This document shows, one piece after another, positions 1-64,000 of a DNA stretch of 64,000 nucleotides (the stretch's first letter is position 1; every line of letters starts with the position of its first letter). Made by a program: the position numbers and the translations under genes. The notes under the pieces were generated by a model, which was not told where the DNA came from, did not search any database, and saw only the letters and a list, made by a program, of their open reading frames with translations. This DNA is from Halobacillus litoralis. GTDB lineage: Bacteria; Bacillota; Bacilli; Bacillales; Halobacillaceae. The stretch covers positions 490,001 to 554,000 of the forward strand of contig NZ_CP129016.1 of NCBI RefSeq assembly GCF_020524085.2. The letters run 5' to 3'.

Positions 1-76
1 CATATCGGTGTTAGTCCCGTCCTTCATCGGCTCCTAGTACCAAGGCATCCACCGTGCGCCCTTATTCACTTAACTA
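1..76 (-). rRNA. 23S rRNA, 5' end only (partial)
   Basis: Read on the minus strand, this stretch is the conserved 5' start of 23S rRNA: a GTTAAGTGAATAAGGGCGCA-type opening followed by the GGTGGATGCC block. The rest of the gene lies beyond position 1. It is the distal part of the rRNA operon whose 16S gene and tRNAs follow here. The exact 5' processing site is uncertain by a few bases. Confidence 0.95.
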
Positions 77-1809
<1,733 letters not shown>

Positions 1810-1930
1810 AAGTTAAGTTTGACTTGCTCATTTGCACACCGAATGTGCTTTGTTTCAAATCTCTTCTATAAAGAAGAAATATTTTGACGTACTGGTTGGT
1901 TCGTTCAGTTTTCAAAGATCAAATGAATCA

Positions 1931-2011
<81 letters not shown>

Positions 2012-2025
2012 GACATTCAATAAAA

Positions 2026-2099
2026 TGGAGCGGGTGAAGGGAATCGAACCCTCATCATCAGCTTGGAAGGCTGAGGTTTTACCACTAAACTACACCCGC
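2026..2099 (-). tRNA. tRNA-Gly (TCC)
   Basis: A 74-nt cloverleaf with acceptor GCGGGTG, anticodon loop CTTCCAA (TCC), T-arm GGTTCGATTC and an encoded CCA. Confidence 0.95.
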
Positions 2100-2130
2100 A
2101 AGTGTATCATATTGTTATTTAGGATTTCGA

Positions 2131-2207
2131 TGGTCGGGAAGACAGGATTCGAACCTGCGACCCCTTGGTCCCAAACCAAGTGCTCTACCAAGCTGAGCTA
2201 CTTCCCG
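2131..2207 (-). tRNA. tRNA-Pro (TGG)
   Basis: A 77-nt cloverleaf with acceptor CGGGAAG, anticodon loop TTTGGGA (TGG), T-arm GGTTCGAATC and an encoded CCA. Confidence 0.95.
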
Positions 2208-2211
2208 TTAA

Positions 2212-2288
<77 letters not shown>

Positions 2289-2309
2289 ATTAAAAAAGCG
2301 ACATTTAAT

Positions 2310-2338
2310 ATGTTAACATCTTTTGTGTTTTGACGCAA
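2310..2338 (-). promoter_or_regulatory. possible internal sigma-A promoter before tRNA-Arg
   Basis: On the minus strand a TTGCGT hexamer (2333-2338) and a TAACAT hexamer (2310-2315) are separated by 17 bp in the 68-bp gap between tRNA-Leu(GAG) and tRNA-Arg. The spacing is good, but the -35 matches consensus only in its TTG, so this call is tentative. Confidence 0.35.
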
Positions 2339-2356
2339 GCACTTTTTTAAAAAAGT

Positions 2357-2444
<88 letters not shown>

Positions 2445-2492
2445 AAAATTGCTGTAGTAAACAATGGGATGCTGATCATGATAATTGGATAA

Positions 2493-2575
2493 TGCGGGTG
2501 GAGGGACTTGAACCCCCCACGCCGTGAAGCACTAGATCCTAAATCTAGCGTGTCTGCCAATTCCACCACACCCGC
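2493..2575 (-). tRNA. tRNA-Leu (TAG), CCA not encoded
   Basis: An 83-nt class II tRNA with acceptor GCGGGTG, anticodon TAG inside CTAGATTTAGGATCTAG, and a variable arm around TGCTTCACGGCG. The acceptor is followed by discriminator A and then TTA, so CCA must be added after transcription. Confidence 0.94.
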
Positions 2576-2583
2576 ATAATAAA

Positions 2584-2659
2584 TGGTGAGCCATGAAGGA
2601 TTCGAACCTTCGACCCTCTGATTAAAAGTCAGATGCTCTACCAGCTGAGCTAATGGCTC
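2584..2659 (-). tRNA. tRNA-Lys (TTT)
   Basis: A 76-nt cloverleaf with acceptor GAGCCAT, anticodon loop CTTTTAA (TTT), T-arm GGTTCGAATC and an encoded CCA. It is the first tRNA downstream of the internal promoter at 2717-2745. Confidence 0.95.
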
Positions 2660-2716
2660 CTATTAAAGGAATCTGTAACACTCAATGATGATGTTGTTTT
2701 TTGAAGCACAAGAAAC

Positions 2717-2745
2717 ATCATATAACTTATTCAGCTTTTTGTCAA
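2717..2745 (-). promoter_or_regulatory. strong internal sigma-A promoter between tRNA-Gln and tRNA-Lys
   Basis: On the minus strand a perfect -35 TTGACA (2740-2745) is followed after exactly 17 bp by TATGAT (2717-2722). This near-consensus promoter sits in the 105-bp gap between tRNA-Gln and tRNA-Lys. It would allow the proximal tRNA block and the rRNAs to be transcribed independently of the upstream promoter. Confidence 0.8.
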
Positions 2746-2764
2746 CTCTTTTTTGAAAAGAAAA

Positions 2765-2839
2765 TGGCTGGGCCAGCTGGATTCGAACCAGCGCATGACG
2801 GTACCAAAAACCGTTGCCTTACCGCTTGGCTATGGCCCA
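2765..2839 (-). tRNA. tRNA-Gln (TTG)
   Basis: A 75-nt cloverleaf with acceptor TGGGCCA, anticodon loop TTTTGGT (TTG), T-arm GGTTCGAATC and an encoded CCA. Confidence 0.95.
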
Positions 2840-2846
2840 AAAAGAG

Positions 2847-2923
2847 TGGCGGTCCGGACGGGACTCGAACCCGCGACCTCCTGCGTGACAGGCAGGCATT
2901 CTAACCAACTGAACTACCGGACC
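2847..2923 (-). tRNA. tRNA-Asp (GTC)
   Basis: A 77-nt cloverleaf with acceptor GGTCCGG, anticodon loop CTGTCAC (GTC), T-arm GGTTCGAGTC and an encoded CCA. Confidence 0.95.
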
Positions 2924-2937
2924 TTTATAAGGTTAAG

Positions 2938-3009
2938 TGACCCGTACGGGATTCGAACCCGTGTTACCGCCGTGAAAGGGCGGTGTCTTAACCACTTGAC
3001 CAACGGGCC
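2938..3009 (-). tRNA. tRNA-Glu (TTC), CCA not encoded
   Basis: A 72-nt cloverleaf with acceptor GGCCCGT, anticodon loop CTTTCAC (TTC) and T-arm GGTTCGAATC. Discriminator A is followed by CTT, so CCA is not encoded. Confidence 0.95.
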
Positions 3010-3018
3010 AAAAATAAA

Positions 3019-3109
3019 TGGCGGAGAAGGAGGGATTTGAACCCTCGCGCCGCTTACGCGACCTACACCCTTAGCAGGGGCGCCTCTTCAGCCACTTGAG
3101 TACTTCTCC
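3019..3109 (-). tRNA. tRNA-Ser (GCT)
   Basis: A 91-nt class II tRNA with acceptor GGAGAAG, anticodon loop CTGCTAA (GCT), a long variable arm around GGTCGCGTAAGCGGC, and an encoded CCA. Confidence 0.95.
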
Positions 3110-3113
3110 GTAA

Positions 3114-3188
3114 TGGCTCCAACGGTAGGATTCGAACCTACGACCGATCGGTTAACAGCCGATTGCTCTACCACTGAGCTACGTTGGA
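3114..3188 (-). tRNA. tRNA-Asn (GTT)
   Basis: A 75-nt cloverleaf with acceptor TCCAACG, anticodon loop CTGTTAA (GTT), T-arm GGTTCGAATC and an encoded CCA. It is the first gene of the tRNA/rRNA transcription unit. Confidence 0.95.
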
Positions 3189-3230
3189 ATAATTCGCAAT
3201 GTCCGTTGCTGTTTATCAGCGACGTTTTAT

Positions 3231-3259
3231 ATCTTATAACATTTCGTCCGTGGTGTCAA
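3231..3259 (-). promoter_or_regulatory. main sigma-A promoter of the tRNA-rRNA unit
   Basis: On the minus strand a perfect TTGACA (3254-3259) and TAAGAT (3231-3236) are separated by 17 bp, about 45 bp before tRNA-Asn. No gene lies between it and the SprT-like gene, so it fits as the promoter of the tRNA-16S-23S unit. Confidence 0.8.
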
Positions 3260-3362
3260 ACCTTTTTTGATGAATTTCTAAGTTGTTTTCATGCGTTTTT
3301 TGGCTTGTTTTGTTAGGACTTAATTAATTTAACATGTGTCCCATCGTTCGTCAATGGAAAAT

Positions 3363-3806
3363 TTACTTCTTTTTTATATTCCCTTTACATTTCCCACATC
3401 CGAAACGTTTCGTGTCCACCCGTCTTTTCCGCTTGTATGTTTGTCCGCATTTTGTACAAACATAGTGGTGGAAGTTCCCACTTTTTTCAGAAGGTAATGC
3501 TGAACAATGTCGTGGAGACCCTGTCTTTTTCAATAGTGCCTTGAACTCAGGATCACGATGCCCAAAACCTTTCCCTTCAATATGAAGGTGATAATGACAA
3601 AGTTCATGTTTAATAATGCCTTCTAATTCGACACCATCTAATTCTACAATATATTTCGGATTGATTTCAATCACTTTTTTAGAAGGAATGTACCTTCCTC
3701 CTGTCGTACGAAGACGAGAATTGAAGTATACATCATGAGCAAAAGGCTTGTCAAAGTATTTTTTCGATAATTCATTGGTCCATTGCTGCAATTCCTGATC
3801 TGTCAT
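3363..3806 (-). CDS. SprT-like zinc metalloprotease-fold protein (YdcK-like)
   Basis: A 147-residue member of the SprT-like family, related to the protease domain of SPRTN/SprT. The zinc-binding HELCHYH motif (HExxH type, about residues 69-75) follows a family-typical GGRYIPSKKVIEINPKY segment. A C-terminal zinc ribbon has the paired cysteines CTKCG and CGKCKG. The start at 3806 is chosen because a strong ribosome site (GGGAGGTG) lies just upstream and the resulting N-terminus matches B. subtilis YdcK. A longer reading to 3980 would overlap cmpA on the other strand. It follows tex and precedes the tRNA cluster, the same order as B. subtilis. The substrate in Bacillus is not established; protease activity is inferred only from the motif. 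Confidence 0.9.
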   Translation of the reverse strand: MTDQELQQWTNELSKKYFDKPFAHDVYFNSRLRTTGGRYIPSKKVIEINPKYIVELDGVELEGIIKHELCHYHLHIEGKGFGHRDPEFKALLKKTGSPRHCSALPSEKSGNFHHYVCTKCGQTYKRKRRVDTKRFGCGKCKGNIKKK

Positions 3807-3881
3807 AGGAACACCTCCCTTGTCCTTTGCATACTGTATCATAAGAATGAAAAAAGTTGAATATGAAGGAGCTGGGTACTT

Positions 3882-3992
3882 ATGCCTTCCTGGTTGAAGA
3901 GCCAAATGACAAAAGCATTCTTGAACAAAGACAAATACCAGATCAAAATGCTGAACCAATGCTGGTATTACTATCAGCATCTATATAAATAA
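3882..3992 (+). CDS. cmpA: cortex morphogenetic protein CmpA (36 aa)
   Basis: A very small plus-strand gene of 36 codons beginning MPSWLK and ending near CWYYYQHLYK. The sequence pattern (MPSWLK, then KYQIKMLNQCWYYY) is that of CmpA, the small sporulation protein that in B. subtilis represses coat/cortex assembly until the coat is properly built, working with the ClpXP adaptor pathway and SpoIVA. A ribosome site (AAGGAG at 3866-3871) lies 10 nt upstream of ATG. It sits between tex and the SprT-like gene on the opposite strand, overlapping neither once the SprT-like start is set at 3806. It should be expressed in the mother cell during sporulation; no promoter was assigned. Confidence 0.9.
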   Translation: MPSWLKSQMTKAFLNKDKYQIKMLNQCWYYYQHLYK

Positions 3993-4031
3993 AAACTACC
4001 CAGAAAGTATTACTATCCAGGCAGTTTCGTT
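3993..4031. terminator. terminator between cmpA and tex (possibly bidirectional)
   Basis: Imperfect inverted repeat AAACTACC ... GGCAGTTT immediately after the cmpA stop and 6 bp after the tex stop, with short T runs on both sides. It could end transcription from both convergent genes. Confidence 0.5.
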
Positions 4032-4036
4032 TAATA

Positions 4037-6208
4037 TTACCCTTGATTAATCATGGTCAAAGCGATCCTCTGTTTTTGTACATCCACTTGATCGACCCAA
4101 ACGGTAACGACGTCCCCTACCGCCACCACGTCCATTGGGTGTTTGACGAATTTATTAGCAAGCTTCGAGATATGGACAAGCCCATCCTGTTTGACTCCAA
4201 TATCCACAAATGCACCGAAGTCTACAACGTTTCTAACGGTTCCTTCCAGTTCCATCCCCTGTTCTAAATCTTCCATAGAAAGAACATTTGTTTTCAACAA
4301 TGGCTTAGGAAGGTCATCCCTCGGGTCCCGTCCAGGCTGGACGAGAGATTTTATAATATCCTGAAGCGTCAACTCACCAATGTTCAGTTGTTCCGCTACT
4401 GATGATGTGTCGACACTTTTCAGTTCTTCTGCCAGCTTGTCCGTTCCAATATCTTCTGTGGTAAAACCGAACTTCCTCAACAGTTCCCGTGTCGCTTTAT
4501 AACTTTCCGGGTGGATCGGTGTGCGATCAAGAGGTTCCTTTCCATCTAGTATTCTTAAAAAGCCGATACTTTGCTCAAATGTCTTTGCACCTAAGCGAGG
4601 AATATCTTTGAGTTCGGATCTTTTCGTAAACTTCCCTAACTCTTCTCTCTTTTTCACGACATTATTGGCAACCGTTTTACTTAACCCTGATACATACTGC
4701 AACAGAGATGAAGAAGCGGTGTTCACATTCACTCCCACTTGGTTTACCGCCGTCTCAACAACGAACGTCAGTGATTCGTTCAGTTTTTTCTGAGTGACAT
4801 CGTGCTGGTATTGCCCAACCCCGATGGATTTAGGGTCAATCTTTACGAGTTCTGCTAATGGGTCATGGACACGACGAGCGATGGATACCGCACTACGCTC
4901 TTCTACTTGAAAGTCCGGGAATTCTTCACGTGCAAGCTTCGAAGCTGAGTACACACTCGCCCCTGCTTCATTCACAATCATATAAGAAGCCTTCAACTGA
5001 TGTTTTTGGATCATATCTGCGATGAACTGTTCCGTTTCTCTGGAAGCTGTGCCATTCCCGATGGCCATCAGCTCAATGTCATACGCATCCATGAAGCCAA
5101 GAATCTTTTTCTCCGCCCCTGCCGTATCATTTCTTGGTGCTGTTGGATAGACGACGCCAATATCCAGCACTTTCCCTGTTTCGTCCACGACGGCAAGTTT
5201 ACAACCGGTACGGTAGGCAGGGTCTACTCCAAGAACCACTTTTCCTTTCAATGGGGGTTGCAGCAAAAGGTTTCGCAAATTACTGGAGAAAACTTCAATC
5301 GCCTGTTCCTCAGCCTGTTCAGATAATGCTCCTCGGATCTCTCTTTCAACAGATGGCTGAATTAAACGCTTATAACTGTCCTGGATCGCTTCTTCCAAGA
5401 TGGAACGGATCTTCCCGACCGTATGGCGTTTAATAACGCTCCTCTCCAAATATTGAACAATCGCCTCTTCAGGAGGCTGAACGGAAACTTTAATAATTTC
5501 TTCTTTTTCCCCACGGTTAAGTGCAAGAACACGGTGGGATACGATCGACCGAACGGGTTCTTGATAGTCATAATACATTTCAAAAATGCCTTTTTCATCT
5601 TGATCTGCTTTCTTTTCCGATGAAGCGATGACACCTTTATCGTGCGTCTGCTTTCTAATCTTTTCTCGATATGTAGGGTCATCTGAAATCCATTCGGCAA
5701 TGATATCATTCACCCCTGCCCGGACATCTTCAACCGTATTCACCTCGTGTTCATCAGAAAAGAAGGCTTCCGCTTCCTTCTCAAAGTCGATGTTCTGCTG
5801 TTCCCAGACTTGAGTCGCGAGAGGTTCCAATCCTTTCTCTTTGGCTACCGTCGCTCTTGTGCGCCGCTTTTGTTTATAAGGGCGGTACAGGTCTTCCACC
5901 TTTTGAAGTTTTTCAGCGGATTCAATGTCGCGGCGTAAGTCTTCGGTCAGTTTGCCCTGTTCATCAATGAGGCGAATAACTTCTTCCTTACGCTGAACAA
6001 GGTTCGTTACATAGTTCCACTGATCTTCAATTTCTTTGATTTGCACTTCATCCAATCCGCCTGTCAGTTCTTTTCGATAACGGGCGATAAACGGTACTGT
6101 ATTTCCTTCTTCGAGCAATTCAATGACTTGTTTGATTGTCTGATCCTTCAATTTCGTCTGTTTAGCTACGAGCTTCATAAGCTCTGTATTTTTATTGGTT
6201 TCACTCAA
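4037..6208 (-). CDS. tex: Tex family RNA-binding transcription accessory protein
   Basis: A 723-residue Tex protein (B. subtilis YdcI). Tex has an N-terminal helical region, a YqgF/RuvC-like fold (here around GKVVLGVDPAYRTGCKLA, residues about 325-345), helix-hairpin-helix motifs (around LLQYVSGLSKTVANNVVKKR) and a C-terminal S1 RNA-binding domain (GMELEGTVRNVVDFGAFVDI, residues about 645-665). It binds RNA and acts with the transcription machinery. The start codon is TTG at 6206-6208, chosen because AAGGAGGT lies 7-8 nt upstream and MSETNKN gives a normal Tex N-terminus. The length is normal. It follows the sigB operon in the same direction, with dispersed repeat copy 1 between them. Confidence 0.95.
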   Translation of the reverse strand: MSETNKNTELMKLVAKQTKLKDQTIKQVIELLEEGNTVPFIARYRKELTGGLDEVQIKEIEDQWNYVTNLVQRKEEVIRLIDEQGKLTEDLRRDIESAEKLQKVEDLYRPYKQKRRTRATVAKEKGLEPLATQVWEQQNIDFEKEAEAFFSDEHEVNTVEDVRAGVNDIIAEWISDDPTYREKIRKQTHDKGVIASSEKKADQDEKGIFEMYYDYQEPVRSIVSHRVLALNRGEKEEIIKVSVQPPEEAIVQYLERSVIKRHTVGKIRSILEEAIQDSYKRLIQPSVEREIRGALSEQAEEQAIEVFSSNLRNLLLQPPLKGKVVLGVDPAYRTGCKLAVVDETGKVLDIGVVYPTAPRNDTAGAEKKILGFMDAYDIELMAIGNGTASRETEQFIADMIQKHQLKASYMIVNEAGASVYSASKLAREEFPDFQVEERSAVSIARRVHDPLAELVKIDPKSIGVGQYQHDVTQKKLNESLTFVVETAVNQVGVNVNTASSSLLQYVSGLSKTVANNVVKKREELGKFTKRSELKDIPRLGAKTFEQSIGFLRILDGKEPLDRTPIHPESYKATRELLRKFGFTTEDIGTDKLAEELKSVDTSSVAEQLNIGELTLQDIIKSLVQPGRDPRDDLPKPLLKTNVLSMEDLEQGMELEGTVRNVVDFGAFVDIGVKQDGLVHISKLANKFVKHPMDVVAVGDVVTVWVDQVDVQKQRIALTMINQG

Positions 6209-6296
6209 CTAAATGACCTCCTTCAATGACGTCTCATCCATTGTATCAAATAATAAAAGAGAATACTTAAAGACTCCCGCGTACCAATTATGTATT

Positions 6297-6842
6297 AGCT
6301 CCCTTTTCTTGAAGACCCAGTTTCAAGATACCCGGGGTTCATTGCCCGAGTTGATCGTCAGGGGTGGCTGGGAAGCTACTCGCTTTCCTGTGGGGGAGTG
6401 CCGAGCTTCCTCGGGCTAACGCCCTGAGGGATCTCGCCTATCTCCTTTCTCCCACGGGAGTCTCGCAGCTTCCCAACCACCCCAATCGTTTAAGAGAGAA
6501 ACGAACCCCTGTACCGAGAGTGATTGCCTCTTACCCTCTCTCCTAAGTAGGGATAAAGCGCTCTATATCAAGCTTTAATTTCTGGCTGTCTGTAAGTGGA
6601 AAAGTTTATATGATTCATTTCGCTTCATCATTCAAGCTGATCTTTTAGAAGTGGTTTCGAGAATCATCTTGGGCAAAGGGGCGGAGGGGAATGGCGAGAC
6701 TCCTGCGGGAAAAAGTGCTTGGTGAGACCCCACAAGACGCAGTCCGAGGAGGCTCACCGCGCTCCCGCGGAAAGCGAGCTGTTCCCCGCAGCCCCCATCC
6801 ACTTAACAAAAGTCTCGAAACTGAATCTTCAAGAAACCTGCC
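6297..6842. repeat. dispersed mosaic repeat, copy 1 (A+B modules)
   Basis: About 545 bp between tex and rsbX. Ends: AGCTCCCTTTTCTTGAAGAC on the left and CTCGAAACTGAATCTTCAAG followed by AAACCTGCCA on the right, an imperfect terminal inverted repeat. The left part (module A, about 6335-6515) contains GGGGTGGCTGGGAAGCTACT and its counterpart CAGCTTCCCAACCACCCC. The right part (module B, about 6648-6820) contains GGCGAGACTCCTGCGGGAA and CCCGCGGAAAGCGAGC. The 130 bp between the modules is AT-richer. ORFs of 60-85 codons inside are not credible genes. The same element occurs six more times in the window. Confidence 0.85.
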
Positions 6843-6890
6843 ATATACTTCCATAAATAAAATTATGATAATGGTCCATATAAAAACAAT

Positions 6891-6932
6891 AAAACCCTCC
6901 ATTCTACCTCTCGGTTGGAATGAAGGGTTTTA
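6891..6932 (-). terminator. terminator of the sigB operon
   Basis: Inverted repeat AAACCCTCCATTC ... GAATGAAGGGTTT overlapping the end of rsbX. Read on the minus strand it ends in TTTTATTGTTTTT, fitting a Rho-independent terminator after the last gene of the operon. Confidence 0.75.
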
Positions 6933-7526
6933 ATTATATGCCATGGCAATCAGGGTGATATCATCATCACGAGATTGACCGTATAATTCTTTGTAATGTT
7001 GAGTAATTTGCTCAACGTCTTTGGAATGAGTAAACTTTGAAGACAGACGACGGTCATTGACTCCGTCCGAGAACATAAGGAATACCATCCCTTCTTGCAC
7101 AGTACCGTGAGAAATTCTCAGCCTTCGTGGATAACCTGATAAGTAACCAGCCAACGGAATGTTGCGGTTGCGCTTCCCATCCGGGTCCACGGTAATAACA
7201 CCGATGTTACCTATCGATGAATAGGAATAAGTACGAGTGTTAAAGTCGATCCTTAAAATCCCCAGGACGACTCCACGTTTCCCTACCAATACCTCGTTGC
7301 ATTTTTTTATGAGAGCTTCTAAAGTCAAATCTGGATGTTCCTCTATCACTTCCATCACTGCCTTGGATGACTCACGGGCCATTTCACCACTCCCGAGACC
7401 GTCGGCGAGGGCACAAAGGAATGCAGCCTCCGTTTCCTTGTAGAAATAGCTGTCACCGCAATAGTAATTCCCTTTTTTGGCTTTTTGGAAAATAGATAAA
7501 TCCACCCGTTTATTCTCCTTTTCCAC
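6930..7526 (-). CDS. rsbX: RsbX, PP2C-type serine phosphatase of the sigma-B stressosome
   Basis: A 198-residue PP2C-family phosphatase. RsbX removes phosphate from RsbS and RsbRA, resetting the stressosome after stress. Family features are GDSYFYKETEAAFLCALADGLGSGEMA (Asp residues of the metal site, residues about 25-50) and the C-terminal DGVNDRR and RDDDITLIAM motifs. It is the last gene of the operon. Its start coincides with the end of sigB (shared base at 7526), indicating translational coupling. A terminator overlaps its stop. Length and position match B. subtilis. Confidence 0.93.
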   Translation of the reverse strand: MEKENKRVDLSIFQKAKKGNYYCGDSYFYKETEAAFLCALADGLGSGEMARESSKAVMEVIEEHPDLTLEALIKKCNEVLVGKRGVVLGILRIDFNTRTYSYSSIGNIGVITVDPDGKRNRNIPLAGYLSGYPRRLRISHGTVQEGMVFLMFSDGVNDRRLSSKFTHSKDVEQITQHYKELYGQSRDDDITLIAMAYN

Positions 7527-8305
7527 TAGAATACCTCGACAGATTCAGACTGCAAGGCTTCTCTCAGCTTCCTCAAGGCCCGTCTTTGCAAACGGGATAC
7601 GTGCATCTGGGAGATTCCCAGTCGTTCGCCTGTATCTTTCTGACTCATGTTTTCAAAGTACGTACATTGTAAGATTTCCTGTTCACGTTCGCTAAGAATT
7701 GGAAGTATTTTTTCTAAGAGCATTCTCTGATCGATGTTGGAATATCCATCTTCCTGGTTTCCAATCAAATCAAGGATAGTGACGGTACTTCCGTCAGAAT
7801 CTGCTTCGATCTTACGGTCCACAGACAGAGCTTTATAGCTTTTACCCATTTCCATCGTCTCAAGGATATCCTCTTCAGATACTTCCAACTCATCTGCGAT
7901 TTCTTTCACGGATGGAGAACGTTGCAATGAATTCGTCAGCTCTTCTGAAACCTTTTTGATCTTCGGACCGAGCTCCTTGATTCTACGTGGGACATGGACG
8001 CTCCATGTTTTGTCACGAATGAAGCGTTTGATTTCCCCGATGATCGTTGGAATGGCAAATGACTCAAAAGACTTGCCGAACTCTGGGTCATACCTTCTGA
8101 TTGCCGCTAACAGTCCAAGCATGCCAACTTGAACCAAGTCTTCATGAATGGTGCTGTTTTTTGAGTATTTACGCGCAATGGATTCTACAAGATCCTTATA
8201 AACGAGGACAACCTTCTCCTGGACTGCTTCATCTCGTGGATTTTCTTGTAGATAGGCGATCCATTCGTAAACTTCCTCATTGTGGTGTTGTGATTTGGTC
8301 GCCAT
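7526..8305 (-). CDS. sigB: RNA polymerase sigma factor SigB
   Basis: A 259-residue general-stress sigma factor. Region 2 contains RRYDPEFGKSFESFAIPTI and IGEIKRFIRDKTWSVHVPRR (DNA melting and -10 recognition), and region 4.2 contains the HTH GERLGISQMHVSRLQRRAL. The start ATG at 8305 is preferred over an ATG seven codons upstream because GGGGTGGG lies at the right distance before it and no ribosome site precedes the longer form. It overlaps the 3' end of rsbW by 29 bp. The RsbW anti-sigma factor holds SigB until RsbV frees it. A sigma-B promoter ahead of rsbV gives positive feedback on this gene. Confidence 0.96.
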   Translation of the reverse strand: MATKSQHHNEEVYEWIAYLQENPRDEAVQEKVVLVYKDLVESIARKYSKNSTIHEDLVQVGMLGLLAAIRRYDPEFGKSFESFAIPTIIGEIKRFIRDKTWSVHVPRRIKELGPKIKKVSEELTNSLQRSPSVKEIADELEVSEEDILETMEMGKSYKALSVDRKIEADSDGSTVTILDLIGNQEDGYSNIDQRMLLEKILPILSEREQEILQCTYFENMSQKDTGERLGISQMHVSRLQRRALRKLREALQSESVEVF

Positions 8306-8753
8306 CTTGACCCACCCCGGTTTCATGGAGATATTTTGTCATAAGGACAATGACTCCATATTTGCTATTGATTTCAACTTTGTCCATCAGAGCATCAATG
8401 AGAAACAGGCCAAAGCCTCCTTCGCGCAGTTCTTCGATATCATCATCTTGTTTATAAGGTCCGATATCTTCCTTGATTTCGCCAAGGTTAAAGCTTCCTC
8501 CATGGTCAGCAACCATAACTTCAAGCCTGTCCTGATAAACACCAAAACCGATCGTGATTTCGCCTTCACCCGTTTCTTTATACGCATGTTTCACCGCATT
8601 GGTGATCGCCTCTGAAATGGCTACCTTCAAATCTTCAATATCTTCATAAGTGAATCCCATTCGGTTGGCAATCCCTGAGATACTCAGACGGACGACACCG
8701 ATGTATTCCGCTTTGGCAGGTACCTTCACTTCAACAAAATCAAATGGTTCCAT
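8277..8753 (-). CDS. rsbW: RsbW, anti-sigma-B factor and serine kinase
   Basis: A 158-residue GHKL-fold kinase. RsbW binds SigB and also phosphorylates RsbV to inactivate it. ATP-site motifs are visible: the N-box KVAISEAITNAVKHAY (residues about 42-57), VMVADHGGSFNLGEIKED, and the glycine-rich REGGFGLFLIDALMD. The start MEPFDFVEVKVPAK matches the family N-terminus. It lies 2 nt after rsbV and overlaps sigB, as expected for partner-switch proteins that must be made in fixed ratio. Confidence 0.95.
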   Translation of the reverse strand: MEPFDFVEVKVPAKAEYIGVVRLSISGIANRMGFTYEDIEDLKVAISEAITNAVKHAYKETGEGEITIGFGVYQDRLEVMVADHGGSFNLGEIKEDIGPYKQDDDIEELREGGFGLFLIDALMDKVEINSKYGVIVLMTKYLHETGVGQDGDQITTPQ

Positions 8754-8755
8754 GT

Positions 8756-9085
8756 TTACATACCACCTTGCACTGTAGACTCGATGTTAATAATTTCTGT
8801 TAATCCTGTAATCTTAAAGAGGCGGTAAACACGGTCCTGCATATGAACAAGGCGCATCTCAGATTCATGCTCCTTTGTTGATTTCAAAGCACTGATGAAC
8901 ACACCAAGACCTGTAGAATCCATGTAATTCACGTCCTGGAAATCCACTTCTACAACTTGGCCTTTTTCCTTCGTCAGCGGCAGCAATGTATCTTTTAACT
9001 TGGGTGCTGTGAATGCATCCACTTCTCCGGTAAGGACGACATTTGAAACACCTTCATTGTTCGTAACATCTATTGATAAATTCAT
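8756..9085 (-). CDS. rsbV: RsbV, anti-anti-sigma-B factor
   Basis: A 109-residue STAS-domain protein. Unphosphorylated RsbV displaces SigB from RsbW. The phosphorylatable serine lies in YMDSTGLGVFISALK. The start ATG at 9085 is chosen because GGGAGGG lies 7 nt upstream and MNLSIDV matches B. subtilis; an ATG five codons earlier overlaps that ribosome site. It is the first gene behind the internal sigma-B promoter at 9130-9155. Confidence 0.95.
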   Translation of the reverse strand: MNLSIDVTNNEGVSNVVLTGEVDAFTAPKLKDTLLPLTKEKGQVVEVDFQDVNYMDSTGLGVFISALKSTKEHESEMRLVHMQDRVYRLFKITGLTEIINIESTVQGGM

Positions 9086-9129
9086 CGTAATCCCTCCCAA
9101 TGTTTCCTGAAAAACATACTACATGTTTA

Positions 9130-9155
9130 ATACCCTGTATAAACAGTGGCTAAAC
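9130..9155 (-). promoter_or_regulatory. sigma-B promoter ahead of rsbV
   Basis: On the minus strand GTTTAG (9150-9155) and GGGTAT (9130-9135) are separated by 14 bp, a near-perfect sigma-B promoter (GTTTAA-N12-15-GGGTAT). The -35 overlaps the rsbU stop codon. The position is the same as the autoregulatory promoter of B. subtilis, driving rsbV-rsbW-sigB-rsbX. Confidence 0.9.
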
Positions 9156-10160
9156 GTTTCTTCGTAAAATAATTAATGTGAAGTCATCTCTCAACTGAAA
9201 GTCCTGCAGACGCTCGAAATGTTTATACACCTGGTCCACAATTCCCTGTGCCGGAAGGTGGGAATATTGTTTGATGACATGTAAAATTTCTTCCTGATCA
9301 ATGAATCGGTCCCCTTGCCGACATTCGGTTACACCATCGGTCAGAAGGATGATCATATCTCCTTTTTCCACTCTCTTTTCATACTGCTTATACGTGACCT
9401 CAGGAGATACGCCGAGTACAAGTCCCGGGGCATCGATTTCCTCAAACTCATCCCGATCTTTATGGTAATAGTAACCTGGTTCATGGCCGGCGGAAGAAAA
9501 ATTGAACGTATGCTCATTCGAATTATACAAGCCATAGAACATCGTAATAAACATGCTTGCATCCACGTTCCGCTCCACTACACGGTTCAAACTGCCCAGA
9601 ATGACACTAGGGTCTGTTCGCATTCCTGAAAAACTGTCCATCGAGTATTTGATCATCGACATACAGAGAGCAGCAGGGACACCTTTACCTATGACATCGG
9701 CAACAGCGATCCCAAGACTTCCTTTTCCATCATGGACGAAGTGGTGATAGTCCCCGTTCATTTGCTTAGCAGGAACACTCAAAGCTCCAACATCAATCTC
9801 AGACAAATCCGGTTTCACTGTCGACAATAAAGTTTTTTGCATATTGGCAGCGACGGAAATTTCCGATTTGAGCTCAAGCTGCTTTTCCCGCAACGTCTGA
9901 TACTCCTGATACGCCAATCCATAAGAGATCATAGTTTCTAGAAGAAAGTTCATTGATGCCTGAATATACTCAGGCATATCCGGGTATATTTCTTGTAGCG
10001 ATTGGATGTGAACATTGATAATCTCTTCAGGAGATATGTTCTGCTGCATAGAGTGCTTACTGAACTGTTCCGCTTGATATAGAGCTTGCTCATCCTGGGT
10101 CTTAATATACTCTTGTAATAATTCTTTATAATTTTCTAAGTCGAGCTTCAATGTGTTCAT
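9150..10160 (-). CDS. rsbU: RsbU, PP2C phosphatase activating RsbV
   Basis: A 336-residue protein with the N-terminal RsbT-binding helical domain (residues about 1-85), a coiled linker around TLREKQLELKSEISVAANMQ, and a C-terminal PP2C/SpoIIE-type phosphatase domain with ADVIGKGVPAALCMSMIKY and ILLTDGVTE metal-site motifs. RsbT released from the stressosome binds it and triggers dephosphorylation of RsbV-P. The start at 10160 has AAGGAGGT 9 nt upstream; the longer open frame to 10244 overlaps rsbT and has no ribosome site. Confidence 0.95.
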   Translation of the reverse strand: MNTLKLDLENYKELLQEYIKTQDEQALYQAEQFSKHSMQQNISPEEIINVHIQSLQEIYPDMPEYIQASMNFLLETMISYGLAYQEYQTLREKQLELKSEISVAANMQKTLLSTVKPDLSEIDVGALSVPAKQMNGDYHHFVHDGKGSLGIAVADVIGKGVPAALCMSMIKYSMDSFSGMRTDPSVILGSLNRVVERNVDASMFITMFYGLYNSNEHTFNFSSAGHEPGYYYHKDRDEFEEIDAPGLVLGVSPEVTYKQYEKRVEKGDMIILLTDGVTECRQGDRFIDQEEILHVIKQYSHLPAQGIVDQVYKHFERLQDFQLRDDFTLIILRRNV

Positions 10161-10176
10161 CTCATAATTACCTCCT

Positions 10177-10578
10177 TTAACGGAGCCATTTGACGACAGT
10201 GATTTCCGTACCTTCACCTTCTGCTGATACAATATCAAAGTCATCCATTAACCGTTTCACCCCTGGAAGCCCTGCTCCGAGCCCTCCTGATGTGGTGAAC
10301 CCATCTTCCATAACTTGGCTGATATCTTTTATACCAGGACCTTCATCTGTAGCTACGATCCGAATTCCCTTTTTGTTCATGTCCTCGAGAGCTTCGAAAC
10401 AGACTCTACCTGTTCCTGCATATAAATAAATATTCCGTGCCAGTTCAGAAATGGCCGTGGCAATCCTTGCTTGATCGACAGTCCCGAAGCCGATCTTTCT
10501 GGATATATCTCGTCCAAGTTGCCTGGCTCCGACGATGTCCCATTCCTTCTTAATATTGACACAGGATTGGAAGTCCAT
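10177..10578 (-). CDS. rsbT: RsbT, serine/threonine kinase of the stressosome
   Basis: A 133-residue GHKL-fold kinase. RsbT phosphorylates RsbS and RsbR in the stressosome and, once released, activates RsbU. Visible motifs are ATAISELARNIYLYAG (N-box), ATDEGPGIKD (G1) and GFTTSGGLGAGLPGVKRLMD (G2). The ATG at 10578 has GGAGG 7 nt upstream and gives the same length as B. subtilis; a GTG at 10584 is an alternative. It overlaps the rsbS stop region. Confidence 0.95.
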   Translation of the reverse strand: MDFQSCVNIKKEWDIVGARQLGRDISRKIGFGTVDQARIATAISELARNIYLYAGTGRVCFEALEDMNKKGIRIVATDEGPGIKDISQVMEDGFTTSGGLGAGLPGVKRLMDDFDIVSAEGEGTEITVVKWLR

Positions 10579-10580
10579 AT

Positions 10581-10937
10581 TCACTCCTCCAATTCATGGC
10601 GAAGTTTGATCAATCCTTGTTCTAGATCTAACGCTGTCGGGACATCTTGCATGTGTATACCTAGGTCAATAAGAGTCATCGCAACTGCCGGCTGGATCCC
10701 TGTCAAGACAACTTTGGCCCCCATTAAATCCGACATCGTCACAACGTCTCCCAACACTTTGGCAATGAAAGAATCGATAATATCAACTGATGTCAGATCA
10801 ATGACGACACCTGTCGCTCCGCTTTCATGTATCTTGCTCAAAAGATCTTCATGGAACTGGATGGCGGTCTGATCATCCAAGTCGATTTGTATGGAAATGA
10901 GTAAATAGTTATGAAGCTTTAAAATAGGTATCCTCAT
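10581..10937 (-). CDS. rsbS: RsbS, stressosome STAS-domain protein
   Basis: A 118-residue STAS protein forming the stressosome core with RsbR. In B. subtilis Ser59 is phosphorylated by RsbT; the corresponding serine is in [14 protein letters not shown]. The family segments [20 protein letters not shown] and [10 protein letters not shown] are complete. It is placed between rsbR and rsbT with a 4-bp gap upstream and an overlap downstream, indicating coupled translation. Confidence 0.95.
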
Positions 10938-10941
10938 GTTT

Positions 10942-11811
10942 TCACTCCCTATCTAGTGAATCAATTAATTTTTCGATGTCTTCATCGTTGTTCTGGGTTT
11001 CTTCAATACGACGATTTGTTAATTCTAATGCTGTTTGGAACCCTTTCCGCAATGAACTCTTCGTAGGGAACTTACCTAAATCGATTCCAAGGTTTACAAT
11101 CGTCTGTGCAATTTCAGGACGGATTCCGACCAAAATGCACCGGGAACCGATCAGCCGTACAGCCTCAGCCGCCTGGATTATGTGATGGGCAACCATCGTA
11201 TCCACAACCGGAACACCTGTAATATCGATCAAAACAACTTCGGCGTTATGTTTGATCACTCCATCCAGCAGGTTTTCCATGATTAACTTGGCCCGCTCAG
11301 TGTCGATGGTTCCGATCAGAGGCATGATCGTAATGTTCTCCATCACAGGGATCAAAGGGGCGGAAAGCTCTTGTAAAGCTACTCTCTGTAAGGAAACGAT
11401 ATGCTCCCAGCTTCCCGAATACTCGTTGACAAGACGGTTGATGATCGGGTCGACCCAGCCATCTACTTTCCGAAGAACCTCAGAAAAGTAATCCGAATCG
11501 ATTTTATCCGATTGTTTGAGGATGAAATCCGTCACCACACGACGAAACACCTGCATCCCATCCGTTAAATAACTCAACGGCCAGCCGAGATTGATCAAGC
11601 GCTCAGAGAAATCGTCCAAGTCAGAGGATAATCCCTGCTTCTCAATACTGGAAAAAATCACATTGACAAATTCACGGTTCGTACTTTCGAACATTTCATC
11701 AGAAATCGTCGATGTATAATCATTCTTCTTATGTGTGTTAACTTCCTCCAACCACATTTTGACAATGTCATCACTATGTTCTACTACAACATTTTTCAGT
11801 CTTTCGTCCAT
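10942..11811 (-). CDS. rsbR: RsbR (RsbRA), stressosome sensor subunit
   Basis: A 289-residue protein with an N-terminal non-haem globin-like sensor domain (residues about 1-140) and a C-terminal STAS domain (about 150-265) with [19 protein letters not shown], holding the conserved phosphorylatable threonine, and [18 protein letters not shown]. It is the first gene of the rsbRSTUVW-sigB-rsbX operon. GGAGG lies 9 nt before the ATG. A terminator (12050-12084) separates it from mazF, so the operon should have its own promoter in the 240 bp upstream; no convincing -35/-10 pair was found there. Confidence 0.94.
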
Positions 11812-12049
11812 TATCTAAACCTCCGCCTCATAACCCTCTATTGTTCGTCCTTATACTATTTAAATATAATTTTATCAGAAAAAGAGATCCTTTTACACCA
11901 TTTGCCCTCGTTCTCATCGCAAGGACGCTTATCATGAGTATCTTTTCCCATATACTCTGTAAAATGACATGTCCACCTTTTAAAAAATCCGTTAATAAAA
12001 AACATGCCATCAACAATACCCTGTATAAGCCCATTATAAACTACAAAAG

Positions 12050-12084
12050 CAAAAAAATAAAGTTACCTGGAAAAGGTAACTTTA
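12050..12084 (-). terminator. terminator of the alr-mazEF side, before rsbR
   Basis: Perfect 9-bp stem AAAGTTACC / GGTAACTTT (12059-12083) followed on the minus strand by seven T. It lies 25 bp after the mazF stop. The 240 bp between it and rsbR is AT-rich and holds no credible gene. Confidence 0.9.
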
Positions 12085-12109
12085 TTTTCATTCACGACGC
12101 ACTTTCCGA

Positions 12110-12460
12110 TTAAAAGTCGATCAAACCGAGGCTGATCTGCAAGGCTTTGTTTACCTGCTGCATCATCGGTTCGTCAAGTTGTGTAATCTTATCGGTCAAA
12201 CGCTGTTTGTCAATCGTTCTGATTTGTTCCAGTAGGATCACAGAATTTCGCTCGAACCCATATTTTTCTGCATTAATTTCGACATGTGTTGGAAGTTTGG
12301 CTTTTTGTATTTGCGCTGTAATCGCGGCTACGATCACGGTAGGGCTAAAACGATTACCAATATCATTTTGAAGGACGAGTACAGGACGAACCCCGCCTTG
12401 TTCTGATCCCACAACTGGGGACAAATCAGCGAAATAAACGTCACCTCGTTTGACTATCAC
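12110..12460 (-). CDS. ndoA: MazF-type mRNA interferase (EndoA/NdoA)
   Basis: A 116-residue toxin of the MazF/PemK family. The B. subtilis protein cleaves RNA at UACAU. The family start [20 protein letters not shown] and the later [23 protein letters not shown] and [13 protein letters not shown] are intact. The GTG at 12460 gives the same N-terminus (MIVKRGD) and length as B. subtilis. A GTG three codons upstream, overlapping the mazE stop by 4 nt, is the alternative. It is co-transcribed with the antitoxin. Confidence 0.94.
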
Positions 12461-12465
12461 TGGCT

Positions 12466-12747
12466 TCACACCCCGCTCACTAGTTGCTCCAGGGTGTGTT
12501 CGGCCTCCTCTTCAGCTTGAAACGCTTCTGAAGCGATATTTAAATTGATTTTCGCCATTTCCATGTAGCCTCTACGCATGGATTCTCTGATATGTCGCTG
12601 TTTCTTCTCACGCAAATACATTTTCGTTGCTTGACACATGAAATCGCTCCGATCACTGTTATCGAGTTGAATGAAGCCATCCACTTCATTGAGTAGGTTA
12701 TCCGGAATCCGGATGACAATCTCCTGCATGCTATCGGACAAAACCAT
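12466..12747 (-). CDS. ndoAI: MazE-type antitoxin (EndoAI)
   Basis: A 93-residue ribbon-helix-helix antitoxin neutralising the MazF toxin. The N-terminal RHH region ([18 protein letters not shown]) is followed by a toxin-binding tail ending [11 protein letters not shown], very like B. subtilis EndoAI ([15 protein letters not shown] is shared). The ATG at 12747 lies only 3 nt after GGAGG. A TTG two codons later (12741) has a 9-nt spacing and may be the real start. It lies between alr and mazF as in B. subtilis. Confidence 0.93.
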
Positions 12748-12906
12748 ACACCTCCACCATCTTCTCTCAAAAGAAACCAGTCAATTAGTCCACTCTAATC
12801 TTATCAAACGGGAGTGTCCATTGCAAAGGAGTGTTGGAATTTTTTCGTGAATTATGAAAGCTTTTATCCTTACATCGGGAGAATTGTCCGAAAACGGGAA
12901 GCTTAC

Positions 12907-14067
12907 TCACAACAAAGAGTTTCTCACCTCTACCGTTCTCCCATCTTCTTGAAAAACCCTCGGCACCCTTTGGCTGATCATGCAGGGTATCTCATAATTG
13001 ATTGTTTCGAGATGCTCTGCTATTTCATCGGCTGAAATTTCTTGATCCCCTTGTTTACCAATTAAGGTAACCTTTGTCCCTATAGGATATTCCTGATCCA
13101 GCCGAATCATGAATTGATCCATGCAAATTCTTCCGACAATCGGCTGTCGTTTCCCGTCGACAAGAACCTCCGCACCTTGAAGCTTACGGATCCAGCCATC
13201 CGCATAACCAAGCGGTATAGTGCCGATCCACTCTTCTTTTTCCGATGTGTAGGTAGCCCCGTAACTAATGGATTCTCCGGCCTTTATTTTTTTGACATGG
13301 ATCAGCCGGCTCGACAAGGAAAAAGCAGGCTTCAAGTCGATTGGTCGTTCCTTTTTGACATGGGGAGAAGGATAAAGTCCATACATGCTGATCCCGAAAC
13401 GAACAAAATGATCCATCCGCTCAGGAACCCTCATACTTGTCGCACTGTTACTTGTATGAATTTCGACATCTTCTGCCCAATTCCTCTTAAAATAAGAAAA
13501 CAATTCGTTCCAGCGCTTTTGTTGTTCATTAAAATACTCGGATTCTTCCTCATCCGCTGTAGCGAAGTGCGTGAACAAAGCTTCCAATTGAAACTGAGGA
13601 GTTTCAGCTAGAACAGCTAGAACCCCCTCTAGTTCTGTCACCGTTCTCACACCGATCCGCCCCATCCCTGTATCGATTTTCAAATGAAGTTTCAAAGGGT
13701 TAGAACTCCGTAGACCGGCCGCTTCCTTCAGCCAATCTTTTTGGAACACCGTCAAAGCAATGTTGTTCTCACCAGCGACGGCCGCATCCTGTGGACGTGT
13801 CCAGCCCATGACAAGAATCGGGGCCTCAATTCCTGCTCTTCTCAGTTTCAAAGCTTCATCCAAGAGTGCGACGGCAAGACTCTTCGCGCCCGCTTTCAAG
13901 GCAGCCCTTGCGACTTGTATATCCCCATGTCCATAGGCATCCGCTTTGACTACCGCGCAAATGTCTGTATTTTTTTCTAATCGTTGTTTTAATTGCTGTA
14001 TATTATACTCAATTGCCGTCAATTCAACCTCTGCAATTGAATCTCTGTAATACGTATCCCATGCCAC
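12907..14067 (-). CDS. alr: alanine racemase
   Basis: A 386-residue PLP-dependent enzyme that interconverts L- and D-alanine for peptidoglycan. The PLP lysine is in AVVKADAYGHG (residues about 38-48). The second catalytic tyrosine is in ISYGATYTS (about 265), and GRICMDQFMIRLD is the conserved C-terminal segment. The start is GTG at 14067 with AGGAG 8 nt upstream. It heads the alr-mazEF group. Confidence 0.95.
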   Translation of the reverse strand: MAWDTYYRDSIAEVELTAIEYNIQQLKQRLEKNTDICAVVKADAYGHGDIQVARAALKAGAKSLAVALLDEALKLRRAGIEAPILVMGWTRPQDAAVAGENNIALTVFQKDWLKEAAGLRSSNPLKLHLKIDTGMGRIGVRTVTELEGVLAVLAETPQFQLEALFTHFATADEEESEYFNEQQKRWNELFSYFKRNWAEDVEIHTSNSATSMRVPERMDHFVRFGISMYGLYPSPHVKKERPIDLKPAFSLSSRLIHVKKIKAGESISYGATYTSEKEEWIGTIPLGYADGWIRKLQGAEVLVDGKRQPIVGRICMDQFMIRLDQEYPIGTKVTLIGKQGDQEISADEIAEHLETINYEIPCMISQRVPRVFQEDGRTVEVRNSLL

Positions 14068-14239
14068 AATGACCGCTCCTCTCTCTATATCTTTTTATTA
14101 TTGAATGAGGAAGAAGCCAGTGTCAAATATCATAGAAAAAGCAGGAATATTGAATAGATTTGATGATTGACTATAAAGAAAGCACATACTTTCGTGAGTC
14201 AGGGGGATAAATCTCGGGGCGGCCGAGTGGTGCAAGACC

Positions 14240-14270
14240 AAAAAATAAAGCAGACCGTTAAGCCTGCTCC
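14240..14270 (-). terminator. terminator after ydcC
   Basis: Stem AGCAG ... CTGCT around 14249-14268, followed on the minus strand by TTTATTTTTT, 10 bp beyond the ydcC stop. The remaining gap to alr (14068-14240) shows no gene. Confidence 0.75.
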
Positions 14271-14278
14271 TTCCAAGT

Positions 14279-15301
14279 TTATTTCACCATCGCAGCCGTG
14301 TTGATCGAGCTTGCGACAGCAACCATTTCATCCTGTGTCAGTTCGTTGCTTGCGAGTTGATAGGTCGTTCCATTATGATTCCATTCCAAACGGTTGTGTT
14401 CGAAGGCTGCAAAAACTCCATCCCAAAGCTGGACAGGTTCACCATTCACCTGTACAGAATATTGAGCGCTTGCCGCTTGAACTTCCGCTTTTTCCTGAAC
14501 CAATGTGAAATCCTTATCACCTGCATAGGTCATAATGAATCGTTTTCCATCTTCGGTCTTCACTTCACGTTCGTCTGCAAGTTCAGCACCGAACGTCTCT
14601 TGTGGGTAGAGGACCTCTTCAAGCTCTTCCCCTTCCATGTTCGCAACGGGGGCTTCTGTCGGAGCCATGGCCATGTTCTTATCGACATCAAAGTCTTCTT
14701 TCTTCATTGAATCGTCTTTCGAGAAGTTAGCAAATTGAACTTCTACAAGAGCATTCATGTCCTGATCGAACACTTTCACCATAACAGGATGGTACGTCTT
14801 CTTATCAAAATAAATTTCATGGAACGGCAGGGTCTTATTATTTTGATAGTTTGTCTTCGTCTTGAATACAAAGTAGTTTTCGGAAGCATTGAATTCTGCA
14901 TCCGGATCCGCTTTGATATCATTCAAGAGCGAAGCATAAAGATAAGGCTGGCTTGTGTTTTGAGGCCATTCGCTTTGGAACTTGAAGCTCTTGTTCAAGG
15001 CAGGTGTCAAAACATATACGCCGCTGTCATTTTTCAAGATGATCTGGCTTCCTTTTTCATCCTGATCATTTTGAAGTTTCACGCGGTAAAAATCATCTTT
15101 TTTATGCCACACTTGAATGTTGTATTTCTGTTCTTCCTTCCCTGTACGCATCTTCATATTCGCTTCGGTCTTATATCCAGCCATTTCTTCCGACTGTTTT
15201 TCAAGCTTTTTGACGACATCTTCTTTCGACTGTGAGCCACAAGCTGTCAAAGCACCTAAGACGAACAGGCTGAACAACAGGATCAGAAAACGTCTTTGCA
15301 T
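14279..15301 (-). CDS. ydcC: YdcC-like LolA-fold sporulation lipoprotein
   Basis: A 340-residue lipoprotein. The signal peptide ends in a lipobox LGALTAC (about residue 21). The body shows LolA/GerS-like beta-strand features (AGYKTEANMKMRTG, YHPVMVKVFDQDM). In B. subtilis ydcC is a sigma-E-dependent mother-cell gene of unknown exact role; related GerS acts in spore cortex/germination in Clostridioides. The ATG at 15301 is chosen because AAGGAG lies 9 nt upstream; a TTG start three codons earlier abuts that site. It lies between alr and the NAD(P)HX repair gene, as in related Bacillaceae. Confidence 0.85.
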   Translation of the reverse strand: MQRRFLILLFSLFVLGALTACGSQSKEDVVKKLEKQSEEMAGYKTEANMKMRTGKEEQKYNIQVWHKKDDFYRVKLQNDQDEKGSQIILKNDSGVYVLTPALNKSFKFQSEWPQNTSQPYLYASLLNDIKADPDAEFNASENYFVFKTKTNYQNNKTLPFHEIYFDKKTYHPVMVKVFDQDMNALVEVQFANFSKDDSMKKEDFDVDKNMAMAPTEAPVANMEGEELEEVLYPQETFGAELADEREVKTEDGKRFIMTYAGDKDFTLVQEKAEVQAASAQYSVQVNGEPVQLWDGVFAAFEHNRLEWNHNGTTYQLASNELTQDEMVAVASSINTAAMVK

Positions 15302-15354
15302 AAGACTCAACTCCTTTGTCTCTACTTAAGGACAAAGGGAACGTATGATATGGA

Positions 15355-16852
15355 TCAAGAAGAAAATGTACGGAACGTCCGGGATAAACCTTCAATGACG
15401 TCAGAGGCGAGTAGGTCAACCTTCGAATGTCCATCCTGCACGAGTAAATCAGCCGTCATTCCATGAAGGAAACAGCCATTGCTTAAAGCATCCATCACTT
15501 CTACCTGCATCAGCATGCTTAGCAGAATACCAGAGAGAACATCACCGCTCCCACCTTTGGCGAGGCCTGCATTGCCTGAGATATCCACCCGCTGTTCACC
15601 ATCAGGACCTGTAATGATCGTCGAAGGTCCTTTCAGAACGAGGTACACACCGTGCTTTTCAGCGAATTCTTTTGAATGGGAAAAAGGAGAGTTTAAGACC
15701 TCTTTGATGGAGAGGCCCGTCAAGTGGGCAAACTCACCAGGATGAGGTGTTAATACGGTTGGAGCTTCCCTCTTTTCCAACTCTGGAAGGAGACCTTCTA
15801 AAAGGTACAACCCATCGGCATCCACGAGTAACGGGGTTTCTTTTTCATGAACCAGCCGCTCCACCACCGTTTTCTGCGTAGCGGTTCGACCTAACCCCAT
15901 ACCGACAGCGATGCCATCGTACCCTTCCAGATCAGGGACTTGTCCTCCCTCTTTTCCTTCTACAAAAGTTGCTTCCTGCACATAGGGAGATATCGAAGGG
16001 ATCGCTTCAGGATCCGTGGATACCGCAATCAAGCCTGCTCCGCTTCGCAAAGCTGCTTTCGCTGTCATCGCTACAGAACCAGGCATCAAGCGAGACCCTC
16101 CTATGATCAACCCTTTTCCGTGCGACCCTTTTATGCGAATGAGCAGCCCGATCAGGCAAGGTCCTTTTTACATCAGCTTCACCCCAAAGCCTCCTTCGGT
16201 AATCAGGAAGTCGTTTGGGTGGGAGCCCGATTTCCACGACCGACCATTCGCCGTAGTATGGCTGTGTGTGCTGCAAAAAGGCACTCTGCTTCGGCGCTTC
16301 GATGATCGAGGTGTAATGGGCTTGAAAAGCCTCAACACCCTCTCCACCTTCATCAGCCGGAACACCCGAAGGCAGATCGACAGCAAGCCTCAGGATTGAT
16401 TTCTCGTTACAGAGACGGACAACATCCGCGTAGGGCTCTCTCAGCCGCCCGTTCACTCCGATCCCAAGCATCGCATCGATGCATACATCTGCACGACATA
16501 GAGAAGTATTCAAGTCTTCCGAACTCTTCAATAGTCTGTACGGGTGACCAGAAGCTTGGAATATCCTCTTGTGTGCTTCTGCATCTCCAGTGATCTTTGC
16601 GTCCGGAACGACTTGCCAAGCCTCCACATCGTATCCAAGGTTCAACAACGTCCTAGCAATGACGAATCCATCCCCGCCATTATTGCCAGCACCTATCAGG
16701 ACGACAATCGCATGCTCTTTTTGAATGTGGCGGAGCAAGTCATACGTAACCGCTCTCCCTGCATTCTCCATGAGCATCTTCCCATCTAGTCCAGCGGCTT
16801 CCATGGCCACTCGATCCCGTTCGTACATTTCTTGTGCGGTAACAATATCCAA
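15355..16852 (-). pseudogene. NAD(P)HX epimerase/dehydratase (fused NnrE-NnrD), frameshifted
   Basis: This is a fused metabolite-repair enzyme of about 499 codons. The N-terminal YjeF epimerase domain (GAGNNGGDGFVIARTL) epimerises hydrated NAD(P)H; the C-terminal kinase-fold ADP-dependent dehydratase (VLTPHPGEFAHLTG, GNAGLAKGGSGDVLSGIL) restores NAD(P)H. The two halves are in different frames. In the minus-strand sequence CATAAAAGGG (plus 16126-16132) one extra A breaks the expected HSHKGSHGKGLIIGGS junction. Removing it restores a full-length protein. The N-terminal start is TTG at 16852 (GGAGGG 6 nt upstream, giving MDIVTAQEM). True mutation, sequencing error and +1 frameshifting are all possible. 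Confidence 0.85.
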
Positions 16853-16927
16853 TTCGTTCCCTCCTACCCGCATTACAATGTTATGAGACAACCTATGTAA
16901 TTATGTCTGCCCTCCTATACCTCCCTA

Positions 16928-17284
16928 TCACTCTTCCAAAACCACCTGAGCAATGGCATGCTCCGAACTATGACTGATCGACACCCACAGATGATAGCGG
17001 TCGTAGCCTTTCGCCCTCATCATAGGGGCACCCGTCGTTTCATTTGATAATATTTCAACATCATGGAAACCAAGCTTGCCGATTCCTGTACCTGTCGCTT
17101 TCGCAAAAGCTTCTTTCGCTGCGAACCGCCCAGCCAAGTACTCCACCTTTCTTTTCTCATTCAACATTTCGTACCGATGATGTTCCTCTTCAGTCAGTAT
17201 TCGTTGAACAAAGCGCTCTCTTCGCTTTATACTTTGTTTAATACGATCCAATTCAATAATATCTACACCGATGCCTTTAATCAC
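16928..17284 (-). CDS. acpS: holo-[acyl-carrier-protein] synthase
   Basis: A 118-residue phosphopantetheinyl transferase that attaches 4'-phosphopantetheine from CoA to ACP in fatty-acid synthesis. Motifs: GIGVDIIELDRI (Mg/CoA-binding Asp, residues 4-15), FAAKEAFAKATGTGIG (about 53-68), WVSISHSSEHAIAQVV near the C-terminus. The start codon is GTG at 17284. It sits just upstream of the NAD(P)HX repair gene on the minus strand, the usual Bacillaceae order. Confidence 0.95.
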   Translation of the reverse strand: MIKGIGVDIIELDRIKQSIKRRERFVQRILTEEEHHRYEMLNEKRKVEYLAGRFAAKEAFAKATGTGIGKLGFHDVEILSNETTGAPMMRAKGYDRYHLWVSISHSSEHAIAQVVLEE

Positions 17285-17510
17285 GATTCATCTTCCTTTT
17301 CATTAACAATCTATGAACAGTATACCCGAATCTTTTCACGGTAAAAAAGAATACGAGGAAGCGGCAAGGATTACATTATAATAGGAGACCTACGGACACT
17401 ATGAACGTTCCCTTCAACAAAAGGACCATATCGTCGCTTCTGGGGAAATGAATGCGTTCAGGGAACGACATACACCTACCTTAATCTTGAACGTAAAAAG
17501 GAGATTAGTC

Positions 17511-18278
17511 ATGTTTGTACGAACGGAGAGTTTCAAAGAATTTTTACGATTTTATCCGATTGTTTCATTTCTCGTCGGCCTTCATTTCGTCTTATGGCTG
17601 TTGATGGATTTTCTTCAGCTGGGTTTTGCGGTTGAATTGAAGGAATGGGGCATTGGAATGAATGCCCTGGTTTTGAACGGCGAGTATTGGCGCCTTGTCA
17701 CTCCGATTTTCTTACACGGAGATTTCACCCACGCCCTGTTCAACTCCTTTTCCCTCGTCCTCTTCGGACCAGCCCTTGAGCAGATGTTAGGAAAAGGAAA
17801 GTTTATATTGATGTATTTATTTGCCGGCATCATCGGAAACCTCGGCACATTTATCGTTAATCCAGATGCCTATTATTGGCACCTCGGAGCCTCAGGAGCT
17901 ATCTTCGGTATCTTCGGGGTTTACCTATTTATGGTCATGAACCGGAAACAGTTGATCGATACAGCCAATTCGCAAATCATTCTTGCCATTTTTGCTATCG
18001 GTTTATTTATGACTTTTGCACGGCCAAACATTAATATTTTCGGTCACTTATTCGGACTGATTGGTGGGTTCGCCATTGCCCCCGCTATCCTGAAAAATGC
18101 ACGCCGCTACTCTTTATGGCAAGTACGCACCCGTCATTCGCGTTCCGACAGTGATGACATTTCTTTCAATCCGAATCGATGGCAGAAAAGAAGATATGGA
18201 GGAAAGAACGCAGGGAAGTACATTCTCTGGGGAATCATTATTTTTCTGGCTTTGTTCGCCCTTGTAAACCGCATGTAA
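17511..18278 (+). CDS. rhomboid family intramembrane serine protease (YdcA-like)
   Basis: A 255-residue membrane protein with about six hydrophobic segments. Rhomboid signatures are GEYWRLVTPIFLHGDFTHALFNSF, the catalytic serine in HLGASGAIFG (about residue 128), and the partner histidine in NIFGHLFGLIGG. Rhomboids cleave membrane proteins within the bilayer. The start at 17511 has AAAAAGGAG about 9 nt upstream; an open frame reaching back to 17448 has none. It is divergent from acpS, as ydcA is in B. subtilis. Confidence 0.9.
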   Translation: MFVRTESFKEFLRFYPIVSFLVGLHFVLWLLMDFLQLGFAVELKEWGIGMNALVLNGEYWRLVTPIFLHGDFTHALFNSFSLVLFGPALEQMLGKGKFILMYLFAGIIGNLGTFIVNPDAYYWHLGASGAIFGIFGVYLFMVMNRKQLIDTANSQIILAIFAIGLFMTFARPNINIFGHLFGLIGGFAIAPAILKNARRYSLWQVRTRHSRSDSDDISFNPNRWQKRRYGGKNAGKYILWGIIIFLALFALVNRM

Positions 18279-18310
18279 CGGCTTCACCTTCCGGGGTGAA
18301 GTCTTTTTTA
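18279..18310 (+). terminator. terminator of the rhomboid gene
   Basis: Stem GGCTTCACC / GGGGTGAAGTC with a TTCC loop, followed by TTTTTTA, directly after the stop codon. Confidence 0.9.
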
Positions 18311-18424
18311 TATCACCTAACAGAATTGTCCACCGATAAAAACACTAAAGTCACTGGTAAATACTCAAAACCCAACGATAAATGACCACGCCGCCGTACA
18401 CGTCTATGACCTATCAACACTAGC

Positions 18425-18462
18425 AAAAAAAAGATCAGCCCTCTTATGAGGACTGACCTTTT
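18425..18462 (-). terminator. terminator of cshA
   Basis: On the minus strand AAGGTCAGTCCTC pairs with GAGGGCTGATCTT and is followed by eight T. It ends cshA. The stretch 18311-18424 between the two terminators holds no gene. Confidence 0.9.
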
Positions 18463-18475
18463 TCAATAACCTTTA

Positions 18476-19954
18476 TTAGCTGCGGCCCTTGTTCTGGTAA
18501 TTGCCGCGCTTGCTTCCGCCTTTGCCGCTGAAGTTGCGGTTGCGGGATTTATTCTTGCTGTTGAAGTTGCGCTTGCCGCCTCCACCTTTGCGGTAGCCAC
18601 CTTTTTTCTTGCTCTTATCACGCTGAGCGTTCTTCACACTGATTGGTTGAACAGAGGACAAACGAACAGGTACTTCACTGCGCTCTTTTGTCATCATTTT
18701 CAGCGCAGCCGCTATAAGGTCTGTTGACTCATACTGTTCAAGCAGTTCATTAGCTGCCTGTTTGTAGTTTTTCAAGTCGTTGTTTGTGATTGTTTCTGCC
18801 AGCTTCTCGACAGCCACTTTTTGCTGACCGCGAGCCGCCTCTTCAGAAGAAGGTACTTTCAGACGTTCCACTTTCTTCTTCGTAAGTTTTTCAATCAGGT
18901 GAAGCTGATCTTTTTCACGAGGTGTGACGAAAGAAATGGATTTCCCTTTACGACCGGCACGTCCAGTACGTCCAATACGGTGAACGTAGCTCTCTGGATC
19001 CTGCGGAATGTCAAAGTTGTACACGTGAGATACATCGGAAATGTCCAAACCACGTGCGGCAACGTCTGTTGCAACAAGGATCTCGATGCGTCCGCGTTTG
19101 AACTTGTTCAATGTGGACATACGCTTTCCTTGTGTCAAGTCACCATGAATGCCTTCCGCACTGAATCCTCGTGCTTGAAGACCGTCGGCTACCTCGTCGA
19201 CACGACGTTTGGTACGACCGAAGACGATCGCCAAGGCAGGATCATGGATATCCAGCAAACGCGTCAGGGTATCGAATTTGTGTTTTTCCGGAATCTCAAC
19301 GAAGAACTGCTCGATGTTTTCAACCGTCATTTCTTTCGCTTTGACTTTCACTTCTTCCGGGTTGTTCATCAATGTTGTAGCAATATCGCGGATTTCTTTC
19401 GGCATTGTTGCTGAGAAAAGCAAAGTCTGGCGCTCTTCAGGAAGTGCCTTCAGAATATCACGGATATCCTCGATAAAGCCCATGTTGAGCATTTCATCCG
19501 CTTCATCAAGTACAGCTGTGTGAACATCTTCCAGCTTGATTGTTTTACGACGGATGTGGTCGAGCAAACGTCCTGGTGTTGCTACGACGATATGGTTGTT
19601 TTTCAGGGCGCGGATTTGACGCTCCATGTTCGATCCACCGTAAATTGGCAGGACACGAATGCCTTTTCCTTTACCTAATCGGTTAAGCTCCTCTGCTACT
19701 TGAATAGCCAATTCCCTTGTCGGGGCGATGACAAGTCCTTGAACGGCTTTCACTTGCTTGTTGATTTTTTCGAGCATCGGAATACCGAATGCAGCCGTTT
19801 TTCCCGTACCTGTCTGAGCTTGACCAATGACATCTTTCCCTTCTAGTCCTAGAGGGATCGTCTGTTCTTGTATTGGTGTTGTTTCTTCAAAACCCATAAC
19901 GTCTAATGATTTTAGGATAGGTTTTGATAATCCTAGTGATTGAAATGTTGTCAC
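18476..19954 (-). CDS. cshA: DEAD-box RNA helicase CshA
   Basis: A 492-residue ATP-dependent RNA helicase. Helicase motifs run in order: Q motif [11 protein letters not shown], Walker [23 protein letters not shown] as [15 protein letters not shown] as [10 protein letters not shown], then [11 protein letters not shown] and [11 protein letters not shown] basic, glycine/asparagine-rich tail (residues about 445-492) is typical of CshA and binds RNA. CshA works with the RNA degradosome and in ribosome biogenesis, notably in the cold. The start is GTG at 19954 with AAAGGAG about 12 nt upstream. A terminator-like hairpin lies in its 5' leader (20003-20042). Confidence 0.94.
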
Positions 19955-20002
19955 AGTAATTTCATACTCCTTTATTGTTTAAATCTTCTACCTATATACA
20001 TG

Positions 20003-20042
20003 TAAAAAAAGCCTTCTGCCACAGGAAACGGGAGAGGCTTCT
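20003..20042 (-). terminator. terminator-like hairpin in the cshA leader
   Basis: On the minus strand AAGCCTCT ... AGAAGGCTT is followed by seven T, about 50 nt before the cshA start codon. No minus-strand gene lies upstream, because the next gene is divergent. So the hairpin can only act on the cshA leader transcript itself, suggesting attenuation. Confidence 0.6.
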
Positions 20043-20068
20043 CTGGTATCTGCCTGATAGATTCATTC

Positions 20069-20077
20069 ATCATAACA
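20069..20077 (-). promoter_or_regulatory. possible extended -10 promoter of cshA
   Basis: Minus-strand TGTTATGAT (20069-20077) fits an extended -10 element (TGn plus TATGAT). No good -35 is seen. A start near 20062 would give a leader of about 108 nt that includes the hairpin at 20003-20042. Confidence 0.4.
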
Positions 20078-20174
20078 CATATAACATAGTTAATTCTACA
20101 CATTTCGGCTATGCTTTTCAAACGTAATAATGATAAAATGAGGAAAAACTGACGTACACCAGAGGAGGGCTCGC

Positions 20175-21089
20175 TTGGAAAAGCCTCCAGTTCAACCATA
20201 TATAATTTTGTTCATTGGCGTCCTTTCCATTTCCACTTCCGCGATTTTCGTCAAGCTCGCCGGAGATGCGCCAGCTGCGATGATCGCTTTTTACCGCCTG
20301 GCCATTGCAGTCGGAATAATGGCTCCTTATGTATTATGGAAACATTTCGATGAAATAAAACAAACGAATAAAAAAGATTGGATACTCGCGATATTATCGG
20401 GTGTATTCCTCGCCTTCCACTTTATTTTATGGTTTGAGTCATTGAGTTATACAACCGTGGCCAGTTCTGTCGTCCTCGTCGCTCTCCAGCCGGTTTTTGC
20501 TTTTATGGGGACCTATCTCTTCTTCAAAGAGCGATTCACCATCGGAGCCATACTCAGTCTTATCATCACATTGACTGGGAGCGTAATCATCGGGTGGGGC
20601 GACTTTCAAATCAGCGGTACGGCTTTGTTCGGTGATCTGCTTGCCCTTCTTGGTGCTGTTACCGTCACCGGTTATTTCCTGCTTGGTCAGAACTTACGCA
20701 AACGTCAGTCCATCATGACCTATACGTTCATCGCTTATGGGATGGCAGCGGGCACACTTCTTCTCTATAACCTGGCGCTCGGTTATTCATTTACCGGTTA
20801 CGACGGTGATCAGTGGCTTATCTTTTTAGGTCTGGCGATCATCCCGACCTTCTTCGGTCATACGCTGTTCAACTGGACATTAAAGTGGCTCAGCACCTCA
20901 ACGATTTCCATGGCTGTACTTGTCGAACCGGTCGGGGCTTCTATTTTAGCCTATTGGATTTTGGATGAGGGAATCTCTTGGACGCAATGGCTCGGGGGAT
21001 CGATTGTGATTTTCGGGCTGATGATGTTCATTCTGAGTACGATGAAAAAGGTAAAACCCAAATTCACTCATGAAACAGAACGTCGATAG
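20175..21089 (+). CDS. EamA/DMT-family transporter
   Basis: A 304-residue membrane protein with about ten hydrophobic segments arranged as two EamA repeats (roughly residues 8-140 and 150-290). Typical segments are STSAIFVKLAGDAPAAMIAFYRLA and SMAVLVEPVGASILAYWILDE. EamA proteins export or import metabolites such as amino acids or nucleotide derivatives; no substrate can be assigned. The start codon is TTG at 20175 after GAGGAGGG. It is divergent from cshA. Confidence 0.85.
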   Translation: MEKPPVQPYIILFIGVLSISTSAIFVKLAGDAPAAMIAFYRLAIAVGIMAPYVLWKHFDEIKQTNKKDWILAILSGVFLAFHFILWFESLSYTTVASSVVLVALQPVFAFMGTYLFFKERFTIGAILSLIITLTGSVIIGWGDFQISGTALFGDLLALLGAVTVTGYFLLGQNLRKRQSIMTYTFIAYGMAAGTLLLYNLALGYSFTGYDGDQWLIFLGLAIIPTFFGHTLFNWTLKWLSTSTISMAVLVEPVGASILAYWILDEGISWTQWLGGSIVIFGLMMFILSTMKKVKPKFTHETERR

Positions 21090-21168
21090 TCCGCTAAATT
21101 TGATATAATACGGAATAAGAAGGGGACCCCCCTATTAATACGATGAATTTAAGAGAGCAGGTGAAGGA

Positions 21169-22026
21169 ATGACGATACAACTGATCATAGATGGAGGCGG
21201 AGATCTGCCTCTTGGAATGATGGAAAAACACAGCATCCACTATGTCCCATTAAACTTACACTTCGGAGATGAACATTATAAGACCGGTGAAACGATCGAT
21301 CTGCCTACCTTTTACGAAAAATTAAAGCAGTCCGAGGAACTCCCTCGTTCTTCTTCTCCAAGCCCGAATGATTTCTATGAAAAATACAAACAAATGGACG
21401 CAGATGACGAAATTCTCGTGCTTGCCCTCACTCAAGGATTGAGCAGCACATATGAGAGTGCTGTCATGGGAAGAGACATGCTCCTTGAGGAAGAACCGAA
21501 TCGTAAAATCGCTGTCCTCAATACAAAAACAGCTTCCTGTGGTATAGCATTGCTGGTGCATGAAGCAACAGCACGCATGGAAGAAGGATACGACTTCGAG
21601 GAGCTCGTCTCCCATATGGAGGAGCGAATTGAGAAGACTACGACGCTCTTCATATTGAAGACGTTAGAAAATGTCATCAAAGGCGGACGACTTGATAAAG
21701 TCAAAGGCGCCATCGCCAAAACATTGAGTATCAAACTCCTCATGAAAGCGAGCGATGAGGAAGGCTCAGTGGAAGTCACTGAAAAAGTACGCGGCAACAA
21801 GAAATCTTTGCGCCGCTTCGTTGAACAAATCGGTGAGTATGCGTCCAACCTTGAAGACCGAGTCATTGCGATGTCCCACTGTAACGATGAGGAACGAGGG
21901 AAGAAAGTAATGAATTCAATCAAAGAACGGTATAATTTCAAAGACTCTCTCTTTATGGAGACCGGCCCCCTAATTTCCACGTATGCAGGTGAAGGCGGGC
22001 TCGTCATCGCATTCTTTAAAGACTAA
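21169..22026 (+). CDS. DegV family protein (fatty-acid-binding fold)
   Basis: A 285-residue DegV-fold protein. These bind fatty acids and, as FakB, present them to the kinase FakA for phospholipid synthesis. The N-terminal DGGGDLP replaces the usual DSxxDLP. RSSSPSPNDFYEKYK, ALTQGLSSTYESA (lipid-binding serine region) and LKTLENVIKGGRLDKVKGAI are family segments. Whether it works with a FakA cannot be seen here. The start at 21169 is preceded by GCAGGTGAAGGA. A TATAAT-like hexamer lies about 65 bp upstream with a poor -35. Confidence 0.88.
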   Translation: MTIQLIIDGGGDLPLGMMEKHSIHYVPLNLHFGDEHYKTGETIDLPTFYEKLKQSEELPRSSSPSPNDFYEKYKQMDADDEILVLALTQGLSSTYESAVMGRDMLLEEEPNRKIAVLNTKTASCGIALLVHEATARMEEGYDFEELVSHMEERIEKTTTLFILKTLENVIKGGRLDKVKGAIAKTLSIKLLMKASDEEGSVEVTEKVRGNKKSLRRFVEQIGEYASNLEDRVIAMSHCNDEERGKKVMNSIKERYNFKDSLFMETGPLISTYAGEGGLVIAFFKD

Positions 22027-22061
22027 AAAAACGTCAGAGGTTTGTAACCTCTGACGTTTTT
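22025..22061. terminator. bidirectional terminator between degV and the MFS gene
   Basis: Near-perfect 15-bp stem AAAACGTCAGAGGTT / AACCTCTGACGTTTT with A and T runs on both sides, placed between two convergent genes and overlapping the degV stop. Confidence 0.92.
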
Positions 22062-22062
22062 C

Positions 22063-23337
22063 TTATGTGTGATAATCCTCATATTTTGGTTGAGGTGACA
22101 ATAACGCAAGAACACCTGCTGTCACAGGGAAGAGAATCGTCAGCAGAATGACTTCATGGTAACCTCCCAGCCAGTCAAAGAACAAACCGAACGGCAGTGG
22201 ACCAAGCGCTGATCCTACCACCATGACTGTTTGGGCAAGTCCTTTGATACTACCAAGATGTTCCCGTCCAAAATAATTCGGCCAGACGATATTCAATACG
22301 ATTCGCTCAAAGCCATTGACAAAGCCCCAGAATACACCAAAAGCAACCGCCATCCACCATGAATTTGTGAACAAAAGGATGATCAACGTTAAGATGTGGC
22401 CAAAGAACGTGATGGCCAAAATATAATGCACCTTGAAACGATCAACCAGATAACCACTGACAAATGTAACAGGAAACCCAACAACGGCCATTAAAGTCAG
22501 TACCATTGCTGCTACCCCTGTATCCAGTCCTCTTAAATCCATGATTGATACCATATGGAAGGTTACCGCCGTGTTTACGAGAGCCGGGACGATGACACAA
22601 AACAAAATAAACCAAAAGGCTCTCGTCGCCATGGCCTCTTTCAATGTCCAACTCTTTTCATTGACCTCAACGTTCGGGTTTTTCATTTCTTCTCCTTTGA
22701 CCGGTTTCGGTGTCCCGTCCGGCACTTCCCCGATGTGCTCAGGTTTGTTGCGGACGAAGATGAAGGCCATTGGAACAAAAAGAACCAACAGTGCGCATCC
22801 CCATAAGCCCCAGGTCACCCTCCAGCCAAAAAATTCAATCAGCCATGTATTCAGCGGTGGCAGCAAAGCTGAACTGGCAAATCCACCGATCGCCATAATG
22901 CTGAGCGCTCGCCCCCTTCTCCTTATGAACCATTGGGGCACAAGAGTGTTCGGAATCAACGTCATCGACCCCTGCCCAAATAAACGAATCATAAAGAAAC
23001 CGAAAAACATCATAATCGGCCCGACCAGAAAAGCATTCCAAAACAAAGCGAATGCTAAACAGGAACCTATCGTAACCATCATCGCCCGCTGCCCGAAACG
23101 ATCAATGAAGCGCCCCATCATAAATAATGTGATCCCCGCTACCAATGTCGCCGCTGAATAAATCCCAGAGACCAACGACCGTGAATACTCGAAATCTTCT
23201 ATGTAATAATCAATAAAAATGGAGATGGAATAGGTTTGACCAGGTCCTGAAAAGAATACACTCAAGCCTGCAATCACAACAACAACCCATCCATAATAAA
23301 AAGGTGTCTGGATGGGTTGTCCACGATTATTATTCAT
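22063..23337 (-). CDS. MFS transporter, OFA/monocarboxylate-like
   Basis: A 424-residue major facilitator with about 12 hydrophobic segments and a central hydrophilic loop (around residues 200-225). The start PFYYGWVVVVIAGLSVFFSG and the A-motif-like MGRFIDRFGQRAMM resemble the oxalate/formate antiporter and monocarboxylate transporter group. The substrate is unknown. The next gene on this strand is the esterase upstream at 23351, only 13 bp away, so the two are probably one transcription unit. Confidence 0.85.
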   Translation of the reverse strand: MNNNRGQPIQTPFYYGWVVVVIAGLSVFFSGPGQTYSISIFIDYYIEDFEYSRSLVSGIYSAATLVAGITLFMMGRFIDRFGQRAMMVTIGSCLAFALFWNAFLVGPIMMFFGFFMIRLFGQGSMTLIPNTLVPQWFIRRRGRALSIMAIGGFASSALLPPLNTWLIEFFGWRVTWGLWGCALLVLFVPMAFIFVRNKPEHIGEVPDGTPKPVKGEEMKNPNVEVNEKSWTLKEAMATRAFWFILFCVIVPALVNTAVTFHMVSIMDLRGLDTGVAAMVLTLMAVVGFPVTFVSGYLVDRFKVHYILAITFFGHILTLIILLFTNSWWMAVAFGVFWGFVNGFERIVLNIVWPNYFGREHLGSIKGLAQTVMVVGSALGPLPFGLFFDWLGGYHEVILLTILFPVTAGVLALLSPQPKYEDYHT

Positions 23338-23350
23338 GTTTCTCTTCCCC

Positions 23351-24043
23351 CTATGGTTGACTTACAAAATCCATCACTTTATCAAATAATTCGTCGCTGT
23401 CATCCCCATGACAAATCAAGTGCTTCGACTTTTTCAAGAAAATGACCTCTTTTTCTTCTGACGGAATTTCTTCCTCCAAATACAAAGCTGCTTTCTTTGG
23501 CACCATTCCATCCAGCTCGCCTTGAATGATGAGCACAGGACAGCGGACCTGCTGTAAATAAGGCCGTGTGAATTGCACGCACTTCATAAATTCGAAAGTA
23601 GAAAAAAGGTACGTATCCTTCATTTTTTTCTGGTACCTGAGAAAAAGCTCATTATCCGCAAGCACACCGTTCCAGGCATCCGCGACCATTCCAAGAATAT
23701 CTTTATACATCTGCGGGAGACTGACATATTTCCCGGCCGCCGATAGAAGGACCAAACGATCCAAATGATACTTCGCAGTTAAGTAGGCAGCGATCATTCC
23801 CCCCATGGAAAAGCCGATAATGTAAATAGTGTCGTGTCTTTTCATGAGGTCCAGCAGAGCGAGCTCTGCTGTAGCAATCCATTCTTGATAATAGTGTCCT
23901 TCAAGGTCCAAGTCCTCCCCGTGCCCCGGAAGCGTAGGATTGGCAATTTCCCAATCCGTCCGTGCTTCCAGAAAGTCGACGAGGGGCTGGACTTCATCCG
24001 GACTCCCTGTGTATCCGTGAATACATAAACACCCGATACTCAT
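23351..24043 (-). CDS. alpha/beta hydrolase, carboxylesterase-like
   Basis: A 230-residue serine hydrolase. CIHGYTGSPDE is the oxyanion-hole loop. GFSMGGM carries the nucleophilic serine (about residue 87). GELDGMVP supplies the acid, and SKHLICHGD the histidine near the C-terminus. It resembles the Est30-type carboxylesterases of Bacillaceae. The start at 24043 (MSIGCL) is chosen because GGTGGAGG lies just upstream; eight extra codons are open before it. It lies 13 bp before the MFS gene. Confidence 0.88.
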   Translation of the reverse strand: MSIGCLCIHGYTGSPDEVQPLVDFLEARTDWEIANPTLPGHGEDLDLEGHYYQEWIATAELALLDLMKRHDTIYIIGFSMGGMIAAYLTAKYHLDRLVLLSAAGKYVSLPQMYKDILGMVADAWNGVLADNELFLRYQKKMKDTYLFSTFEFMKCVQFTRPYLQQVRCPVLIIQGELDGMVPKKAALYLEEEIPSEEKEVIFLKKSKHLICHGDDSDELFDKVMDFVSQP

Positions 24044-24252
24044 GTTCCTACGCCTCCACCCGATCATTTATTTCGTTATGCGAAACATTATAACACAATC
24101 ATTTTCCAACTTTTACACAAAAAAGGACCCTTGTTTCACGAAAAAAGAAGCGCCCTGAATTACCTCTTAGAATTCGCAAGGGAGAGGGTCCCCCTTCTGT
24201 TCATCGAAAAAAAAAGAACAGCTGCATGTTTCTTTACATGAACTTTGTCTAA

Positions 24253-24282
24253 AGAAAATGCGCGCTAAATGAATAGCGCGCG
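24253..24282 (-). terminator. terminator of the YppG-like gene
   Basis: Perfect stem GCGCGCTA / TAGCGCGC (24260-24281) followed on the minus strand by ATTTTCTTT. The rest of 24044-24252 shows no gene. Confidence 0.88.
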
Positions 24283-24284
24283 GT

Positions 24285-24671
24285 TTACTTGATGCCTTTA
24301 ACGAATGTCCCGATCCCTTTAACAATTGGACTGACATCCTTTACGGTCTTTACAACCTGACCGGTGGTCGACATCATTTTATCGAAGTCAATCTGGCCGT
24401 CTTCTTTTTGAAAATAACTCATGACACCTTTGGACATGTTACCGACGTTGAATGAAGAATTCTGATTCCCGGTCTCAGTATAACCTGTATAGTCGTAACT
24501 ATTCATATATGGATTTTGGAATCCATACATGGCTTGATTGTACGGGGCATACCCCCAGACATTTCCCTGGTTATTGGACATTTGCTGATAATTCACCTGA
24601 TCGTAAGGAAGACTGGCAGGATACCGATACCAGCCATTATTATAATAATAGTAAGGATTATATGGGTACAT
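24285..24671 (-). CDS. YppG-like protein
   Basis: A 128-residue protein. The first 75 residues are rich in Tyr, Asn, Gln and Pro (MYPYNPYYYYNNGWYRYP), as in spore-coat-like proteins. The C-terminus SYFQKEDGQIDFDKMMSTTG and VKTVKDVSPIVKGIGTF matches the YppG family of Bacillaceae. The function is unknown; a spore-coat link is an inference from composition. GTGGAACATTC precedes the start. It is a single gene with its own terminator. Confidence 0.8.
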   Translation of the reverse strand: MYPYNPYYYYNNGWYRYPASLPYDQVNYQQMSNNQGNVWGYAPYNQAMYGFQNPYMNSYDYTGYTETGNQNSSFNVGNMSKGVMSYFQKEDGQIDFDKMMSTTGQVVKTVKDVSPIVKGIGTFVKGIK

Positions 24672-24771
24672 GAATGTTCCACCTTTAATGTATGATACTT
24701 CAGCCTATGAAAAAGCACCTGAAAAAGTGAAACGAAAGCGATTGATCGTTGGATTATTGATGACTTTGGAC

Positions 24772-24800
24772 AAAAAAAACAAGTGATGATCATCACTTGT
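24772..24800 (-). terminator. terminator of the glutaredoxin-like gene
   Basis: A perfect 22-bp palindrome (24779-24800; half-site ACAAGTGATGA) followed on the minus strand by eight T. Confidence 0.85.
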
Positions 24801-24808
24801 CGAAACCA

Positions 24809-25090
24809 TTAGGAAAAGTTCATGGAGTCAGCCCTTATATACTGAGGATTTTCTTTTATTCTCAGCTTCTGTTTCATTTTACGTTCTTGATAACCGAGAA
24901 TTTTTTCTCCATCTATAAATACAGCGGGTGTACCGTAAATGTTGTTTCTTTGCAGTTCTCTGAAATGGTCACGGTTCTCTGATACATTCCGCTCTTCATA
25001 ATCAATTTCCCAATCTTCCAATGTTCCTAGTACCTTCTCACAATAGTGACAGTTCCGACTTGTGTACACGATCACTTCCGGGTTACCCAA
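24809..25090 (-). CDS. glutaredoxin-like thiol protein
   Basis: A 93-residue thioredoxin-fold protein with the CxxC site CHYC (residues 14-17) and the cis-proline TPAVFIDG (about 54-61), as in small Bacillus glutaredoxin-like/NrdH-type proteins. It probably reduces disulfides using an unidentified electron donor, because Bacillaceae use bacillithiol rather than glutathione. The start at 25090 is supported by GGAGGGGG upstream. It is a monocistronic gene with its own terminator. Confidence 0.88.
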   Translation of the reverse strand: MGNPEVIVYTSRNCHYCEKVLGTLEDWEIDYEERNVSENRDHFRELQRNNIYGTPAVFIDGEKILGYQERKMKQKLRIKENPQYIRADSMNFS

Positions 25091-25227
25091 AGCTCCCCCT
25101 CCTTGTGTCTATTGCAATTCTGTCTAGAAACTTAATACCCGTTTTCACAACAGCTAAACCTATTTCCTCATTAAAATTACTCATTTTTCGTCACGGTTCT
25201 GTCATTTTCATCACACCCCTTTTACAT

Positions 25228-25463
25228 AAACGCTCCCTATACTTGAAGACTCGATTTCGAGATGCTTTTGGGTTTCGTTGCCGAGGTTGAGCGTCAGGGG
25301 TGGCTGGGAATGGTGAGACTCCTGCGGGAAAAAAGTGCAGGGTGAGACCCCACAGGACGCAGTCCGAGGAGGCTCACCGCGCTCCCGCGGAAAGCGAGCT
25401 ATTCCCCGCAGCCCCTATCCACTCAACAACAGTCTCGAAACTGAGTCTTCAAGAAACCTGCCA
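25228..25463. repeat. dispersed mosaic repeat, copy 2 (short hybrid)
   Basis: About 235 bp between the glutaredoxin-like gene and an SDR gene. It has the B-type left end (CGCTCCCTATACTTGAAGAC), then an A-module start (GGTTTCGTTGCCGAGGTTGA, AGGGGTGGCTGGGAATGG), then joins directly to the B-module core and ends CTCGAAACTGAGTCTTCAAG. It lacks the middle of the full element, so it is an internal deletion or recombinant of A and B. Confidence 0.8.
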
Positions 25464-25483
25464 CAAACTTTAATAAATGATTA

Positions 25484-25519
25484 AAAAAAGAAGGAGCGCG
25501 AGGCTCCTTCTTTTTTATA
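25484..25519 (-). terminator. terminator of the NAD(P)-binding protein gene
   Basis: Stem AGAAGGAGC / GCTCCTTCT with loop around GCGAG and T runs on both sides, overlapping the stop codon of the next minus-strand gene. Confidence 0.88.
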
Positions 25520-26135
25520 GTTCTTCAATTGGGGTGTCGCCACTGATGAGGTCGTAGCTTTGGTGGATGGAACCTTCTACAGAGAGAAGATGGACAAGTG
25601 TTGCAGCAACATCTTCTCGTGGAATCTCTCCTTGATCTGTACGTTCCTGCAACGTCACCTTCCCTGTGCCTGCATCGTTGGTCAAACCGCCGGGACGGAC
25701 AATCGTATAATCCAAATCGGTACTCTTCAAGTATTCATCCGCACGTCGTTTCGCATAAAGATAAAACTTGAAGTCGTCGGGCGCTTCTTCTGCACGGTCT
25801 GCTCCGATGGAACTTAACATCATGTACCGCTTCACGCCATTGGCTTCTGCATGCTCCGCTGCCTTGATTGCCCCTTCCTGGTCGATGACAATGGTCATGT
25901 CTGCGCCTGTATCAGGCCCGGACCCTGCCGCGAAGATGACGGCATCCATTCCTTTGAAAGCATGTTCAAAGTCCCTCATCAAATCCGCATGTATCGTTTC
26001 AACGCCTTTTTCTTCAAATTGAGAAATCTGATCTTTCTTACGAACCATTGCATAGGGGGTGTGTTCGGTTTCTACGAGTTTATCGACTATGTGTTTTCCT
26101 ACTTTTCCATTAGCTCCAATAACGAGAACTTTCAT
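25515..26135 (-). CDS. NAD(P)-binding atypical SDR protein (YhfK/NmrA-like)
   Basis: A 206-residue Rossmann-fold protein. The nucleotide loop is IGANGKVGKH (residues about 6-15). AVIFAAGSGPDTGADMT and MLSSIGADRAEEAP are typical of the YhfK/NmrA group. YLYAKRRADEYL holds the YxxxK-like pair. Such proteins may be quinone or NADPH-dependent reductases or sensors; the substrate is unknown. The start at 26135 is set by GGGAGGTT before MKVLVIG. Confidence 0.88.
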   Translation of the reverse strand: MKVLVIGANGKVGKHIVDKLVETEHTPYAMVRKKDQISQFEEKGVETIHADLMRDFEHAFKGMDAVIFAAGSGPDTGADMTIVIDQEGAIKAAEHAEANGVKRYMMLSSIGADRAEEAPDDFKFYLYAKRRADEYLKSTDLDYTIVRPGGLTNDAGTGKVTLQERTDQGEIPREDVAATLVHLLSVEGSIHQSYDLISGDTPIEEL

Positions 26136-26275
26136 TTGATAACCTCCCAAAAAATCTGTACCTCCCCTATGTTTTCCCCTCCTTTTTTAAGATAAACAAG
26201 TGAATAGGTAAAAGAAGGAAGTTCAATGTTCCATCACGAAAAGGTAATCAAACGGATTACGGAGGCGATATGATC

Positions 26276-27373
26276 ATGTCTAACACGTATTTGTTTACTG
26301 GTTTTCCAGGATATTTAGCTACCGCCTTAATTGAAGACCTTTTTAGAAGCAGGAATTCCATAGAGAAAATTTACCTTCTTCACCTTCCCTCTATGGAACA
26401 ACATGCGAAAAATCAGATCGAGGCGTGGGAAAAATGCCAAGAGGTCAATACAGAAAAAATAGAACTCGTTCAAGGGGACATTACTCAAGAGGGGTTAGGA
26501 ATGTCATCCACGACATCCACGCTCTTACTACAAGAAGTGACCCACGTTTTCCACCTTGCTGCTCTTTATGATTTAGCTGTTCCTCTTATGCCGGCATGGA
26601 AGGTCAATGTACAAGGCACAAGAGAAGTGAACCGCTGGCTTTCCCAATGCCTGCATTTGGAACGTTATATTTATTTCAGCACCGCCTATGTTTCAGGAAA
26701 ACGGGAAGGAGTCGTTTACGAAACAGACCTCACCCATGAGAATGGTTTTAAAAATCATTATGAATACACGAAACACGAGGCAGAAAATCTCGTTCATCGG
26801 ATGTGCAAAGATATTCCGACGACAATCATCCGCCCCGGGATTGTTGTCGGGCATACAAAGTCGGGTGCCACTGCTAAATTCGATGGGCCTTATTTTATAT
26901 TGAATTTAGTAGATGCTTTACGAAACATTCCTGTTCTCCCTTACTTCGGAAAAGGAACAGCACGCGTCAACCTTGTGCCGCAGGATTATGTCATCGAAGC
27001 GACAAACTACCTTGCCCATCACCCCGAAAGCGATGGAAAGACGTACCATCTCACAGACCCCAATCCTTACACAGCAAAAGAGATCTACGAGCAGCTCAGT
27101 TATGTGTATGCGGACAAACACCCTCGTTTCACCTTGCCGCTTGGGCTTGCTAACCAATCATTGAAGTTTCGTCCTTTACGGAAAGTTTTAGGGATTCAAA
27201 GGGAAGCTCTTGATTACTTTCTCTGTAGTGCAGACTACGACAACCGTCAGTCAGAAGTAGACCTCGCTGCCTCAGACATCTTTTGTCCCGATTTTTTCTC
27301 CTATACCGACGCCCTCGTGGACTATTACCGTGAGAAAAGAGGCGATCCTTCTAAACATATTTCCATCCTATAG
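26276..27373 (+). CDS. SDR-family oxidoreductase, thioester-reductase-like
   Basis: A 365-residue extended SDR. The N-terminal TGFPGYLATALIEDLF is a modified glycine-rich NAD(P) loop. VTHVFHLAALYDLAVP, YFSTAYVSG and YEYTKHEAE (YxxxK catalytic pair) match the NAD_binding_4 / male-sterility domain of fatty acyl-CoA and thioester reductases. A substrate cannot be named. The ATG at 26276 lies 10 nt after GGAGG; an ATG two codons earlier is the alternative. It stands alone between two divergent/convergent neighbours and has its own terminator. Confidence 0.85.
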   Translation: MSNTYLFTGFPGYLATALIEDLFRSRNSIEKIYLLHLPSMEQHAKNQIEAWEKCQEVNTEKIELVQGDITQEGLGMSSTTSTLLLQEVTHVFHLAALYDLAVPLMPAWKVNVQGTREVNRWLSQCLHLERYIYFSTAYVSGKREGVVYETDLTHENGFKNHYEYTKHEAENLVHRMCKDIPTTIIRPGIVVGHTKSGATAKFDGPYFILNLVDALRNIPVLPYFGKGTARVNLVPQDYVIEATNYLAHHPESDGKTYHLTDPNPYTAKEIYEQLSYVYADKHPRFTLPLGLANQSLKFRPLRKVLGIQREALDYFLCSADYDNRQSEVDLAASDIFCPDFFSYTDALVDYYREKRGDPSKHISIL

Positions 27374-27398
27374 GTATGGGTTCGATGATATCGGTCAC

Positions 27399-27436
27399 CT
27401 AAAAGGGTAGGAAACTTTTTCGTTTCCTACCCTTTT
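27399..27436. terminator. bidirectional terminator
   Basis: Near-perfect stem AAAAGGGTAGGAAAC / GTTTCCTACCCTTTT between the convergent SDR and ABC-F genes. Confidence 0.92.
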
Positions 27437-27451
27437 CTAAGAATGGATAGA

Positions 27452-29320
27452 TCAACACTGCGCTTCCATCCAATGTTCGTATAGAGATTCTAAGTCTTTT
27501 TCCAACTCATCTTTACGGTGTTGGAGTTCCATTAACTTTTCTACATCCTCACCATTTTGCATCTGTTGATCGATCGTCGAGATCTCTTGTTCAAGACGAC
27601 CGATTTCCTTCTCCCAATCGATGGTTGGTTTTTCTTTCACTGGCGCCGTTTCTGGTTTGGCTGTTTTTTTATGTTTTACCACCGGCTCTTCTGACCGCGC
27701 TTCTAAAAGGGCGTGCCAATGTTCCTTCGTTTCTTCATACGTACCGATATATCGGTGAAGTTTCCCATCCACAAGAAAAGCGGTGTGAGTAAAACACTGA
27801 TCCAGGAAATGCCTGTCGTGGGAAACTCCGATGACCGTTCCTGTGAATTGATTGAGCGCTTCTTCAAGAACTTCCTGGGATTCCACATCAAGGTGGTTGG
27901 TCGGCTCATCCAGGATCAGGACCTGAATATCCTGATGCATGAAAATTGCAAGCTTCAAACGCATCTGTTCTCCACCACTTAGGTGGCGGATTTTACGAAA
28001 GACGTCGTATCCATAAAACATGAACCCCGCAAGCCTGTGTCGCGATTCCCCTTCCGTCACCCGGATGTGATCTCTGAAGTGGTCGATCATCCGCTGATCG
28101 CGATCGGCTCCCTGCAGAGGATTTTGCGGAAGATAACCGACTTTTATGGAAGGTGCTCGTTTGATCTTGCCTCCGCTTGGTGTTTCTTTTTCCAATAAAA
28201 TTTTTAAGAGTGTGGATTTCCCACTTCCGTTAGCTCCGACAACCGCAATCCTGTCCTGATAACGGACGTGGAGGTCGATACCGTTCAGGATTGTTTTGCT
28301 TCCATAATGCTTCTTCAGCGATTCAATAGTGAATACATCTTTCCCTGTCCGGCCATCTGCTTCAAGGGAAAGGTTCATTTTTTTAGGATCGATCACCGGC
28401 TTATCGATCTTCTCCATCCGTTCTAACGCTTTTTCCATACTTTTTGCTTTTTTGAAAAGCTTAGGGTTCGGTGGTGTGGCTTCATTCGCCCATTGCCTCA
28501 ATCTCCGTATGGCCTCTTTCATCTTTTTAATCTTCTTCTGTTGTTCTTCATACTGATGAAATTCAGCAAGCAATTTTTCTTCTTTTTGCTTCTCAAAAGC
28601 GGTGTAGTTACCTTTGTACGTATCCACTTCTCCGGATTCTAAATCCATAATGTCTGTCACGATGTGGTCAAGGAAGGCACGGTCATGAGAGATGACACAA
28701 ATGGTCCCGTCGTAGGCTTGCAAATAAGCTTCCAGCCATTCGATCGCTCGTAGATCTAGATGGTTCGTCGGTTCATCAAGCAAAAGAACGTCGGGGTCTT
28801 CCAGTAACAACTTGGCAAGACCAAGTTTCGTCTTTTCTCCACCACTCAAGCTTGAAAATGAATGATCCAGCAAATGATGGATATTCAACCCCTTCGCTAC
28901 TTGTTTAATGGAGGCGTCCATTTCGTATCCACCACGCTGAGTAAAGCGCTCCTGTATTTCCCCATATGCGGCAATAGCTTTCTCCATTTTATCAGGGTTT
29001 GTCATATCTTCTTCTAATTCTTTCATCTGTTCAGCCAATGAGACGAGCTCGGTAAAAGCAAGTTCCAAGTACTCTCTCCCCGTCCCCGTCCAATCAGATG
29101 GAATCTGTTTCAAATACCCGATGGTCGCTCCCTTTTGAATGAAAAGATCGCCATCATCCAGCGCTTCCTCTTTTGTTATGATTCGGAAAAGGGTCGATTT
29201 TCCGCTGCCATTACGACCGACAAGCCCAACACGCTGTCCGGATTTAATTTCCATATCCAAAGCTTCGAATAATACTTCGCCACCGACAATTTTATATATA
29301 TTCTTTAATGTAATGATCAT
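27452..29320 (-). CDS. ABC-F family ATPase
   Basis: A 622-residue soluble protein with two ABC domains and no membrane part. Walker A motifs are GRNGSGKSTL (residues about 36-45) and GANGSGKSTL (about 364-373). Both ABC signatures (LSGGEKTKL, LSGGEQMRL) and both Walker B/HNHLD regions (LLLDEPTNHLD, LILDEPTNHLD) are intact. The inter-domain linker contains ANEATPPNPKLFKKAK. A C-terminal coiled coil (about 560-620) resembles Uup-type CTDs. ABC-F proteins act on the ribosome, either rescuing stalls or conferring antibiotic resistance; which applies here is not decided. A leader ORF and terminator precede it (29354-29541), a layout known for resistance-type ABC-F genes. AGGAGGA precedes the start. 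Confidence 0.9.
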   Translation of the reverse strand: MIITLKNIYKIVGGEVLFEALDMEIKSGQRVGLVGRNGSGKSTLFRIITKEEALDDGDLFIQKGATIGYLKQIPSDWTGTGREYLELAFTELVSLAEQMKELEEDMTNPDKMEKAIAAYGEIQERFTQRGGYEMDASIKQVAKGLNIHHLLDHSFSSLSGGEKTKLGLAKLLLEDPDVLLLDEPTNHLDLRAIEWLEAYLQAYDGTICVISHDRAFLDHIVTDIMDLESGEVDTYKGNYTAFEKQKEEKLLAEFHQYEEQQKKIKKMKEAIRRLRQWANEATPPNPKLFKKAKSMEKALERMEKIDKPVIDPKKMNLSLEADGRTGKDVFTIESLKKHYGSKTILNGIDLHVRYQDRIAVVGANGSGKSTLLKILLEKETPSGGKIKRAPSIKVGYLPQNPLQGADRDQRMIDHFRDHIRVTEGESRHRLAGFMFYGYDVFRKIRHLSGGEQMRLKLAIFMHQDIQVLILDEPTNHLDVESQEVLEEALNQFTGTVIGVSHDRHFLDQCFTHTAFLVDGKLHRYIGTYEETKEHWHALLEARSEEPVVKHKKTAKPETAPVKEKPTIDWEKEIGRLEQEISTIDQQMQNGEDVEKLMELQHRKDELEKDLESLYEHWMEAQC

Positions 29321-29353
29321 TGAAAATTCCTCCTAAAGACTTTTTGAAGACAC

Positions 29354-29384
29354 AAAAAAAGCCAGAGGTCCCGTTACCTCTGAC
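29354..29384 (-). terminator. terminator in the ABC-F leader
   Basis: On the minus strand AGTCAGAGGT pairs with ACCTCTGGCT, followed by seven T. It lies 34 bp before the ABC-F start codon, too close for a separate promoter in between, so it must be read through for ABC-F to be expressed. Confidence 0.85.
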
Positions 29385-29427
29385 TTTTATCTGCGAATAA
29401 TCAGGTATGAGACGCTACATTGCTTCA

Positions 29428-29541
29428 CTATTCAGATGCCATTTTGGACATACGTATCCCGTTGACAGCTGAATCATGAATAATTGCACGGCGTAGATAG
29501 TTGATTTGATAGTCAAGCACGTGCATCTGTAACATCTTCAT
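29428..29541 (-). CDS. 37-residue leader peptide candidate upstream of the ABC-F gene
   Basis: A small ORF with an excellent ribosome site (AAAGGAGG, 5-6 nt before ATG). The product starts MKMLQMHVLDYQINYLRRAI and ends NGIRMSKMASE. It resembles no family I recognise. It sits between the marR gene and the ABC-F gene on the same strand and is followed by a terminator, so a regulatory leader role is likely. An independent small protein is the alternative. A TATAAT (minus strand, 29570-29575) lies about 30 bp upstream of the ATG. Confidence 0.6.
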   Translation of the reverse strand: MKMLQMHVLDYQINYLRRAIIHDSAVNGIRMSKMASE

Positions 29542-29569
29542 ACCCTCCTTTGTCTTTAGAATTACTTTT

Positions 29570-29575
29570 ATTATA
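29570..29575 (-). promoter_or_regulatory. consensus -10 (TATAAT) before the leader ORF
   Basis: A perfect TATAAT on the minus strand in the 54-bp gap between the marR stop and the leader ORF. The hexamer 17 bp upstream is a weak -35 (TAGCGA). A start near 29563 would give a short 5' UTR. Confidence 0.45.
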
Positions 29576-29595
29576 TCGGATTGTCAGAAAAGTCG

Positions 29596-30063
29596 CTACT
29601 CTTTTTTAGATTCTGCAGACTTCCCAAGTTTCTTCAATAATTCAATGGCATCCTTCTTCTCTTCATCCGTCAGCCCATCCATGATTGATTCAATCTCTTT
29701 CCAATGGTCAGGGAAGATGCCGTTCAACAGGTCCCGTCCTTTTTCGGTAATGGACGCATAAGTAATACGTCGGTCGTTTGGACAAGGCACGCGTTTCAAG
29801 TATTCCTTTTTCTCAAGCTTGTCCACCACATAAGTGATACTTCCGCTTGCAAGCAGAATTTTTTCTCCGATCTTCTGCAGTGGCTGATCTCCCTGGTGAT
29901 ACAAGAGCTCAAGCACTCCGAATTCTGTCGGATTCAATTCATATCGTTGGATATCGTCCTTCACTAAATCTGCGATGGTGCGCTGAGCTTTTGTTAATAC
30001 GACAAAAAGCTTCAACGAAGGATCTTGTTTTTTCTTGCGGTACAGTTCTTGTTCGTTCATCAC
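29596..30063 (-). CDS. MarR-family transcriptional regulator (MhqR-like)
   Basis: A 155-residue winged-helix repressor. The recognition region is LLYHQGDQPLQKIGEKIL followed by SGSITYVVDKLEKKEYLKRV, and the wing contains CPNDRRITYASITEKG. It resembles B. subtilis MhqR/YkvE-type sensors of quinones and other electrophiles, but the target is unknown. Start is GTG at 30063 (AAAGGA 9 nt upstream) or the next ATG codon. The ABC-F leader and ABC-F gene follow on the same strand and are possible targets. Confidence 0.88.
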   Translation of the reverse strand: MMNEQELYRKKKQDPSLKLFVVLTKAQRTIADLVKDDIQRYELNPTEFGVLELLYHQGDQPLQKIGEKILLASGSITYVVDKLEKKEYLKRVPCPNDRRITYASITEKGRDLLNGIFPDHWKEIESIMDGLTDEEKKDAIELLKKLGKSAESKKE

Positions 30064-30154
30064 GTTCGCCCATCCTTTACAAAAGATAAAGATAGTATAA
30101 GTTTAACAAATTCTAACTGTCAAACCATCCCTTTTCCGCAAATTCACGGTTTCC

Positions 30155-31078
30155 TTAAGGGTTGTCCATATTCTTCAGCGCATTCGGTCCTCCGCTTAAG
30201 AAGGTAAAATGACCCGGCAGAACCTCCAATTTTTCCGGTGTCTTCCCTTTGATTTCTCCATCCATATCCACATCCTGCTTAAATTCAACATCGATGTTCA
30301 CCTTCTCCCCTTGATAGTGGGAAATCTCTTGAAATTCACTCTGATCGGTTTGTGGACGACCCATCGTCATGATTTCACGGAATAACGTCAAGTTTGAATT
30401 TTTTACAATCAGCACGTCAAACTTCCCATCTTGTAAGTTGATGGTAGGGACAGGGACACGCCTCGTCCCGATGAATTGTCCATTCATAATAAGGATCATC
30501 ACCGCCTGACCATCCACTTCTTCATCGTCTACAGTCATTTTATAATGAAAAGGTGTGGCTTGATTCATCGTTTTCAGTGCACTCATGAAATAGCTGAGCA
30601 CACCGAACCGGTTCTTTTGGGTTTCATCAATGTTAAAGGAGGTTTGTGTCACAAGCCCAATGCCCCAGAAGTTTATAAAATAATCGTCCTCTGTCTTCCC
30701 TGCATCCACAGAAACCTCTTCCCCTGCAATGATGGATGCAGCCGCTTGATTGAGCCGCTGAGGTGTATCCAACACCCGGCTGAAATCGTTACACGTGCCT
30801 CCTGGCAACACACCGATCACCGGACGTTTTTCCATCGGTGCCAGACAATTGATGACTTCATGCAAGGTACCGTCCCCGCCGAAGATGAAAAAAACATCGA
30901 CCTCGGGGCCGTAATGCCGGCAGTTTCCATATAAATCATCCAACGATAGCGTTTGGATGACCTTTAACTCTTTCACCTCTTTACTCAAGGTCGGCAATAC
31001 TTGCGAAAGAGCTGTCTCTATCTCTGTTTCGTCCTTTTTTCCATTATAGATAAAGATTCCACTTTGATAACGAGGCAT
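30155..31078 (-). CDS. diacylglycerol-kinase-family lipid kinase (YtlR-like)
   Basis: A 307-residue DAGK catalytic-domain protein. The nucleotide/active-site loop is FFIFGGDGTLHEVIN (residues about 63-77), followed by GVLPGGTCNDFSRVL. DVDMDGEIKGKTPEKLEVLPG forms the C-terminal domain signature. It resembles YtlR rather than the essential DgkB; the lipid substrate is not established. A second member of the superfamily lies at 61766. Start MPRYQSG has GGAAGGGATTCT upstream. Confidence 0.87.
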   Translation of the reverse strand: MPRYQSGIFIYNGKKDETEIETALSQVLPTLSKEVKELKVIQTLSLDDLYGNCRHYGPEVDVFFIFGGDGTLHEVINCLAPMEKRPVIGVLPGGTCNDFSRVLDTPQRLNQAAASIIAGEEVSVDAGKTEDDYFINFWGIGLVTQTSFNIDETQKNRFGVLSYFMSALKTMNQATPFHYKMTVDDEEVDGQAVMILIMNGQFIGTRRVPVPTINLQDGKFDVLIVKNSNLTLFREIMTMGRPQTDQSEFQEISHYQGEKVNIDVEFKQDVDMDGEIKGKTPEKLEVLPGHFTFLSGGPNALKNMDNP

Positions 31079-31109
31079 AGAATCCCTTCCTTCCTCTTAT
31101 CATAATTGA

Positions 31110-32189
31110 CTAAATCTCTCCCTTTGAAACCAGTCGTGCTTTATTTAAAGTTTCGAGAAACCTTTCCGGCTCATCGACGTTCAGAAAAATATGATTTACT
31201 TTACGTTTGAAACCAAATAAACGATACCCCTCCACCGCTTCGTTCAATCTTATTTCTAACTGGGGAGGAACCTTTTCAAATCCAGCAAGCATCATGGTGA
31301 AGGAATGGCTTTCCTCAGACGATGTCCCCCCATCATGCCAACAGACCTCCTTCACTTTTTCCAACGGGACCGTCATGTGAAAGCGAAGCCCTTTTTGAAA
31401 ATGAAGATGATTATTCTGGATGATAACAGGACTTTTACGAATCGCTTGGTAGTCAGCAATTAGAAAGACGAGCGCATAAAAATCAAGGAGGGTCGCAATC
31501 CAGGCAATGGTGTGGCTGTACTGCATAAGCATGACGTGGACAGCAATGATTTCAATGAGCATCGCATGGACAAGCATGAGAAAAACACCGAAGTACTCAC
31601 TCTTTTTGTGGTAACTGAAGATTTGGTCACCTTCCGGCTTATGATCCAGTTGTGGAAAGAAAGCATAGCGGATCGCTGATGCATCTGTCGCTATCACTCC
31701 GATCAGCCTTTCCAACTTGGGATAGCCTCCAAACGTTTGCTTGTTCGCTGTAGAAATTCTTGAAAGTAAATGCGGATTTGTGTGGATGGAAGCTTTGAAA
31801 CTCCGCTTCCATGCCTTCAGGTTCTTGATGAAAATAACAAGGAGGTAAAATTCCAGGAGGACGAAACCTGCCTCAACGAGGATAATGGAAACGTTCATGT
31901 ATTGCAGGTGTTCTTTAGCATACGCGGGGACAATCCAGTGGACGAAACCCGCTCCTAAAAGCCAAAGAGGGGCAAGCAATGACAATGTCGGCTTTCTCCG
32001 GAGAACAAATAAGAAAAGCACGACCGGAAGAACAATCATGATGTCAATGACCGTCGCTAACACAAGAAGCGGCGGCACTTCACCCGTCACTTCCATCTTC
32101 TGAATGGAAAAGTTTGAAAGTAGTAAGGCAGCAATAAACAGTCCGCCTCCATAAAACGACTTCGGATGCGTTTTTAATGATTGAACCAT
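31110..32189 (-). CDS. integral membrane protein of unknown function
   Basis: A 359-residue protein. Residues 1-150 hold about five hydrophobic segments, and two more lie around 195-260. The C-terminal 100 residues are soluble, with strands such as HMTVPLEKVKEVCWHDGG that look like a PH/bPH2-type fold. I do not recognise a characterised family; similar Bacillaceae proteins are often mislabelled carotene monooxygenase. The ATG at 32189 follows GGGGGTGG. It lies 31 bp before the lipid kinase gene, so the two may be co-transcribed. Confidence 0.7.
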   Translation of the reverse strand: MVQSLKTHPKSFYGGGLFIAALLLSNFSIQKMEVTGEVPPLLVLATVIDIMIVLPVVLFLFVLRRKPTLSLLAPLWLLGAGFVHWIVPAYAKEHLQYMNVSIILVEAGFVLLEFYLLVIFIKNLKAWKRSFKASIHTNPHLLSRISTANKQTFGGYPKLERLIGVIATDASAIRYAFFPQLDHKPEGDQIFSYHKKSEYFGVFLMLVHAMLIEIIAVHVMLMQYSHTIAWIATLLDFYALVFLIADYQAIRKSPVIIQNNHLHFQKGLRFHMTVPLEKVKEVCWHDGGTSSEESHSFTMMLAGFEKVPPQLEIRLNEAVEGYRLFGFKRKVNHIFLNVDEPERFLETLNKARLVSKGEI

Positions 32190-32379
32190 AACGACCACCC
32201 CCATCTTTTTCCTTCATTTTACTATACAGCAGCAGATGGGATTGAGTTTAATGGTAAAAAGTTCATGCAGCCAATGAAAAGTTCATAGGACTGCCTTAAC
32301 TCCTTGCCTGTAAAACACTTTCGTTTACTTCTAAGCGAAGTCGTATTATACTATAATTTGTTTAGGGGGCTAAGTAAAT

Positions 32380-32832
32380 ATGAAGCAAAACATAGATCAA
32401 AATTTAGGTTACAACATCAATATGGTCGCACATTTCTTACAAAATATATATAACCAGCGATTAGGAGAGTTCGGGTTGACCCACTCGCAGGCGAAGGTCA
32501 TCTACTTCCTGGCCAAGGCAGGCGAGCAATCCCAAACGGACCTGCAAAAACAGCTGCATATCAAAGCATCATCAATGAACGGCTTGATTGAAACACTGTT
32601 GAAGCATGAACGCATCATTAAAAGGTCCTGCCAAAAAGACAAAAGGACAAAGCTTGTGAAGCTTACAGATAAAGGTTTAGAGTTGTATGCTACCATTCTA
32701 AAAATTGTGGCTGATATTGAAGAAGAAGCAAACCAGGGGCTGTCGAAAGAAGAACAACAAGTCATGATTTCATGGCTGAAGAAGATGCAAGCCAACTTGA
32801 AACCTAAAACATCAAGGAGCGAAGACAAATGA
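32380..32832 (+). CDS. MarR-family regulator (MepR-like)
   Basis: A 150-residue winged-helix protein. HTH region: GEQSQTDLQKQLHIKASSMN and GLIETLLKHERIIKR; wing: SCQKDKRTKLVKLTDKG. It overlaps the MATE gene by 4 bp (ATGA), matching the mepR-mepA arrangement in which MepR represses a MATE pump and responds to its substrates. A short palindrome ACTTCtaagcGAAGT lies about 50 bp upstream near a TATACT-like -10 and could be an operator. Confidence 0.88.
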   Translation: MKQNIDQNLGYNINMVAHFLQNIYNQRLGEFGLTHSQAKVIYFLAKAGEQSQTDLQKQLHIKASSMNGLIETLLKHERIIKRSCQKDKRTKLVKLTDKGLELYATILKIVADIEEEANQGLSKEEQQVMISWLKKMQANLKPKTSRSEDK

Positions 32833-34211
32833 AACAACAAAGTGAGCGGTTAGGGACCCAACCCATCCCGAAATTATTAACGAACTTATCCGTGCCTGCC
32901 ATGATCGGCATGTTCGTCATGGCTCTGTACAATGTCGTTGACACGCTTTTCATCGCACGCGGCGTCGGGATATTAGGCGTCTCCGGTGTCAGCATCGGCT
33001 TCCCGGTGATGATGATCATCATGGCCATTGCCGCAGCCGTCGGTATTGGTGGTGCCTCGGTCATCTCAAGACGATTAGGGGAAAACAAGCAGGAAGAAGC
33101 CAACCAAGTTTTCGGAAACATCCTTTTTACAATCGTCGTCGTCTCAAGCTTCGGCTTCATCGGAGCCTTCACCTTTCTTGAGCCTTTGCTGAAACTGTTC
33201 GGAGCAACCGATAACATTATGCCTTATGCAACCGATTATTTGTTCCCGATCATGCTTGGATCATTCTTCTTCTCTTTCGCCTTTACAACGAACAGCATCA
33301 TCCGTTCAGAAGGAAACTCCAAGTTTGCAATGATTACAATGATCATTCCGGCGGTTTTGAACATGATCCTCGATCCGATCTTCATTTTCGGATTGGATAT
33401 GGGCGTGCAGGGGGCTTCAGTGGCCACCGTTATTTCCCAGGCGACCGTAACGATCGTCGTCTTGAATTACTTCTTAAAAGGGAAATCTTCACTCGCGGTC
33501 AAGGTTTCCTACTTGAAGCCACAATGGTCTGTCATCCGCGAAGTGTTAACCATTGGGATGCCTGCTTTCATCCGACAAGTATCGGGGAGCGGGATGATGA
33601 TCGCGATCAACTTGATGCTCATTAAATTCGGCGGTGAATTTGAAGTCGGCGTCTTCGGAATTGTCCAGAAGCTAGCGATGTTCACCATCATGCCAATGAT
33701 CGGTGTTCTTCAAGGCATGCAGCCCATTATTGGCTATAATTACGGAGCCCAAAATTATGACCGCCTGAAAGAAACGGTCCTGCTGGGTATGAAAGTCGTT
33801 ACAATAATCTCTGCAGGCATTTTCATCTTGATGATGGCCTTCCCTGAAGGTTTGATGAACATCTTCACAGGAGATGAAGCGACCATCGAGACAGGAGCAT
33901 ACGCCATCAGAATCATTTTTGCTCTCGCTATTCTGATCGGGGCCCAGGTCGTCAGCGGCGGGCTTTATCAAGCATTGGGAATGGCAAAACCTGCGCTGAT
34001 CCTGTCTATGGCACGACAAGTGCTGTTCTTAATTCCGCTCGTATTGATTTTGCCGAACTTCTTTGGAGTGACAGGCGTGTGGCTCGCCTTCCCTCTTGCT
34101 GATCTGTTCGCTTTCGTTCTATCCATGATCTTCCTTTATAAAGATCGAGCTCTATTTTTCAAAGCGAAAAACCAAGACCCGCCCTACCAGGCCGCGCCTT
34201 CTCAAGGCTGA
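32829..34211 (+). CDS. MATE-family multidrug efflux transporter (MepA-like)
   Basis: A 460-residue membrane protein with about 12 hydrophobic segments. The N-terminal KLLTNLSVPAMIGMFVMALYNVVDTLFIARG is the usual MATE opening, and the second half begins around VSGSGMMIAINLMLIKFG. GMQPIIGYNYGAQNYDRLKE is highly typical of the MepA subgroup. It probably exports cationic drugs using a Na+ or H+ gradient. Its start overlaps the stop of the regulator gene, and a strong terminator follows. Confidence 0.92.
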   Translation: MKQQSERLGTQPIPKLLTNLSVPAMIGMFVMALYNVVDTLFIARGVGILGVSGVSIGFPVMMIIMAIAAAVGIGGASVISRRLGENKQEEANQVFGNILFTIVVVSSFGFIGAFTFLEPLLKLFGATDNIMPYATDYLFPIMLGSFFFSFAFTTNSIIRSEGNSKFAMITMIIPAVLNMILDPIFIFGLDMGVQGASVATVISQATVTIVVLNYFLKGKSSLAVKVSYLKPQWSVIREVLTIGMPAFIRQVSGSGMMIAINLMLIKFGGEFEVGVFGIVQKLAMFTIMPMIGVLQGMQPIIGYNYGAQNYDRLKETVLLGMKVVTIISAGIFILMMAFPEGLMNIFTGDEATIETGAYAIRIIFALAILIGAQVVSGGLYQALGMAKPALILSMARQVLFLIPLVLILPNFFGVTGVWLAFPLADLFAFVLSMIFLYKDRALFFKAKNQDPPYQAAPSQG

Positions 34212-34214
34212 ATA

Positions 34215-34250
34215 AAAAGCACGGTGCATCCAGCACCGTGCTTTATTTTT
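34215..34250 (+). terminator. terminator of the MarR-MATE operon
   Basis: Perfect stem AAAGCACGGTGC / GCACCGTGCTTT followed by ATTTTT. Confidence 0.92.
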
Positions 34251-34275
34251 GGCTCTGTATGATTAAAGAAGATGT

Positions 34276-34420
34276 CAGGATTGTTGAAGACTCAGTTTAG
34301 AGACTTCCATTGAGTGGATGGGGACTACGGGGAATAGCTCGCTTTCCAGCCACCCCTGACGCTCAACCAGGGCAATGAACCCCGGTTATCTCGAAACTGA
34401 GTCTTTCACAATCCAGAGCT
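34276..34420. repeat. dispersed mosaic repeat, copy 3 (145-bp deletion derivative)
   Basis: Has both ends (TTGTTGAAGACTCAGTTTAG on the left, CTCGAAACTGAGTCTTTCAC on the right). Inside, only the first part of module B (GGGGACTACGGGGAATAGCT) is fused to the last part of module A (CAGCCACCCCTGACGCTCAA). It is the shortest copy and keeps the terminal inverted repeats. Confidence 0.8.
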
Positions 34421-34554
34421 TATATGAAAAGACATATCGGGGTTTATCCACCTAACTTTTTCCAAACAGTTTACGAGGTAATTATAGCAACAACTGACAA
34501 TTTCCGTTAGAATAAGACAGAGAGTTTTATTTTCTATATTAAAGGATGGAACGC

Positions 34555-35226
34555 ATGACATACTCGATTCATTTAATAAAGCTATTTACAAGCCGGGAAG
34601 ACCATTTGTTCAAACTGAACGAAGCGGAACGGCTCAAAAACGTTTGGAATCTATTATTCTTTTTACTAGGTTTGACGATTCTTACATATGTCTGGACAGC
34701 ATGGCTTGGTCTAGGTACGGATGCAATTTCTGCCAACATGTCTGACCTGAACAGAGTCGAATATGAAATGAGGAAAGCCTGGTTCTTAATTGGACGCGCT
34801 GGTTTCGCCATCCTTTTATTCTTGTTCACGCTTTTCATTTCATCGTTCTTTTTCTGGTTGTTCAACAACGTTTCTTATAAAAAACTCTTCATTCTGCAGA
34901 TGAATGTATTGCTGATCATGCTGATCGAACGGATTACCTGGATCCCGCTAATGGTTTATGCCGGGGTTGATTGGTACGTATCCCCCTTTTCTTTTGGAGT
35001 GATCGCCTCTTATTTTACCAGCATTGATTGGGTTATTTACTTATGCGGAGCCATCTCCATCTTTCAGCTTTTCATCATCTGGTATCAGGTGAAGTGCATC
35101 TCCTGGCTTTCCAAAACGAAAATTGGCTGGATCTGGGTCGGTGTTGTTTTTTGGCACATGTTGTTGTGGGCAGGGACCGCCGCCCTATCTAAATTCGATT
35201 TGTATCTCCTTTATTTACTCAGATAA
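34555..35226 (+). CDS. Yip1-like membrane protein (YknW-like)
   Basis: A 223-residue protein with about five hydrophobic segments. The N-terminal IKLFTSREDHLFKLNE resembles the start of Yip1-domain proteins. With the adaptor gene 23 bp downstream it recalls YknW-YknX of B. subtilis, where YknW assists assembly of the YknXYZ exporter. No yknY or yknZ follows. The ATG at 34555 has AAAGGA upstream; an ATG three codons earlier is too close to it. Assignment to YknW is by context and topology only. Confidence 0.6.
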   Translation: MTYSIHLIKLFTSREDHLFKLNEAERLKNVWNLLFFLLGLTILTYVWTAWLGLGTDAISANMSDLNRVEYEMRKAWFLIGRAGFAILLFLFTLFISSFFFWLFNNVSYKKLFILQMNVLLIMLIERITWIPLMVYAGVDWYVSPFSFGVIASYFTSIDWVIYLCGAISIFQLFIIWYQVKCISWLSKTKIGWIWVGVVFWHMLLWAGTAALSKFDLYLLYLLR

Positions 35227-35249
35227 GAAAGCAGCAGGTGTAAAGATCT

Positions 35250-36503
35250 ATGAAAAAAATCAATGTTAAAGGCAGAATCCTTGGAATTTTGATTGTCGCC
35301 TTCGTTACGACCAATGCTTTCCTCATCTTCTTTGATGAAGGAGAACAAGTGGATCGCAAGTCTTATATCAAGGAATGGTCCAAGACAATCACCTATGATT
35401 TATTTAAAAAAATGGATACAAAAGCCGTGTTCACATCAGAAGAAACAGAGCCGGTGTATTTCAATGAAGATGTTGGATCATTCAACGAATTTCTCGTAAA
35501 CGAAGGAGACACCGTAAGTGAGGGCGATGATCTCTACACGTACGATGTCTTAAACTATTATCAGGAAGAAGCTCGTCTTGAATCCGAAGTGAGCCGGTTA
35601 GAAGAAGAAATTGACGCAATTGAAGATCTTATAGACGAAGTGGAAAGCTATCGCGTACCTGATCCTCCCGAAACAAACAATAACTCAAATCCATTCAATA
35701 ATAATTCCAATACAAGTGACGCTCCCCCTCCTTCCTACGTAGAGACCGAGTACATGAAAGAAGAGAAGGTTGCCGAACAAGAAGCAGAACTGGCTAAGCA
35801 AGAAGCTATGCTCCAAATGGTGGAAGACCAACTGGACCAGCTTCAGGACGAGGGTGATCAGATTACGGTTACAAGCGCTTTTTCAGGAACGGTCAGCGAA
35901 ATTTCAGAAGACCTTGAAGCCCCACTTCTGACATTGGAATCTACGAACCTAGTATTAGAAGGAACTATCCCTGAACAGGAACGGAAAGAAATCGAAGAAG
36001 AAATGGTCGTTGAAATTCATGTACCTGAAATGGAATATGAAACGACAGGTACATTAGCTTCTGTTGACGACTATCCAGAAGAAGTCGAGGTCCATCGCTC
36101 AAGCCGCTATCCTTTCACAGTTTCCCTGGAAAACCCTTCAGAGGAACTGCTGGCTGGCTATCATGCGGATTTAAAAATCATTACAGATGAAGCTTTAGGT
36201 GTAGTCACCGCTGTTGAAAAAGCGTTGGAGACCGAAGAAAACCTTTATGCATGGGTGATGAATGAAGAAGGTATTCTAGAACGCCGTGACATCGAAACAG
36301 GTATTGAAGAACAAGAACTCGTTGAAATCATTTCAGGCCTTGAAGATGGTGAATGGCTTGCCGTAGAGCCAAAAGATGAATTCAGAAATGAAGCGATCTT
36401 CTTCACACCACTACATACCGATGATCTTAGAGTACGCCAGATGTTCAAAATGGAACGTCAGTCTATGCTCACTTACGGTTTACTAGGCATCCTATCCAGA
36501 TAA
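35250..36503 (+). CDS. membrane-fusion/efflux adaptor protein (YknX/HlyD-like)
   Basis: A 417-residue protein with one N-terminal membrane anchor (residues about 8-28), a lipoyl-like half (VNEGDTVSEGDDLYTYD, about 82-98), a coiled-coil hairpin (about 105-205) interrupted by an Asn/Pro-rich loop (NNNSNPFNNNSNTSD), then the second lipoyl half (TVTSAFSGTVSEISEDLEAP) and beta-barrel strands. Such adaptors work with ABC exporters of the MacB/YknYZ kind, none of which is adjacent. It is very acidic, as expected for a halophile's exported protein. Confidence 0.8.
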   Translation: MKKINVKGRILGILIVAFVTTNAFLIFFDEGEQVDRKSYIKEWSKTITYDLFKKMDTKAVFTSEETEPVYFNEDVGSFNEFLVNEGDTVSEGDDLYTYDVLNYYQEEARLESEVSRLEEEIDAIEDLIDEVESYRVPDPPETNNNSNPFNNNSNTSDAPPPSYVETEYMKEEKVAEQEAELAKQEAMLQMVEDQLDQLQDEGDQITVTSAFSGTVSEISEDLEAPLLTLESTNLVLEGTIPEQERKEIEEEMVVEIHVPEMEYETTGTLASVDDYPEEVEVHRSSRYPFTVSLENPSEELLAGYHADLKIITDEALGVVTAVEKALETEENLYAWVMNEEGILERRDIETGIEEQELVEIISGLEDGEWLAVEPKDEFRNEAIFFTPLHTDDLRVRQMFKMERQSMLTYGLLGILSR

Positions 36504-36510
36504 CTCTAGA

Positions 36511-36547
36511 GAAAAACCGGCTGTCCCCCAGACAGCCGGTTTTTCTT
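36511..36547 (+). terminator. terminator after the adaptor gene
   Basis: Stem GAAAAACCGGCTGTC / GACAGCCGGTTTTTC followed by TTTG; it ends the Yip1-adaptor operon. Confidence 0.92.
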
Positions 36548-36688
36548 TGTTCGTAAAATTCATTAAGAAATATGGCGGGTTTAGAGAAAAGAAGGAAAAG
36601 AATTGTTTTACATTTGCATCTATACGTAGCACATGGGACGATAGTAGTTAGATAGAATGACAACGAAAGAAGTAAAAGGGGTATAAAA

Positions 36689-37702
36689 ATGAAATTAAGT
36701 GTATTGGATCAATCCCCTATTTTAACCGGGACAGACCCAAAAGAAGCTTTACAACAAACAACAGAACTCGCAAAGTGGACGGATAAGCTGGGATATCACC
36801 GTTTCTGGGTGTCTGAACATCATAGTACAAGCAGCCTCGCCGGGTCTGCACCTGAGATACTCGCGGCCCATCTGGCTGCTCATACAGAAAACATTAGAAT
36901 TGGCACAGGTGGCGTATTACTTCCCCACTACAGTTCCTATAAAGTTGCGGAAGCCTTTCGTATTCTCGAAACCCTCCACCCTGACCGCATTGATCTAGGG
37001 GTGGGGCGTGCTCCTGGAGGGATGCCCAACGTCAATTTAGCATTGAACCGCGGAAAACTGCCAAGCATTGAAGACTATCCATCCCAAGTAGAAGAGTTAA
37101 TGGCATATTTACACGGCTAGGACCCACACGGGATGGACATTTATGCAACACCGAAAGGAGAAACAGCACCACCCGTATGGATGCTTGGATCAAGCGGGAC
37201 AAGTGCACGCTTGGCTGCAGACTTAGGAGTCTCTTACTCCTTCGCTCATTTCATCAATGGACGCGGAGGAATACGGGCAATGGATCGTTACCAAGATTAC
37301 TTCACAACCTCTATGCAGCAAAGTAGTCCAATTGGTAATGTCTCTGTATTTGTCGTTTGCGCAGAAACGGATGAGTATGCAGAATACCTTGCTGCGAGTC
37401 TGGATCTTGCTCTTCTACAAATTGAACAAGGTGGAAAACGGACACATTTCCCTACTCCTGATGAAGCGCTCAGCCATAAGTACACCATTTTTGAAGAGGA
37501 ACGAATTCAAGACAACCGAAATCGGATGATTGTCGGCTCTGTTGAAAAAGTAAAAGAAGAGATTGAACAACTGGCGGAGAGCTATAACGTAGATGAAGTG
37601 ATCGTCAACACGATCGTCACTCCGTTTGAAGATCGTTTACGCTCCTATGAGCTCTTAGCCGATGCTTTTCAATTAAGCCACTCCAAAACCACGATGACCT
37701 GA
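36689..37702 (+). pseudogene. luciferase-like (LLM) flavin monooxygenase interrupted by an amber codon
   Basis: In one continuous frame, 337 codons encode an LLM-class flavin-dependent oxidoreductase of the MsnO8 type: MKLSVLDQSPILTGTD at the start, HRFWVSEHHSTSSLAGSAPE, then VWMLGSSGTSARLAADLG and a C-terminal VDEVIVNTIVTPFEDRL. A TAG at 37118-37120 splits it after LMAYLHG and before DPHGMDIYATP. No frame change is needed, and a G-to-T change in a GAG codon would explain it. It could be a recent pseudogene, a sequencing error or a suppressed stop. AGGGGTATAAAA precedes the start, and a strong terminator follows. Confidence 0.85.
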
Positions 37703-37722
37703 CGTCATCGTGGTTTTTTCTA
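37684..37722 (+). terminator. terminator after the LLM gene
   Basis: Stem AAAACCACGATGACC / GTCATCGTGGTTTT with TTTTTTC following, overlapping the end of the reading frame. Confidence 0.9.
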
Positions 37723-37743
37723 TTCCCCTATTATTCAACTAAA

Positions 37744-38305
37744 TGGCAGGATTGTGGAAGACTCAGTTTCGAGATGTTTCCGGGGTTCGTTGCCCGGGTT
37801 GAGCGCCAGGGGGGGCTGGGAAGCTACTCGCTTTCCTGTGGGGGAGTGGCGAGCTTCCTCGGGCTACCGCCCTGCGGGATCTCGCCTATCTCCTTTCTCC
37901 CACGGGAGTCTCGCAGCTTCCCAACCACCCCTTTCAATTATGCGTAAAACGAACCCCTTTGCTCAAAGGGACTGCCTTCCACTTTCCCGCTTTTATAAGC
38001 ATAAAGCCTTAAAAAGCCTTCTCTATCAAGCTTTCATAATCCAAATACACATAGGGTAGAAGTTTAACGCCCACACTTCTATCAAGCTTGAAAGCTTCTT
38101 ATTTCAGAAGTGGTTTCGAGACGCTTATAAAGTCAAGGGGCGTAGGGAAACGGTGAGACTCCTATGGGACGTGTGGGACAGGTGAGACCCCGGAAGGCGT
38201 AGCCTGAGGAGGCTCACCGCCCGCCCCATGGAAAGCGAACTGTTTCCCGGAGCCCCTAAACACACATAAATCTCGAAACTGAGTCTTCCACAATCGGGAG
38301 CTTTT
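37744..38305. repeat. dispersed mosaic repeat, copy 4 (full length)
   Basis: About 560 bp. Ends: TGGCAGGATTGTGGAAGACT on the left and GAGTCTTCCACAATCGGGAG on the right, a near-perfect terminal inverted repeat of about 23 bp. Module A comes first (GGGGGGCTGGGAAGCTACTC ... GCTTCCCAACCACCCC), then module B in a variant form (GGTGAGACTCCTATGGGACG ... CCCCATGGAAAGCGAACTG). The same B variant is found in copy 7. The open frame at 37754-38059 lies wholly inside it and is not a gene. Confidence 0.85.
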
Positions 38306-38401
38306 GTGGTGTGAGGATATTAAGTCTTCCTTCCTATTTAAATTGTCCTGGTTGTTACCGATATTTATAGATGTCAGACATCATAACAAGGAGTGGTGAT
38401 A

Positions 38402-39349
38402 TTGCAACGTCTATACATACCCTTCGTCCTCCTTTCCTTACTTGTAGGAATGGTTGGATGTGCGAACAATGAAATGCAAGCGAATACAGAAGATACGATC
38501 AGCGCTGGCCTTATCGTCACAGACAGCGGACTCGGTGATGATTCTTTCAGTGATTCAGCTTTTCAAGGACTCGAACAAGCCCGTGATGAGTTAGGCATCA
38601 CTTTCGATTATCGGGAACCGTTCGATCAGGATTATAAAAAGAATGCCCAAGAGCTGTTGGAACAAGACCATGACGTCATCATCGGACTAGGCTATAATTC
38701 GCAGGAAGCTATTGAAAAATTAGCGAAAGAAAACCCGGATCAGTCATTCGTGATGATTGATGCTGTATCTGAACTTGAGAATGTCACGTCTATCACCTTT
38801 AAGGAAGATGAAGGAAGTTATTTAATCGGCCTTATAGCTGGAATGAAAACAAAAACAGATACCGTCGGATTTATTGGCGGGGAAAAAATTCCGGTCGTAG
38901 AACGTTTTGAAGAAGGATTCAAAGCAGGTGTGAAAGAAGCAAATGCAGATGCACAGATCCTTTCTGAGTATGCAGGAACGTTCGATGATGATGAGCAAGG
39001 TGCTTCCATTACGAACGACATGGTGGAAAAAGGTGCTGATTTCGTCTTTCCTGCAGCAGGCTTTACAGGGATCGGAGTTTTGAAAGAAGCTCAGAAACAA
39101 GGAATCTACGCGTTTGGTGTGGATAGCGACCAGTTTTTCGTAGCTGAAGAAGCCGTCGTCTCATCCATGCTTAAAAACGTGAATGTCGCTCTTTACGATG
39201 TGATGAAACTCTTGAGTGATGGACAAAAGCTGGATGGAGGCACACAAACGCTCGGTATTGAAGAAAATGGCGTAGGTCTTGCTCCAATCCGCTTAATTGA
39301 ATTAAATCAAGAGGAACAAAATCTATTAAATGAAGCGACAGGAAAGTAA
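38402..39349 (+). CDS. BMP-family (PnrA/Med-like) substrate-binding lipoprotein
   Basis: A 315-residue lipoprotein with a lipobox LVGMVGC (about residue 18). The body is a periplasmic-binding fold of the basic membrane protein family (GLIVTDSGLGDDSFSDSAFQG, YLIGLIAGMKTKTDTVGFIGG, AYAFGVDSDQ-type GIYAFGVDSDQFF). PnrA-type members bind nucleosides. The usual partner ABC ATPase and permeases are absent; instead a chemoreceptor gene follows after 9-12 bp, which points to a role as a ligand-binding co-receptor. The TTG start at 38402 has AAGGAG 9 nt upstream; two GTG codons before it are too close. Confidence 0.87.
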   Translation: MQRLYIPFVLLSLLVGMVGCANNEMQANTEDTISAGLIVTDSGLGDDSFSDSAFQGLEQARDELGITFDYREPFDQDYKKNAQELLEQDHDVIIGLGYNSQEAIEKLAKENPDQSFVMIDAVSELENVTSITFKEDEGSYLIGLIAGMKTKTDTVGFIGGEKIPVVERFEEGFKAGVKEANADAQILSEYAGTFDDDEQGASITNDMVEKGADFVFPAAGFTGIGVLKEAQKQGIYAFGVDSDQFFVAEEAVVSSMLKNVNVALYDVMKLLSDGQKLDGGTQTLGIEENGVGLAPIRLIELNQEEQNLLNEATGK

Positions 39350-39361
39350 GGGGGAAACGTG

Positions 39362-41098
39362 ATGACCATCGGAAAAAGATTATATACAATGACACTGATT
39401 CCACTACTTTTATGCCTGGCCCTCATCAGTTTCATCGTTTTTCAAATGATGGATTTACAACGCTCGTCCAATCAAGATGTCCAAATTTTACTTGAAGGTA
39501 AGGAACTGCATGGCCAGCTTGTCAGTGTGGAACAGGCATTGACCACCTACGGTTATAACCCATCCGAAGCCTCTCGGAGCGAAGCAGAAGTTCTGATTGA
39601 ACAGACCGGCAGCATCTTCAAGGATATGGAAGCGCTGATTGTAACGGAAACTCAGGAGCAATGGTACAACCAGGCACAGTCGAAATTTGAGAATTGGACA
39701 GAGATTGCTTCAGAGGCACTGGCAAGTAACGATACCAATGAAGTGCAGCGTCAATCCGCCCGCACCGGCGGCATCATTAATGATATCTACATGCTTCAAA
39801 AAGAAGCCCAATCCTGGTATGACGCTCAAATGATGAACCAAAAGCAGACCATTCAAAACTTGATTTTGTTCACCATCATTGCGGCGGCCGTCCTCGTAGT
39901 TTCTACGATTCTGTCAACGACAAGACTGACGAAACATATCGCTCGCCCGATTCGTGATCTCGCTGTTCAAGCATCGGAAGTGGCCAATGGAAACTTGAAA
40001 ACTTCTATTGATGTGAGCGATAAAGAGAAAGACGAAATTGGGCAATTGAAGCGATCTTTCCGTACGATGATCGATAACTTAGAAGGAACGGTCCAATCTG
40101 TTCATCACATTGGACAAAATGTACAGGATTTCAGTTCCCGACTTCATAAGGAGATGGGCGGCCTTTCGGAAATATCGAGTCAAGTAGCCAATTCAACCGA
40201 TGAACTTGCCCAAGGGAGCCAATCCATTTCTGAAGATGTTCAAGATGTAGCCAATCTAATGGATGATCTCCACCAAGGCTTTGAAATGAACCGTGAACAA
40301 GGCCAATCATCCAGTAAATCCAGTCAGCAAGCGCTCGCTTATGTGGATGAAGGGCAGACGAGCATTACAGACCAACGGGCGCTTATGGATCGAAGTGCTG
40401 CGTCGATTGCAAACGTTGAAAAATCCGTCAATCACTTCATCCAATATACGGATCAAATCGAATCCACCGTCAAACTGGTCAATGATATTGCAGAACAAAC
40501 GAATCTTCTTGCTCTAAACGCTGCCATTGAAGCAGCACGAGCCGGTGAACATGGTAAAGGCTTCGCTGTTGTCGCAGAAGAAGTGCGTAAACTTGCTGAT
40601 CAGTCCACTTCAGCAACAGGCCACATCACTGAGATGGTGACGCAAATTAGAGAGGGCGTTCAAGTCATCGAACAGGAAATGCAGGAGACCATCCAAATTT
40701 CTGAACTGCAAAACCATTCTGTCAATACGTCGAAGACCGCTTTTGAAAAAATAAGCGCTCAAGTGAAGTCCATCGATGAACAGCTGGAATCTCTAGTCAA
40801 TGGTTTGGATGAATCCAAAGATAAAAGTGCGAATGTTTACGTTTCCGTAGAGAATGTGAGCAGTATCGTGGAAGAAACAGCGGCAGGCACAGAAGAAATC
40901 TCTGCATCTACTGTCGAGCAGCAAGCAGCCTTCCAGCAGATGATCAAAGAAACCGACCGCCTTGAAAATATGGTAGCTGACTTAAACGAGCAGTTAGAAC
41001 ATTTTGAATGGAATCAACAAGTGGAAAAACACCAAATAGAAAAAGATATGGAAGTAGATTTCGAAGATGATGAAAAAACATACTCCGCTTCAGCTTAA
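39362..41098 (+). CDS. methyl-accepting chemotaxis protein
   Basis: A 578-residue chemoreceptor. The first transmembrane segment is about residues 9-28, followed by an extracellular four-helix-like sensor domain (about 30-160), a second membrane segment ([18 protein letters not shown], about 163-180), a HAMP domain ([20 protein letters not shown]) and a long signalling coiled coil with the conserved hairpin tip [20 protein letters not shown] followed by [18 protein letters not shown]. It controls the CheA kinase. The gene directly follows the BMP lipoprotein. GTG at 39359 or ATG at 39362 could be the start; AGGGGGAAA lies upstream. Confidence 0.93.
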
Positions 41099-41115
41099 TG
41101 AAGCGGTGTTTTTTT
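41082..41115. terminator. terminator after the chemoreceptor gene
   Basis: Stem CTCCGCTTC / GAAGCGGTG spanning the stop codon, followed by seven T. The convergent DUF2164 gene ends at the same place. Confidence 0.85.
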
Positions 41116-41366
41116 CACCTGCGGGTCGGTTTGCCAGCGGGGCGTTCGAGGGAACGAAGATCTTCATCGACATTCATAACCTTCTGTTCCACCATCTGTC
41201 TAGCATCTGCTACTCCTTTGTTATAAAAGAAGGGACCCATCTCTTCCGCCAACTTATGTACCCATTGTTCAGCAGCAAGGTCCCCGATCACCTCTCCCCG
41301 TTCTAATTCAAAGTATTCCTTGATTTGATCTACCATATATTCTCTTTCTTCTTTTTTTAATTTCAT
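41115..41366 (-). CDS. DUF2164 family protein
   Basis: An 83-residue protein matching DUF2164: MKLKKEEREYMVDQIKEYFE at the start, then GPFFYNKGVADARQMVEQKV and NVDEDLRSLERP. Its function is unknown. GGGGGGCA precedes the start. It lies 21 bp downstream of the methyltransferase gene on the same strand, probably co-transcribed. Confidence 0.85.
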   Translation of the reverse strand: MKLKKEEREYMVDQIKEYFELERGEVIGDLAAEQWVHKLAEEMGPFFYNKGVADARQMVEQKVMNVDEDLRSLERPAGKPTRR

Positions 41367-41387
41367 ATGCCTGCCCCCCTTCTTTCC

Positions 41388-41990
41388 TTATCCTATCATA
41401 TCTTTTTTCATTCCTGTCACACAGGCCGCATCGTTAGGTTTTTCTGATTTGTAATGGATACATACCTGTTGGAACCCTGCTTTTATAAGAAGGTTTTGCA
41501 TTTGACCACCCAGCACTTCCGTCGTGTCATCGGTGGCTTCCTCTTCATGCGGAACAATCGTTAGCGCGATTTTCCCCCTTTCACTTAGCAAGGTTCGCAA
41601 ATGACGCAGAATCTCTACGGGGCGCTCCCAAAATGTGATGTTGTTGACGGCATAGATTTTGTCCAAAGGTTTATGAAAATGAAGCAGCTGACAAGCTTCT
41701 CCGTGAATAATACCGATCTGCTTAGAATACGTTTGATCGTTTAACTTCTTTAAAACCATTTCAACCATCGCTTCAGACGGATCAATTCCATACAACGCCT
41801 CCGGTTCCAAGGCAGCTATTTTTTTCAAAGCTTCCCCTGAACCAAATCCGACCTCTAAAACACGATCTCCCTTTCCTACATCCAGGAATGACAAGGTCCA
41901 ATCATTCAACTCCTTGTTTTCTCTTTCCATAAACATTCCAGCAAACTTGCCCGCTACTCCTTCTGGTTTTGCGAATTGATCGTAAATCAC
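41388..41990 (-). CDS. class I SAM-dependent methyltransferase
   Basis: A 200-residue Rossmann-fold methyltransferase. Motif I is VLEVGFGSGEALKKI (residues about 45-59), motif II YGIDPSEAMVE, and a post-motif II region around YAVNNITFWERPVEIL. The acceptor is unknown. The start is GTG at 41990 after GGAAGGAAA. It probably forms an operon with the DUF2164 gene. Confidence 0.87.
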   Translation of the reverse strand: MIYDQFAKPEGVAGKFAGMFMERENKELNDWTLSFLDVGKGDRVLEVGFGSGEALKKIAALEPEALYGIDPSEAMVEMVLKKLNDQTYSKQIGIIHGEACQLLHFHKPLDKIYAVNNITFWERPVEILRHLRTLLSERGKIALTIVPHEEEATDDTTEVLGGQMQNLLIKAGFQQVCIHYKSEKPNDAACVTGMKKDMIG

Positions 41991-42147
41991 ATTTCCTTCC
42001 CCCTTTCCCCTCCCATTACCCTTATATTTTTAGGTTCACGCATTACGAAAGTAGTATTAGTTTTTTTCTGTTCCGTTTGTTTGTATGATAAATGACAGAG
42101 GGATTTATGCAGTACCCATATAATGAGCATCATAGGGGGAGATTCGC

Positions 42148-43374
42148 TTGAAGAAGTTTATACCATTTTTCCTGCTGGCAATCGTGTTTATGACAGCTTG
42201 CAGTGAAACATCTACAAATAAAAACGATTGGACAGAAGCTCCGTGGAAAGAAATCGAAGCAGCAGCAGAAGGAACAGAAGTCCGCCTGTACATGTGGGGA
42301 GGCGATGAAGGAATTAATGCCTACATTGATGACTATGTCACACCACAACTCGAAGACCAATATGGGGTTTCTCTGAAACGTATCCCTCTCGACACGCCGG
42401 AAATTTTACAAAAGCTCCAAACGGAGAAACAAGCGAATAAACAAGACGGATCGATTGATGTGATATGGATCAATGGAGAGAATTTCAAAAACGCAAAAGA
42501 AAACGAATTGCTGGTCGGTTCTTTTACAGATGTGCTTCCTAATTTCAATGATTATTACAATACCGAAGACCCAGCTTTCCAAAGAGATTTCGGGACGAAG
42601 ATAGAAGGGATGGAAGCCCCCTGGGGCAAGGTCCAATTCGTGTTTCATTATAATTCAGAAAAAGTTGAAAACCCTCCCGCTACATTCGAAGAATTACAAA
42701 CGTGGGTGGCTGAGAACCCCGGCAAATTCACCTACCCGAGAGCGGAAGAATTCACTGGCAATGCCTTCCTGAGACACGTTTTATATGCTCAAGCAGAAAA
42801 ACCTTCAGATGTTTATGAGCAGCCATTGAAAGAGAACAACATCACTCCAACTGCCGAACGGACATGGTCGTACCTTAATGAAATGGAGAAAAACCTATGG
42901 CGCTCAGGGGATCATTATCCTAACAGCCTGACAGAGTTAGACCGATTGTACAGTCAGGGGGAAGTGTGGATGACGATGGGATATAACGAATCGCGGGCTG
43001 AATCACTGATTAAAGAAGGCGTATTCCCTGAATCTACACGTTCGTTCGTCATGGAACTAGGATCGATCGGAAATACACATTTCCTCTCCATCCCCTTCAA
43101 CAGCCCCAACCAACCCGGTGCGTTGACCGCCATCAACTTCATGCTTTCTCCAGAAGCCCAACTGGAAAAATATAAACCGGATGACTGGGGCGAGAATACA
43201 CCGATCAGCTTTGATCAATTGCCTGAAAATGTTAAAGAGGAATTCAAAGCTGTGGAACGCGGGAAGAGCGTGTTATCAACAGAAGAACTTGAAGAAAGCT
43301 TCCTGCCAGAATCAGAAGCCGACTATGTCGATTGGATGAAGGAACAGTGGTTCAATGAAGTTGTTCAAAAATAG
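42148..43374 (+). CDS. ABC transporter substrate-binding lipoprotein (YnjB-like)
   Basis: A 408-residue solute-binding lipoprotein, lipobox FMTAC (about residue 18). EVRLYMWGGDEGINAYIDDYV, DVIWINGENF and MEAPWGKVQFVFHYNSEKVE place it in the YnjB group of extracellular binding proteins. The substrate of YnjBCD is not established. The start codon is TTG at 42148 with GGGGGAGA upstream. It overlaps the first permease gene by 20 bp and opens a five-gene coupled operon. Confidence 0.88.
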   Translation: MKKFIPFFLLAIVFMTACSETSTNKNDWTEAPWKEIEAAAEGTEVRLYMWGGDEGINAYIDDYVTPQLEDQYGVSLKRIPLDTPEILQKLQTEKQANKQDGSIDVIWINGENFKNAKENELLVGSFTDVLPNFNDYYNTEDPAFQRDFGTKIEGMEAPWGKVQFVFHYNSEKVENPPATFEELQTWVAENPGKFTYPRAEEFTGNAFLRHVLYAQAEKPSDVYEQPLKENNITPTAERTWSYLNEMEKNLWRSGDHYPNSLTELDRLYSQGEVWMTMGYNESRAESLIKEGVFPESTRSFVMELGSIGNTHFLSIPFNSPNQPGALTAINFMLSPEAQLEKYKPDDWGENTPISFDQLPENVKEEFKAVERGKSVLSTEELEESFLPESEADYVDWMKEQWFNEVVQK

Positions 43375-44206
43375 AACCTTTCTTCTCTTTCTTCCTGTGA
43401 TCAGCTTTTTGGTTATCCCCTTCTATGGGTTCATACACGCGGTCATCCAAAGCATAGATGGAGAAGGGTTAGCACATTATAAAGAAATTCTAAATTCAGA
43501 ACGGTTTCTTTCTTCTGTCTGGTTTAGCATTCGAACGGCAGGAACAGCTACCATCGCTTCCATCATCCTCGGCCTTGGTTTCACAAAAGCGTTTCATCCA
43601 TTCTTAGCCCGCACCTCTAAAAGGCTCATGGTTTGGGTTCCGATGCTTTTTCCTCATTTCGTTTGGGGATATATGGTGATTCTCCTACTCTCGGAAACAG
43701 GTTGGATATCGCAAGCCTTTGCAGCTGCCGGATGGATGGAAAATACATCAAACTTTCCTGTATGGACTCGTGATCCGCAAGGGATAGGAATCATCATCAC
43801 CTATATATGGAAAGAAGTCCCTCTTGTCATACTGCTGCTTTTTCCTGTGTTTACGTCTATCCGCCCTGAGTATTACGCTCTTGTAGACAGCCTTGGAGGA
43901 AATGCCTGGCACCGATTTACTACAATCGATCTGCCACACCTCTTCCCTGTTCTCGTGGAATCATTTTTGATCATCTTCTCCTTCACTCTGGCGGCCTATG
44001 AGGTTCCAGCTCTCATCGGCACCACTTTTCCGGAGATGATATCCGTGCTCGGGTATGAATGGTTCTATGGAAGTTCATGGGACGATCGCCCATTGGCCTT
44101 TGCCGCCATGGTCTTGACTAGTTTATTCCTCTTGGCGCTGACATTGGTAAGCTATTATGGATTAAGCCGGCCCAGATGGAGAGCGATGAGGGGGGATCGG
44201 CCATGA
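43355..44206 (+). CDS. ABC transporter permease 1 (YnjC-like, N-terminal half)
   Basis: A 283-residue membrane protein with about six hydrophobic segments and the permease EAA-like loop LVDSLGGNAWHRFTTIDLPH (residues about 175-194), which contacts the ATPase. In E. coli YnjC is one double-length permease; here the two halves are separate genes. It overlaps the binding-protein gene by 20 bp and the next permease by 4 bp. Confidence 0.85.
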   Translation: MKLFKNRTFLLFLPVISFLVIPFYGFIHAVIQSIDGEGLAHYKEILNSERFLSSVWFSIRTAGTATIASIILGLGFTKAFHPFLARTSKRLMVWVPMLFPHFVWGYMVILLLSETGWISQAFAAAGWMENTSNFPVWTRDPQGIGIIITYIWKEVPLVILLLFPVFTSIRPEYYALVDSLGGNAWHRFTTIDLPHLFPVLVESFLIIFSFTLAAYEVPALIGTTFPEMISVLGYEWFYGSSWDDRPLAFAAMVLTSLFLLALTLVSYYGLSRPRWRAMRGDRP

Positions 44207-45003
44207 ATCGTAAAAAAACGTTGTTTCTTATTTTGACTTTGCTTTTTTTCGTCGTTCCGCTAACCGCTTTGCTATTGCAAAGCTTTAGTGCTCCCTGGCG
44301 CTTTCATACGGGACAAGGCATAGACTGGGGATGGCAAGGGTACTCCATCCTCTTTGGGAATCCACAGTTGTGGGAAGCGACGTTCATCTCCATCGGAATA
44401 GGGTTTGCTGTACTTTTCATAAATGCCGCAATCGGTTTGTTTACAGGAAAAGCGCTGGCCTCCTATGCTTACCGTGGAAAAGCATGGTTGGAGGCTCTGC
44501 TTTTATCACCGATTTTGATACCATCCCTGGCCATTGCCATGGGCCTGCATTTATTCATGATTCGTATCGGTCTTGCAGACACCATCTGGGGTGTAATGCT
44601 TATCCATTTGGTGCCGACCGTCCCATACAGTATCAAAATTTTTCATAACAGTTATCAGCAAATGGGTAAAGCAATGATGGAGCAGCCTCACATTCTTGGA
44701 GCAGGATTTTGGACACAGGTCTTCACAGTAGAACTCCCTTTACTCAGACCTGCGATCCGGAGCCTCACTTTTTTAACGATTGTGATCAGCTTAAGTCAGT
44801 ATGCCCTTACCGCCATTATTGGTGGCGGTCGGGTGGTGACATTGCCATTGGTCTTTTTCCCTTTTCTCGATAATGCGAACACATCAATCATGGCGGCATT
44901 CTCAATCTGGTTCGCACTCATACCGATTTTCATGTACATCATCATTGAAGCTTTGATGATGTTTCTCCCCTACTCTCGATTGCCATGGAGGAATCATCGA
45001 TGA
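44203..45003 (+). CDS. ABC transporter permease 2 (YnjC-like, C-terminal half)
   Basis: A 266-residue membrane protein with about six hydrophobic segments and the loop EQPHILGAGFWTQVFTVELP before the last segments. The ATG at 44203 overlaps the previous stop (ATGA), with GAGGGGGGA upstream; an open frame reaching back to 44176 is an artefact. It pairs with permease 1 to form the transmembrane channel. Confidence 0.85.
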   Translation: MNRKKTLFLILTLLFFVVPLTALLLQSFSAPWRFHTGQGIDWGWQGYSILFGNPQLWEATFISIGIGFAVLFINAAIGLFTGKALASYAYRGKAWLEALLLSPILIPSLAIAMGLHLFMIRIGLADTIWGVMLIHLVPTVPYSIKIFHNSYQQMGKAMMEQPHILGAGFWTQVFTVELPLLRPAIRSLTFLTIVISLSQYALTAIIGGGRVVTLPLVFFPFLDNANTSIMAAFSIWFALIPIFMYIIIEALMMFLPYSRLPWRNHR

Positions 45004-45965
45004 CACAGACGAAATTAGAAATGAAAAACATCATAAAGACCTTTAACCAAGATACGATTCTGAAGGACCTGACTTTTCATCTTAAGAAGGGTGAAATCAT
45101 AAGTATTGTCGGGCCTTCAGGCAGTGGAAAAACCACACTGCTTCGTATACTCGCAGGACTGGAAAAGCCGACAGATGGTGAAATTATCATGAATGGAAAA
45201 GACATTACAAAACAGAAGGCGAACCGGCGTAGCATCAGTCTCGTTTTCCAACAGCCTCTGCTTTTTCCACATATGACCGTAAAAGAAAATATCGCTTATG
45301 GAGCAAAAGTTTCAAAGAAATATAAAGAAGAAAAAATCGATACTTTACTGGAAGCGATTGGTATGGTGCGTTACCGTGACCATTACCCTTCCGAGATTTC
45401 CGGAGGACAGCAGCAGCGGACGGCCCTCGCCCGTGCGATGGCTACAGAACCTGAAGTGATTCTGTTCGACGAACCCTTCAGTAGTCTGGACCCATCTCTA
45501 AGACAGGATTTGAGATACTGGGTGCGTGACTTTCTTGCCTCGAGAGAAACGACTGCGGTGTTCGTTACACATGATATGGAAGAAGCCATGATCATGGGTG
45601 ATCAAATCGCTGTATTTGAAGAAGGGAAATTCCAACAGATCGGCACAGCTGAAACGTTACACAAGTCTCCTGCAAATATCAGGGTGGCTTCCTTTTTAAG
45701 GGGGCATCTCATTTTGAATGATCACGAATTCACCCCTTTACATGCCGTTCGAGTTGGAACCCATAAAACATCAGGAAATGGAGTCAGCTTCCACGCCACT
45801 GTCGAGCATATCACTTATCAGCACGGCCGGCCGGTAGCCCATTTATATGTCCACGAGCTTGAGAAGAAAATATCCATCCCAGTCGATGAAACGTTCCCTA
45901 CCCGGGAAGTCCAAGTTACCATTCCGAACGGTTCCATACAGACCTTCAGCGGGGAGATTCTATGA
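45000..45965 (+). CDS. ABC transporter ATP-binding protein (YnjD-like)
   Basis: A 321-residue ATPase. Walker A is VGPSGSGKTTLLRIL (residues about 34-48), Q-loop LVFQQPLLFPHMTVKEN, signature ISGGQQQRTALARA, Walker B VILFDEPFSSLDPSLR, and the switch histidine VTHDMEEAM. The C-terminal 90 residues form a TOBE-like regulatory domain. The start overlaps the permease stop by 4 bp, and the stop overlaps the next start by 4 bp. Confidence 0.92.
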   Translation: MTQTKLEMKNIIKTFNQDTILKDLTFHLKKGEIISIVGPSGSGKTTLLRILAGLEKPTDGEIIMNGKDITKQKANRRSISLVFQQPLLFPHMTVKENIAYGAKVSKKYKEEKIDTLLEAIGMVRYRDHYPSEISGGQQQRTALARAMATEPEVILFDEPFSSLDPSLRQDLRYWVRDFLASRETTAVFVTHDMEEAMIMGDQIAVFEEGKFQQIGTAETLHKSPANIRVASFLRGHLILNDHEFTPLHAVRVGTHKTSGNGVSFHATVEHITYQHGRPVAHLYVHELEKKISIPVDETFPTREVQVTIPNGSIQTFSGEIL

Positions 45966-46606
45966 ACAAGAAAAACATATTACGGACAGCTTTGTTCCTC
46001 GGTCTTTTTATTGCTCTTGCCTGGTTTATACGCTCACGCTTCGACGTAAGTGCGGATAATATCCGTTCCTATATTCTATCGTTCGGTGCTATAGGACCAC
46101 TCATTTTTATGGGACTGTATGCCATCGGCCCCGTTGTCGTTTTTCCTACCTCTGTCCTTTCGCTCGCTGCGGCTTTCGCCTATGGAATCTGGCCCGGTAT
46201 GTTATATATCGTCATCGGAGCTACAGGAGCTGGGGTGACTGGATATATCATGGGGAGATTTTTCGGAGACTCTGTACTCAAGTTCCATCAGTCGAAATGG
46301 GCGGGGAACATCTATGAGCGGATGCAGGGACAAGGTTTTCTCTATGTGTTCATCCTGCGTCTTATTCCACTCGTCGGATTCGACATATTAAGTTATCTAG
46401 CAGGAATGACGAGGGTGAAGTTTCTCTCTTTCGTTCTGGCTACGGTGATCGGTATGCTTCCCGGAACGTTCGCTTACAGCCTGGTCGGAACCAGTCTTGC
46501 GAGCGGAGACCGTACACTGATTCTCATCGCCTTCAGTGTCTTCACCATCCTCCTTGTCACAACTTACCTCTTCCGCAACAAAGTACGAACCTGGCTGAAA
46601 CTATAA
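45962..46606 (+). CDS. TVP38/TMEM64-family (VTT domain) membrane protein
   Basis: A 214-residue membrane protein with about five or six hydrophobic segments. GPVVVFPTSVLSLAAAFAYG and the GxxxG-rich IVIGATGAGVTGYIMGRFFG, then ILRLIPLVGFDILSYLAGMT, match the SNARE-associated/VTT domain shared by TVP38 and DedA proteins, some of which are lipid flippases. It is the last gene of the YnjBCD-like operon, translationally coupled (ATGA), which suggests a function tied to the transporter. Confidence 0.88.
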   Translation: MNKKNILRTALFLGLFIALAWFIRSRFDVSADNIRSYILSFGAIGPLIFMGLYAIGPVVVFPTSVLSLAAAFAYGIWPGMLYIVIGATGAGVTGYIMGRFFGDSVLKFHQSKWAGNIYERMQGQGFLYVFILRLIPLVGFDILSYLAGMTRVKFLSFVLATVIGMLPGTFAYSLVGTSLASGDRTLILIAFSVFTILLVTTYLFRNKVRTWLKL

Positions 46607-46622
46607 GGACTATCCAACTATT

Positions 46623-47173
46623 TGGCAGGATTGTGTAAGGCTAAGTTTCGAGATGTTCTCGGGGTTCGTTGCCCGGGGTGAGCGTAAGGGGTGGCTGGGA
46701 AGCTACTCGCTTTCCTGTGGGGGGAGTGCCGAGCTTCCCCGGGCTGCGCCCTGCGGGATCTCGCCTATCTCCTTTCTCCCACGGGAGTCTCGCACCTTCC
46801 CAACCACCCCATTCGATATGTACGTGAAACGAACCCCTTACCGAGTATAAGAATTTTTAACAAATCATGATCTATAGTCATAAAGCGCTCTATAATATGC
46901 TTTTTTATTTATAATTGCGGTGGAATATGCATATTGCTTTGTTTTCCTTGCAAGATAAAAGCTCCCTTTTCCGCAAGTGGTTTCGAGACACTGATATGAC
47001 AAAGGGGCGTAGGGGAATGGCGAGACTCCTGCGGGAAGAGAGTGCTTGGTGAGACCCCACAGGACGCAGTCCGAGGAGGCTCACCGCGCTCCCGCGGAAA
47101 GCGAGCTGTTCCCCGCAGCCCCATCCACTCAACAAAAGTCTCGAAACTGAGTTTTCAAGTAAAGGGAGCTTTA
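46623..47173. repeat. dispersed mosaic repeat, copy 5 (full length)
   Basis: About 550 bp in the gap between the convergent TVP38 and FAD-oxidoreductase genes. Ends: TTTGGCAGGATTGTGTAAGG on the left and TTTTCAAGTAAAGGGAGCTT on the right. Module A (GGGGTGGCTGGGAAGCTACT ...) comes first and module B (GGCGAGACTCCTGCGGGAAG ... CCCGCGGAAAGCGAGCTG) second, in the same orientation as copies 1 and 4. Confidence 0.85.
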
Positions 47174-47182
47174 GTCAAAAAG

Positions 47183-47229
47183 AAAGAGTCTTGGATAGCG
47201 ACGTAGGGCCGCTATCCAAGACTCTTATT
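47183..47229. terminator. terminator after the FAD-oxidoreductase gene
   Basis: A very long stem, AAGAGTCTTGGATAGCG / CGCTATCCAAGACTCTT (17 bp), overlapping the stop codon of the minus-strand gene; T-rich on both sides. Confidence 0.92.
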
Positions 47230-48310
47230 GTTTATATTTAGCCATGAACTCCCGATCAATCTTGTTCTTTAACTGCCACGCCTTCTTATTATGCGAACTG
47301 ACAGGTCCATACACAAGAAAACCTTTCTTCCCACCTGTTGATAAAATGTACATGGCATTTTTCTGAGGAACGAACGAGTCCAATGATAAGCCGGAAAGGT
47401 AATTTTTTAAGTTCTCCCAAAGAACCGGACCCTGTCTCACTGCATACACACCACTTTTCGGAAGGTTCGGATGATCAATCATTGTGACACAATCCCCTGC
47501 CCCAAAGATGTAATCATAGTCACGGAATTGCAGGGTTGACCGTACAAGTGCAAAGGAGCGCTCATCTATGGCGAGCGACGACTTTTCAAAAATCGGATCT
47601 CCAATCGCCCCTCCCAGCCAAAGCACACCCGTATGGCGAACTCGATTACCGCTGTCCGTTTTGACGAATTCTTCAAAAACTTCTTCGACATGTTCGTCCT
47701 GCCAGACGCGTATCCCTTTTTTCTCCAGTAACTTTTTCAACCTTGCTGAGACGTACTTTGGTCCATCCGCCAGTATTCGATCAGACGTGATCAGACGGAC
47801 TTGACCAGGGATTTTGTGTTTATCCTTATAAGCTTGGATTGACATCGCAAGCTCCGTTCCAGCCGCACCACCTCCGACAATCAGTGGTTTGGTGGTTTTT
47901 CTCAACGTTCTAATCTGCTCTGTAAATTCGTAATTCGGCTTAATTGTCCGCGCAGCTGAGTCCTCAAACGATAAGGGTAAACTTTTAGATCCAATATCAA
48001 AACTGACGACATCAAAAGGGTACACAGACCCATCTTCACATACGATCTTTTTTTGCTGAGGTTTTATGAAGGATGCTTTTTTTGGTATCCAATGGACGTT
48101 GGAAGCATTCGCTAACTGACGAATATCCACACGAATATCCTCTTCAGAATAAAGGCCTTCCGTGTACCCTGAAAACATCCCTGAATAATACTGATAAGGC
48201 GAAGGTGTAATCATACAAACATCGACCTGTCTCCAATTTTCACTCCGCAATTGTCTTAGAATTTCAAGGTGGGCATGACCAGCACCGACGAGCAGTAACC
48301 TTTTTGACAA
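47225..48310 (-). CDS. FAD/NAD(P)-dependent oxidoreductase, NDH-2-like
   Basis: A 361-residue two-dinucleotide-binding flavoprotein. The FAD loop is LLLVGAGHAHLEILRQL (residues 4-20), the NAD(P) loop LIVGGGAAGTELAMSI (about 143-158), and the second FAD contact DYIFGAGDC (about 287-295). GAGHAHLEIL is typical of the NDH-2-like group that is also found fused to selenide dikinase. The acceptor is unknown. The start is TTG at 48310 with AGGAGGT upstream. Confidence 0.85.
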   Translation of the reverse strand: MSKRLLLVGAGHAHLEILRQLRSENWRQVDVCMITPSPYQYYSGMFSGYTEGLYSEEDIRVDIRQLANASNVHWIPKKASFIKPQQKKIVCEDGSVYPFDVVSFDIGSKSLPLSFEDSAARTIKPNYEFTEQIRTLRKTTKPLIVGGGAAGTELAMSIQAYKDKHKIPGQVRLITSDRILADGPKYVSARLKKLLEKKGIRVWQDEHVEEVFEEFVKTDSGNRVRHTGVLWLGGAIGDPIFEKSSLAIDERSFALVRSTLQFRDYDYIFGAGDCVTMIDHPNLPKSGVYAVRQGPVLWENLKNYLSGLSLDSFVPQKNAMYILSTGGKKGFLVYGPVSSHNKKAWQLKNKIDREFMAKYKQ

Positions 48311-48330
48311 GAGAGCACCTCCTTACAGAA

Positions 48331-48366
48331 AACGTCCACATGGCATGACCATGTGGACGCGTTTTT
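48331..48366 (-). terminator. terminator of the thioredoxin-like gene
   Basis: Stem CGTCCACATGG / CCATGTGGACG (loop CATGA on plus) with T runs on both sides, directly after the thioredoxin-like stop codon. Confidence 0.9.
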
Positions 48367-48683
48367 TACAGACTTGCTTGCAAAAACTCCTCTACTTCTT
48401 CTGGAGTTTTAGCATTCGCACTATGAAGGTGGGCTTTTTTGTTTCCATCTTTAAAAATCAGGATGCTTGGAATCCCCATCACTTCATACTTTTCTGCAAT
48501 CTCTGGAAGTTCATCGCGATTAACATTATACCAATCGTACCCTTTATATTCTTCTAGGATGTCTCCGATAAACATATCCATGCGGCGGCAATCCGGGCAC
48601 CAGTCAGCTTCGAATTTCACGATGACTGGACGGTCGCTTCCAATTGTTTCGTTGAACTTATCCGTTGTATGAATGGCTTCCAT
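48366..48683 (-). CDS. thioredoxin-family protein
   Basis: A 105-residue thioredoxin fold with active site WCPDC (residues about 29-33) and cis-Pro GIPSILIF. The WCPDC motif differs from the WCGPC of true thioredoxin and is typical of the YdbP-type Bacillaceae proteins; the redox partner is unknown. The ATG at 48683 has AAGGAG 10 nt upstream; a TTG start three codons earlier is also open. Confidence 0.88.
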   Translation of the reverse strand: MEAIHTTDKFNETIGSDRPVIVKFEADWCPDCRRMDMFIGDILEEYKGYDWYNVNRDELPEIAEKYEVMGIPSILIFKDGNKKAHLHSANAKTPEEVEEFLQASL

Positions 48684-48755
48684 CAAACTCAATCTCCTTT
48701 ATAAATAACTACTTCTTATCATACCCAAAATGTATGAATTTGTCTTTCATCAGGC

Positions 48756-49572
48756 TTACTTGTACTCCACTCTTCCTAGTAGCCAAGCAGCAAGTAATCC
48801 CCCAAGGAGTGCAGCGATACTGACAAGCATCATCGCTCCCGCTTCTGGCAATCCAGGAAAAATAACGAATACAGAACCAATGACTAGACCGATGATGACC
48901 GCAAAGGTTCCAGATGTATAATTTTCAAGAAAAAATTTCACAATCTTACTCATTACCACGATTCCACAAACGATTCCTGCGCCCACTACAGCGATGATGT
49001 CAATTCGGAAGTCAGAAATCCCTGAAGTTACGGTCGTATATACCCCAATAATTAATAAGATAAATGAGCCGCTGATTCCAGGTAGAATCATAGCACTGCT
49101 GGCAATCCATCCAGAGAAAAACAACAAAATGTATCCAGCCAACGATAAGTTTTGCATCGGTTCAGACTCTGCTGTCTGGAAAAATGCCATGGAGGCGACT
49201 ATGACGGCTCCTATAAGCAGCAATAAGAAGTGTTTCGCTTTAAAATTATGTTTTACATCTGCTTTATGTGTTAAATACGGCAGCACTCCGATGATCAGGC
49301 CAAGAAAGAAAAACTGCGTCGGGCCCGGGTAGTGTTCAAATAACCACTCAATTAAGTTGGCCATCAAGCCAATGGCGATCACCACTCCAATTCCAAGCGG
49401 CAATAAGAATTTCAAATGTGTCTTCCATTCCTTACTAAAAAAACCGTTAATGGCTTCGATCAGACGGTCGTAAATACCGAGAACGACAGCAATTGTCCCC
49501 CCCACTTACACCTGGAACGACGTCACTCGCTCCCATCAGCATGCCACGGTAAATATTTCTCCATTCCCACAT
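48756..49572 (-). pseudogene. DUF368 membrane protein, frameshifted in a G7 tract
   Basis: A membrane protein with about eight hydrophobic segments. The gene starts at ATG 49572 (AAAGGAG 8 nt upstream) and reads MWEWRNIYRGMLMGASDVVP then GVSGG. It then runs into a tract of seven G (plus-strand C7, 49497-49503) where the frame changes; the family sequence VSGGTIAVVLGIYDRLI continues in the next frame. Six G would restore one 271-codon protein. Recent work links DUF368 proteins (PopT, UptA-type partners) to undecaprenyl-phosphate recycling; that role is from knowledge of the family, not from this sequence. It may be a phase-variable tract or a homopolymer error. Confidence 0.85.
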
Positions 49573-49782
49573 ATCTTTGGCTCCTTTTATATCTAACCCT
49601 TTTCCTTATTATTCTATCAGATTTCTCTAAGGTTTTATGATACATTTTCATGAAAAGAAACACAATGAGTACAGCACTAAATTCAATCCCCTGTGATCGA
49701 GGCTCTTTCAATAGATAGGATTTCCTCAAAATCTATCAATCTTACTATGGACACAACTTTTCCAAAACAGAAAATTGGATGG

Positions 49783-49822
49783 AAGAAGGAACTCCCACGT
49801 CGTAACGCGAAAGTTCCTTCTT
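49783..49822 (-). terminator. terminator of BCCT gene 1
   Basis: Stem GAAGGAACT / AGTTCCTTC, just after the BCCT stop. The stretch 49573-49782 upstream of DUF368 shows no credible gene. Confidence 0.8.
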
Positions 49823-49825
49823 AGA

Positions 49826-51340
49826 TTAAGCAGATGTTTTTTCTTCTTTTTCCTTCCCTCGATCAAGCGCGATTTTATCTGCACGAATGGCTTTATATAA
49901 GGATACGACCATTAAGATCATAATGAAAGAGAATGGAAAGGCTGCGGATATAAGCGCGTTCTGCAGCGCCTGCAAACCACCGGAATATAACAACACAGCG
50001 GCCATGGACGACTGGATAATTCCCCATACGAACTTAACCATTGTAGGTGGTGTAAGAGATCCGTTGGTCGTCTGCATCCCTAATACAAAGGTTGCAGAGT
50101 CTGCGGATGTAATGAAGAACGTTCCAATCAATACCATCGCGATGATCGACAAGATCAATCCGAGCGGGTAATTATCGAATGTACCAAACATCACTTGCTC
50201 CGTAGCTAGATCGGAAAGTCCTCCTTGATCTTGTTGGACTTGGATGGCCGATGAACCGAAAGTGGAGAACCATAGAAAACCTACAGCAGACGGTACAAGT
50301 AGCACACCTGATAAAAATTCGCGGATTGTACGTCCTTTAGATACACGTGCGATAAAGATTCCAACAAACGGGGACCAAGCAATCCACCATGCCCAGTAAA
50401 AGACCGTCCAGTTGTTGATCCATGTACGGTTTTCTTCACTGTTCGGTGCAAGACGGAAGCTCATGGTCGGCAAGTTTTGTAAGTAAGCACCGATCGTGTC
50501 TGTAAACATGTTCATAATGAAGAGCGTCGGACCTACAATCAACATAATAGCAAGCAAAGCTATAGCTAAAATCATATTCGTATTACTTAAATAGCGAATT
50601 CCTTTGCTCAATCCAGAATAAGCGGAAATCATGAACAAAACAGTAACAACACCTATGATAATCAACTGAATACCGAACGAATCCTCCAAAGGTGTCAAGA
50701 ATGTCAATCCACCATTGATTTGTGCTGCACCAAATCCAAGAGTCGTCGCTACACCGACAATGGTCGCAAATACGGCGATAATATCGACAACTTTCCCCCA
50801 CGGTCCATTCATTTTATCCCCGAATAAGGGCTCAAGTGTGGAGCTGATTAAAGCCGGTGCACCTCGACGGAACTTGAAATACGCAAGGACTAGAGCAACG
50901 ATTGCGTAGATTCCCCATGCATGGACTCCCCAGTGGAAGTACACGAATCGCATGGATTCATTAAGAGCGGCCGCTGTTCCCGTCTCTGCAGTCGGAGCAT
51001 TATTAGCATAAAAGTAGATTGGTTCTGCCGCTCCCCAGAAGACGAGCCCGATTCCCATCCCGGCACTGAAAAGCATCGCAAACCATGTCGCGTAGTTGTA
51101 ATCAGGCTTGTCCGTGGGCTTTCCAAGTTTCATTTTTCCATAAGGACTGAAAATCATATAAAGGCAGAAAATCACAAAACCAGTAACAATCAATAAGTAG
51201 TACCAACCAAAGTGAACAGAAATATAAGATTGAATACTTCCTGTAATACTTTCTAGATTTTTTGGGGCAACCGCACCCCAAGCGACTGAAAATAGTGCAA
51301 TGGCTAATGTAACCCAAAAAACAGATGTGACTTTTTTCAT
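49826..51340 (-). CDS. BCCT-family compatible-solute transporter 1 (OpuD-like)
   Basis: A 504-residue membrane protein with about 12 hydrophobic segments. Signatures are AMLFSAGMGIGLVFWGAAEPIYFY (residues about 90-112) and the Trp-rich NWTVFYWAWWIAWSPFVGIF then IARVSKGRTIREF. BCCT carriers import glycine betaine, choline or similar osmoprotectants with Na+. The specific substrate is not clear. AAGGAG precedes the start. A second BCCT gene lies at 52876. Confidence 0.93.
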   Translation of the reverse strand: MKKVTSVFWVTLAIALFSVAWGAVAPKNLESITGSIQSYISVHFGWYYLLIVTGFVIFCLYMIFSPYGKMKLGKPTDKPDYNYATWFAMLFSAGMGIGLVFWGAAEPIYFYANNAPTAETGTAAALNESMRFVYFHWGVHAWGIYAIVALVLAYFKFRRGAPALISSTLEPLFGDKMNGPWGKVVDIIAVFATIVGVATTLGFGAAQINGGLTFLTPLEDSFGIQLIIIGVVTVLFMISAYSGLSKGIRYLSNTNMILAIALLAIMLIVGPTLFIMNMFTDTIGAYLQNLPTMSFRLAPNSEENRTWINNWTVFYWAWWIAWSPFVGIFIARVSKGRTIREFLSGVLLVPSAVGFLWFSTFGSSAIQVQQDQGGLSDLATEQVMFGTFDNYPLGLILSIIAMVLIGTFFITSADSATFVLGMQTTNGSLTPPTMVKFVWGIIQSSMAAVLLYSGGLQALQNALISAAFPFSFIMILMVVSLYKAIRADKIALDRGKEKEEKTSA

Positions 51341-51479
51341 TGTAAACTCCTTTCCAGAACTTGTACGTATTTTCGGTACAGGGGAATGATTATTCGAGGG
51401 GTAGCATCCGATGGTGTATGTTTAACGAATACCCAAACAAAGAAAAAATAAACAATTCGTCGAATTTTCCCTACATAAA

Positions 51480-51520
51480 ATATAGCCCAAAAGACGGATG
51501 TCTCCTGGGCTTTTATCATT
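51480..51520 (-). terminator. possible terminator of the nucleotidyltransferase-like gene
   Basis: Minus-strand AAAAGCCCA ... TGGGCTATATTTT forms a modest hairpin about 30 bp after the stop at 51542 and 140 bp before BCCT gene 1. Confidence 0.5.
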
Positions 51521-51541
51521 TTAAAAGTTTCTTATAAGGGT

Positions 51542-52108
51542 TCAATAGAGTAAGGTCTCGAGCCATGGATGTTCAGGCTGGTGATGCATGAGCGCCTGTT
51601 TCAACCACTCTTTCTGATGTTCATTCAAGTAAGGAAAGACGTGAAGGAAGTCCTCTTCGTCTTTCTCTGTAGTGTCGGTTGATTTATAGAGAAGAACAAT
51701 TTCAGGGTTTAAATACGGGTGTCCATGTTCTGACTGCAGGTGCATACGATTAATATCAAATGTAATGGAGGCATCTCTTCTGAACTGCCACCGGTGCCTG
51801 TTTTTTTCATTGAGGAGAATTTCGAACCTATGACCCTCTTGAGAAAAAGCATGGATTTCATGGACAGGAAGGGTGAGGGGTTCCCCTTCCCAACGTTTGA
51901 GTTCCTTCTGTTTGACGACATGCAAATCCCACGATTTCAATACTTGGTATAATTCGTGCTGATCTTCACGGAAAATGGCGACTTCCACATCTTCATGATG
52001 CCTTGTTTCTTCTCCGATATAAAGGTCGATAGCCCATCCCCCCGCAAACATCCATTCTCCCTCAAACTCACTTAACCACTGCCGTACTTCTGTACATTTT
52101 TCAAACAT
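51542..52108 (-). CDS. nucleotidyltransferase-fold protein (aminoglycoside adenylyltransferase-like)
   Basis: A 188-residue protein. MFAGGWAIDLYIGEETRHHEDVEVAIF (residues about 21-47) holds the GG(x)8-10 D-x-E/D pattern of nucleotidyltransferases such as ANT(2'')/LinB-like enzymes. Many such Bacillus proteins have no proven resistance role. The ATG at 52108 follows AGGAGGAT; an open frame seven codons longer is not supported. Confidence 0.8.
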   Translation of the reverse strand: MFEKCTEVRQWLSEFEGEWMFAGGWAIDLYIGEETRHHEDVEVAIFREDQHELYQVLKSWDLHVVKQKELKRWEGEPLTLPVHEIHAFSQEGHRFEILLNEKNRHRWQFRRDASITFDINRMHLQSEHGHPYLNPEIVLLYKSTDTTEKDEEDFLHVFPYLNEHQKEWLKQALMHHQPEHPWLETLLY

Positions 52109-52233
52109 GTGAATCCTCCTCATTATCATCTTGTCCGAGTTTAAAACCTCTTAACCCAATCCTTCTTCAACTCTTTCTTTTGGAAAAGTTTTCTTATACG
52201 ATAGGGGATATATACATACACGGGGGAATGGAT

Positions 52234-52785
52234 ATGCTCAAAGGAAATCTTGTTGAACTCCGTCCTGTTTCAAAGGACGACTTGAAACACTTATTTAAGT
52301 GGGCGAATGATGAAGAAATAGCGAATCTTGCACATGGGAGCGACTCAGCCTATCAAAATAACAACCCACAAGAAGATCTAGAAGCATTCTATGATAAAAA
52401 TCTTACTGCGCAACCTCTATGGGAAAGTGGACGTGTTTTCATTGTCTATACGATCAGTACAGGAGTGCCTATTGGGAAATGCAGCTACAGCAACTTGAAT
52501 CCCGTGACAAGGGCAGCAGAAATCGGTTTGAGCATCGGGGAAAGAGAATATTGGGGGCATGGATATGGAAGGGACATCATTCAAACCTTGTTGAAACACC
52601 TCTTTCACACCCTGAACCTCGAACGTGTTCAACTGGACACGTGGAGCGGTAACACACAAGCGCTAAGACTTTACGAAAAAACAGGCTTCCAGACAGAAGG
52701 CCGGCTCCGTAAAAATGAATATGTGGAAGGCACTCATTATGACACGATCCTTATGGGGATGCTTCGATCCGAATTCAACGCGTAA
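52234..52785 (+). CDS. GNAT-family N-acetyltransferase (RimJ/SpeG-like)
   Basis: A 183-residue acetyltransferase. The fold opens with LVELRPVSKDDLKHLFKWAN, and the acetyl-CoA loop is EYWGHGYGRDIIQTLLKHLF (about residues 108-127), followed by RLYEKTGFQTEGRLRKNEYVEG. The acceptor is unknown. The ATG at 52234 has CGGGGGAA upstream; longer open frames reach back to 52180. Confidence 0.87.
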   Translation: MLKGNLVELRPVSKDDLKHLFKWANDEEIANLAHGSDSAYQNNNPQEDLEAFYDKNLTAQPLWESGRVFIVYTISTGVPIGKCSYSNLNPVTRAAEIGLSIGEREYWGHGYGRDIIQTLLKHLFHTLNLERVQLDTWSGNTQALRLYEKTGFQTEGRLRKNEYVEGTHYDTILMGMLRSEFNA

Positions 52786-52875
52786 ATGTTTTTCTCAGGA
52801 AAATGTAGGGAATAAACAAACCGATCATCAAATTCATGTTCATCTATTACTTATGATTCATGAAAGGAGTCCACG

Positions 52876-54384
52876 ATGAAAGATCAAATCAAAAACCCTG
52901 TTTTCCTCATTTCTGCAACCGTCATCACTGTCCTCGTCATCGTAGGAGCAATTAACCCAGAAGGCTTCGGTACAGTCGCCGGTACCTTATTTGATTTCAC
53001 TACGATTAATTTCGGCTGGTTTTATCTCATTTCCGTCTTCGGCTTTGTCATTTTCATGGCTGCTCTCGGACTGAGTAAATACGGAAAGATTAAAATCGGG
53101 CCTCAAGATTCAAAGCCTGAATTTCCTTTCTTCACTTGGATTGGCATGCTCTTCTCTGCCGGATTCGGGGTAGGACTTGTATTCTGGGGAGTGGCAGAAC
53201 CGATGAGTCACTTCTTTGAAACGCCATTCTCAGATTTGGATGCCCAAACTGAGGATGCTGCGCGTGTCGCTATGGGATACTCTTTTTTCCACTGGGGAAT
53301 TAACCAATGGTCCGTTTTCGCCATTGTCGGCCTGCTTATTGGCTTTTTGCAATTCAGAAAGGATAAGAACGGCCTCGTATCTACTGCTCTTGAACCCGTG
53401 CTCGGGAAATCAAAGCCCGTGAAGTACACCATCGACTCATTAGCCGTCATCGCTACAGTAATGGGAATCGCCACATCCTTAGGACTCGGTATCCTCCAAA
53501 TGAACGGTGGGTTGAACGCCGTATTCGGCATTCCAAATAGTACATCGATCCAGCTTATCATAACAGGCGTACTGCTCGTCTTATACTTAACCTCATCCAG
53601 CACTGGATTAGAAAAAGGGATCAAATGGCTCAGTAACTTGAACCTGGCCCTATGCTTAGTTTTACTTTTATTTGTCTTCTTCGCCGGTCCGACTGTCTTT
53701 ATTTTAAATAGTTTCACCTTAGGGATCGGAGATTATATTACCAACTTTGTGGGGTACAGTCTTAGATTGACCCCCTATGAAGGCGGGAGTTGGCTCCGGG
53801 ATTGGACGATTTTCTATTGGGCATGGGTCATTGCATGGTCTCCATTCGTAGGGGCATTCGTTGCACGAGTTTCCCGAGGTCGAACAATAAGGGAGTTCAT
53901 ATTCGGTGTCCTTATCGTACCACCGCTGATCGCTTGTTTGTGGATCGCCGTTTTCGGTGGTACAGCCTTGAACAGTGACTTGAACAATGGAACGCAGATT
54001 GCTGAAGCCGTCAATAATGATGTGACGGTCGCTCTCTTTGAAGCTTTTGAATACCTGCCTCTTACAGGTATTTTATCTTTCTTATCGATTTTGTTGATTG
54101 CTACGTTCTTGATCACATCTGCGGACTCAGCTACTTATATTTTGGCAAGTATGACGACGAATGGCAGTCTGACCCCTGCCCTTGCTATTAAAGTGATCTG
54201 GGGTGTCCTGATGGCAGCCATTGCCGGTGTGTTACTGGTCGCAGGTGGGTTGGATGCTTTGCAGACAGCTTCTCTCGTTTCTGCTCTTCCGTTTACAGTA
54301 ATCATCATTCTCTTCGTGTATGCCTTTACGAAGATGATACGAAAAGAGCCGCTGCCCGAACGACGCAGAAAAAAGAACGAATAG
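52876..54384 (+). CDS. BCCT-family compatible-solute transporter 2 (OpuD-like)
   Basis: A 502-residue membrane protein with about 12 hydrophobic segments and both BCCT signatures: GMLFSAGFGVGLVFWGVAEPMSHFF and DWTIFYWAWVIAWSPFVGAF followed by VARVSRGRTIREF. It is probably a Na+-coupled importer of glycine betaine or related solutes. It differs clearly from transporter 1, so the two probably have different substrates or affinities rather than being a recent duplication. GAAAGGAG precedes the start. It converges on the AimP-like gene. Confidence 0.93.
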   Translation: MKDQIKNPVFLISATVITVLVIVGAINPEGFGTVAGTLFDFTTINFGWFYLISVFGFVIFMAALGLSKYGKIKIGPQDSKPEFPFFTWIGMLFSAGFGVGLVFWGVAEPMSHFFETPFSDLDAQTEDAARVAMGYSFFHWGINQWSVFAIVGLLIGFLQFRKDKNGLVSTALEPVLGKSKPVKYTIDSLAVIATVMGIATSLGLGILQMNGGLNAVFGIPNSTSIQLIITGVLLVLYLTSSSTGLEKGIKWLSNLNLALCLVLLLFVFFAGPTVFILNSFTLGIGDYITNFVGYSLRLTPYEGGSWLRDWTIFYWAWVIAWSPFVGAFVARVSRGRTIREFIFGVLIVPPLIACLWIAVFGGTALNSDLNNGTQIAEAVNNDVTVALFEAFEYLPLTGILSFLSILLIATFLITSADSATYILASMTTNGSLTPALAIKVIWGVLMAAIAGVLLVAGGLDALQTASLVSALPFTVIIILFVYAFTKMIRKEPLPERRRKKNE

Positions 54385-54393
54385 ACGAGAACG

Positions 54394-54433
54394 AAAAAGG
54401 TGTCCTATTCCAATACCGGAAGGACACCTTTAC
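54394..54433. terminator. bidirectional terminator between BCCT 2 and the AimP-like gene
   Basis: Stem AAAGGTGTCCT / AGGACACCTTT with a 13-nt loop, lying between two convergent genes and 15 bp after the peptide gene stop. Confidence 0.88.
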
Positions 54434-54447
54434 TATTTCCTATACTT

Positions 54448-54579
54448 TTAACGTTCTGGATTTTGTATACTCCAATAACCTCCATCAATCGGATCGTGGG
54501 CGGTCTTACTCTCTCCTATCCCCCATGAGCCTGCAAGCGTCAGTAAAAGAACAACAAACAATCCGGTTAACCTTTTCAT
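54448..54579 (-). CDS. secreted signalling-peptide precursor (AimP-like, 43 aa)
   Basis: A 43-codon ORF that starts 21 nt after the receptor gene's stop on the same strand. It begins MKRLTGLFVVLLLTLAGSWG, a typical Sec signal peptide (positive N-terminus, hydrophobic core, small residues), then IGESKTAHDPIDGGYWSIQN and ends PER. Its length equals that recalled for AimP of phage phi3T, and the organisation (receptor gene, then a small exported peptide gene) matches Phr/AimP/PapR precursors. The mature peptide should come from the C-terminus, but the end IQNPER does not look like the xxxRGA AimP forms. GGGGG precedes the ATG by 8 nt. A terminator follows. No sequence family is claimed; the call rests on context and architecture. 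Confidence 0.65.
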   Translation of the reverse strand: MKRLTGLFVVLLLTLAGSWGIGESKTAHDPIDGGYWSIQNPER

Positions 54580-54600
54580 AAAAGAAACCCCCATTTATTT

Positions 54601-55617
54601 TTATATTCTTTCTAAATACGCTAGCGGTAATTGGGCAAAGAAGTAATCCCCTTGTTCTTGAATAAAACGGTGATAGGAATGCCTCAGCATCTCCCTGTTC
54701 CCTGTAGCCAGACCCAAATAACTTTCTTGAAAAGGAGTGAGTGATGGGAAGGAATGCAGGATCTGCTGTGTTTTCTCATAATCTCCCCGCGCTAAAGCAA
54801 GGTGAGCCTGCTCTACTGGATCCGTAGTAGATATCCCTTCTGTTCTCTGATGAAAGGAAGATATAAAAGGGAGCGAGCGGTTTTTTACCGTTTGCAAAAA
54901 ACGTAAATGCCCATGTTTTTGAGCAATTTCCATGGACTTTAGTAACGATTCCATAGAAGATTCATAGCCATTAAAAAGCTGGCATAAGGCCAAATCATGA
55001 TGCATGCGGCTCTTTCTTCTAGAAGAAACTTCTGTGTTGATCATTTTATATGCATAACGGCTTGCAAGAATAGAGTTATTGGTCTTCCAATAATGATAAA
55101 AAAGCAACTCTTGATAACGTTGATTCAAATAATAATACATCAAAGGCTCGTCTACTTGCTGAAGCGCCTGATCGCATTCATCCAAGTACTTATCCAATGC
55201 TGTAAATACTTTCAAGTCCTGATAAGAATAAACAAGGGTGAACAAATGAAGACATCGTAACGATGGATGCATAAAATGGAGATCTTTTAGCTCATCTAAG
55301 TAATTTTTGTTTTTATCTCTACCCGTTTGAGACAGGATCACTCGATACAAATGACCCACCTCTTTATTTATGTAAGGAGATTCTGTTATGACAGACAGCT
55401 CTTCAAAAAAATCATTCATATAAAAAAATTCCATGCAGACAATTTGTTCATCAATGGTTCTAGGGAAATGAGAGAGGATGTAGTCTTTCGTCCGCAAGAC
55501 AGCATCCCTTCTAGGATACTTCCTTAAATAATCCAGGTAAACGTCATATAAAGAGGAAGTGCGACTCATTTGAAGCTTTCGCAATGGGCTCGGTTCAATT
55601 AGTTGATCATCTGCCAC
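54601..55617 (-). CDS. AimR-family (RRNPP-type) peptide pheromone receptor
   Basis: A 338-residue, all-helical protein of TPR-like repeats. It resembles AimR, the arbitrium receptor of SPbeta-type phages: the C-terminal part has VEQAHLALARGDYEKTQQIL (about residues 268-287) and ends YFFAQLPLAYLERI, which parallel the EQAH and LPLLELQ regions I recall from SPbeta AimR. The N-terminus is about 25-30 residues shorter than SPbeta AimR, so the first DNA-binding helix may be missing. The GTG at 55617 has AAGGAGG 9 nt upstream; an earlier GTG at 55626 is too close. The next gene is a secreted-peptide candidate. No phage genes are near. In arbitrium, AimR is a transcription activator switched off by peptide binding; the target here is unknown. 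Confidence 0.8.
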   Translation of the reverse strand: MADDQLIEPSPLRKLQMSRTSSLYDVYLDYLRKYPRRDAVLRTKDYILSHFPRTIDEQIVCMEFFYMNDFFEELSVITESPYINKEVGHLYRVILSQTGRDKNKNYLDELKDLHFMHPSLRCLHLFTLVYSYQDLKVFTALDKYLDECDQALQQVDEPLMYYYLNQRYQELLFYHYWKTNNSILASRYAYKMINTEVSSRRKSRMHHDLALCQLFNGYESSMESLLKSMEIAQKHGHLRFLQTVKNRSLPFISSFHQRTEGISTTDPVEQAHLALARGDYEKTQQILHSFPSLTPFQESYLGLATGNREMLRHSYHRFIQEQGDYFFAQLPLAYLERI

Positions 55618-55648
55618 AACACTCACCCTCCTTATCTATCTTTATTCT

Positions 55649-55677
55649 ATTTTATTGAATTTTCGAAAATATGTCTA
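55649..55677 (-). promoter_or_regulatory. sigma-A promoter of the AimR-like gene with a palindrome in its spacer
   Basis: Minus-strand TAGACA (55672-55677) and TAAAAT (55649-55654) are separated by 17 bp. The spacer contains the perfect 12-bp palindrome ATTTTCGAAAAT (55659-55670), a good position for a repressor or autoregulator. The transcript would start near 55642, about 25 nt before the GTG. Confidence 0.7.
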
Positions 55678-55747
55678 TACAATACTTAAAGATATTGAAA
55701 TATTTATGGATTATATTTCCTTTTAAACCTCACTTCTTATTCCATAA

Positions 55748-56297
55748 ACGCTCCCTATACTTGAAGACTCAGTTTCGAGAATTTTGTTGAGCGGATGGGG
55801 GCTGCGAGGAATAGCTCGCTTTCCGCGGGAGCGCGGTGAGCCTCCTCGGACTGCGTCCTGTGGGGTCCCACCATGCACTTTTTTCCCGCAGGAGTCTCGC
55901 CATTCCCCTCCGCCCCTTCGCCATATAAGTATCTCGAAACCACTTCTGGAATAAGCTGCTTTTACACGTTGTCATTCGAACGGAATGGAATTCCAAGGAC
56001 GCCATTCAGCATCCTGAAAGCTTGTGATAGAGCGCTTTATACTAATCACACCAGGATAGTGGAAGAGCTTTCAACCTAGTACAGGGGTTCGTTTCTCACT
56101 TACATCGAAAGGGGTGGTTGGGAAGCTGCGAGACTCCCGCGGGAATGGATGGACTGGCAAGACCCCACAGTGCGAAGCACGAGGAGGCTTGCCGTCATCC
56201 CCGCAGGAAAGCGAGTAGCTTCCCGACCACCCCTGACGCCCAACATAGCAACGAACCCCGGAAACATCTCAAAACTGAATCTTCCACAATCCTGCCA
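55748..56297. repeat. dispersed mosaic repeat, copy 6 (full length, inverted)
   Basis: About 550 bp between the AimR-like gene and the YdjM-like gene. Ends: CGCTCCCTATACTTGAAGAC on the left and TCTTCCACAATCCTGCCA on the right. Module B comes first (plus strand reading GGGGCTGCGAGGAATAGCTC ... GCGAGACTCC in complement), then an AT-rich middle, then module A (GGGGTGGTTGGGAAGCTGCG). It is therefore opposite in orientation to copies 1, 4 and 5. Confidence 0.85.
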
Positions 56298-56318
56298 TAT
56301 TGTTTAATAAATGGGTAT

Positions 56319-56350
56319 AAAAAAAGACACTACTAGAATGTAGTGTCAGA
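56319..56350 (-). terminator. terminator of the YdjM-like gene
   Basis: Stem GACACTAC / GTAGTGTC, followed on the minus strand by seven T, overlapping the stop codon. Confidence 0.88.
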
Positions 56351-56957
56351 AAATGTTTGAGGTGAGGTACCATACGTTCCACAGAAGCAGGCTGTACACA
56401 ATGAGACGCTCACTGTTGGATCCTGTTCGGAAAGTAAAAATGAACTGTAAATACTTCTTTGAAAAAGGATAAGCTAACGGGATGCCTTTTTTCGTTATGT
56501 AATCACCAAACAAATGCGAAATCACCCCTAAAATCAAGCCACCAATATACATGCGGGGAATGGCGAAGGCTTGCTCAAGGATAATTCCGTAACCGATAAG
56601 TAAACCGACAAACAACACGGAATGAGTCATTTTTCTATGTCCGCGAATCATGATGAGGATGGGGAGAAGCAGCATGACGAAAATTTTCAGTTGTTCTCGA
56701 TAGGTATCCAAATACTCTGGTACAAACAAATAACAGAGAAAAGCGACGGTAAAGACCGTCATAAGTCCCCGCCAAAACTTGTGGCCGAGGGTAGATGTTG
56801 GTGTGTCGATGTCCGGCAAAAGCGAGCCGAAAAGGACGAACACAAAAAATAAAACCGTTTGGAGAGGCTGTTCAGGCATCCACTCGAACGTAGGGAGTAA
56901 TGTCATAGCTCCCACCCCGAAAGTAAAGCCCACAACCTGGTGTCCTGATGCCATCAT
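56346..56957 (-). CDS. YdjM-family membrane-bound metal-dependent hydrolase (DUF457)
   Basis: A 203-residue membrane protein with about five hydrophobic segments. FGSLLPDIDTPTSTLGHK (residues about 42-59), HRKMTHSV and ISHLFGDYITKKGI hold the conserved Asp and His residues of the YdjM/LexA-binding putative hydrolase family. Its biochemical role is unknown. The start follows AGAGGA by about 12 nt. Confidence 0.85.
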   Translation of the reverse strand: MMASGHQVVGFTFGVGAMTLLPTFEWMPEQPLQTVLFFVFVLFGSLLPDIDTPTSTLGHKFWRGLMTVFTVAFLCYLFVPEYLDTYREQLKIFVMLLLPILIMIRGHRKMTHSVLFVGLLIGYGIILEQAFAIPRMYIGGLILGVISHLFGDYITKKGIPLAYPFSKKYLQFIFTFRTGSNSERLIVYSLLLWNVWYLTSNIF

Positions 56958-57033
56958 GATGGATAGTGATCCTCTTTTCTAATATGTATATTTCATTAAG
57001 GAGGTCCCTATATTCGGGGCGTCCTCCTATGAA

Positions 57034-57055
57034 AATAAACCCACAAAACTGTGGG
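57034..57055 (-). terminator. terminator of the HesB-like gene
   Basis: Stem CCCACA / TGTGGG, followed on the minus strand by TTTATTTT. Confidence 0.75.
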
Positions 57056-57062
57056 CATCTAT

Positions 57063-57347
57063 TCAACAGTCTTTTTCGGGAAGCCCAAGCATTTGAAACT
57101 TCGGCCCTTCCATTGTCTGCTTCCCTTCAATTGTCAAAGTTTCAGTCAGATGTGCAATTCTACTATCTATGGCCACGGGAATAGAATTGATGTGATGAAG
57201 TTCATCATCACCTTCCGGTTCACCAATCGTCATACCGATATCTGGCTCCCCACACCCGTACCCAGCAAAAAACAGCCGCAGGCATCCTGCATCTTCATCT
57301 TCTAAGATTTGATTCAACAAATCTCTCGCTTGGTCGGTGATTTTCAT
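57063..57347 (-). CDS. HesB/IscA-like protein
   Basis: A 94-residue protein of the HesB/IscA fold (MKITDQARDLLNQILEDEDA, then CLRLFFAGYGCGEPDIGM). The cysteines are CLRLF and GYGC, plus a C-terminal EKDC; the spacing differs from A-type Fe-S carriers and resembles the HesB-related family that includes selenoproteins. An Fe-S role is not proven. The ATG at 57347 has AAGGGG upstream; a GTG three codons earlier is the alternative. Confidence 0.8.
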   Translation of the reverse strand: MKITDQARDLLNQILEDEDAGCLRLFFAGYGCGEPDIGMTIGEPEGDDELHHINSIPVAIDSRIAHLTETLTIEGKQTMEGPKFQMLGLPEKDC

Positions 57348-57448
57348 CGCCTTCACCCCTTCGACTATAAAATACCATAATTACCAGTAGGCCTGGTAGT
57401 AATACGAATCGCACCTCATACGCTACAACTATTCTTCCCTTCCTATAA

Positions 57449-57483
57449 ATAAAAATCCCTGGTGGAATTTCCACCAGGGATGA
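57449..57483 (-). terminator. terminator of ohr
   Basis: Stem AATCCCTGGTGG / CCACCAGGGAT with loop AATTT, followed by T-rich sequence on the minus strand. Confidence 0.88.
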
Positions 57484-57495
57484 AGAGGTTATCTT

Positions 57496-57912
57496 TTATA
57501 CGGCGCTCGCATTGATCTCAACGTCGATGTTTCCACGCGTTGCTTTAGAGTATGGACATACTTTGTGAGCTTCCTCAGCAAGTGATTCCGCTTCTTCTTG
57601 AGAAACGCCTTTCACTTTAACATTAAGGACAACGCCTACTTTAAAACCATTGTCCGATTCATCTTTCATAAGGCTTACGTCAGCAGTGATTTCTGATTCA
57701 ATATCTTTCTTCTGTTTACTTGCAACTAGGTTCAACGCTCCATCATAGCAAGCGGAATAACCAGCAGCAAACAATTGCTCTGGGTTCGATCCTTTTTCAT
57801 CACCTTCGCCAGGCATGGAAAGGTTCAAATCAATTAAACCATCGTCTGACTTAACGTGGCCATTTCGTCCACCTTGTGCTGTTGCATGTGCGGTAAACAT
57901 TACATTACTCAT
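57496..57912 (-). CDS. ohrB: organic hydroperoxide resistance protein (Ohr/OsmC family, OhrB-like)
   Basis: A 138-residue thiol peroxidase that reduces organic hydroperoxides. The active-site cysteines are in YSACYDGAL (about residue 55) and HKVCPYSKAT (about 119), and the family opening TAHATAQGGRNGHV is intact. B. subtilis OhrB is controlled by sigma-B and OhrA by OhrR; no ohrR is seen here and a near-consensus sigma-B promoter precedes the gene, so OhrB is the better match. AAGGAGTGATGG precedes the start. Confidence 0.92.
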   Translation of the reverse strand: MSNVMFTAHATAQGGRNGHVKSDDGLIDLNLSMPGEGDEKGSNPEQLFAAGYSACYDGALNLVASKQKKDIESEITADVSLMKDESDNGFKVGVVLNVKVKGVSQEEAESLAEEAHKVCPYSKATRGNIDVEINASAV

Positions 57913-57955
57913 TATCCATCACTCCTTGACTAATTATTGAATCCACAACAGTTAC

Positions 57956-57981
57956 ATACCTCATCTTGCCGTTGATTAAAC
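57956..57981 (-). promoter_or_regulatory. sigma-B promoter of ohr
   Basis: Minus-strand GTTTAA (57976-57981) and AGGTAT (57956-57961) with a 14-bp spacer: a perfect -35 and a 5/6 -10 for sigma-B. The transcript would begin about 35 bp before the gene start. Regulation of an ohr gene by sigma-B agrees with B. subtilis ohrB. Confidence 0.8.
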
Positions 57982-57985
57982 ATTT

Positions 57986-58267
57986 CTATTCATCATAGAC
58001 GCGGTACTCCTTTTGCAAGTCCACAGGAGCCATCTTCACCATCCATTGCATGATATAAGTGAAAACCGCAAGATCATCGACAAGACCGAAAAATACGAGG
58101 AAATCCGGGATCACGTCCCATGGGAATAGAAGATAAGCTACTAAGAGTACAACCGAAAACCATTTCTTACCCGCACTCACATCTTTTGATTTAAAAAATC
58201 GCACAAGAAACGGCACAGATTTTCTGACATTGAAAAGAAACTTAATTCTTCGCCATAAACGGATCAT
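57986..58267 (-). CDS. YkvA-like DUF1232 membrane protein
   Basis: A 93-residue protein with the DUF1232 core: VLLVAYLLFPWDVIPDFLVFFG (residues about 40-61) and DDLAVFTYIM. One or two hydrophobic segments are visible. Its function is unknown. The ATG at 58267 has GGGGGGAAGG upstream; an open frame back to 58330 is not supported. It lies 74 bp upstream of ohr on the same strand. Confidence 0.85.
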   Translation of the reverse strand: MIRLWRRIKFLFNVRKSVPFLVRFFKSKDVSAGKKWFSVVLLVAYLLFPWDVIPDFLVFFGLVDDLAVFTYIMQWMVKMAPVDLQKEYRVYDE

Positions 58268-58583
58268 CGCCTTCCCCCCTCTCCCTATTATACCCTTCTT
58301 ATTACGACATGAAGCAAGCAGAATCCTCACAATTGCTTAAATAAGACGTATACTTTACCATAAAAAGAAAAGAGACTATTCACATATATTCCGACCGTTA
58401 CGATGCTCCACATCTACCCACCATGAAGGATGACGGTTGAACTTCGAGCTGCACCCTTTAAAGCAGATTTAATAAGATAATTGGGCGACCCCAACACATA
58501 CTACCATTAGCTACATAGCCCATTTTATTAAATGCTGCATAGGATAACATAGCTCAAAGAAAATTGAAGGGGAGAAAGTTGCC
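58268..58583. other. intergenic gap without recognised features
   Basis: Just over 300 bp between divergent genes. A TATAAT lies near 58300 on the minus strand and could serve the YkvA-like gene, but no matching -35 is seen. I see no hairpin, repeat or ORF with a ribosome site in the rest. Confidence 0.5.
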
Positions 58584-59135
58584 ATGAAGATCCTACTATT
58601 GAACGGAACGATCGTCGGGAAAAAGACCCGTACGCTCCTTGATGAAATCGAAAAATATATACAACAACTGCCAACGGACCACACGACAAAAATTGTTGAC
58701 CTCGAGAACTACGAGCTTCAATTCGTGGATGGCCGCCCAGCTGAAGAGTACAATGATGATATGAAGAAGTTAATCCATGAAATTGAAGAAGCTGATGCTT
58801 ATGTCATCGCTACTCCCGTTTTTCAAGGATCGATTCATGGTACTTTGAAAAACGTATTTGATGCCGTATCCCCCCTTGCCATGCGATATAAACCCGTGTC
58901 TATTGTCGCCAATGGGGGTACCTTGCAACATCACCTCGTCGTAGAAAATCAATTAAAACCAATCTTGAATTACTTCCGGTGTATGGTGACACCAAACTAC
59001 GTGTACACACACACGAATCACTTCTCCACTCAGGGAGAGCTCATTGACGAAGACGTCCGCAACCGCTTGAAAGAGATGACCGTCGTTTTTGATCAATACA
59101 TGCAGATGAGCCGGGAACTTGAACCAGATAAATAA
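58584..59135 (+). CDS. NADPH-dependent FMN reductase-like flavoprotein
   Basis: A 183-residue flavodoxin-fold reductase. MKILLLNGTIVGKKTRTLLD holds the phosphate-binding loop, and YVIATPVFQGSIHGTLKNVFDAV the FMN contacts. It belongs to the SsuE/AzoR-like group; the electron acceptor is not known. GAAGGGGAG precedes the start. Confidence 0.87.
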   Translation: MKILLLNGTIVGKKTRTLLDEIEKYIQQLPTDHTTKIVDLENYELQFVDGRPAEEYNDDMKKLIHEIEEADAYVIATPVFQGSIHGTLKNVFDAVSPLAMRYKPVSIVANGGTLQHHLVVENQLKPILNYFRCMVTPNYVYTHTNHFSTQGELIDEDVRNRLKEMTVVFDQYMQMSRELEPDK

Positions 59136-59187
59136 GAGACGGGTTTCATTACAGTTCTGATATCTTTTAAACAGTTTTTCTATAACT

Positions 59188-59224
59188 AAAAAGCGCGGGG
59201 TCTACATAAGACACCCGCGCTCCT
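59188..59224. terminator. bidirectional terminator
   Basis: Stem AGCGCGGGGTCT / AGACACCCGCGCT with A and T runs, between the convergent FMN reductase and lytic transglycosylase genes. Confidence 0.88.
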
Positions 59225-59863
59225 TTATGCTCTTCCAAGTATTTTTGTTATGTAATTTTGCGTTTCCCGGAATGGTGGTACACCATCATACTTGTCTACG
59301 TTCCCAGGACCAGCATTATAAGCAGCAAGCGCTAATTCGGTATTGCCATCATAACGATCGAGCATCTGCCTCAAATATTTTGTCCCGCCCATCAAGTTCT
59401 GCTCCGGATCAAATGGATCCTTCACGCCAAGTCCCTTCGCTGTAGCAGGCATAAGCTGCATCAACCCTTGAGCTCCTGCATGACTGACGACACCAGCATC
59501 AAAATTCGACTCAGCCTTCACCACAGACCGCACCAAATTTTCATCAACCCCGTGGCGTTCTGAAGCTTTCTTTATGAGATTATCCAAACCCGCGTTTCCA
59601 CTGGTTACTTCCGCAATATTATTCCCTTCCTGACTTTTCTCTACAGGAACTGGTACCTGCTGTGTCAAAAGGTTGTTCACTGGTTGTGAAAAACGCTTTG
59701 GCACGGAAGGTGCACTCTCACGAATCGCTTGCTCCATCACTGCATTCAAAAGGCTTTGAAACGTCATATTCTGCATCCCACTTGATAAAGTGTTCGAATT
59801 CCGATTATCTAACATAGACATGGCCTGCATTTGAATCATTTGTTGGATCTTGCTTACATCCAT
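59225..59863 (-). CDS. lytic transglycosylase (SLT domain)
   Basis: A 212-residue protein. Residues 1-100 are low-complexity (MQAMSMLDNRNSN). The SLT domain follows: HGVDENLVRSVVKAESNFD (catalytic Glu in VKAESNF, about 125), SHAGAQGLMQLMPATAKGLG and LALAAYNAGPGNVDKY. It cleaves peptidoglycan to 1,6-anhydroMurNAc. No signal peptide is visible, as in the YjbJ-type Bacillus proteins. The ATG at 59863 has TGGAGTGGAG upstream; longer frames reach 59908. Confidence 0.88.
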   Translation of the reverse strand: MDVSKIQQMIQMQAMSMLDNRNSNTLSSGMQNMTFQSLLNAVMEQAIRESAPSVPKRFSQPVNNLLTQQVPVPVEKSQEGNNIAEVTSGNAGLDNLIKKASERHGVDENLVRSVVKAESNFDAGVVSHAGAQGLMQLMPATAKGLGVKDPFDPEQNLMGGTKYLRQMLDRYDGNTELALAAYNAGPGNVDKYDGVPPFRETQNYITKILGRA

Positions 59864-59992
59864 GTTCTCCACTCCATATAGTTGATAGTTCAAGTGTACA
59901 AGATTCATGCTTTTTCAACAATCATTCTTCTGAATATATTTTACAAATTACCAATAGTAGTCAAAACTTGAGAAAATTTTTTCTTAAAACCT

Positions 59993-60193
59993 CTATTCAG
60001 TTATCATTTTTGAACGTTTTTTTCCCAAAGCAGCAACCAAGGAAAAGGTGATACAATAAAGAATAGCAAAAGAGATACTGAATCGTGCAGTGCGCTGTTG
60101 TGCTGGTTGTCCACGACTTCGCACATGGTTTATTTGTTCAATGGTATTCATTTCTTTCTTGAGTACTCTCTTTTGTCTCTTACGTCGAATCAC
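59993..60193 (-). CDS. possible 66-residue single-pass membrane protein
   Basis: An open frame starting GTG at 60193, basic at both ends (MIRRKRQKRVLKKEM and GKKRSKMITE) with one hydrophobic segment (FSISFAILYCITFSLVAAL). No convincing ribosome site precedes it, and its start overlaps the promoter of the putative plus-strand RNA at 60209. It resembles nothing I know, and could be chance. Confidence 0.3.
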   Translation of the reverse strand: MIRRKRQKRVLKKEMNTIEQINHVRSRGQPAQQRTARFSISFAILYCITFSLVAALGKKRSKMITE

Positions 60194-60202
60194 CCTATTA
60201 TT
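60173..60202 (+). promoter_or_regulatory. sigma-A promoter of a putative small RNA
   Basis: TTGTCT (60173-60178) and TATTAT (60197-60202) are 18 bp apart. The -35 has 4/6 and the -10 5/6 matches. The predicted start is near 60209. Confidence 0.5.
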
Positions 60203-60208
60203 TTTCCC

Positions 60209-60310
60209 CGCCAGGAAAAATAACCTGTAGATTTCATGGTCTGTCTTCCTTCAATGAAAAGACATATACCATCTCCCCCCTTTTGCCCATTCAAAAGGGG
60301 GCTTTTTTTA
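60209..60310 (+). ncRNA. candidate small RNA with C-rich stretches and its own terminator
   Basis: About 100 nt with no coding potential. It begins CCGCCAGG, contains a hairpin with paired ATGGT / ACCAT and TGTCTT / AAGACA arms (60237-60272), then CTCCCCCC and the strong terminator stem CCCCCTTTT / AAAAGGGGG (60276-60301) with seven T. C-rich single strands near a terminator are a feature of the RoxS/RsaE and FsrA-type regulatory RNAs of Bacillota, which pair with ribosome sites. No sequence match to those is claimed. No ORF precedes the terminator on this strand, so it is not merely the end of a gene. Confidence 0.5.
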
Positions 60311-60327
60311 TCCTCTTTTATATCTCT

Positions 60328-60880
60328 AAAGCTCCCTTTACTTGAAGACTCAGTTTCGAGACTTTTGTTGAGTGGGTGGGGCTGCGGGAAACAGTTCGCT
60401 TTCCATGGGGCGGGCGGTGAGCCTCCTCAGGCTACGCCTTCCGGGGTCTCACCTGTCCCACACGTCCCATAGGAGTCTCACGGTTTCCCTCCGCCCCTTG
60501 ACTTTATAAGCGTCTCGAAACCACTACTGGAATAAGAAGCTTTCAAGCTTGATAGCATTGTGGGCGGTAAACTTCTACCCTATGTGTATTTGAATTCTGA
60601 AAGCTTGTTAGAGAAGGCTTTATGCTTATTAAAGCGGGAAAGTGGAAGGCAGTCCCTTTGAGCAAAGGGGTTCGTTTACGCATAAATCGAAAGGGGTGGT
60701 CGGGAAGCTGCGAGACTCCCGTGGGAATGGATTGGCTGGCGAGACCCCACAGGACGAAGTCCGAGGAGGCTTGCCGTCATCCCCACAGGAAAGCGAGTAA
60801 CTTCCCGACCACCCCTCACGCTCAACAAAGCAACGAACCCCAAAAAACATCTTGAAATCAAGTCTTCCACAAACCTGCAT
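60328..60880. repeat. dispersed mosaic repeat, copy 7 (full length, inverted)
   Basis: About 550 bp. Ends: AAAGCTCCCTTTACTTGAAG on the left and AAGTCTTCCACAAACCTGCA on the right. Module B (variant with CCATGGGGCGGGCGGTGAG, shared with copy 4) is followed by an AT-rich middle and module A (GGGGTGGTCGGGAAGCTGCG). Frames such as 60622-60855 and 60629-60930 lie within it and are not genes. Confidence 0.85.
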
Positions 60881-61003
60881 AATGACATAATATTAGACAA
60901 GGTCCGTGTTCTGTGTGGACAAGCCGGCAATTTATTTTTTTAAAAGCTAAATATTCCACGTTTGTACATCATATATTGAAAGTACAAAGGAGGTGGAATA
61001 AAG

Positions 61004-61195
61004 ATGGATTTCAACAACCGTGTGTTCTTGTTTCTAGCTGCTCTTCTTTCCGGCTATGCGCTTTACAGCATCGGCGACTCAGCTGGTAACTTCTTCGATC
61101 AATTCTTGTTCTACGCCGGCTACATTGCAATGATACTTTTTTCTTTCGCTATTATTATCGTCGGGCTGGCAAGATTCTTGAATCAGTACAAATAG
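61004..61195 (+). CDS. small membrane protein of unknown function (63 aa)
   Basis: A 63-residue protein with two hydrophobic segments (VFLFLAALLSGYALYSI, about 7-23, and YAGYIAMILFSFAIIIVGLA, about 38-57). A strong ribosome site (AAAGGAGGTGG) lies about 8 nt before ATG, and a strong terminator follows, so it is probably a real single gene. I recognise no family. Confidence 0.75.
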   Translation: MDFNNRVFLFLAALLSGYALYSIGDSAGNFFDQFLFYAGYIAMILFSFAIIIVGLARFLNQYK

Positions 61196-61225
61196 AAAAT
61201 GGCCTTTCTATATGAGAGGGACGTG

Positions 61226-61262
61226 TAAAAAAAGGCTGCGGATGATCCGCAGCCTTTTTTAT
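61226..61262. terminator. bidirectional terminator
   Basis: Stem AAAAAAGGCTGCGGAT / ATCCGCAGCCTTTTTT between the small membrane protein gene and the convergent YueI-like gene. Confidence 0.92.
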
Positions 61263-61702
61263 TTTGATGATTTAAAAAGAGATTTGAAGAAGCCTGTCCA
61301 CCCTTCCTGCTCCGACGACTCTCCGACTCCCTCTTGTTCTTTAATCGTTATGTCTTCTTTTTCAATTGCGTAATCCAAAGTGAGGACAGCCCCGAATTCT
61401 GAATGTGTTTCCATATTCGAAACGATGGAGTGGTGGATGTTATGCTCATCGGCTAGATCCATGTAGGGAGATAAAAACCGATAGCTCACATCTCCGTTCA
61501 AAAGCAGTTCGGCATCTGGATAGCTTCTCATCAGATCCACCACCGCTTCCTCCCCCTGCTGCCGCATCACCTGCCCCTTCGTCAAAGCAACCAAGACTCG
61601 TTCTCTTAACGTACCGAGGTATTGTTTTCTTTCTCCTGGCTTTGTTTGACGACTTCCATAAATCCCTTCCTGTAAGTAATCTTTCATATCTGGTTTCTTC
61701 AT
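61259..61702 (-). CDS. YueI-like protein (DUF1694)
   Basis: A 147-residue protein matching the YueI family: KDYLQEGIYGSRQTKPGERK then YLGTLRERVLVALTKGQVM, and a conserved centre DAELLLNGDVSYRFLSPYMD. Its function is unknown. The ATG at 61702 has GAGGTG upstream; an open frame to 61720 starts six codons earlier. The C-terminal tail is acidic and variable. Confidence 0.87.
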   Translation of the reverse strand: MKKPDMKDYLQEGIYGSRQTKPGERKQYLGTLRERVLVALTKGQVMRQQGEEAVVDLMRSYPDAELLLNGDVSYRFLSPYMDLADEHNIHHSIVSNMETHSEFGAVLTLDYAIEKEDITIKEQEGVGESSEQEGWTGFFKSLFKSSK

Positions 61703-61735
61703 AAGATGCACCTCATTCACTCCTAGTATGGCACA

Positions 61736-61766
61736 GAAAAAAGGCTGTACCCTAACAGCCTTTTTC
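61736..61766 (-). terminator. terminator of the BmrU-like gene
   Basis: Stem AAAGGCTGT / ACAGCCTTT followed on the minus strand by T-rich sequence, immediately after the lipid kinase stop. Confidence 0.88.
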
Positions 61767-62647
61767 TATTTTACAACGACGGATATGTGAGATGGAAGAA
61801 CGGACAATTCTACAGGCAGGGAGTCTCCTTCTTCTCCGTCGACGTTCGTGACCAGGTCTTCCTCCGATGTGATACGGATATGATCCGCTTTGAAGTATTC
61901 CACATCCTGCTCATCTTTAAGACCACCTCGAAGAATAGCAGAAACAATCGATGCGAGACGAATCATATTTACTTTAGGTACGATATACCCGTGAATCTTC
62001 CCGTCATTCACTTTCGCTTCCGGAGATAATTTTTCAAATCCGCCTGCTGAGTTGGTTAAGGCCGCTAGGAAAAGAAAAGATTCCCCTTCCCAGGCTTTAT
62101 CATCATATTCGATCCGCATTGGATAACTACTATGCTGGGTCAAGGTTTTCATCCCTTCCATCATATACGCAAGTGGACCAAATTTCGTTTTTTGTTCAGG
62201 TGTCACTTCATATGTCGCTTCAGCAAGGGATCCCGCTGCTACAATATTCACAAAATATTGGTCATTGAACTTCCCAATATCCACAGATTTGGTCTGATCA
62301 GAACGGAGAACATCAATAGCCTCCTCAACCTTGAGTGGAATATCAAGAGCTCTTGCAAAATCGTTGACTGTACCCAGTGGAATGATTCCCAAATGCGGTC
62401 GGTGACTTTCGTCTACCATCCCATTGATTGTCTCATGGAGGGTACCATCTCCCCCCATAGAAACGACGAGATCGAATTCGTCTCTGCAGGCGTTCTGGCA
62501 ATACTTTGTGGCATCCAGCTCTTTTTCTGTTTGAGAAACTTCCACTTCGTATCCTTTTTCCGATAAAATGTGCTCGATTTGTTCAACATGATCGACGGCT
62601 TCCTCTTTTCCAGAAGAAGGATTAACGATCAACATAGCCTTTTTCAT
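61766..62647 (-). CDS. YegS/BmrU-family lipid kinase
   Basis: A 293-residue DAGK-domain kinase. AMLIVNPSSGKEEA is at the N-terminus, and VVSMGGDGTLHETINGM (residues about 60-76) and GIIPLGTVNDFARAL are the catalytic-loop signatures, followed by NVDGEEGDSLPVELSVLPSH. It probably phosphorylates a lipid such as diacylglycerol or undecaprenol; the substrate is unknown. The ATG at 62647 follows GGAGAGGAG; longer frames reach 62665. It lies 26 bp downstream of the GNAT gene on the same strand. Confidence 0.88.
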   Translation of the reverse strand: MKKAMLIVNPSSGKEEAVDHVEQIEHILSEKGYEVEVSQTEKELDATKYCQNACRDEFDLVVSMGGDGTLHETINGMVDESHRPHLGIIPLGTVNDFARALDIPLKVEEAIDVLRSDQTKSVDIGKFNDQYFVNIVAAGSLAEATYEVTPEQKTKFGPLAYMMEGMKTLTQHSSYPMRIEYDDKAWEGESFLFLAALTNSAGGFEKLSPEAKVNDGKIHGYIVPKVNMIRLASIVSAILRGGLKDEQDVEYFKADHIRITSEEDLVTNVDGEEGDSLPVELSVLPSHISVVVK

Positions 62648-62673
62648 TCTATTTCTCCTCTCCAAAACATCCT

Positions 62674-63132
62674 TTATCCTTCCGACTGGTATTCATAAAG
62701 GGTGCTGACAGAAGAAAAGCCGATTTTGCGGATGAATTCACTTATCCCATTCTGATGTGGCCTGAGACTTACCTGGATAGCTTTCGCATCCTTCTCATAC
62801 ATCCACTTGATCAGTTCAGCACACAAGTCTGTGCCTATACCTTCTCGTCTGTAAAATTCATCCACAAACACTTCCCGGACATATCCATACACATCTTCTT
62901 CCCCATGGGACTCGATGATGCCAAGGACATATCCGATCATTCTTCCATTCATATCAGCAACTAGTAGTTTCTGTGTCGGGTTCTTTGCTAAAAAATGATC
63001 GGCCGCCCAGTACTTACGATCCCTCAATTCTTCATTAGTCAGCATCTCAGAACTGGTTACGTGAAGAAAGTCGATGCTGTACCTTGTAAAATGCATCAAG
63101 TCTTTTTCCTCAGGTTCCCTTATTTCCACCAT
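62674..63132 (-). CDS. GNAT-family N-acetyltransferase
   Basis: A 152-residue acetyltransferase. VEIREPEEKDLMHFTRYSID opens the fold. YVREVFVDEFYRREGIGTDLCAELIKWM (residues about 82-109) is the acetyl-CoA region with the R/Q-x-x-G-x-G/A-type turn RREGIGT. The substrate is unknown. GAGGAGG precedes the start. It lies 14 bp downstream of the YjdJ-like gene, probably co-transcribed. Confidence 0.87.
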   Translation of the reverse strand: MVEIREPEEKDLMHFTRYSIDFLHVTSSEMLTNEELRDRKYWAADHFLAKNPTQKLLVADMNGRMIGYVLGIIESHGEEDVYGYVREVFVDEFYRREGIGTDLCAELIKWMYEKDAKAIQVSLRPHQNGISEFIRKIGFSSVSTLYEYQSEG

Positions 63133-63146
63133 CAGAAACTCCTCCT

Positions 63147-63422
63147 CTAAGCTTTTAACACCACTTGATATTCCGGTGTATTTTCAATAACTTCCCGGGC
63201 GAAGGAGCAGACCGGGTCAATTTTCAATTTATGTTTACGTGCATAGTTCACAGCATAATCAATCAATTCCCCGCCCAAACCCTGTTCACGTTCAGAGGGT
63301 GCAACGAAAGTGCTTGTGATGACCATAGTATTGTCATTTTCTTCAAATAAAACCTGTGCTTTAGGATCGTGTTCCTCTCCTATAAAAAACGTCCCTTGTT
63401 TCTCTTGGATTTCTTGCTCCAC
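63147..63422 (-). CDS. YjdJ-like small GNAT acetyltransferase
   Basis: A 91-residue protein of the YjdJ/YidJ GCN5-related group: NTMVITSTFVAPSEREQGLG, then GGELIDYAVNYARKHKLKID and CSFAREVIE. It is the compact acetyltransferase form with one conserved cysteine (PVCSFA). The substrate is unknown. The start is GTG at 63422 with GGAGAG upstream. A weak sigma-B-like promoter and a Spo0A-box-like array lie upstream. Confidence 0.87.
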   Translation of the reverse strand: MEQEIQEKQGTFFIGEEHDPKAQVLFEENDNTMVITSTFVAPSEREQGLGGELIDYAVNYARKHKLKIDPVCSFAREVIENTPEYQVVLKA

Positions 63423-63448
63423 AACAATCTCTCCTTTCCCTATAAAGG

Positions 63449-63473
63449 ATACCCTTTCATCGTTAAGAAAAAC
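63449..63473 (-). promoter_or_regulatory. possible sigma-B promoter of the YjdJ-like gene
   Basis: Minus-strand GTTTTT (63468-63473) and GGGTAT (63449-63454) with a 13-bp spacer. The -10 is perfect and the -35 is 4/6. Weaker than those before rsbV and ohr. Confidence 0.45.
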
Positions 63474-63538
63474 ATGAGCTTGCGGAGGTGAAGGCTGGTG
63501 ATGGTATGAATGAAGTGCTTGGCAGCGATCATGAGGTA

Positions 63539-63587
63539 GTCGACAATGTTATTTAGATATTCGACACCATTAATTAAGTATTCGACA
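63539..63587 (-). promoter_or_regulatory. array of three Spo0A-box-like heptamers at exact 21-bp spacing
   Basis: On the minus strand TGTCGAA (63581-63587), TGTCGAA (63560-63566) and TGTCGAC (63539-63545) occur at exactly 21-bp intervals, about two helical turns. TGTCGAA is the consensus Spo0A box (0A box). The heptamers lie 117-165 bp upstream of the YjdJ-like start. They could also be remnants of a mobile-element end. Confidence 0.45.
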
Positions 63588-63631
63588 TACTACCAGAGAT
63601 GCTCATCCCCATCCCTAGGTGCCCATAGACA

Positions 63632-63672
63632 AAAAAAGAGCACCTACTTTGAAAAAGTAGGTGCTCTTTAAC
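63632..63672 (-). terminator. terminator of the CstA-like gene
   Basis: Stem AAAGAGCACCTACTTT / AAAGTAGGTGCTCTTT followed on the minus strand by seven T, directly after the stop codon. Confidence 0.92.
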
Positions 63673-63673
63673 A

Positions 63674-64000
63674 TTAGGCAGTTTGTTTCAGATCTTCCTC
63701 TAATGGAATGTCCTTCTGTAATCCGCGGCGGGCGGCAATGATGAAGGCTGTGACAACCGCAACGGTACCGATGGCTGCAACGACGTAGGAAACATTCAGT
63801 GATAATCCGAATCCGATTGGTGCATTCAGAATATAGGTGAATGTCGCCATCGTCATAAAGGTCGCTGGAACGGCAGCGATGAAGTAGTTTTTACGCGACA
63901 GGAACAAGTACATCGCTCCTACCCAGAGCGCGATGACGGCTGTTGATTGGTTTGCCCAGGAGAAGTATCTCCATAGCAACGTAAAATCAATGCGGGTCAG
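63674..64000 (-). CDS. carbon starvation protein CstA-like transporter, C-terminal part (cut by the window end)
   Basis: Minus-strand frame open to the end of the window, ending at 63674. The visible 108 residues read LTRIDFTLLWRYFSWANQST and go through three hydrophobic segments to a polar tail EEDLKQTA. The WRYFSWANQ segment is typical of CstA peptide/pyruvate transporters near their C-terminus. The gene start lies beyond position 64000. Confidence 0.75.
   Translation of the reverse strand: MTRIDFTLLWRYFSWANQSTAVIALWVGAMYLFLSRKNYFIAAVPATFMTMATFTYILNAPIGFGLSLNVSYVVAAIGTVAVVTAFIIAARRGLQKDIPLEEDLKQTA

Follow-up and report, generated by a model that had tools for sequence, protein, structure and literature searches.

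The window, a stretch of 64,000 nucleotides from the Halobacillus litoralis genome (NZ_CP129016.1, positions 490,001 to 554,000), contained two neighbouring open reading frames on its reverse strand. The first (54601..55617) begins with GTG and encodes a receptor of 338 aa, an AimR-family protein with neither HTH nor C-terminal tail; the second (54448..54579) starts 21 nt past the receptor stop codon and encodes an aimP-like propeptide of 43 aa. The receptor start lies 9 nt downstream of a Shine-Dalgarno sequence AAGGAGG (55627..55633, reverse strand). Farther upstream on this strand we found a promoter-like TAGACA-17-TAAAAT (55649..55677), identified by consensus match; it sits in a stretch kept in five close relatives, one of which deviates in the first hexamer, and such sites were no commoner than in shuffled sequence (five found, 4.1 expected). 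Behind the pair, a terminator-like inverted repeat followed by Ts (54396..54431, reverse strand; arms 54396-54405 and 54422-54431) separates the propeptide gene from a convergent BCCT transporter gene. Its stem recurs 3' of the pair in the window and in all five close genomes compared (6/6), and the consensus terminator scan omits it since the loop exceeds the length allowed there. The arrangement described in the initial annotation, a receptor, a 43-codon ORF 21 nt downstream and a terminator, was thus confirmed from the ORFs and the sequence. The 63 nt between propeptide and BCCT gene, terminator included, leave no room for an aimX-type gene. An Rfam search of window positions 50000-64000 gave no match. 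Also detected was a dispersed, GC-rich repeat, some 180 bp long, at 55780-55960, 46969-47137 and 6647-6811 of the window, the first copy adjoining the receptor promoter region on its upstream side; the genome contained 174 candidates, and all 40 that were scored matched (the query and 39 others, 88-98% identity).

Through profile searches and structure comparison, we confirmed that the receptor belongs to the AimR family, as had been proposed from the sequence. It matched Pfam PF22871 (AimR) with an E value of 2.1e-45 (155.6 bits, cut-off 26.7), NCBIfam NF038310 with 2.7e-34 (118.8 bits, cut-off 70) and PHROG 1728 with 1.9e-32. A profile built from 55 receptors (the window receptor, 43 other HTH-less receptors of its GTDB family, one with HTH and ten from the order) matched the AimR structures in PDB at 1.9e-22, the alignment beginning at AimR residue 53. 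The AF2 model of the receptor had a mean pLDDT of 92.8, and all 15 Foldseek matches in PDB with E <= 0.001 were AimR (TM by query 0.64-0.80); the best Rap chain reached only E 0.013, with Rap TM values under 0.5. The C-terminal EQAH and LPL..L segments, whose likeness had been noted in the initial annotation, do align with SPbeta AimR. With AimR of SPbeta and phi3T the receptor also shares the TPR fold and the F/E/D/F residues of the pocket, and in both systems a small propeptide gene lies directly 3' of the receptor on the same strand. Membership of Rap was considered and rejected, as Pfam yielded AimR only and no RapH_N, and Rap structures ranked below AimR. The RapH_N domain was found in 30 of the 44 GTDB-family genomes and not in the window's own genome; the frames carrying it are 427-493 aa long, a size like that of NprR.

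In SPbeta AimR the HTH comprises residues 1-59, K79 and R82 contact the DNA backbone, and a conserved C-terminal helix (L380, L383, L384 and L386) nucleates the dimer, as described in PMC6458997. The GTDB family gave 55 hits, and after one unrelated TPR protein and one broken copy were set aside, 53 receptors remained. Fifty-two of them were read as HTH-less, with starts picked by a ribosome-site script giving 337-348 aa; only one (G022, 377 aa) had an HTH-like N-terminus. In the HTH-less receptors a segment of about 21 residues that includes an EP(S) motif stands in place of the HTH. In the window receptor this segment (55555..55617, reverse strand) is 21 residues long, contains the motif IEPSP, precedes the first TPR helix and occupies the place of AimR HTH helices 1-3. 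The first possible start was located 35-46 residues ahead of AimR position 60 in 47 of the 52 receptors, and an in-frame HTH is ruled out there because the length is too small. It was located 53-80 residues ahead in the other five, which were judged by their upstream stretches, since the in-frame sequence before the EP motif was unlike from genome to genome (in the five longest open frames). For the window receptor, an upstream start or an in-frame HTH was rejected, as the frame opens to at most 344 aa, or six residues beyond the chosen start.

The other DNA-binding features were absent as well. The K79 equivalent is acidic (D/E) in 41 of 44 receptors, and the R82 equivalent is L, I, V or A in all 44. 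The window receptor ends at AimR residue 374, and the hydrophobic dimerisation helix is missing. Past this residue, the tail measured at most 10 aa in all 52 HTH-less family receptors and at most 9 aa in the 16 clade members from the order; all 12 receptors having a full N-terminus, of which three are phage AimRs, had a tail of 11-15 aa. Among those 16 clade members, twelve were clearly too short for an HTH, and the N-terminal room was at most 51-52 residues in L050, L053 and L069 and at most 75 in L051. In a 54-sequence tree the HTH-less clade had a UFBoot value of 100 and was nested inside receptors with a full N-terminus, the tree being rooted on phage AimR by assumption; the clade extends over several Bacillales families. 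Judged by these alignments, the window receptor was shown to have lost the HTH, the side chains that contact DNA and the dimer helix at the C-terminus, in which it differs from the AimR of the AimR-AimP systems of SPbeta and phi3T. The mechanism of arbitrium, two HTHs on a long operator, would therefore be unavailable to it. The term arbitrium-like used in the initial annotation, which overlooked the absence of the DNA-binding domain and of the dimerisation helix, does not fit the possible action of this protein.

We also noticed a separate lineage (L049, L062-L064, L067 and perhaps L068), HTH-less by length, which keeps the C-terminal dimer tail and possibly represents an independent HTH loss.

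The peptide pocket was partly retained. The equivalents of F276, E300, D360 and F362 were found in 44 of 44 receptors. In the same 44, the N206 equivalent is K and the V198 equivalent is E; the N239 equivalent is L in 43. The N202 equivalent varies (Q, H, Y, N or V), and positions 296, 329 and 333 fall in alignment gaps. Because several contact positions of SPbeta AimR are changed, the mode of peptide binding may differ from that of SPbeta AimR. In phage AimR, N206 holds the arginine of AimP, and its change to K would be in keeping with a peptide having acidic residues and no arginine. Eighteen receptor positions were specific to the clade with the YW pheromone, two of them at SPbeta contacts (Q133 = L162 and Y174 = N202); as about one would be expected by chance, this is only suggestive of receptor-peptide covariation at contact residues. 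When the propeptide was tethered to the receptor by read-through, AF2 did not dock it (pLDDT of the core about 29), a result that is uninformative or mildly negative.

The propeptide carries a leader of Sec type, as judged from a hydrophobicity script together with visual inspection, and its one family match was Bacillus PapR, below threshold (E 0.08, residues 7-27). Its conservation downstream of the receptor was borne out in close relatives, where the length of 43 codons was kept in six of six genomes. Summed over 15 pairs, pN/pS was 0.36 for the small ORF versus 0.09 for the receptor. The sequence DP[G/I]DGGYWSI was invariant in the six genomes and the tail was variable among close species (ENPEI, ENPES, QNPER, DDPQV); in view of this contrast, a C-terminal 5-10-mer is disfavoured as pheromone, and the C-terminus GGYWSIQNPER, first suggested as the signal, is unlikely to be it. 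The likely pheromone is instead the internal core DP[G/I]DGGYW, corresponding in the window to DPIDGGYWSI (propeptide residues 29-38; 54466..54495, reverse strand), assigned by invariance and with approximate ends. Propeptides of relatives carry DPGDxG(I/M/V)G, often in 2-4 copies each. The DPG motif is published for peptides of the AimR family (PMC12700828), so that the new pheromone class once supposed gives way to a known one, of which the YW variant is a branch. The pair differs from arbitrium in this peptide type, DPG instead of xxxRGA, and in being chromosomal and syntenic. A search of its own genome with the pheromone-core DNA pattern gave two further hits, and a reversed control gave one.

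A signal-like small ORF with DPxxxG was found within 330 nt downstream of 31 of the 52 HTH-less receptors versus none of 340 control genes, and, irrespective of the motif, of 36 receptors versus 36 control genes; the controls were neighbouring genes in these loci that encode 100 aa or more, the window locus excluded, and the 52 receptors are related and do not represent 52 independent events. By the 330-nt test the propeptide was absent for 21 of 52, among which L080 and L095 have one farther downstream. We regard it as very likely that receptor and propeptide form a functional signalling pair. In two relatives, L073 and L076, the sequence downstream of the receptor encodes both a propeptide with DPVEPP-like repeats and a second small ORF ending in DPD[TI]GGMG, giving one receptor with two candidate signals.

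The family model gave hits in every one of the 22 genus genomes and in 40 of the 44 from the GTDB family; of 397 genomes sampled across the order, 86 were hit, 80 of them above the cut-off. Six Halobacillus genomes supplied the named relatives of the window receptor (73-95% identity), and L008, a match of 32 residues in a Ghiorsea MAG, was set aside as spurious. In 20 of the 22 genus genomes an intact receptor adjoins the YdjM gene, the BCCT transporter gene or both (locus A). The two exceptions are G002, with a broken copy, and G021, where YdjM and BCCT lie about 320 bp apart with no receptor between them. Such a pseudogene and such an empty site, taken together with the homology to phage AimR, would agree with a decaying remnant of a domesticated prophage arbitrium module. 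This we consider highly improbable, as the gene is intact at the same place in the remaining 20 genomes, the low receptor pN/pS (0.09) does not suggest decay, and the clade covers several Bacillales families. Searches of 50,697 phage and 72,556 plasmid records and of IMG/VR with single receptors revealed no close relative, and they reach close relatives only: the window query missed SPbeta AimR, which another query found. Synteny is hence the stronger argument for a host gene, and it disfavours a prophage origin of the locus. The proposal of a host-encoded RRNPP pair in the initial annotation held up on this syntenic chromosomal location and on those searches of phage records and IMG/VR.

A second location, locus B, adjoins DinB, and a formate/nitrite transporter is found close by in those fetched stretches that extend far enough. 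Eight Halobacillus genomes (loci L098, L101, L102, L104, L111, L112, L115 and L013) and g4 have there an HTH-less paralogue with no propeptide. Four g3 genomes encode a propeptide for their locus-B receptor, in which DPGDPGMG occurs 3-4 times; in one of them (L084, G029) three copies are out of frame with the leader, a broken signal gene next to an intact receptor. The signal gene is missing beside the receptor more than once, at locus B and, in G005, G007 and G016, at locus A. Eavesdropping by chromosomal AimR has been proposed in PMC9765709, and receptors with no propeptide of their own could be read as sensing arbitrium-type peptides of phages, the small ORF of the window then being incidental. 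However, the window copy owns a conserved propeptide, and more than half of the HTH-less receptors have one close by. For the locus-B orphans the locus-A peptide of the same cell would be a simpler source, so that we hold phage eavesdropping to be very unlikely. Six of the eight Halobacillus genomes with a locus-B paralogue also have an intact locus-A receptor, and it is possible that the orphan receptors listen to the cell's own pheromone.

Five kinds of receptor location were distinguished, and we found no neighbour gene common to all of them. Some neighbours do recur, namely catalases at two g3 places and c18, c26 and c36 at the g6 place and at locus B, and at these locations a target may be linked. 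These surroundings bear on whether the receptor could still regulate transcription through a separately encoded HTH protein acting in trans within a pheromone-gated complex. The retained pocket residues would agree with such a split AimR, and so would the receptor's nearest relatives among proteins with a full N-terminus, which come from a transcription-factor family. Nevertheless, no gene accompanies the receptor everywhere: locus A has YdjM and BCCT, and a MerR/TipA-type regulator adjoins the locus-B receptor only in seven Halobacillus genomes. The receptor also lacks the dimer helix and the residues that contact the DNA backbone, and we consider a split AimR unlikely.

We favour as probable an RRNPPA quorum-sensing pair that is encoded by the host and passed on mostly by vertical inheritance, its HTH-less receptor acting in a Rap-like manner on a partner protein. 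That the target is a protein instead of DNA is likewise quite probable. The propeptide would be exported by Sec, as its leader suggests, and then trimmed to a short form comprising roughly DP[G/I]DGGYW, which would be re-imported, presumably by Opp, as for other RRNPPA pheromones. The peptide may be bound in the concave TPR groove, where several anchor residues are kept. The receptor, probably a monomeric TPR protein, would hold its partner until the pheromone alters its shape. Because no neighbour is common to all receptor locations, the partner is probably encoded elsewhere in the genome.

Like the receptors of Rap-Phr in Bacillus and the phage Rap, the window receptor is a TPR protein free of a DNA-binding domain and comes with a secreted peptide. 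It differs from them in having no RapH_N match, a weaker fold match and a separate lineage. Rap itself lost the HTH of an HTH-bearing ancestor (PMC12700828), and the loss in the AimR line would parallel this origin. AimR-type receptors outside prophages are already described, as chromosomal AimRs of which almost 90% have no propeptide (PMC9765709) and as a chromosomal subfamily 21 (PMC12700828). The window receptor resembles both in its location and differs from the former in having a propeptide; its propeptide resembles the AimR-subfamily peptides of PMC12700828 in the DPG motif. In the parts of PMC12700828 considered, HTH loss is named only for Rap and subfamily 17. According to PMC10075063, HTH detection is charted per cluster and the HTHs of AimR can escape public models. 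Among open-licence PMC titles and in passages of the surveys cited above we found no report of an AimR receptor lacking the HTH or the dimer helix.

Work on arbitrium receptors has treated them as transcription factors of phages, and in an earlier survey the chromosomal copies were regarded chiefly as eavesdroppers (PMC9765709). The HTH-less clade is large, keeps the pheromone and the pocket anchors and has none of what AimR needs for DNA binding, which would indicate that control of proteins is another use to which the sensing module can be put. Nature would thereby have repeated the Rap/NprR split, and a harmless halophile offers the chance to test directly what the HTH-less AimR receptors bind.

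Concerning the process controlled, Spo0A and SpoIVA matches were found in all 40 receptor-bearing genomes of the GTDB family, the Spo0A match of G043 being split in two pieces. The four receptor-less genomes all belong to one genus; three of them have neither gene, and G037 has both. Because receptor presence tracks the sporulation genes, a comparison that rests on this one receptor-less genus, the sporulation decision is a plausible and tentative best guess. The clade could then be a second, independent Rap, arising by an ancestral loss of HTH and dimer helix in the AimR line that made the phage-type receptor of the lysis-lysogeny decision into a monomeric host regulator of proteins, gated by pheromone and probably acting on sporulation entry. 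This reading, in which the system is inherited in Halobacillus, in its relatives and in further Bacillales, and one cell can combine talker loci (A) and listener-only paralogues (B), we put forward as a real possibility short of probable.

Clusters of five consecutive AimR-family genes were also detected in two bacterial contigs (G048:C7:93358-100440 and G158:C1:4444491-4450186).
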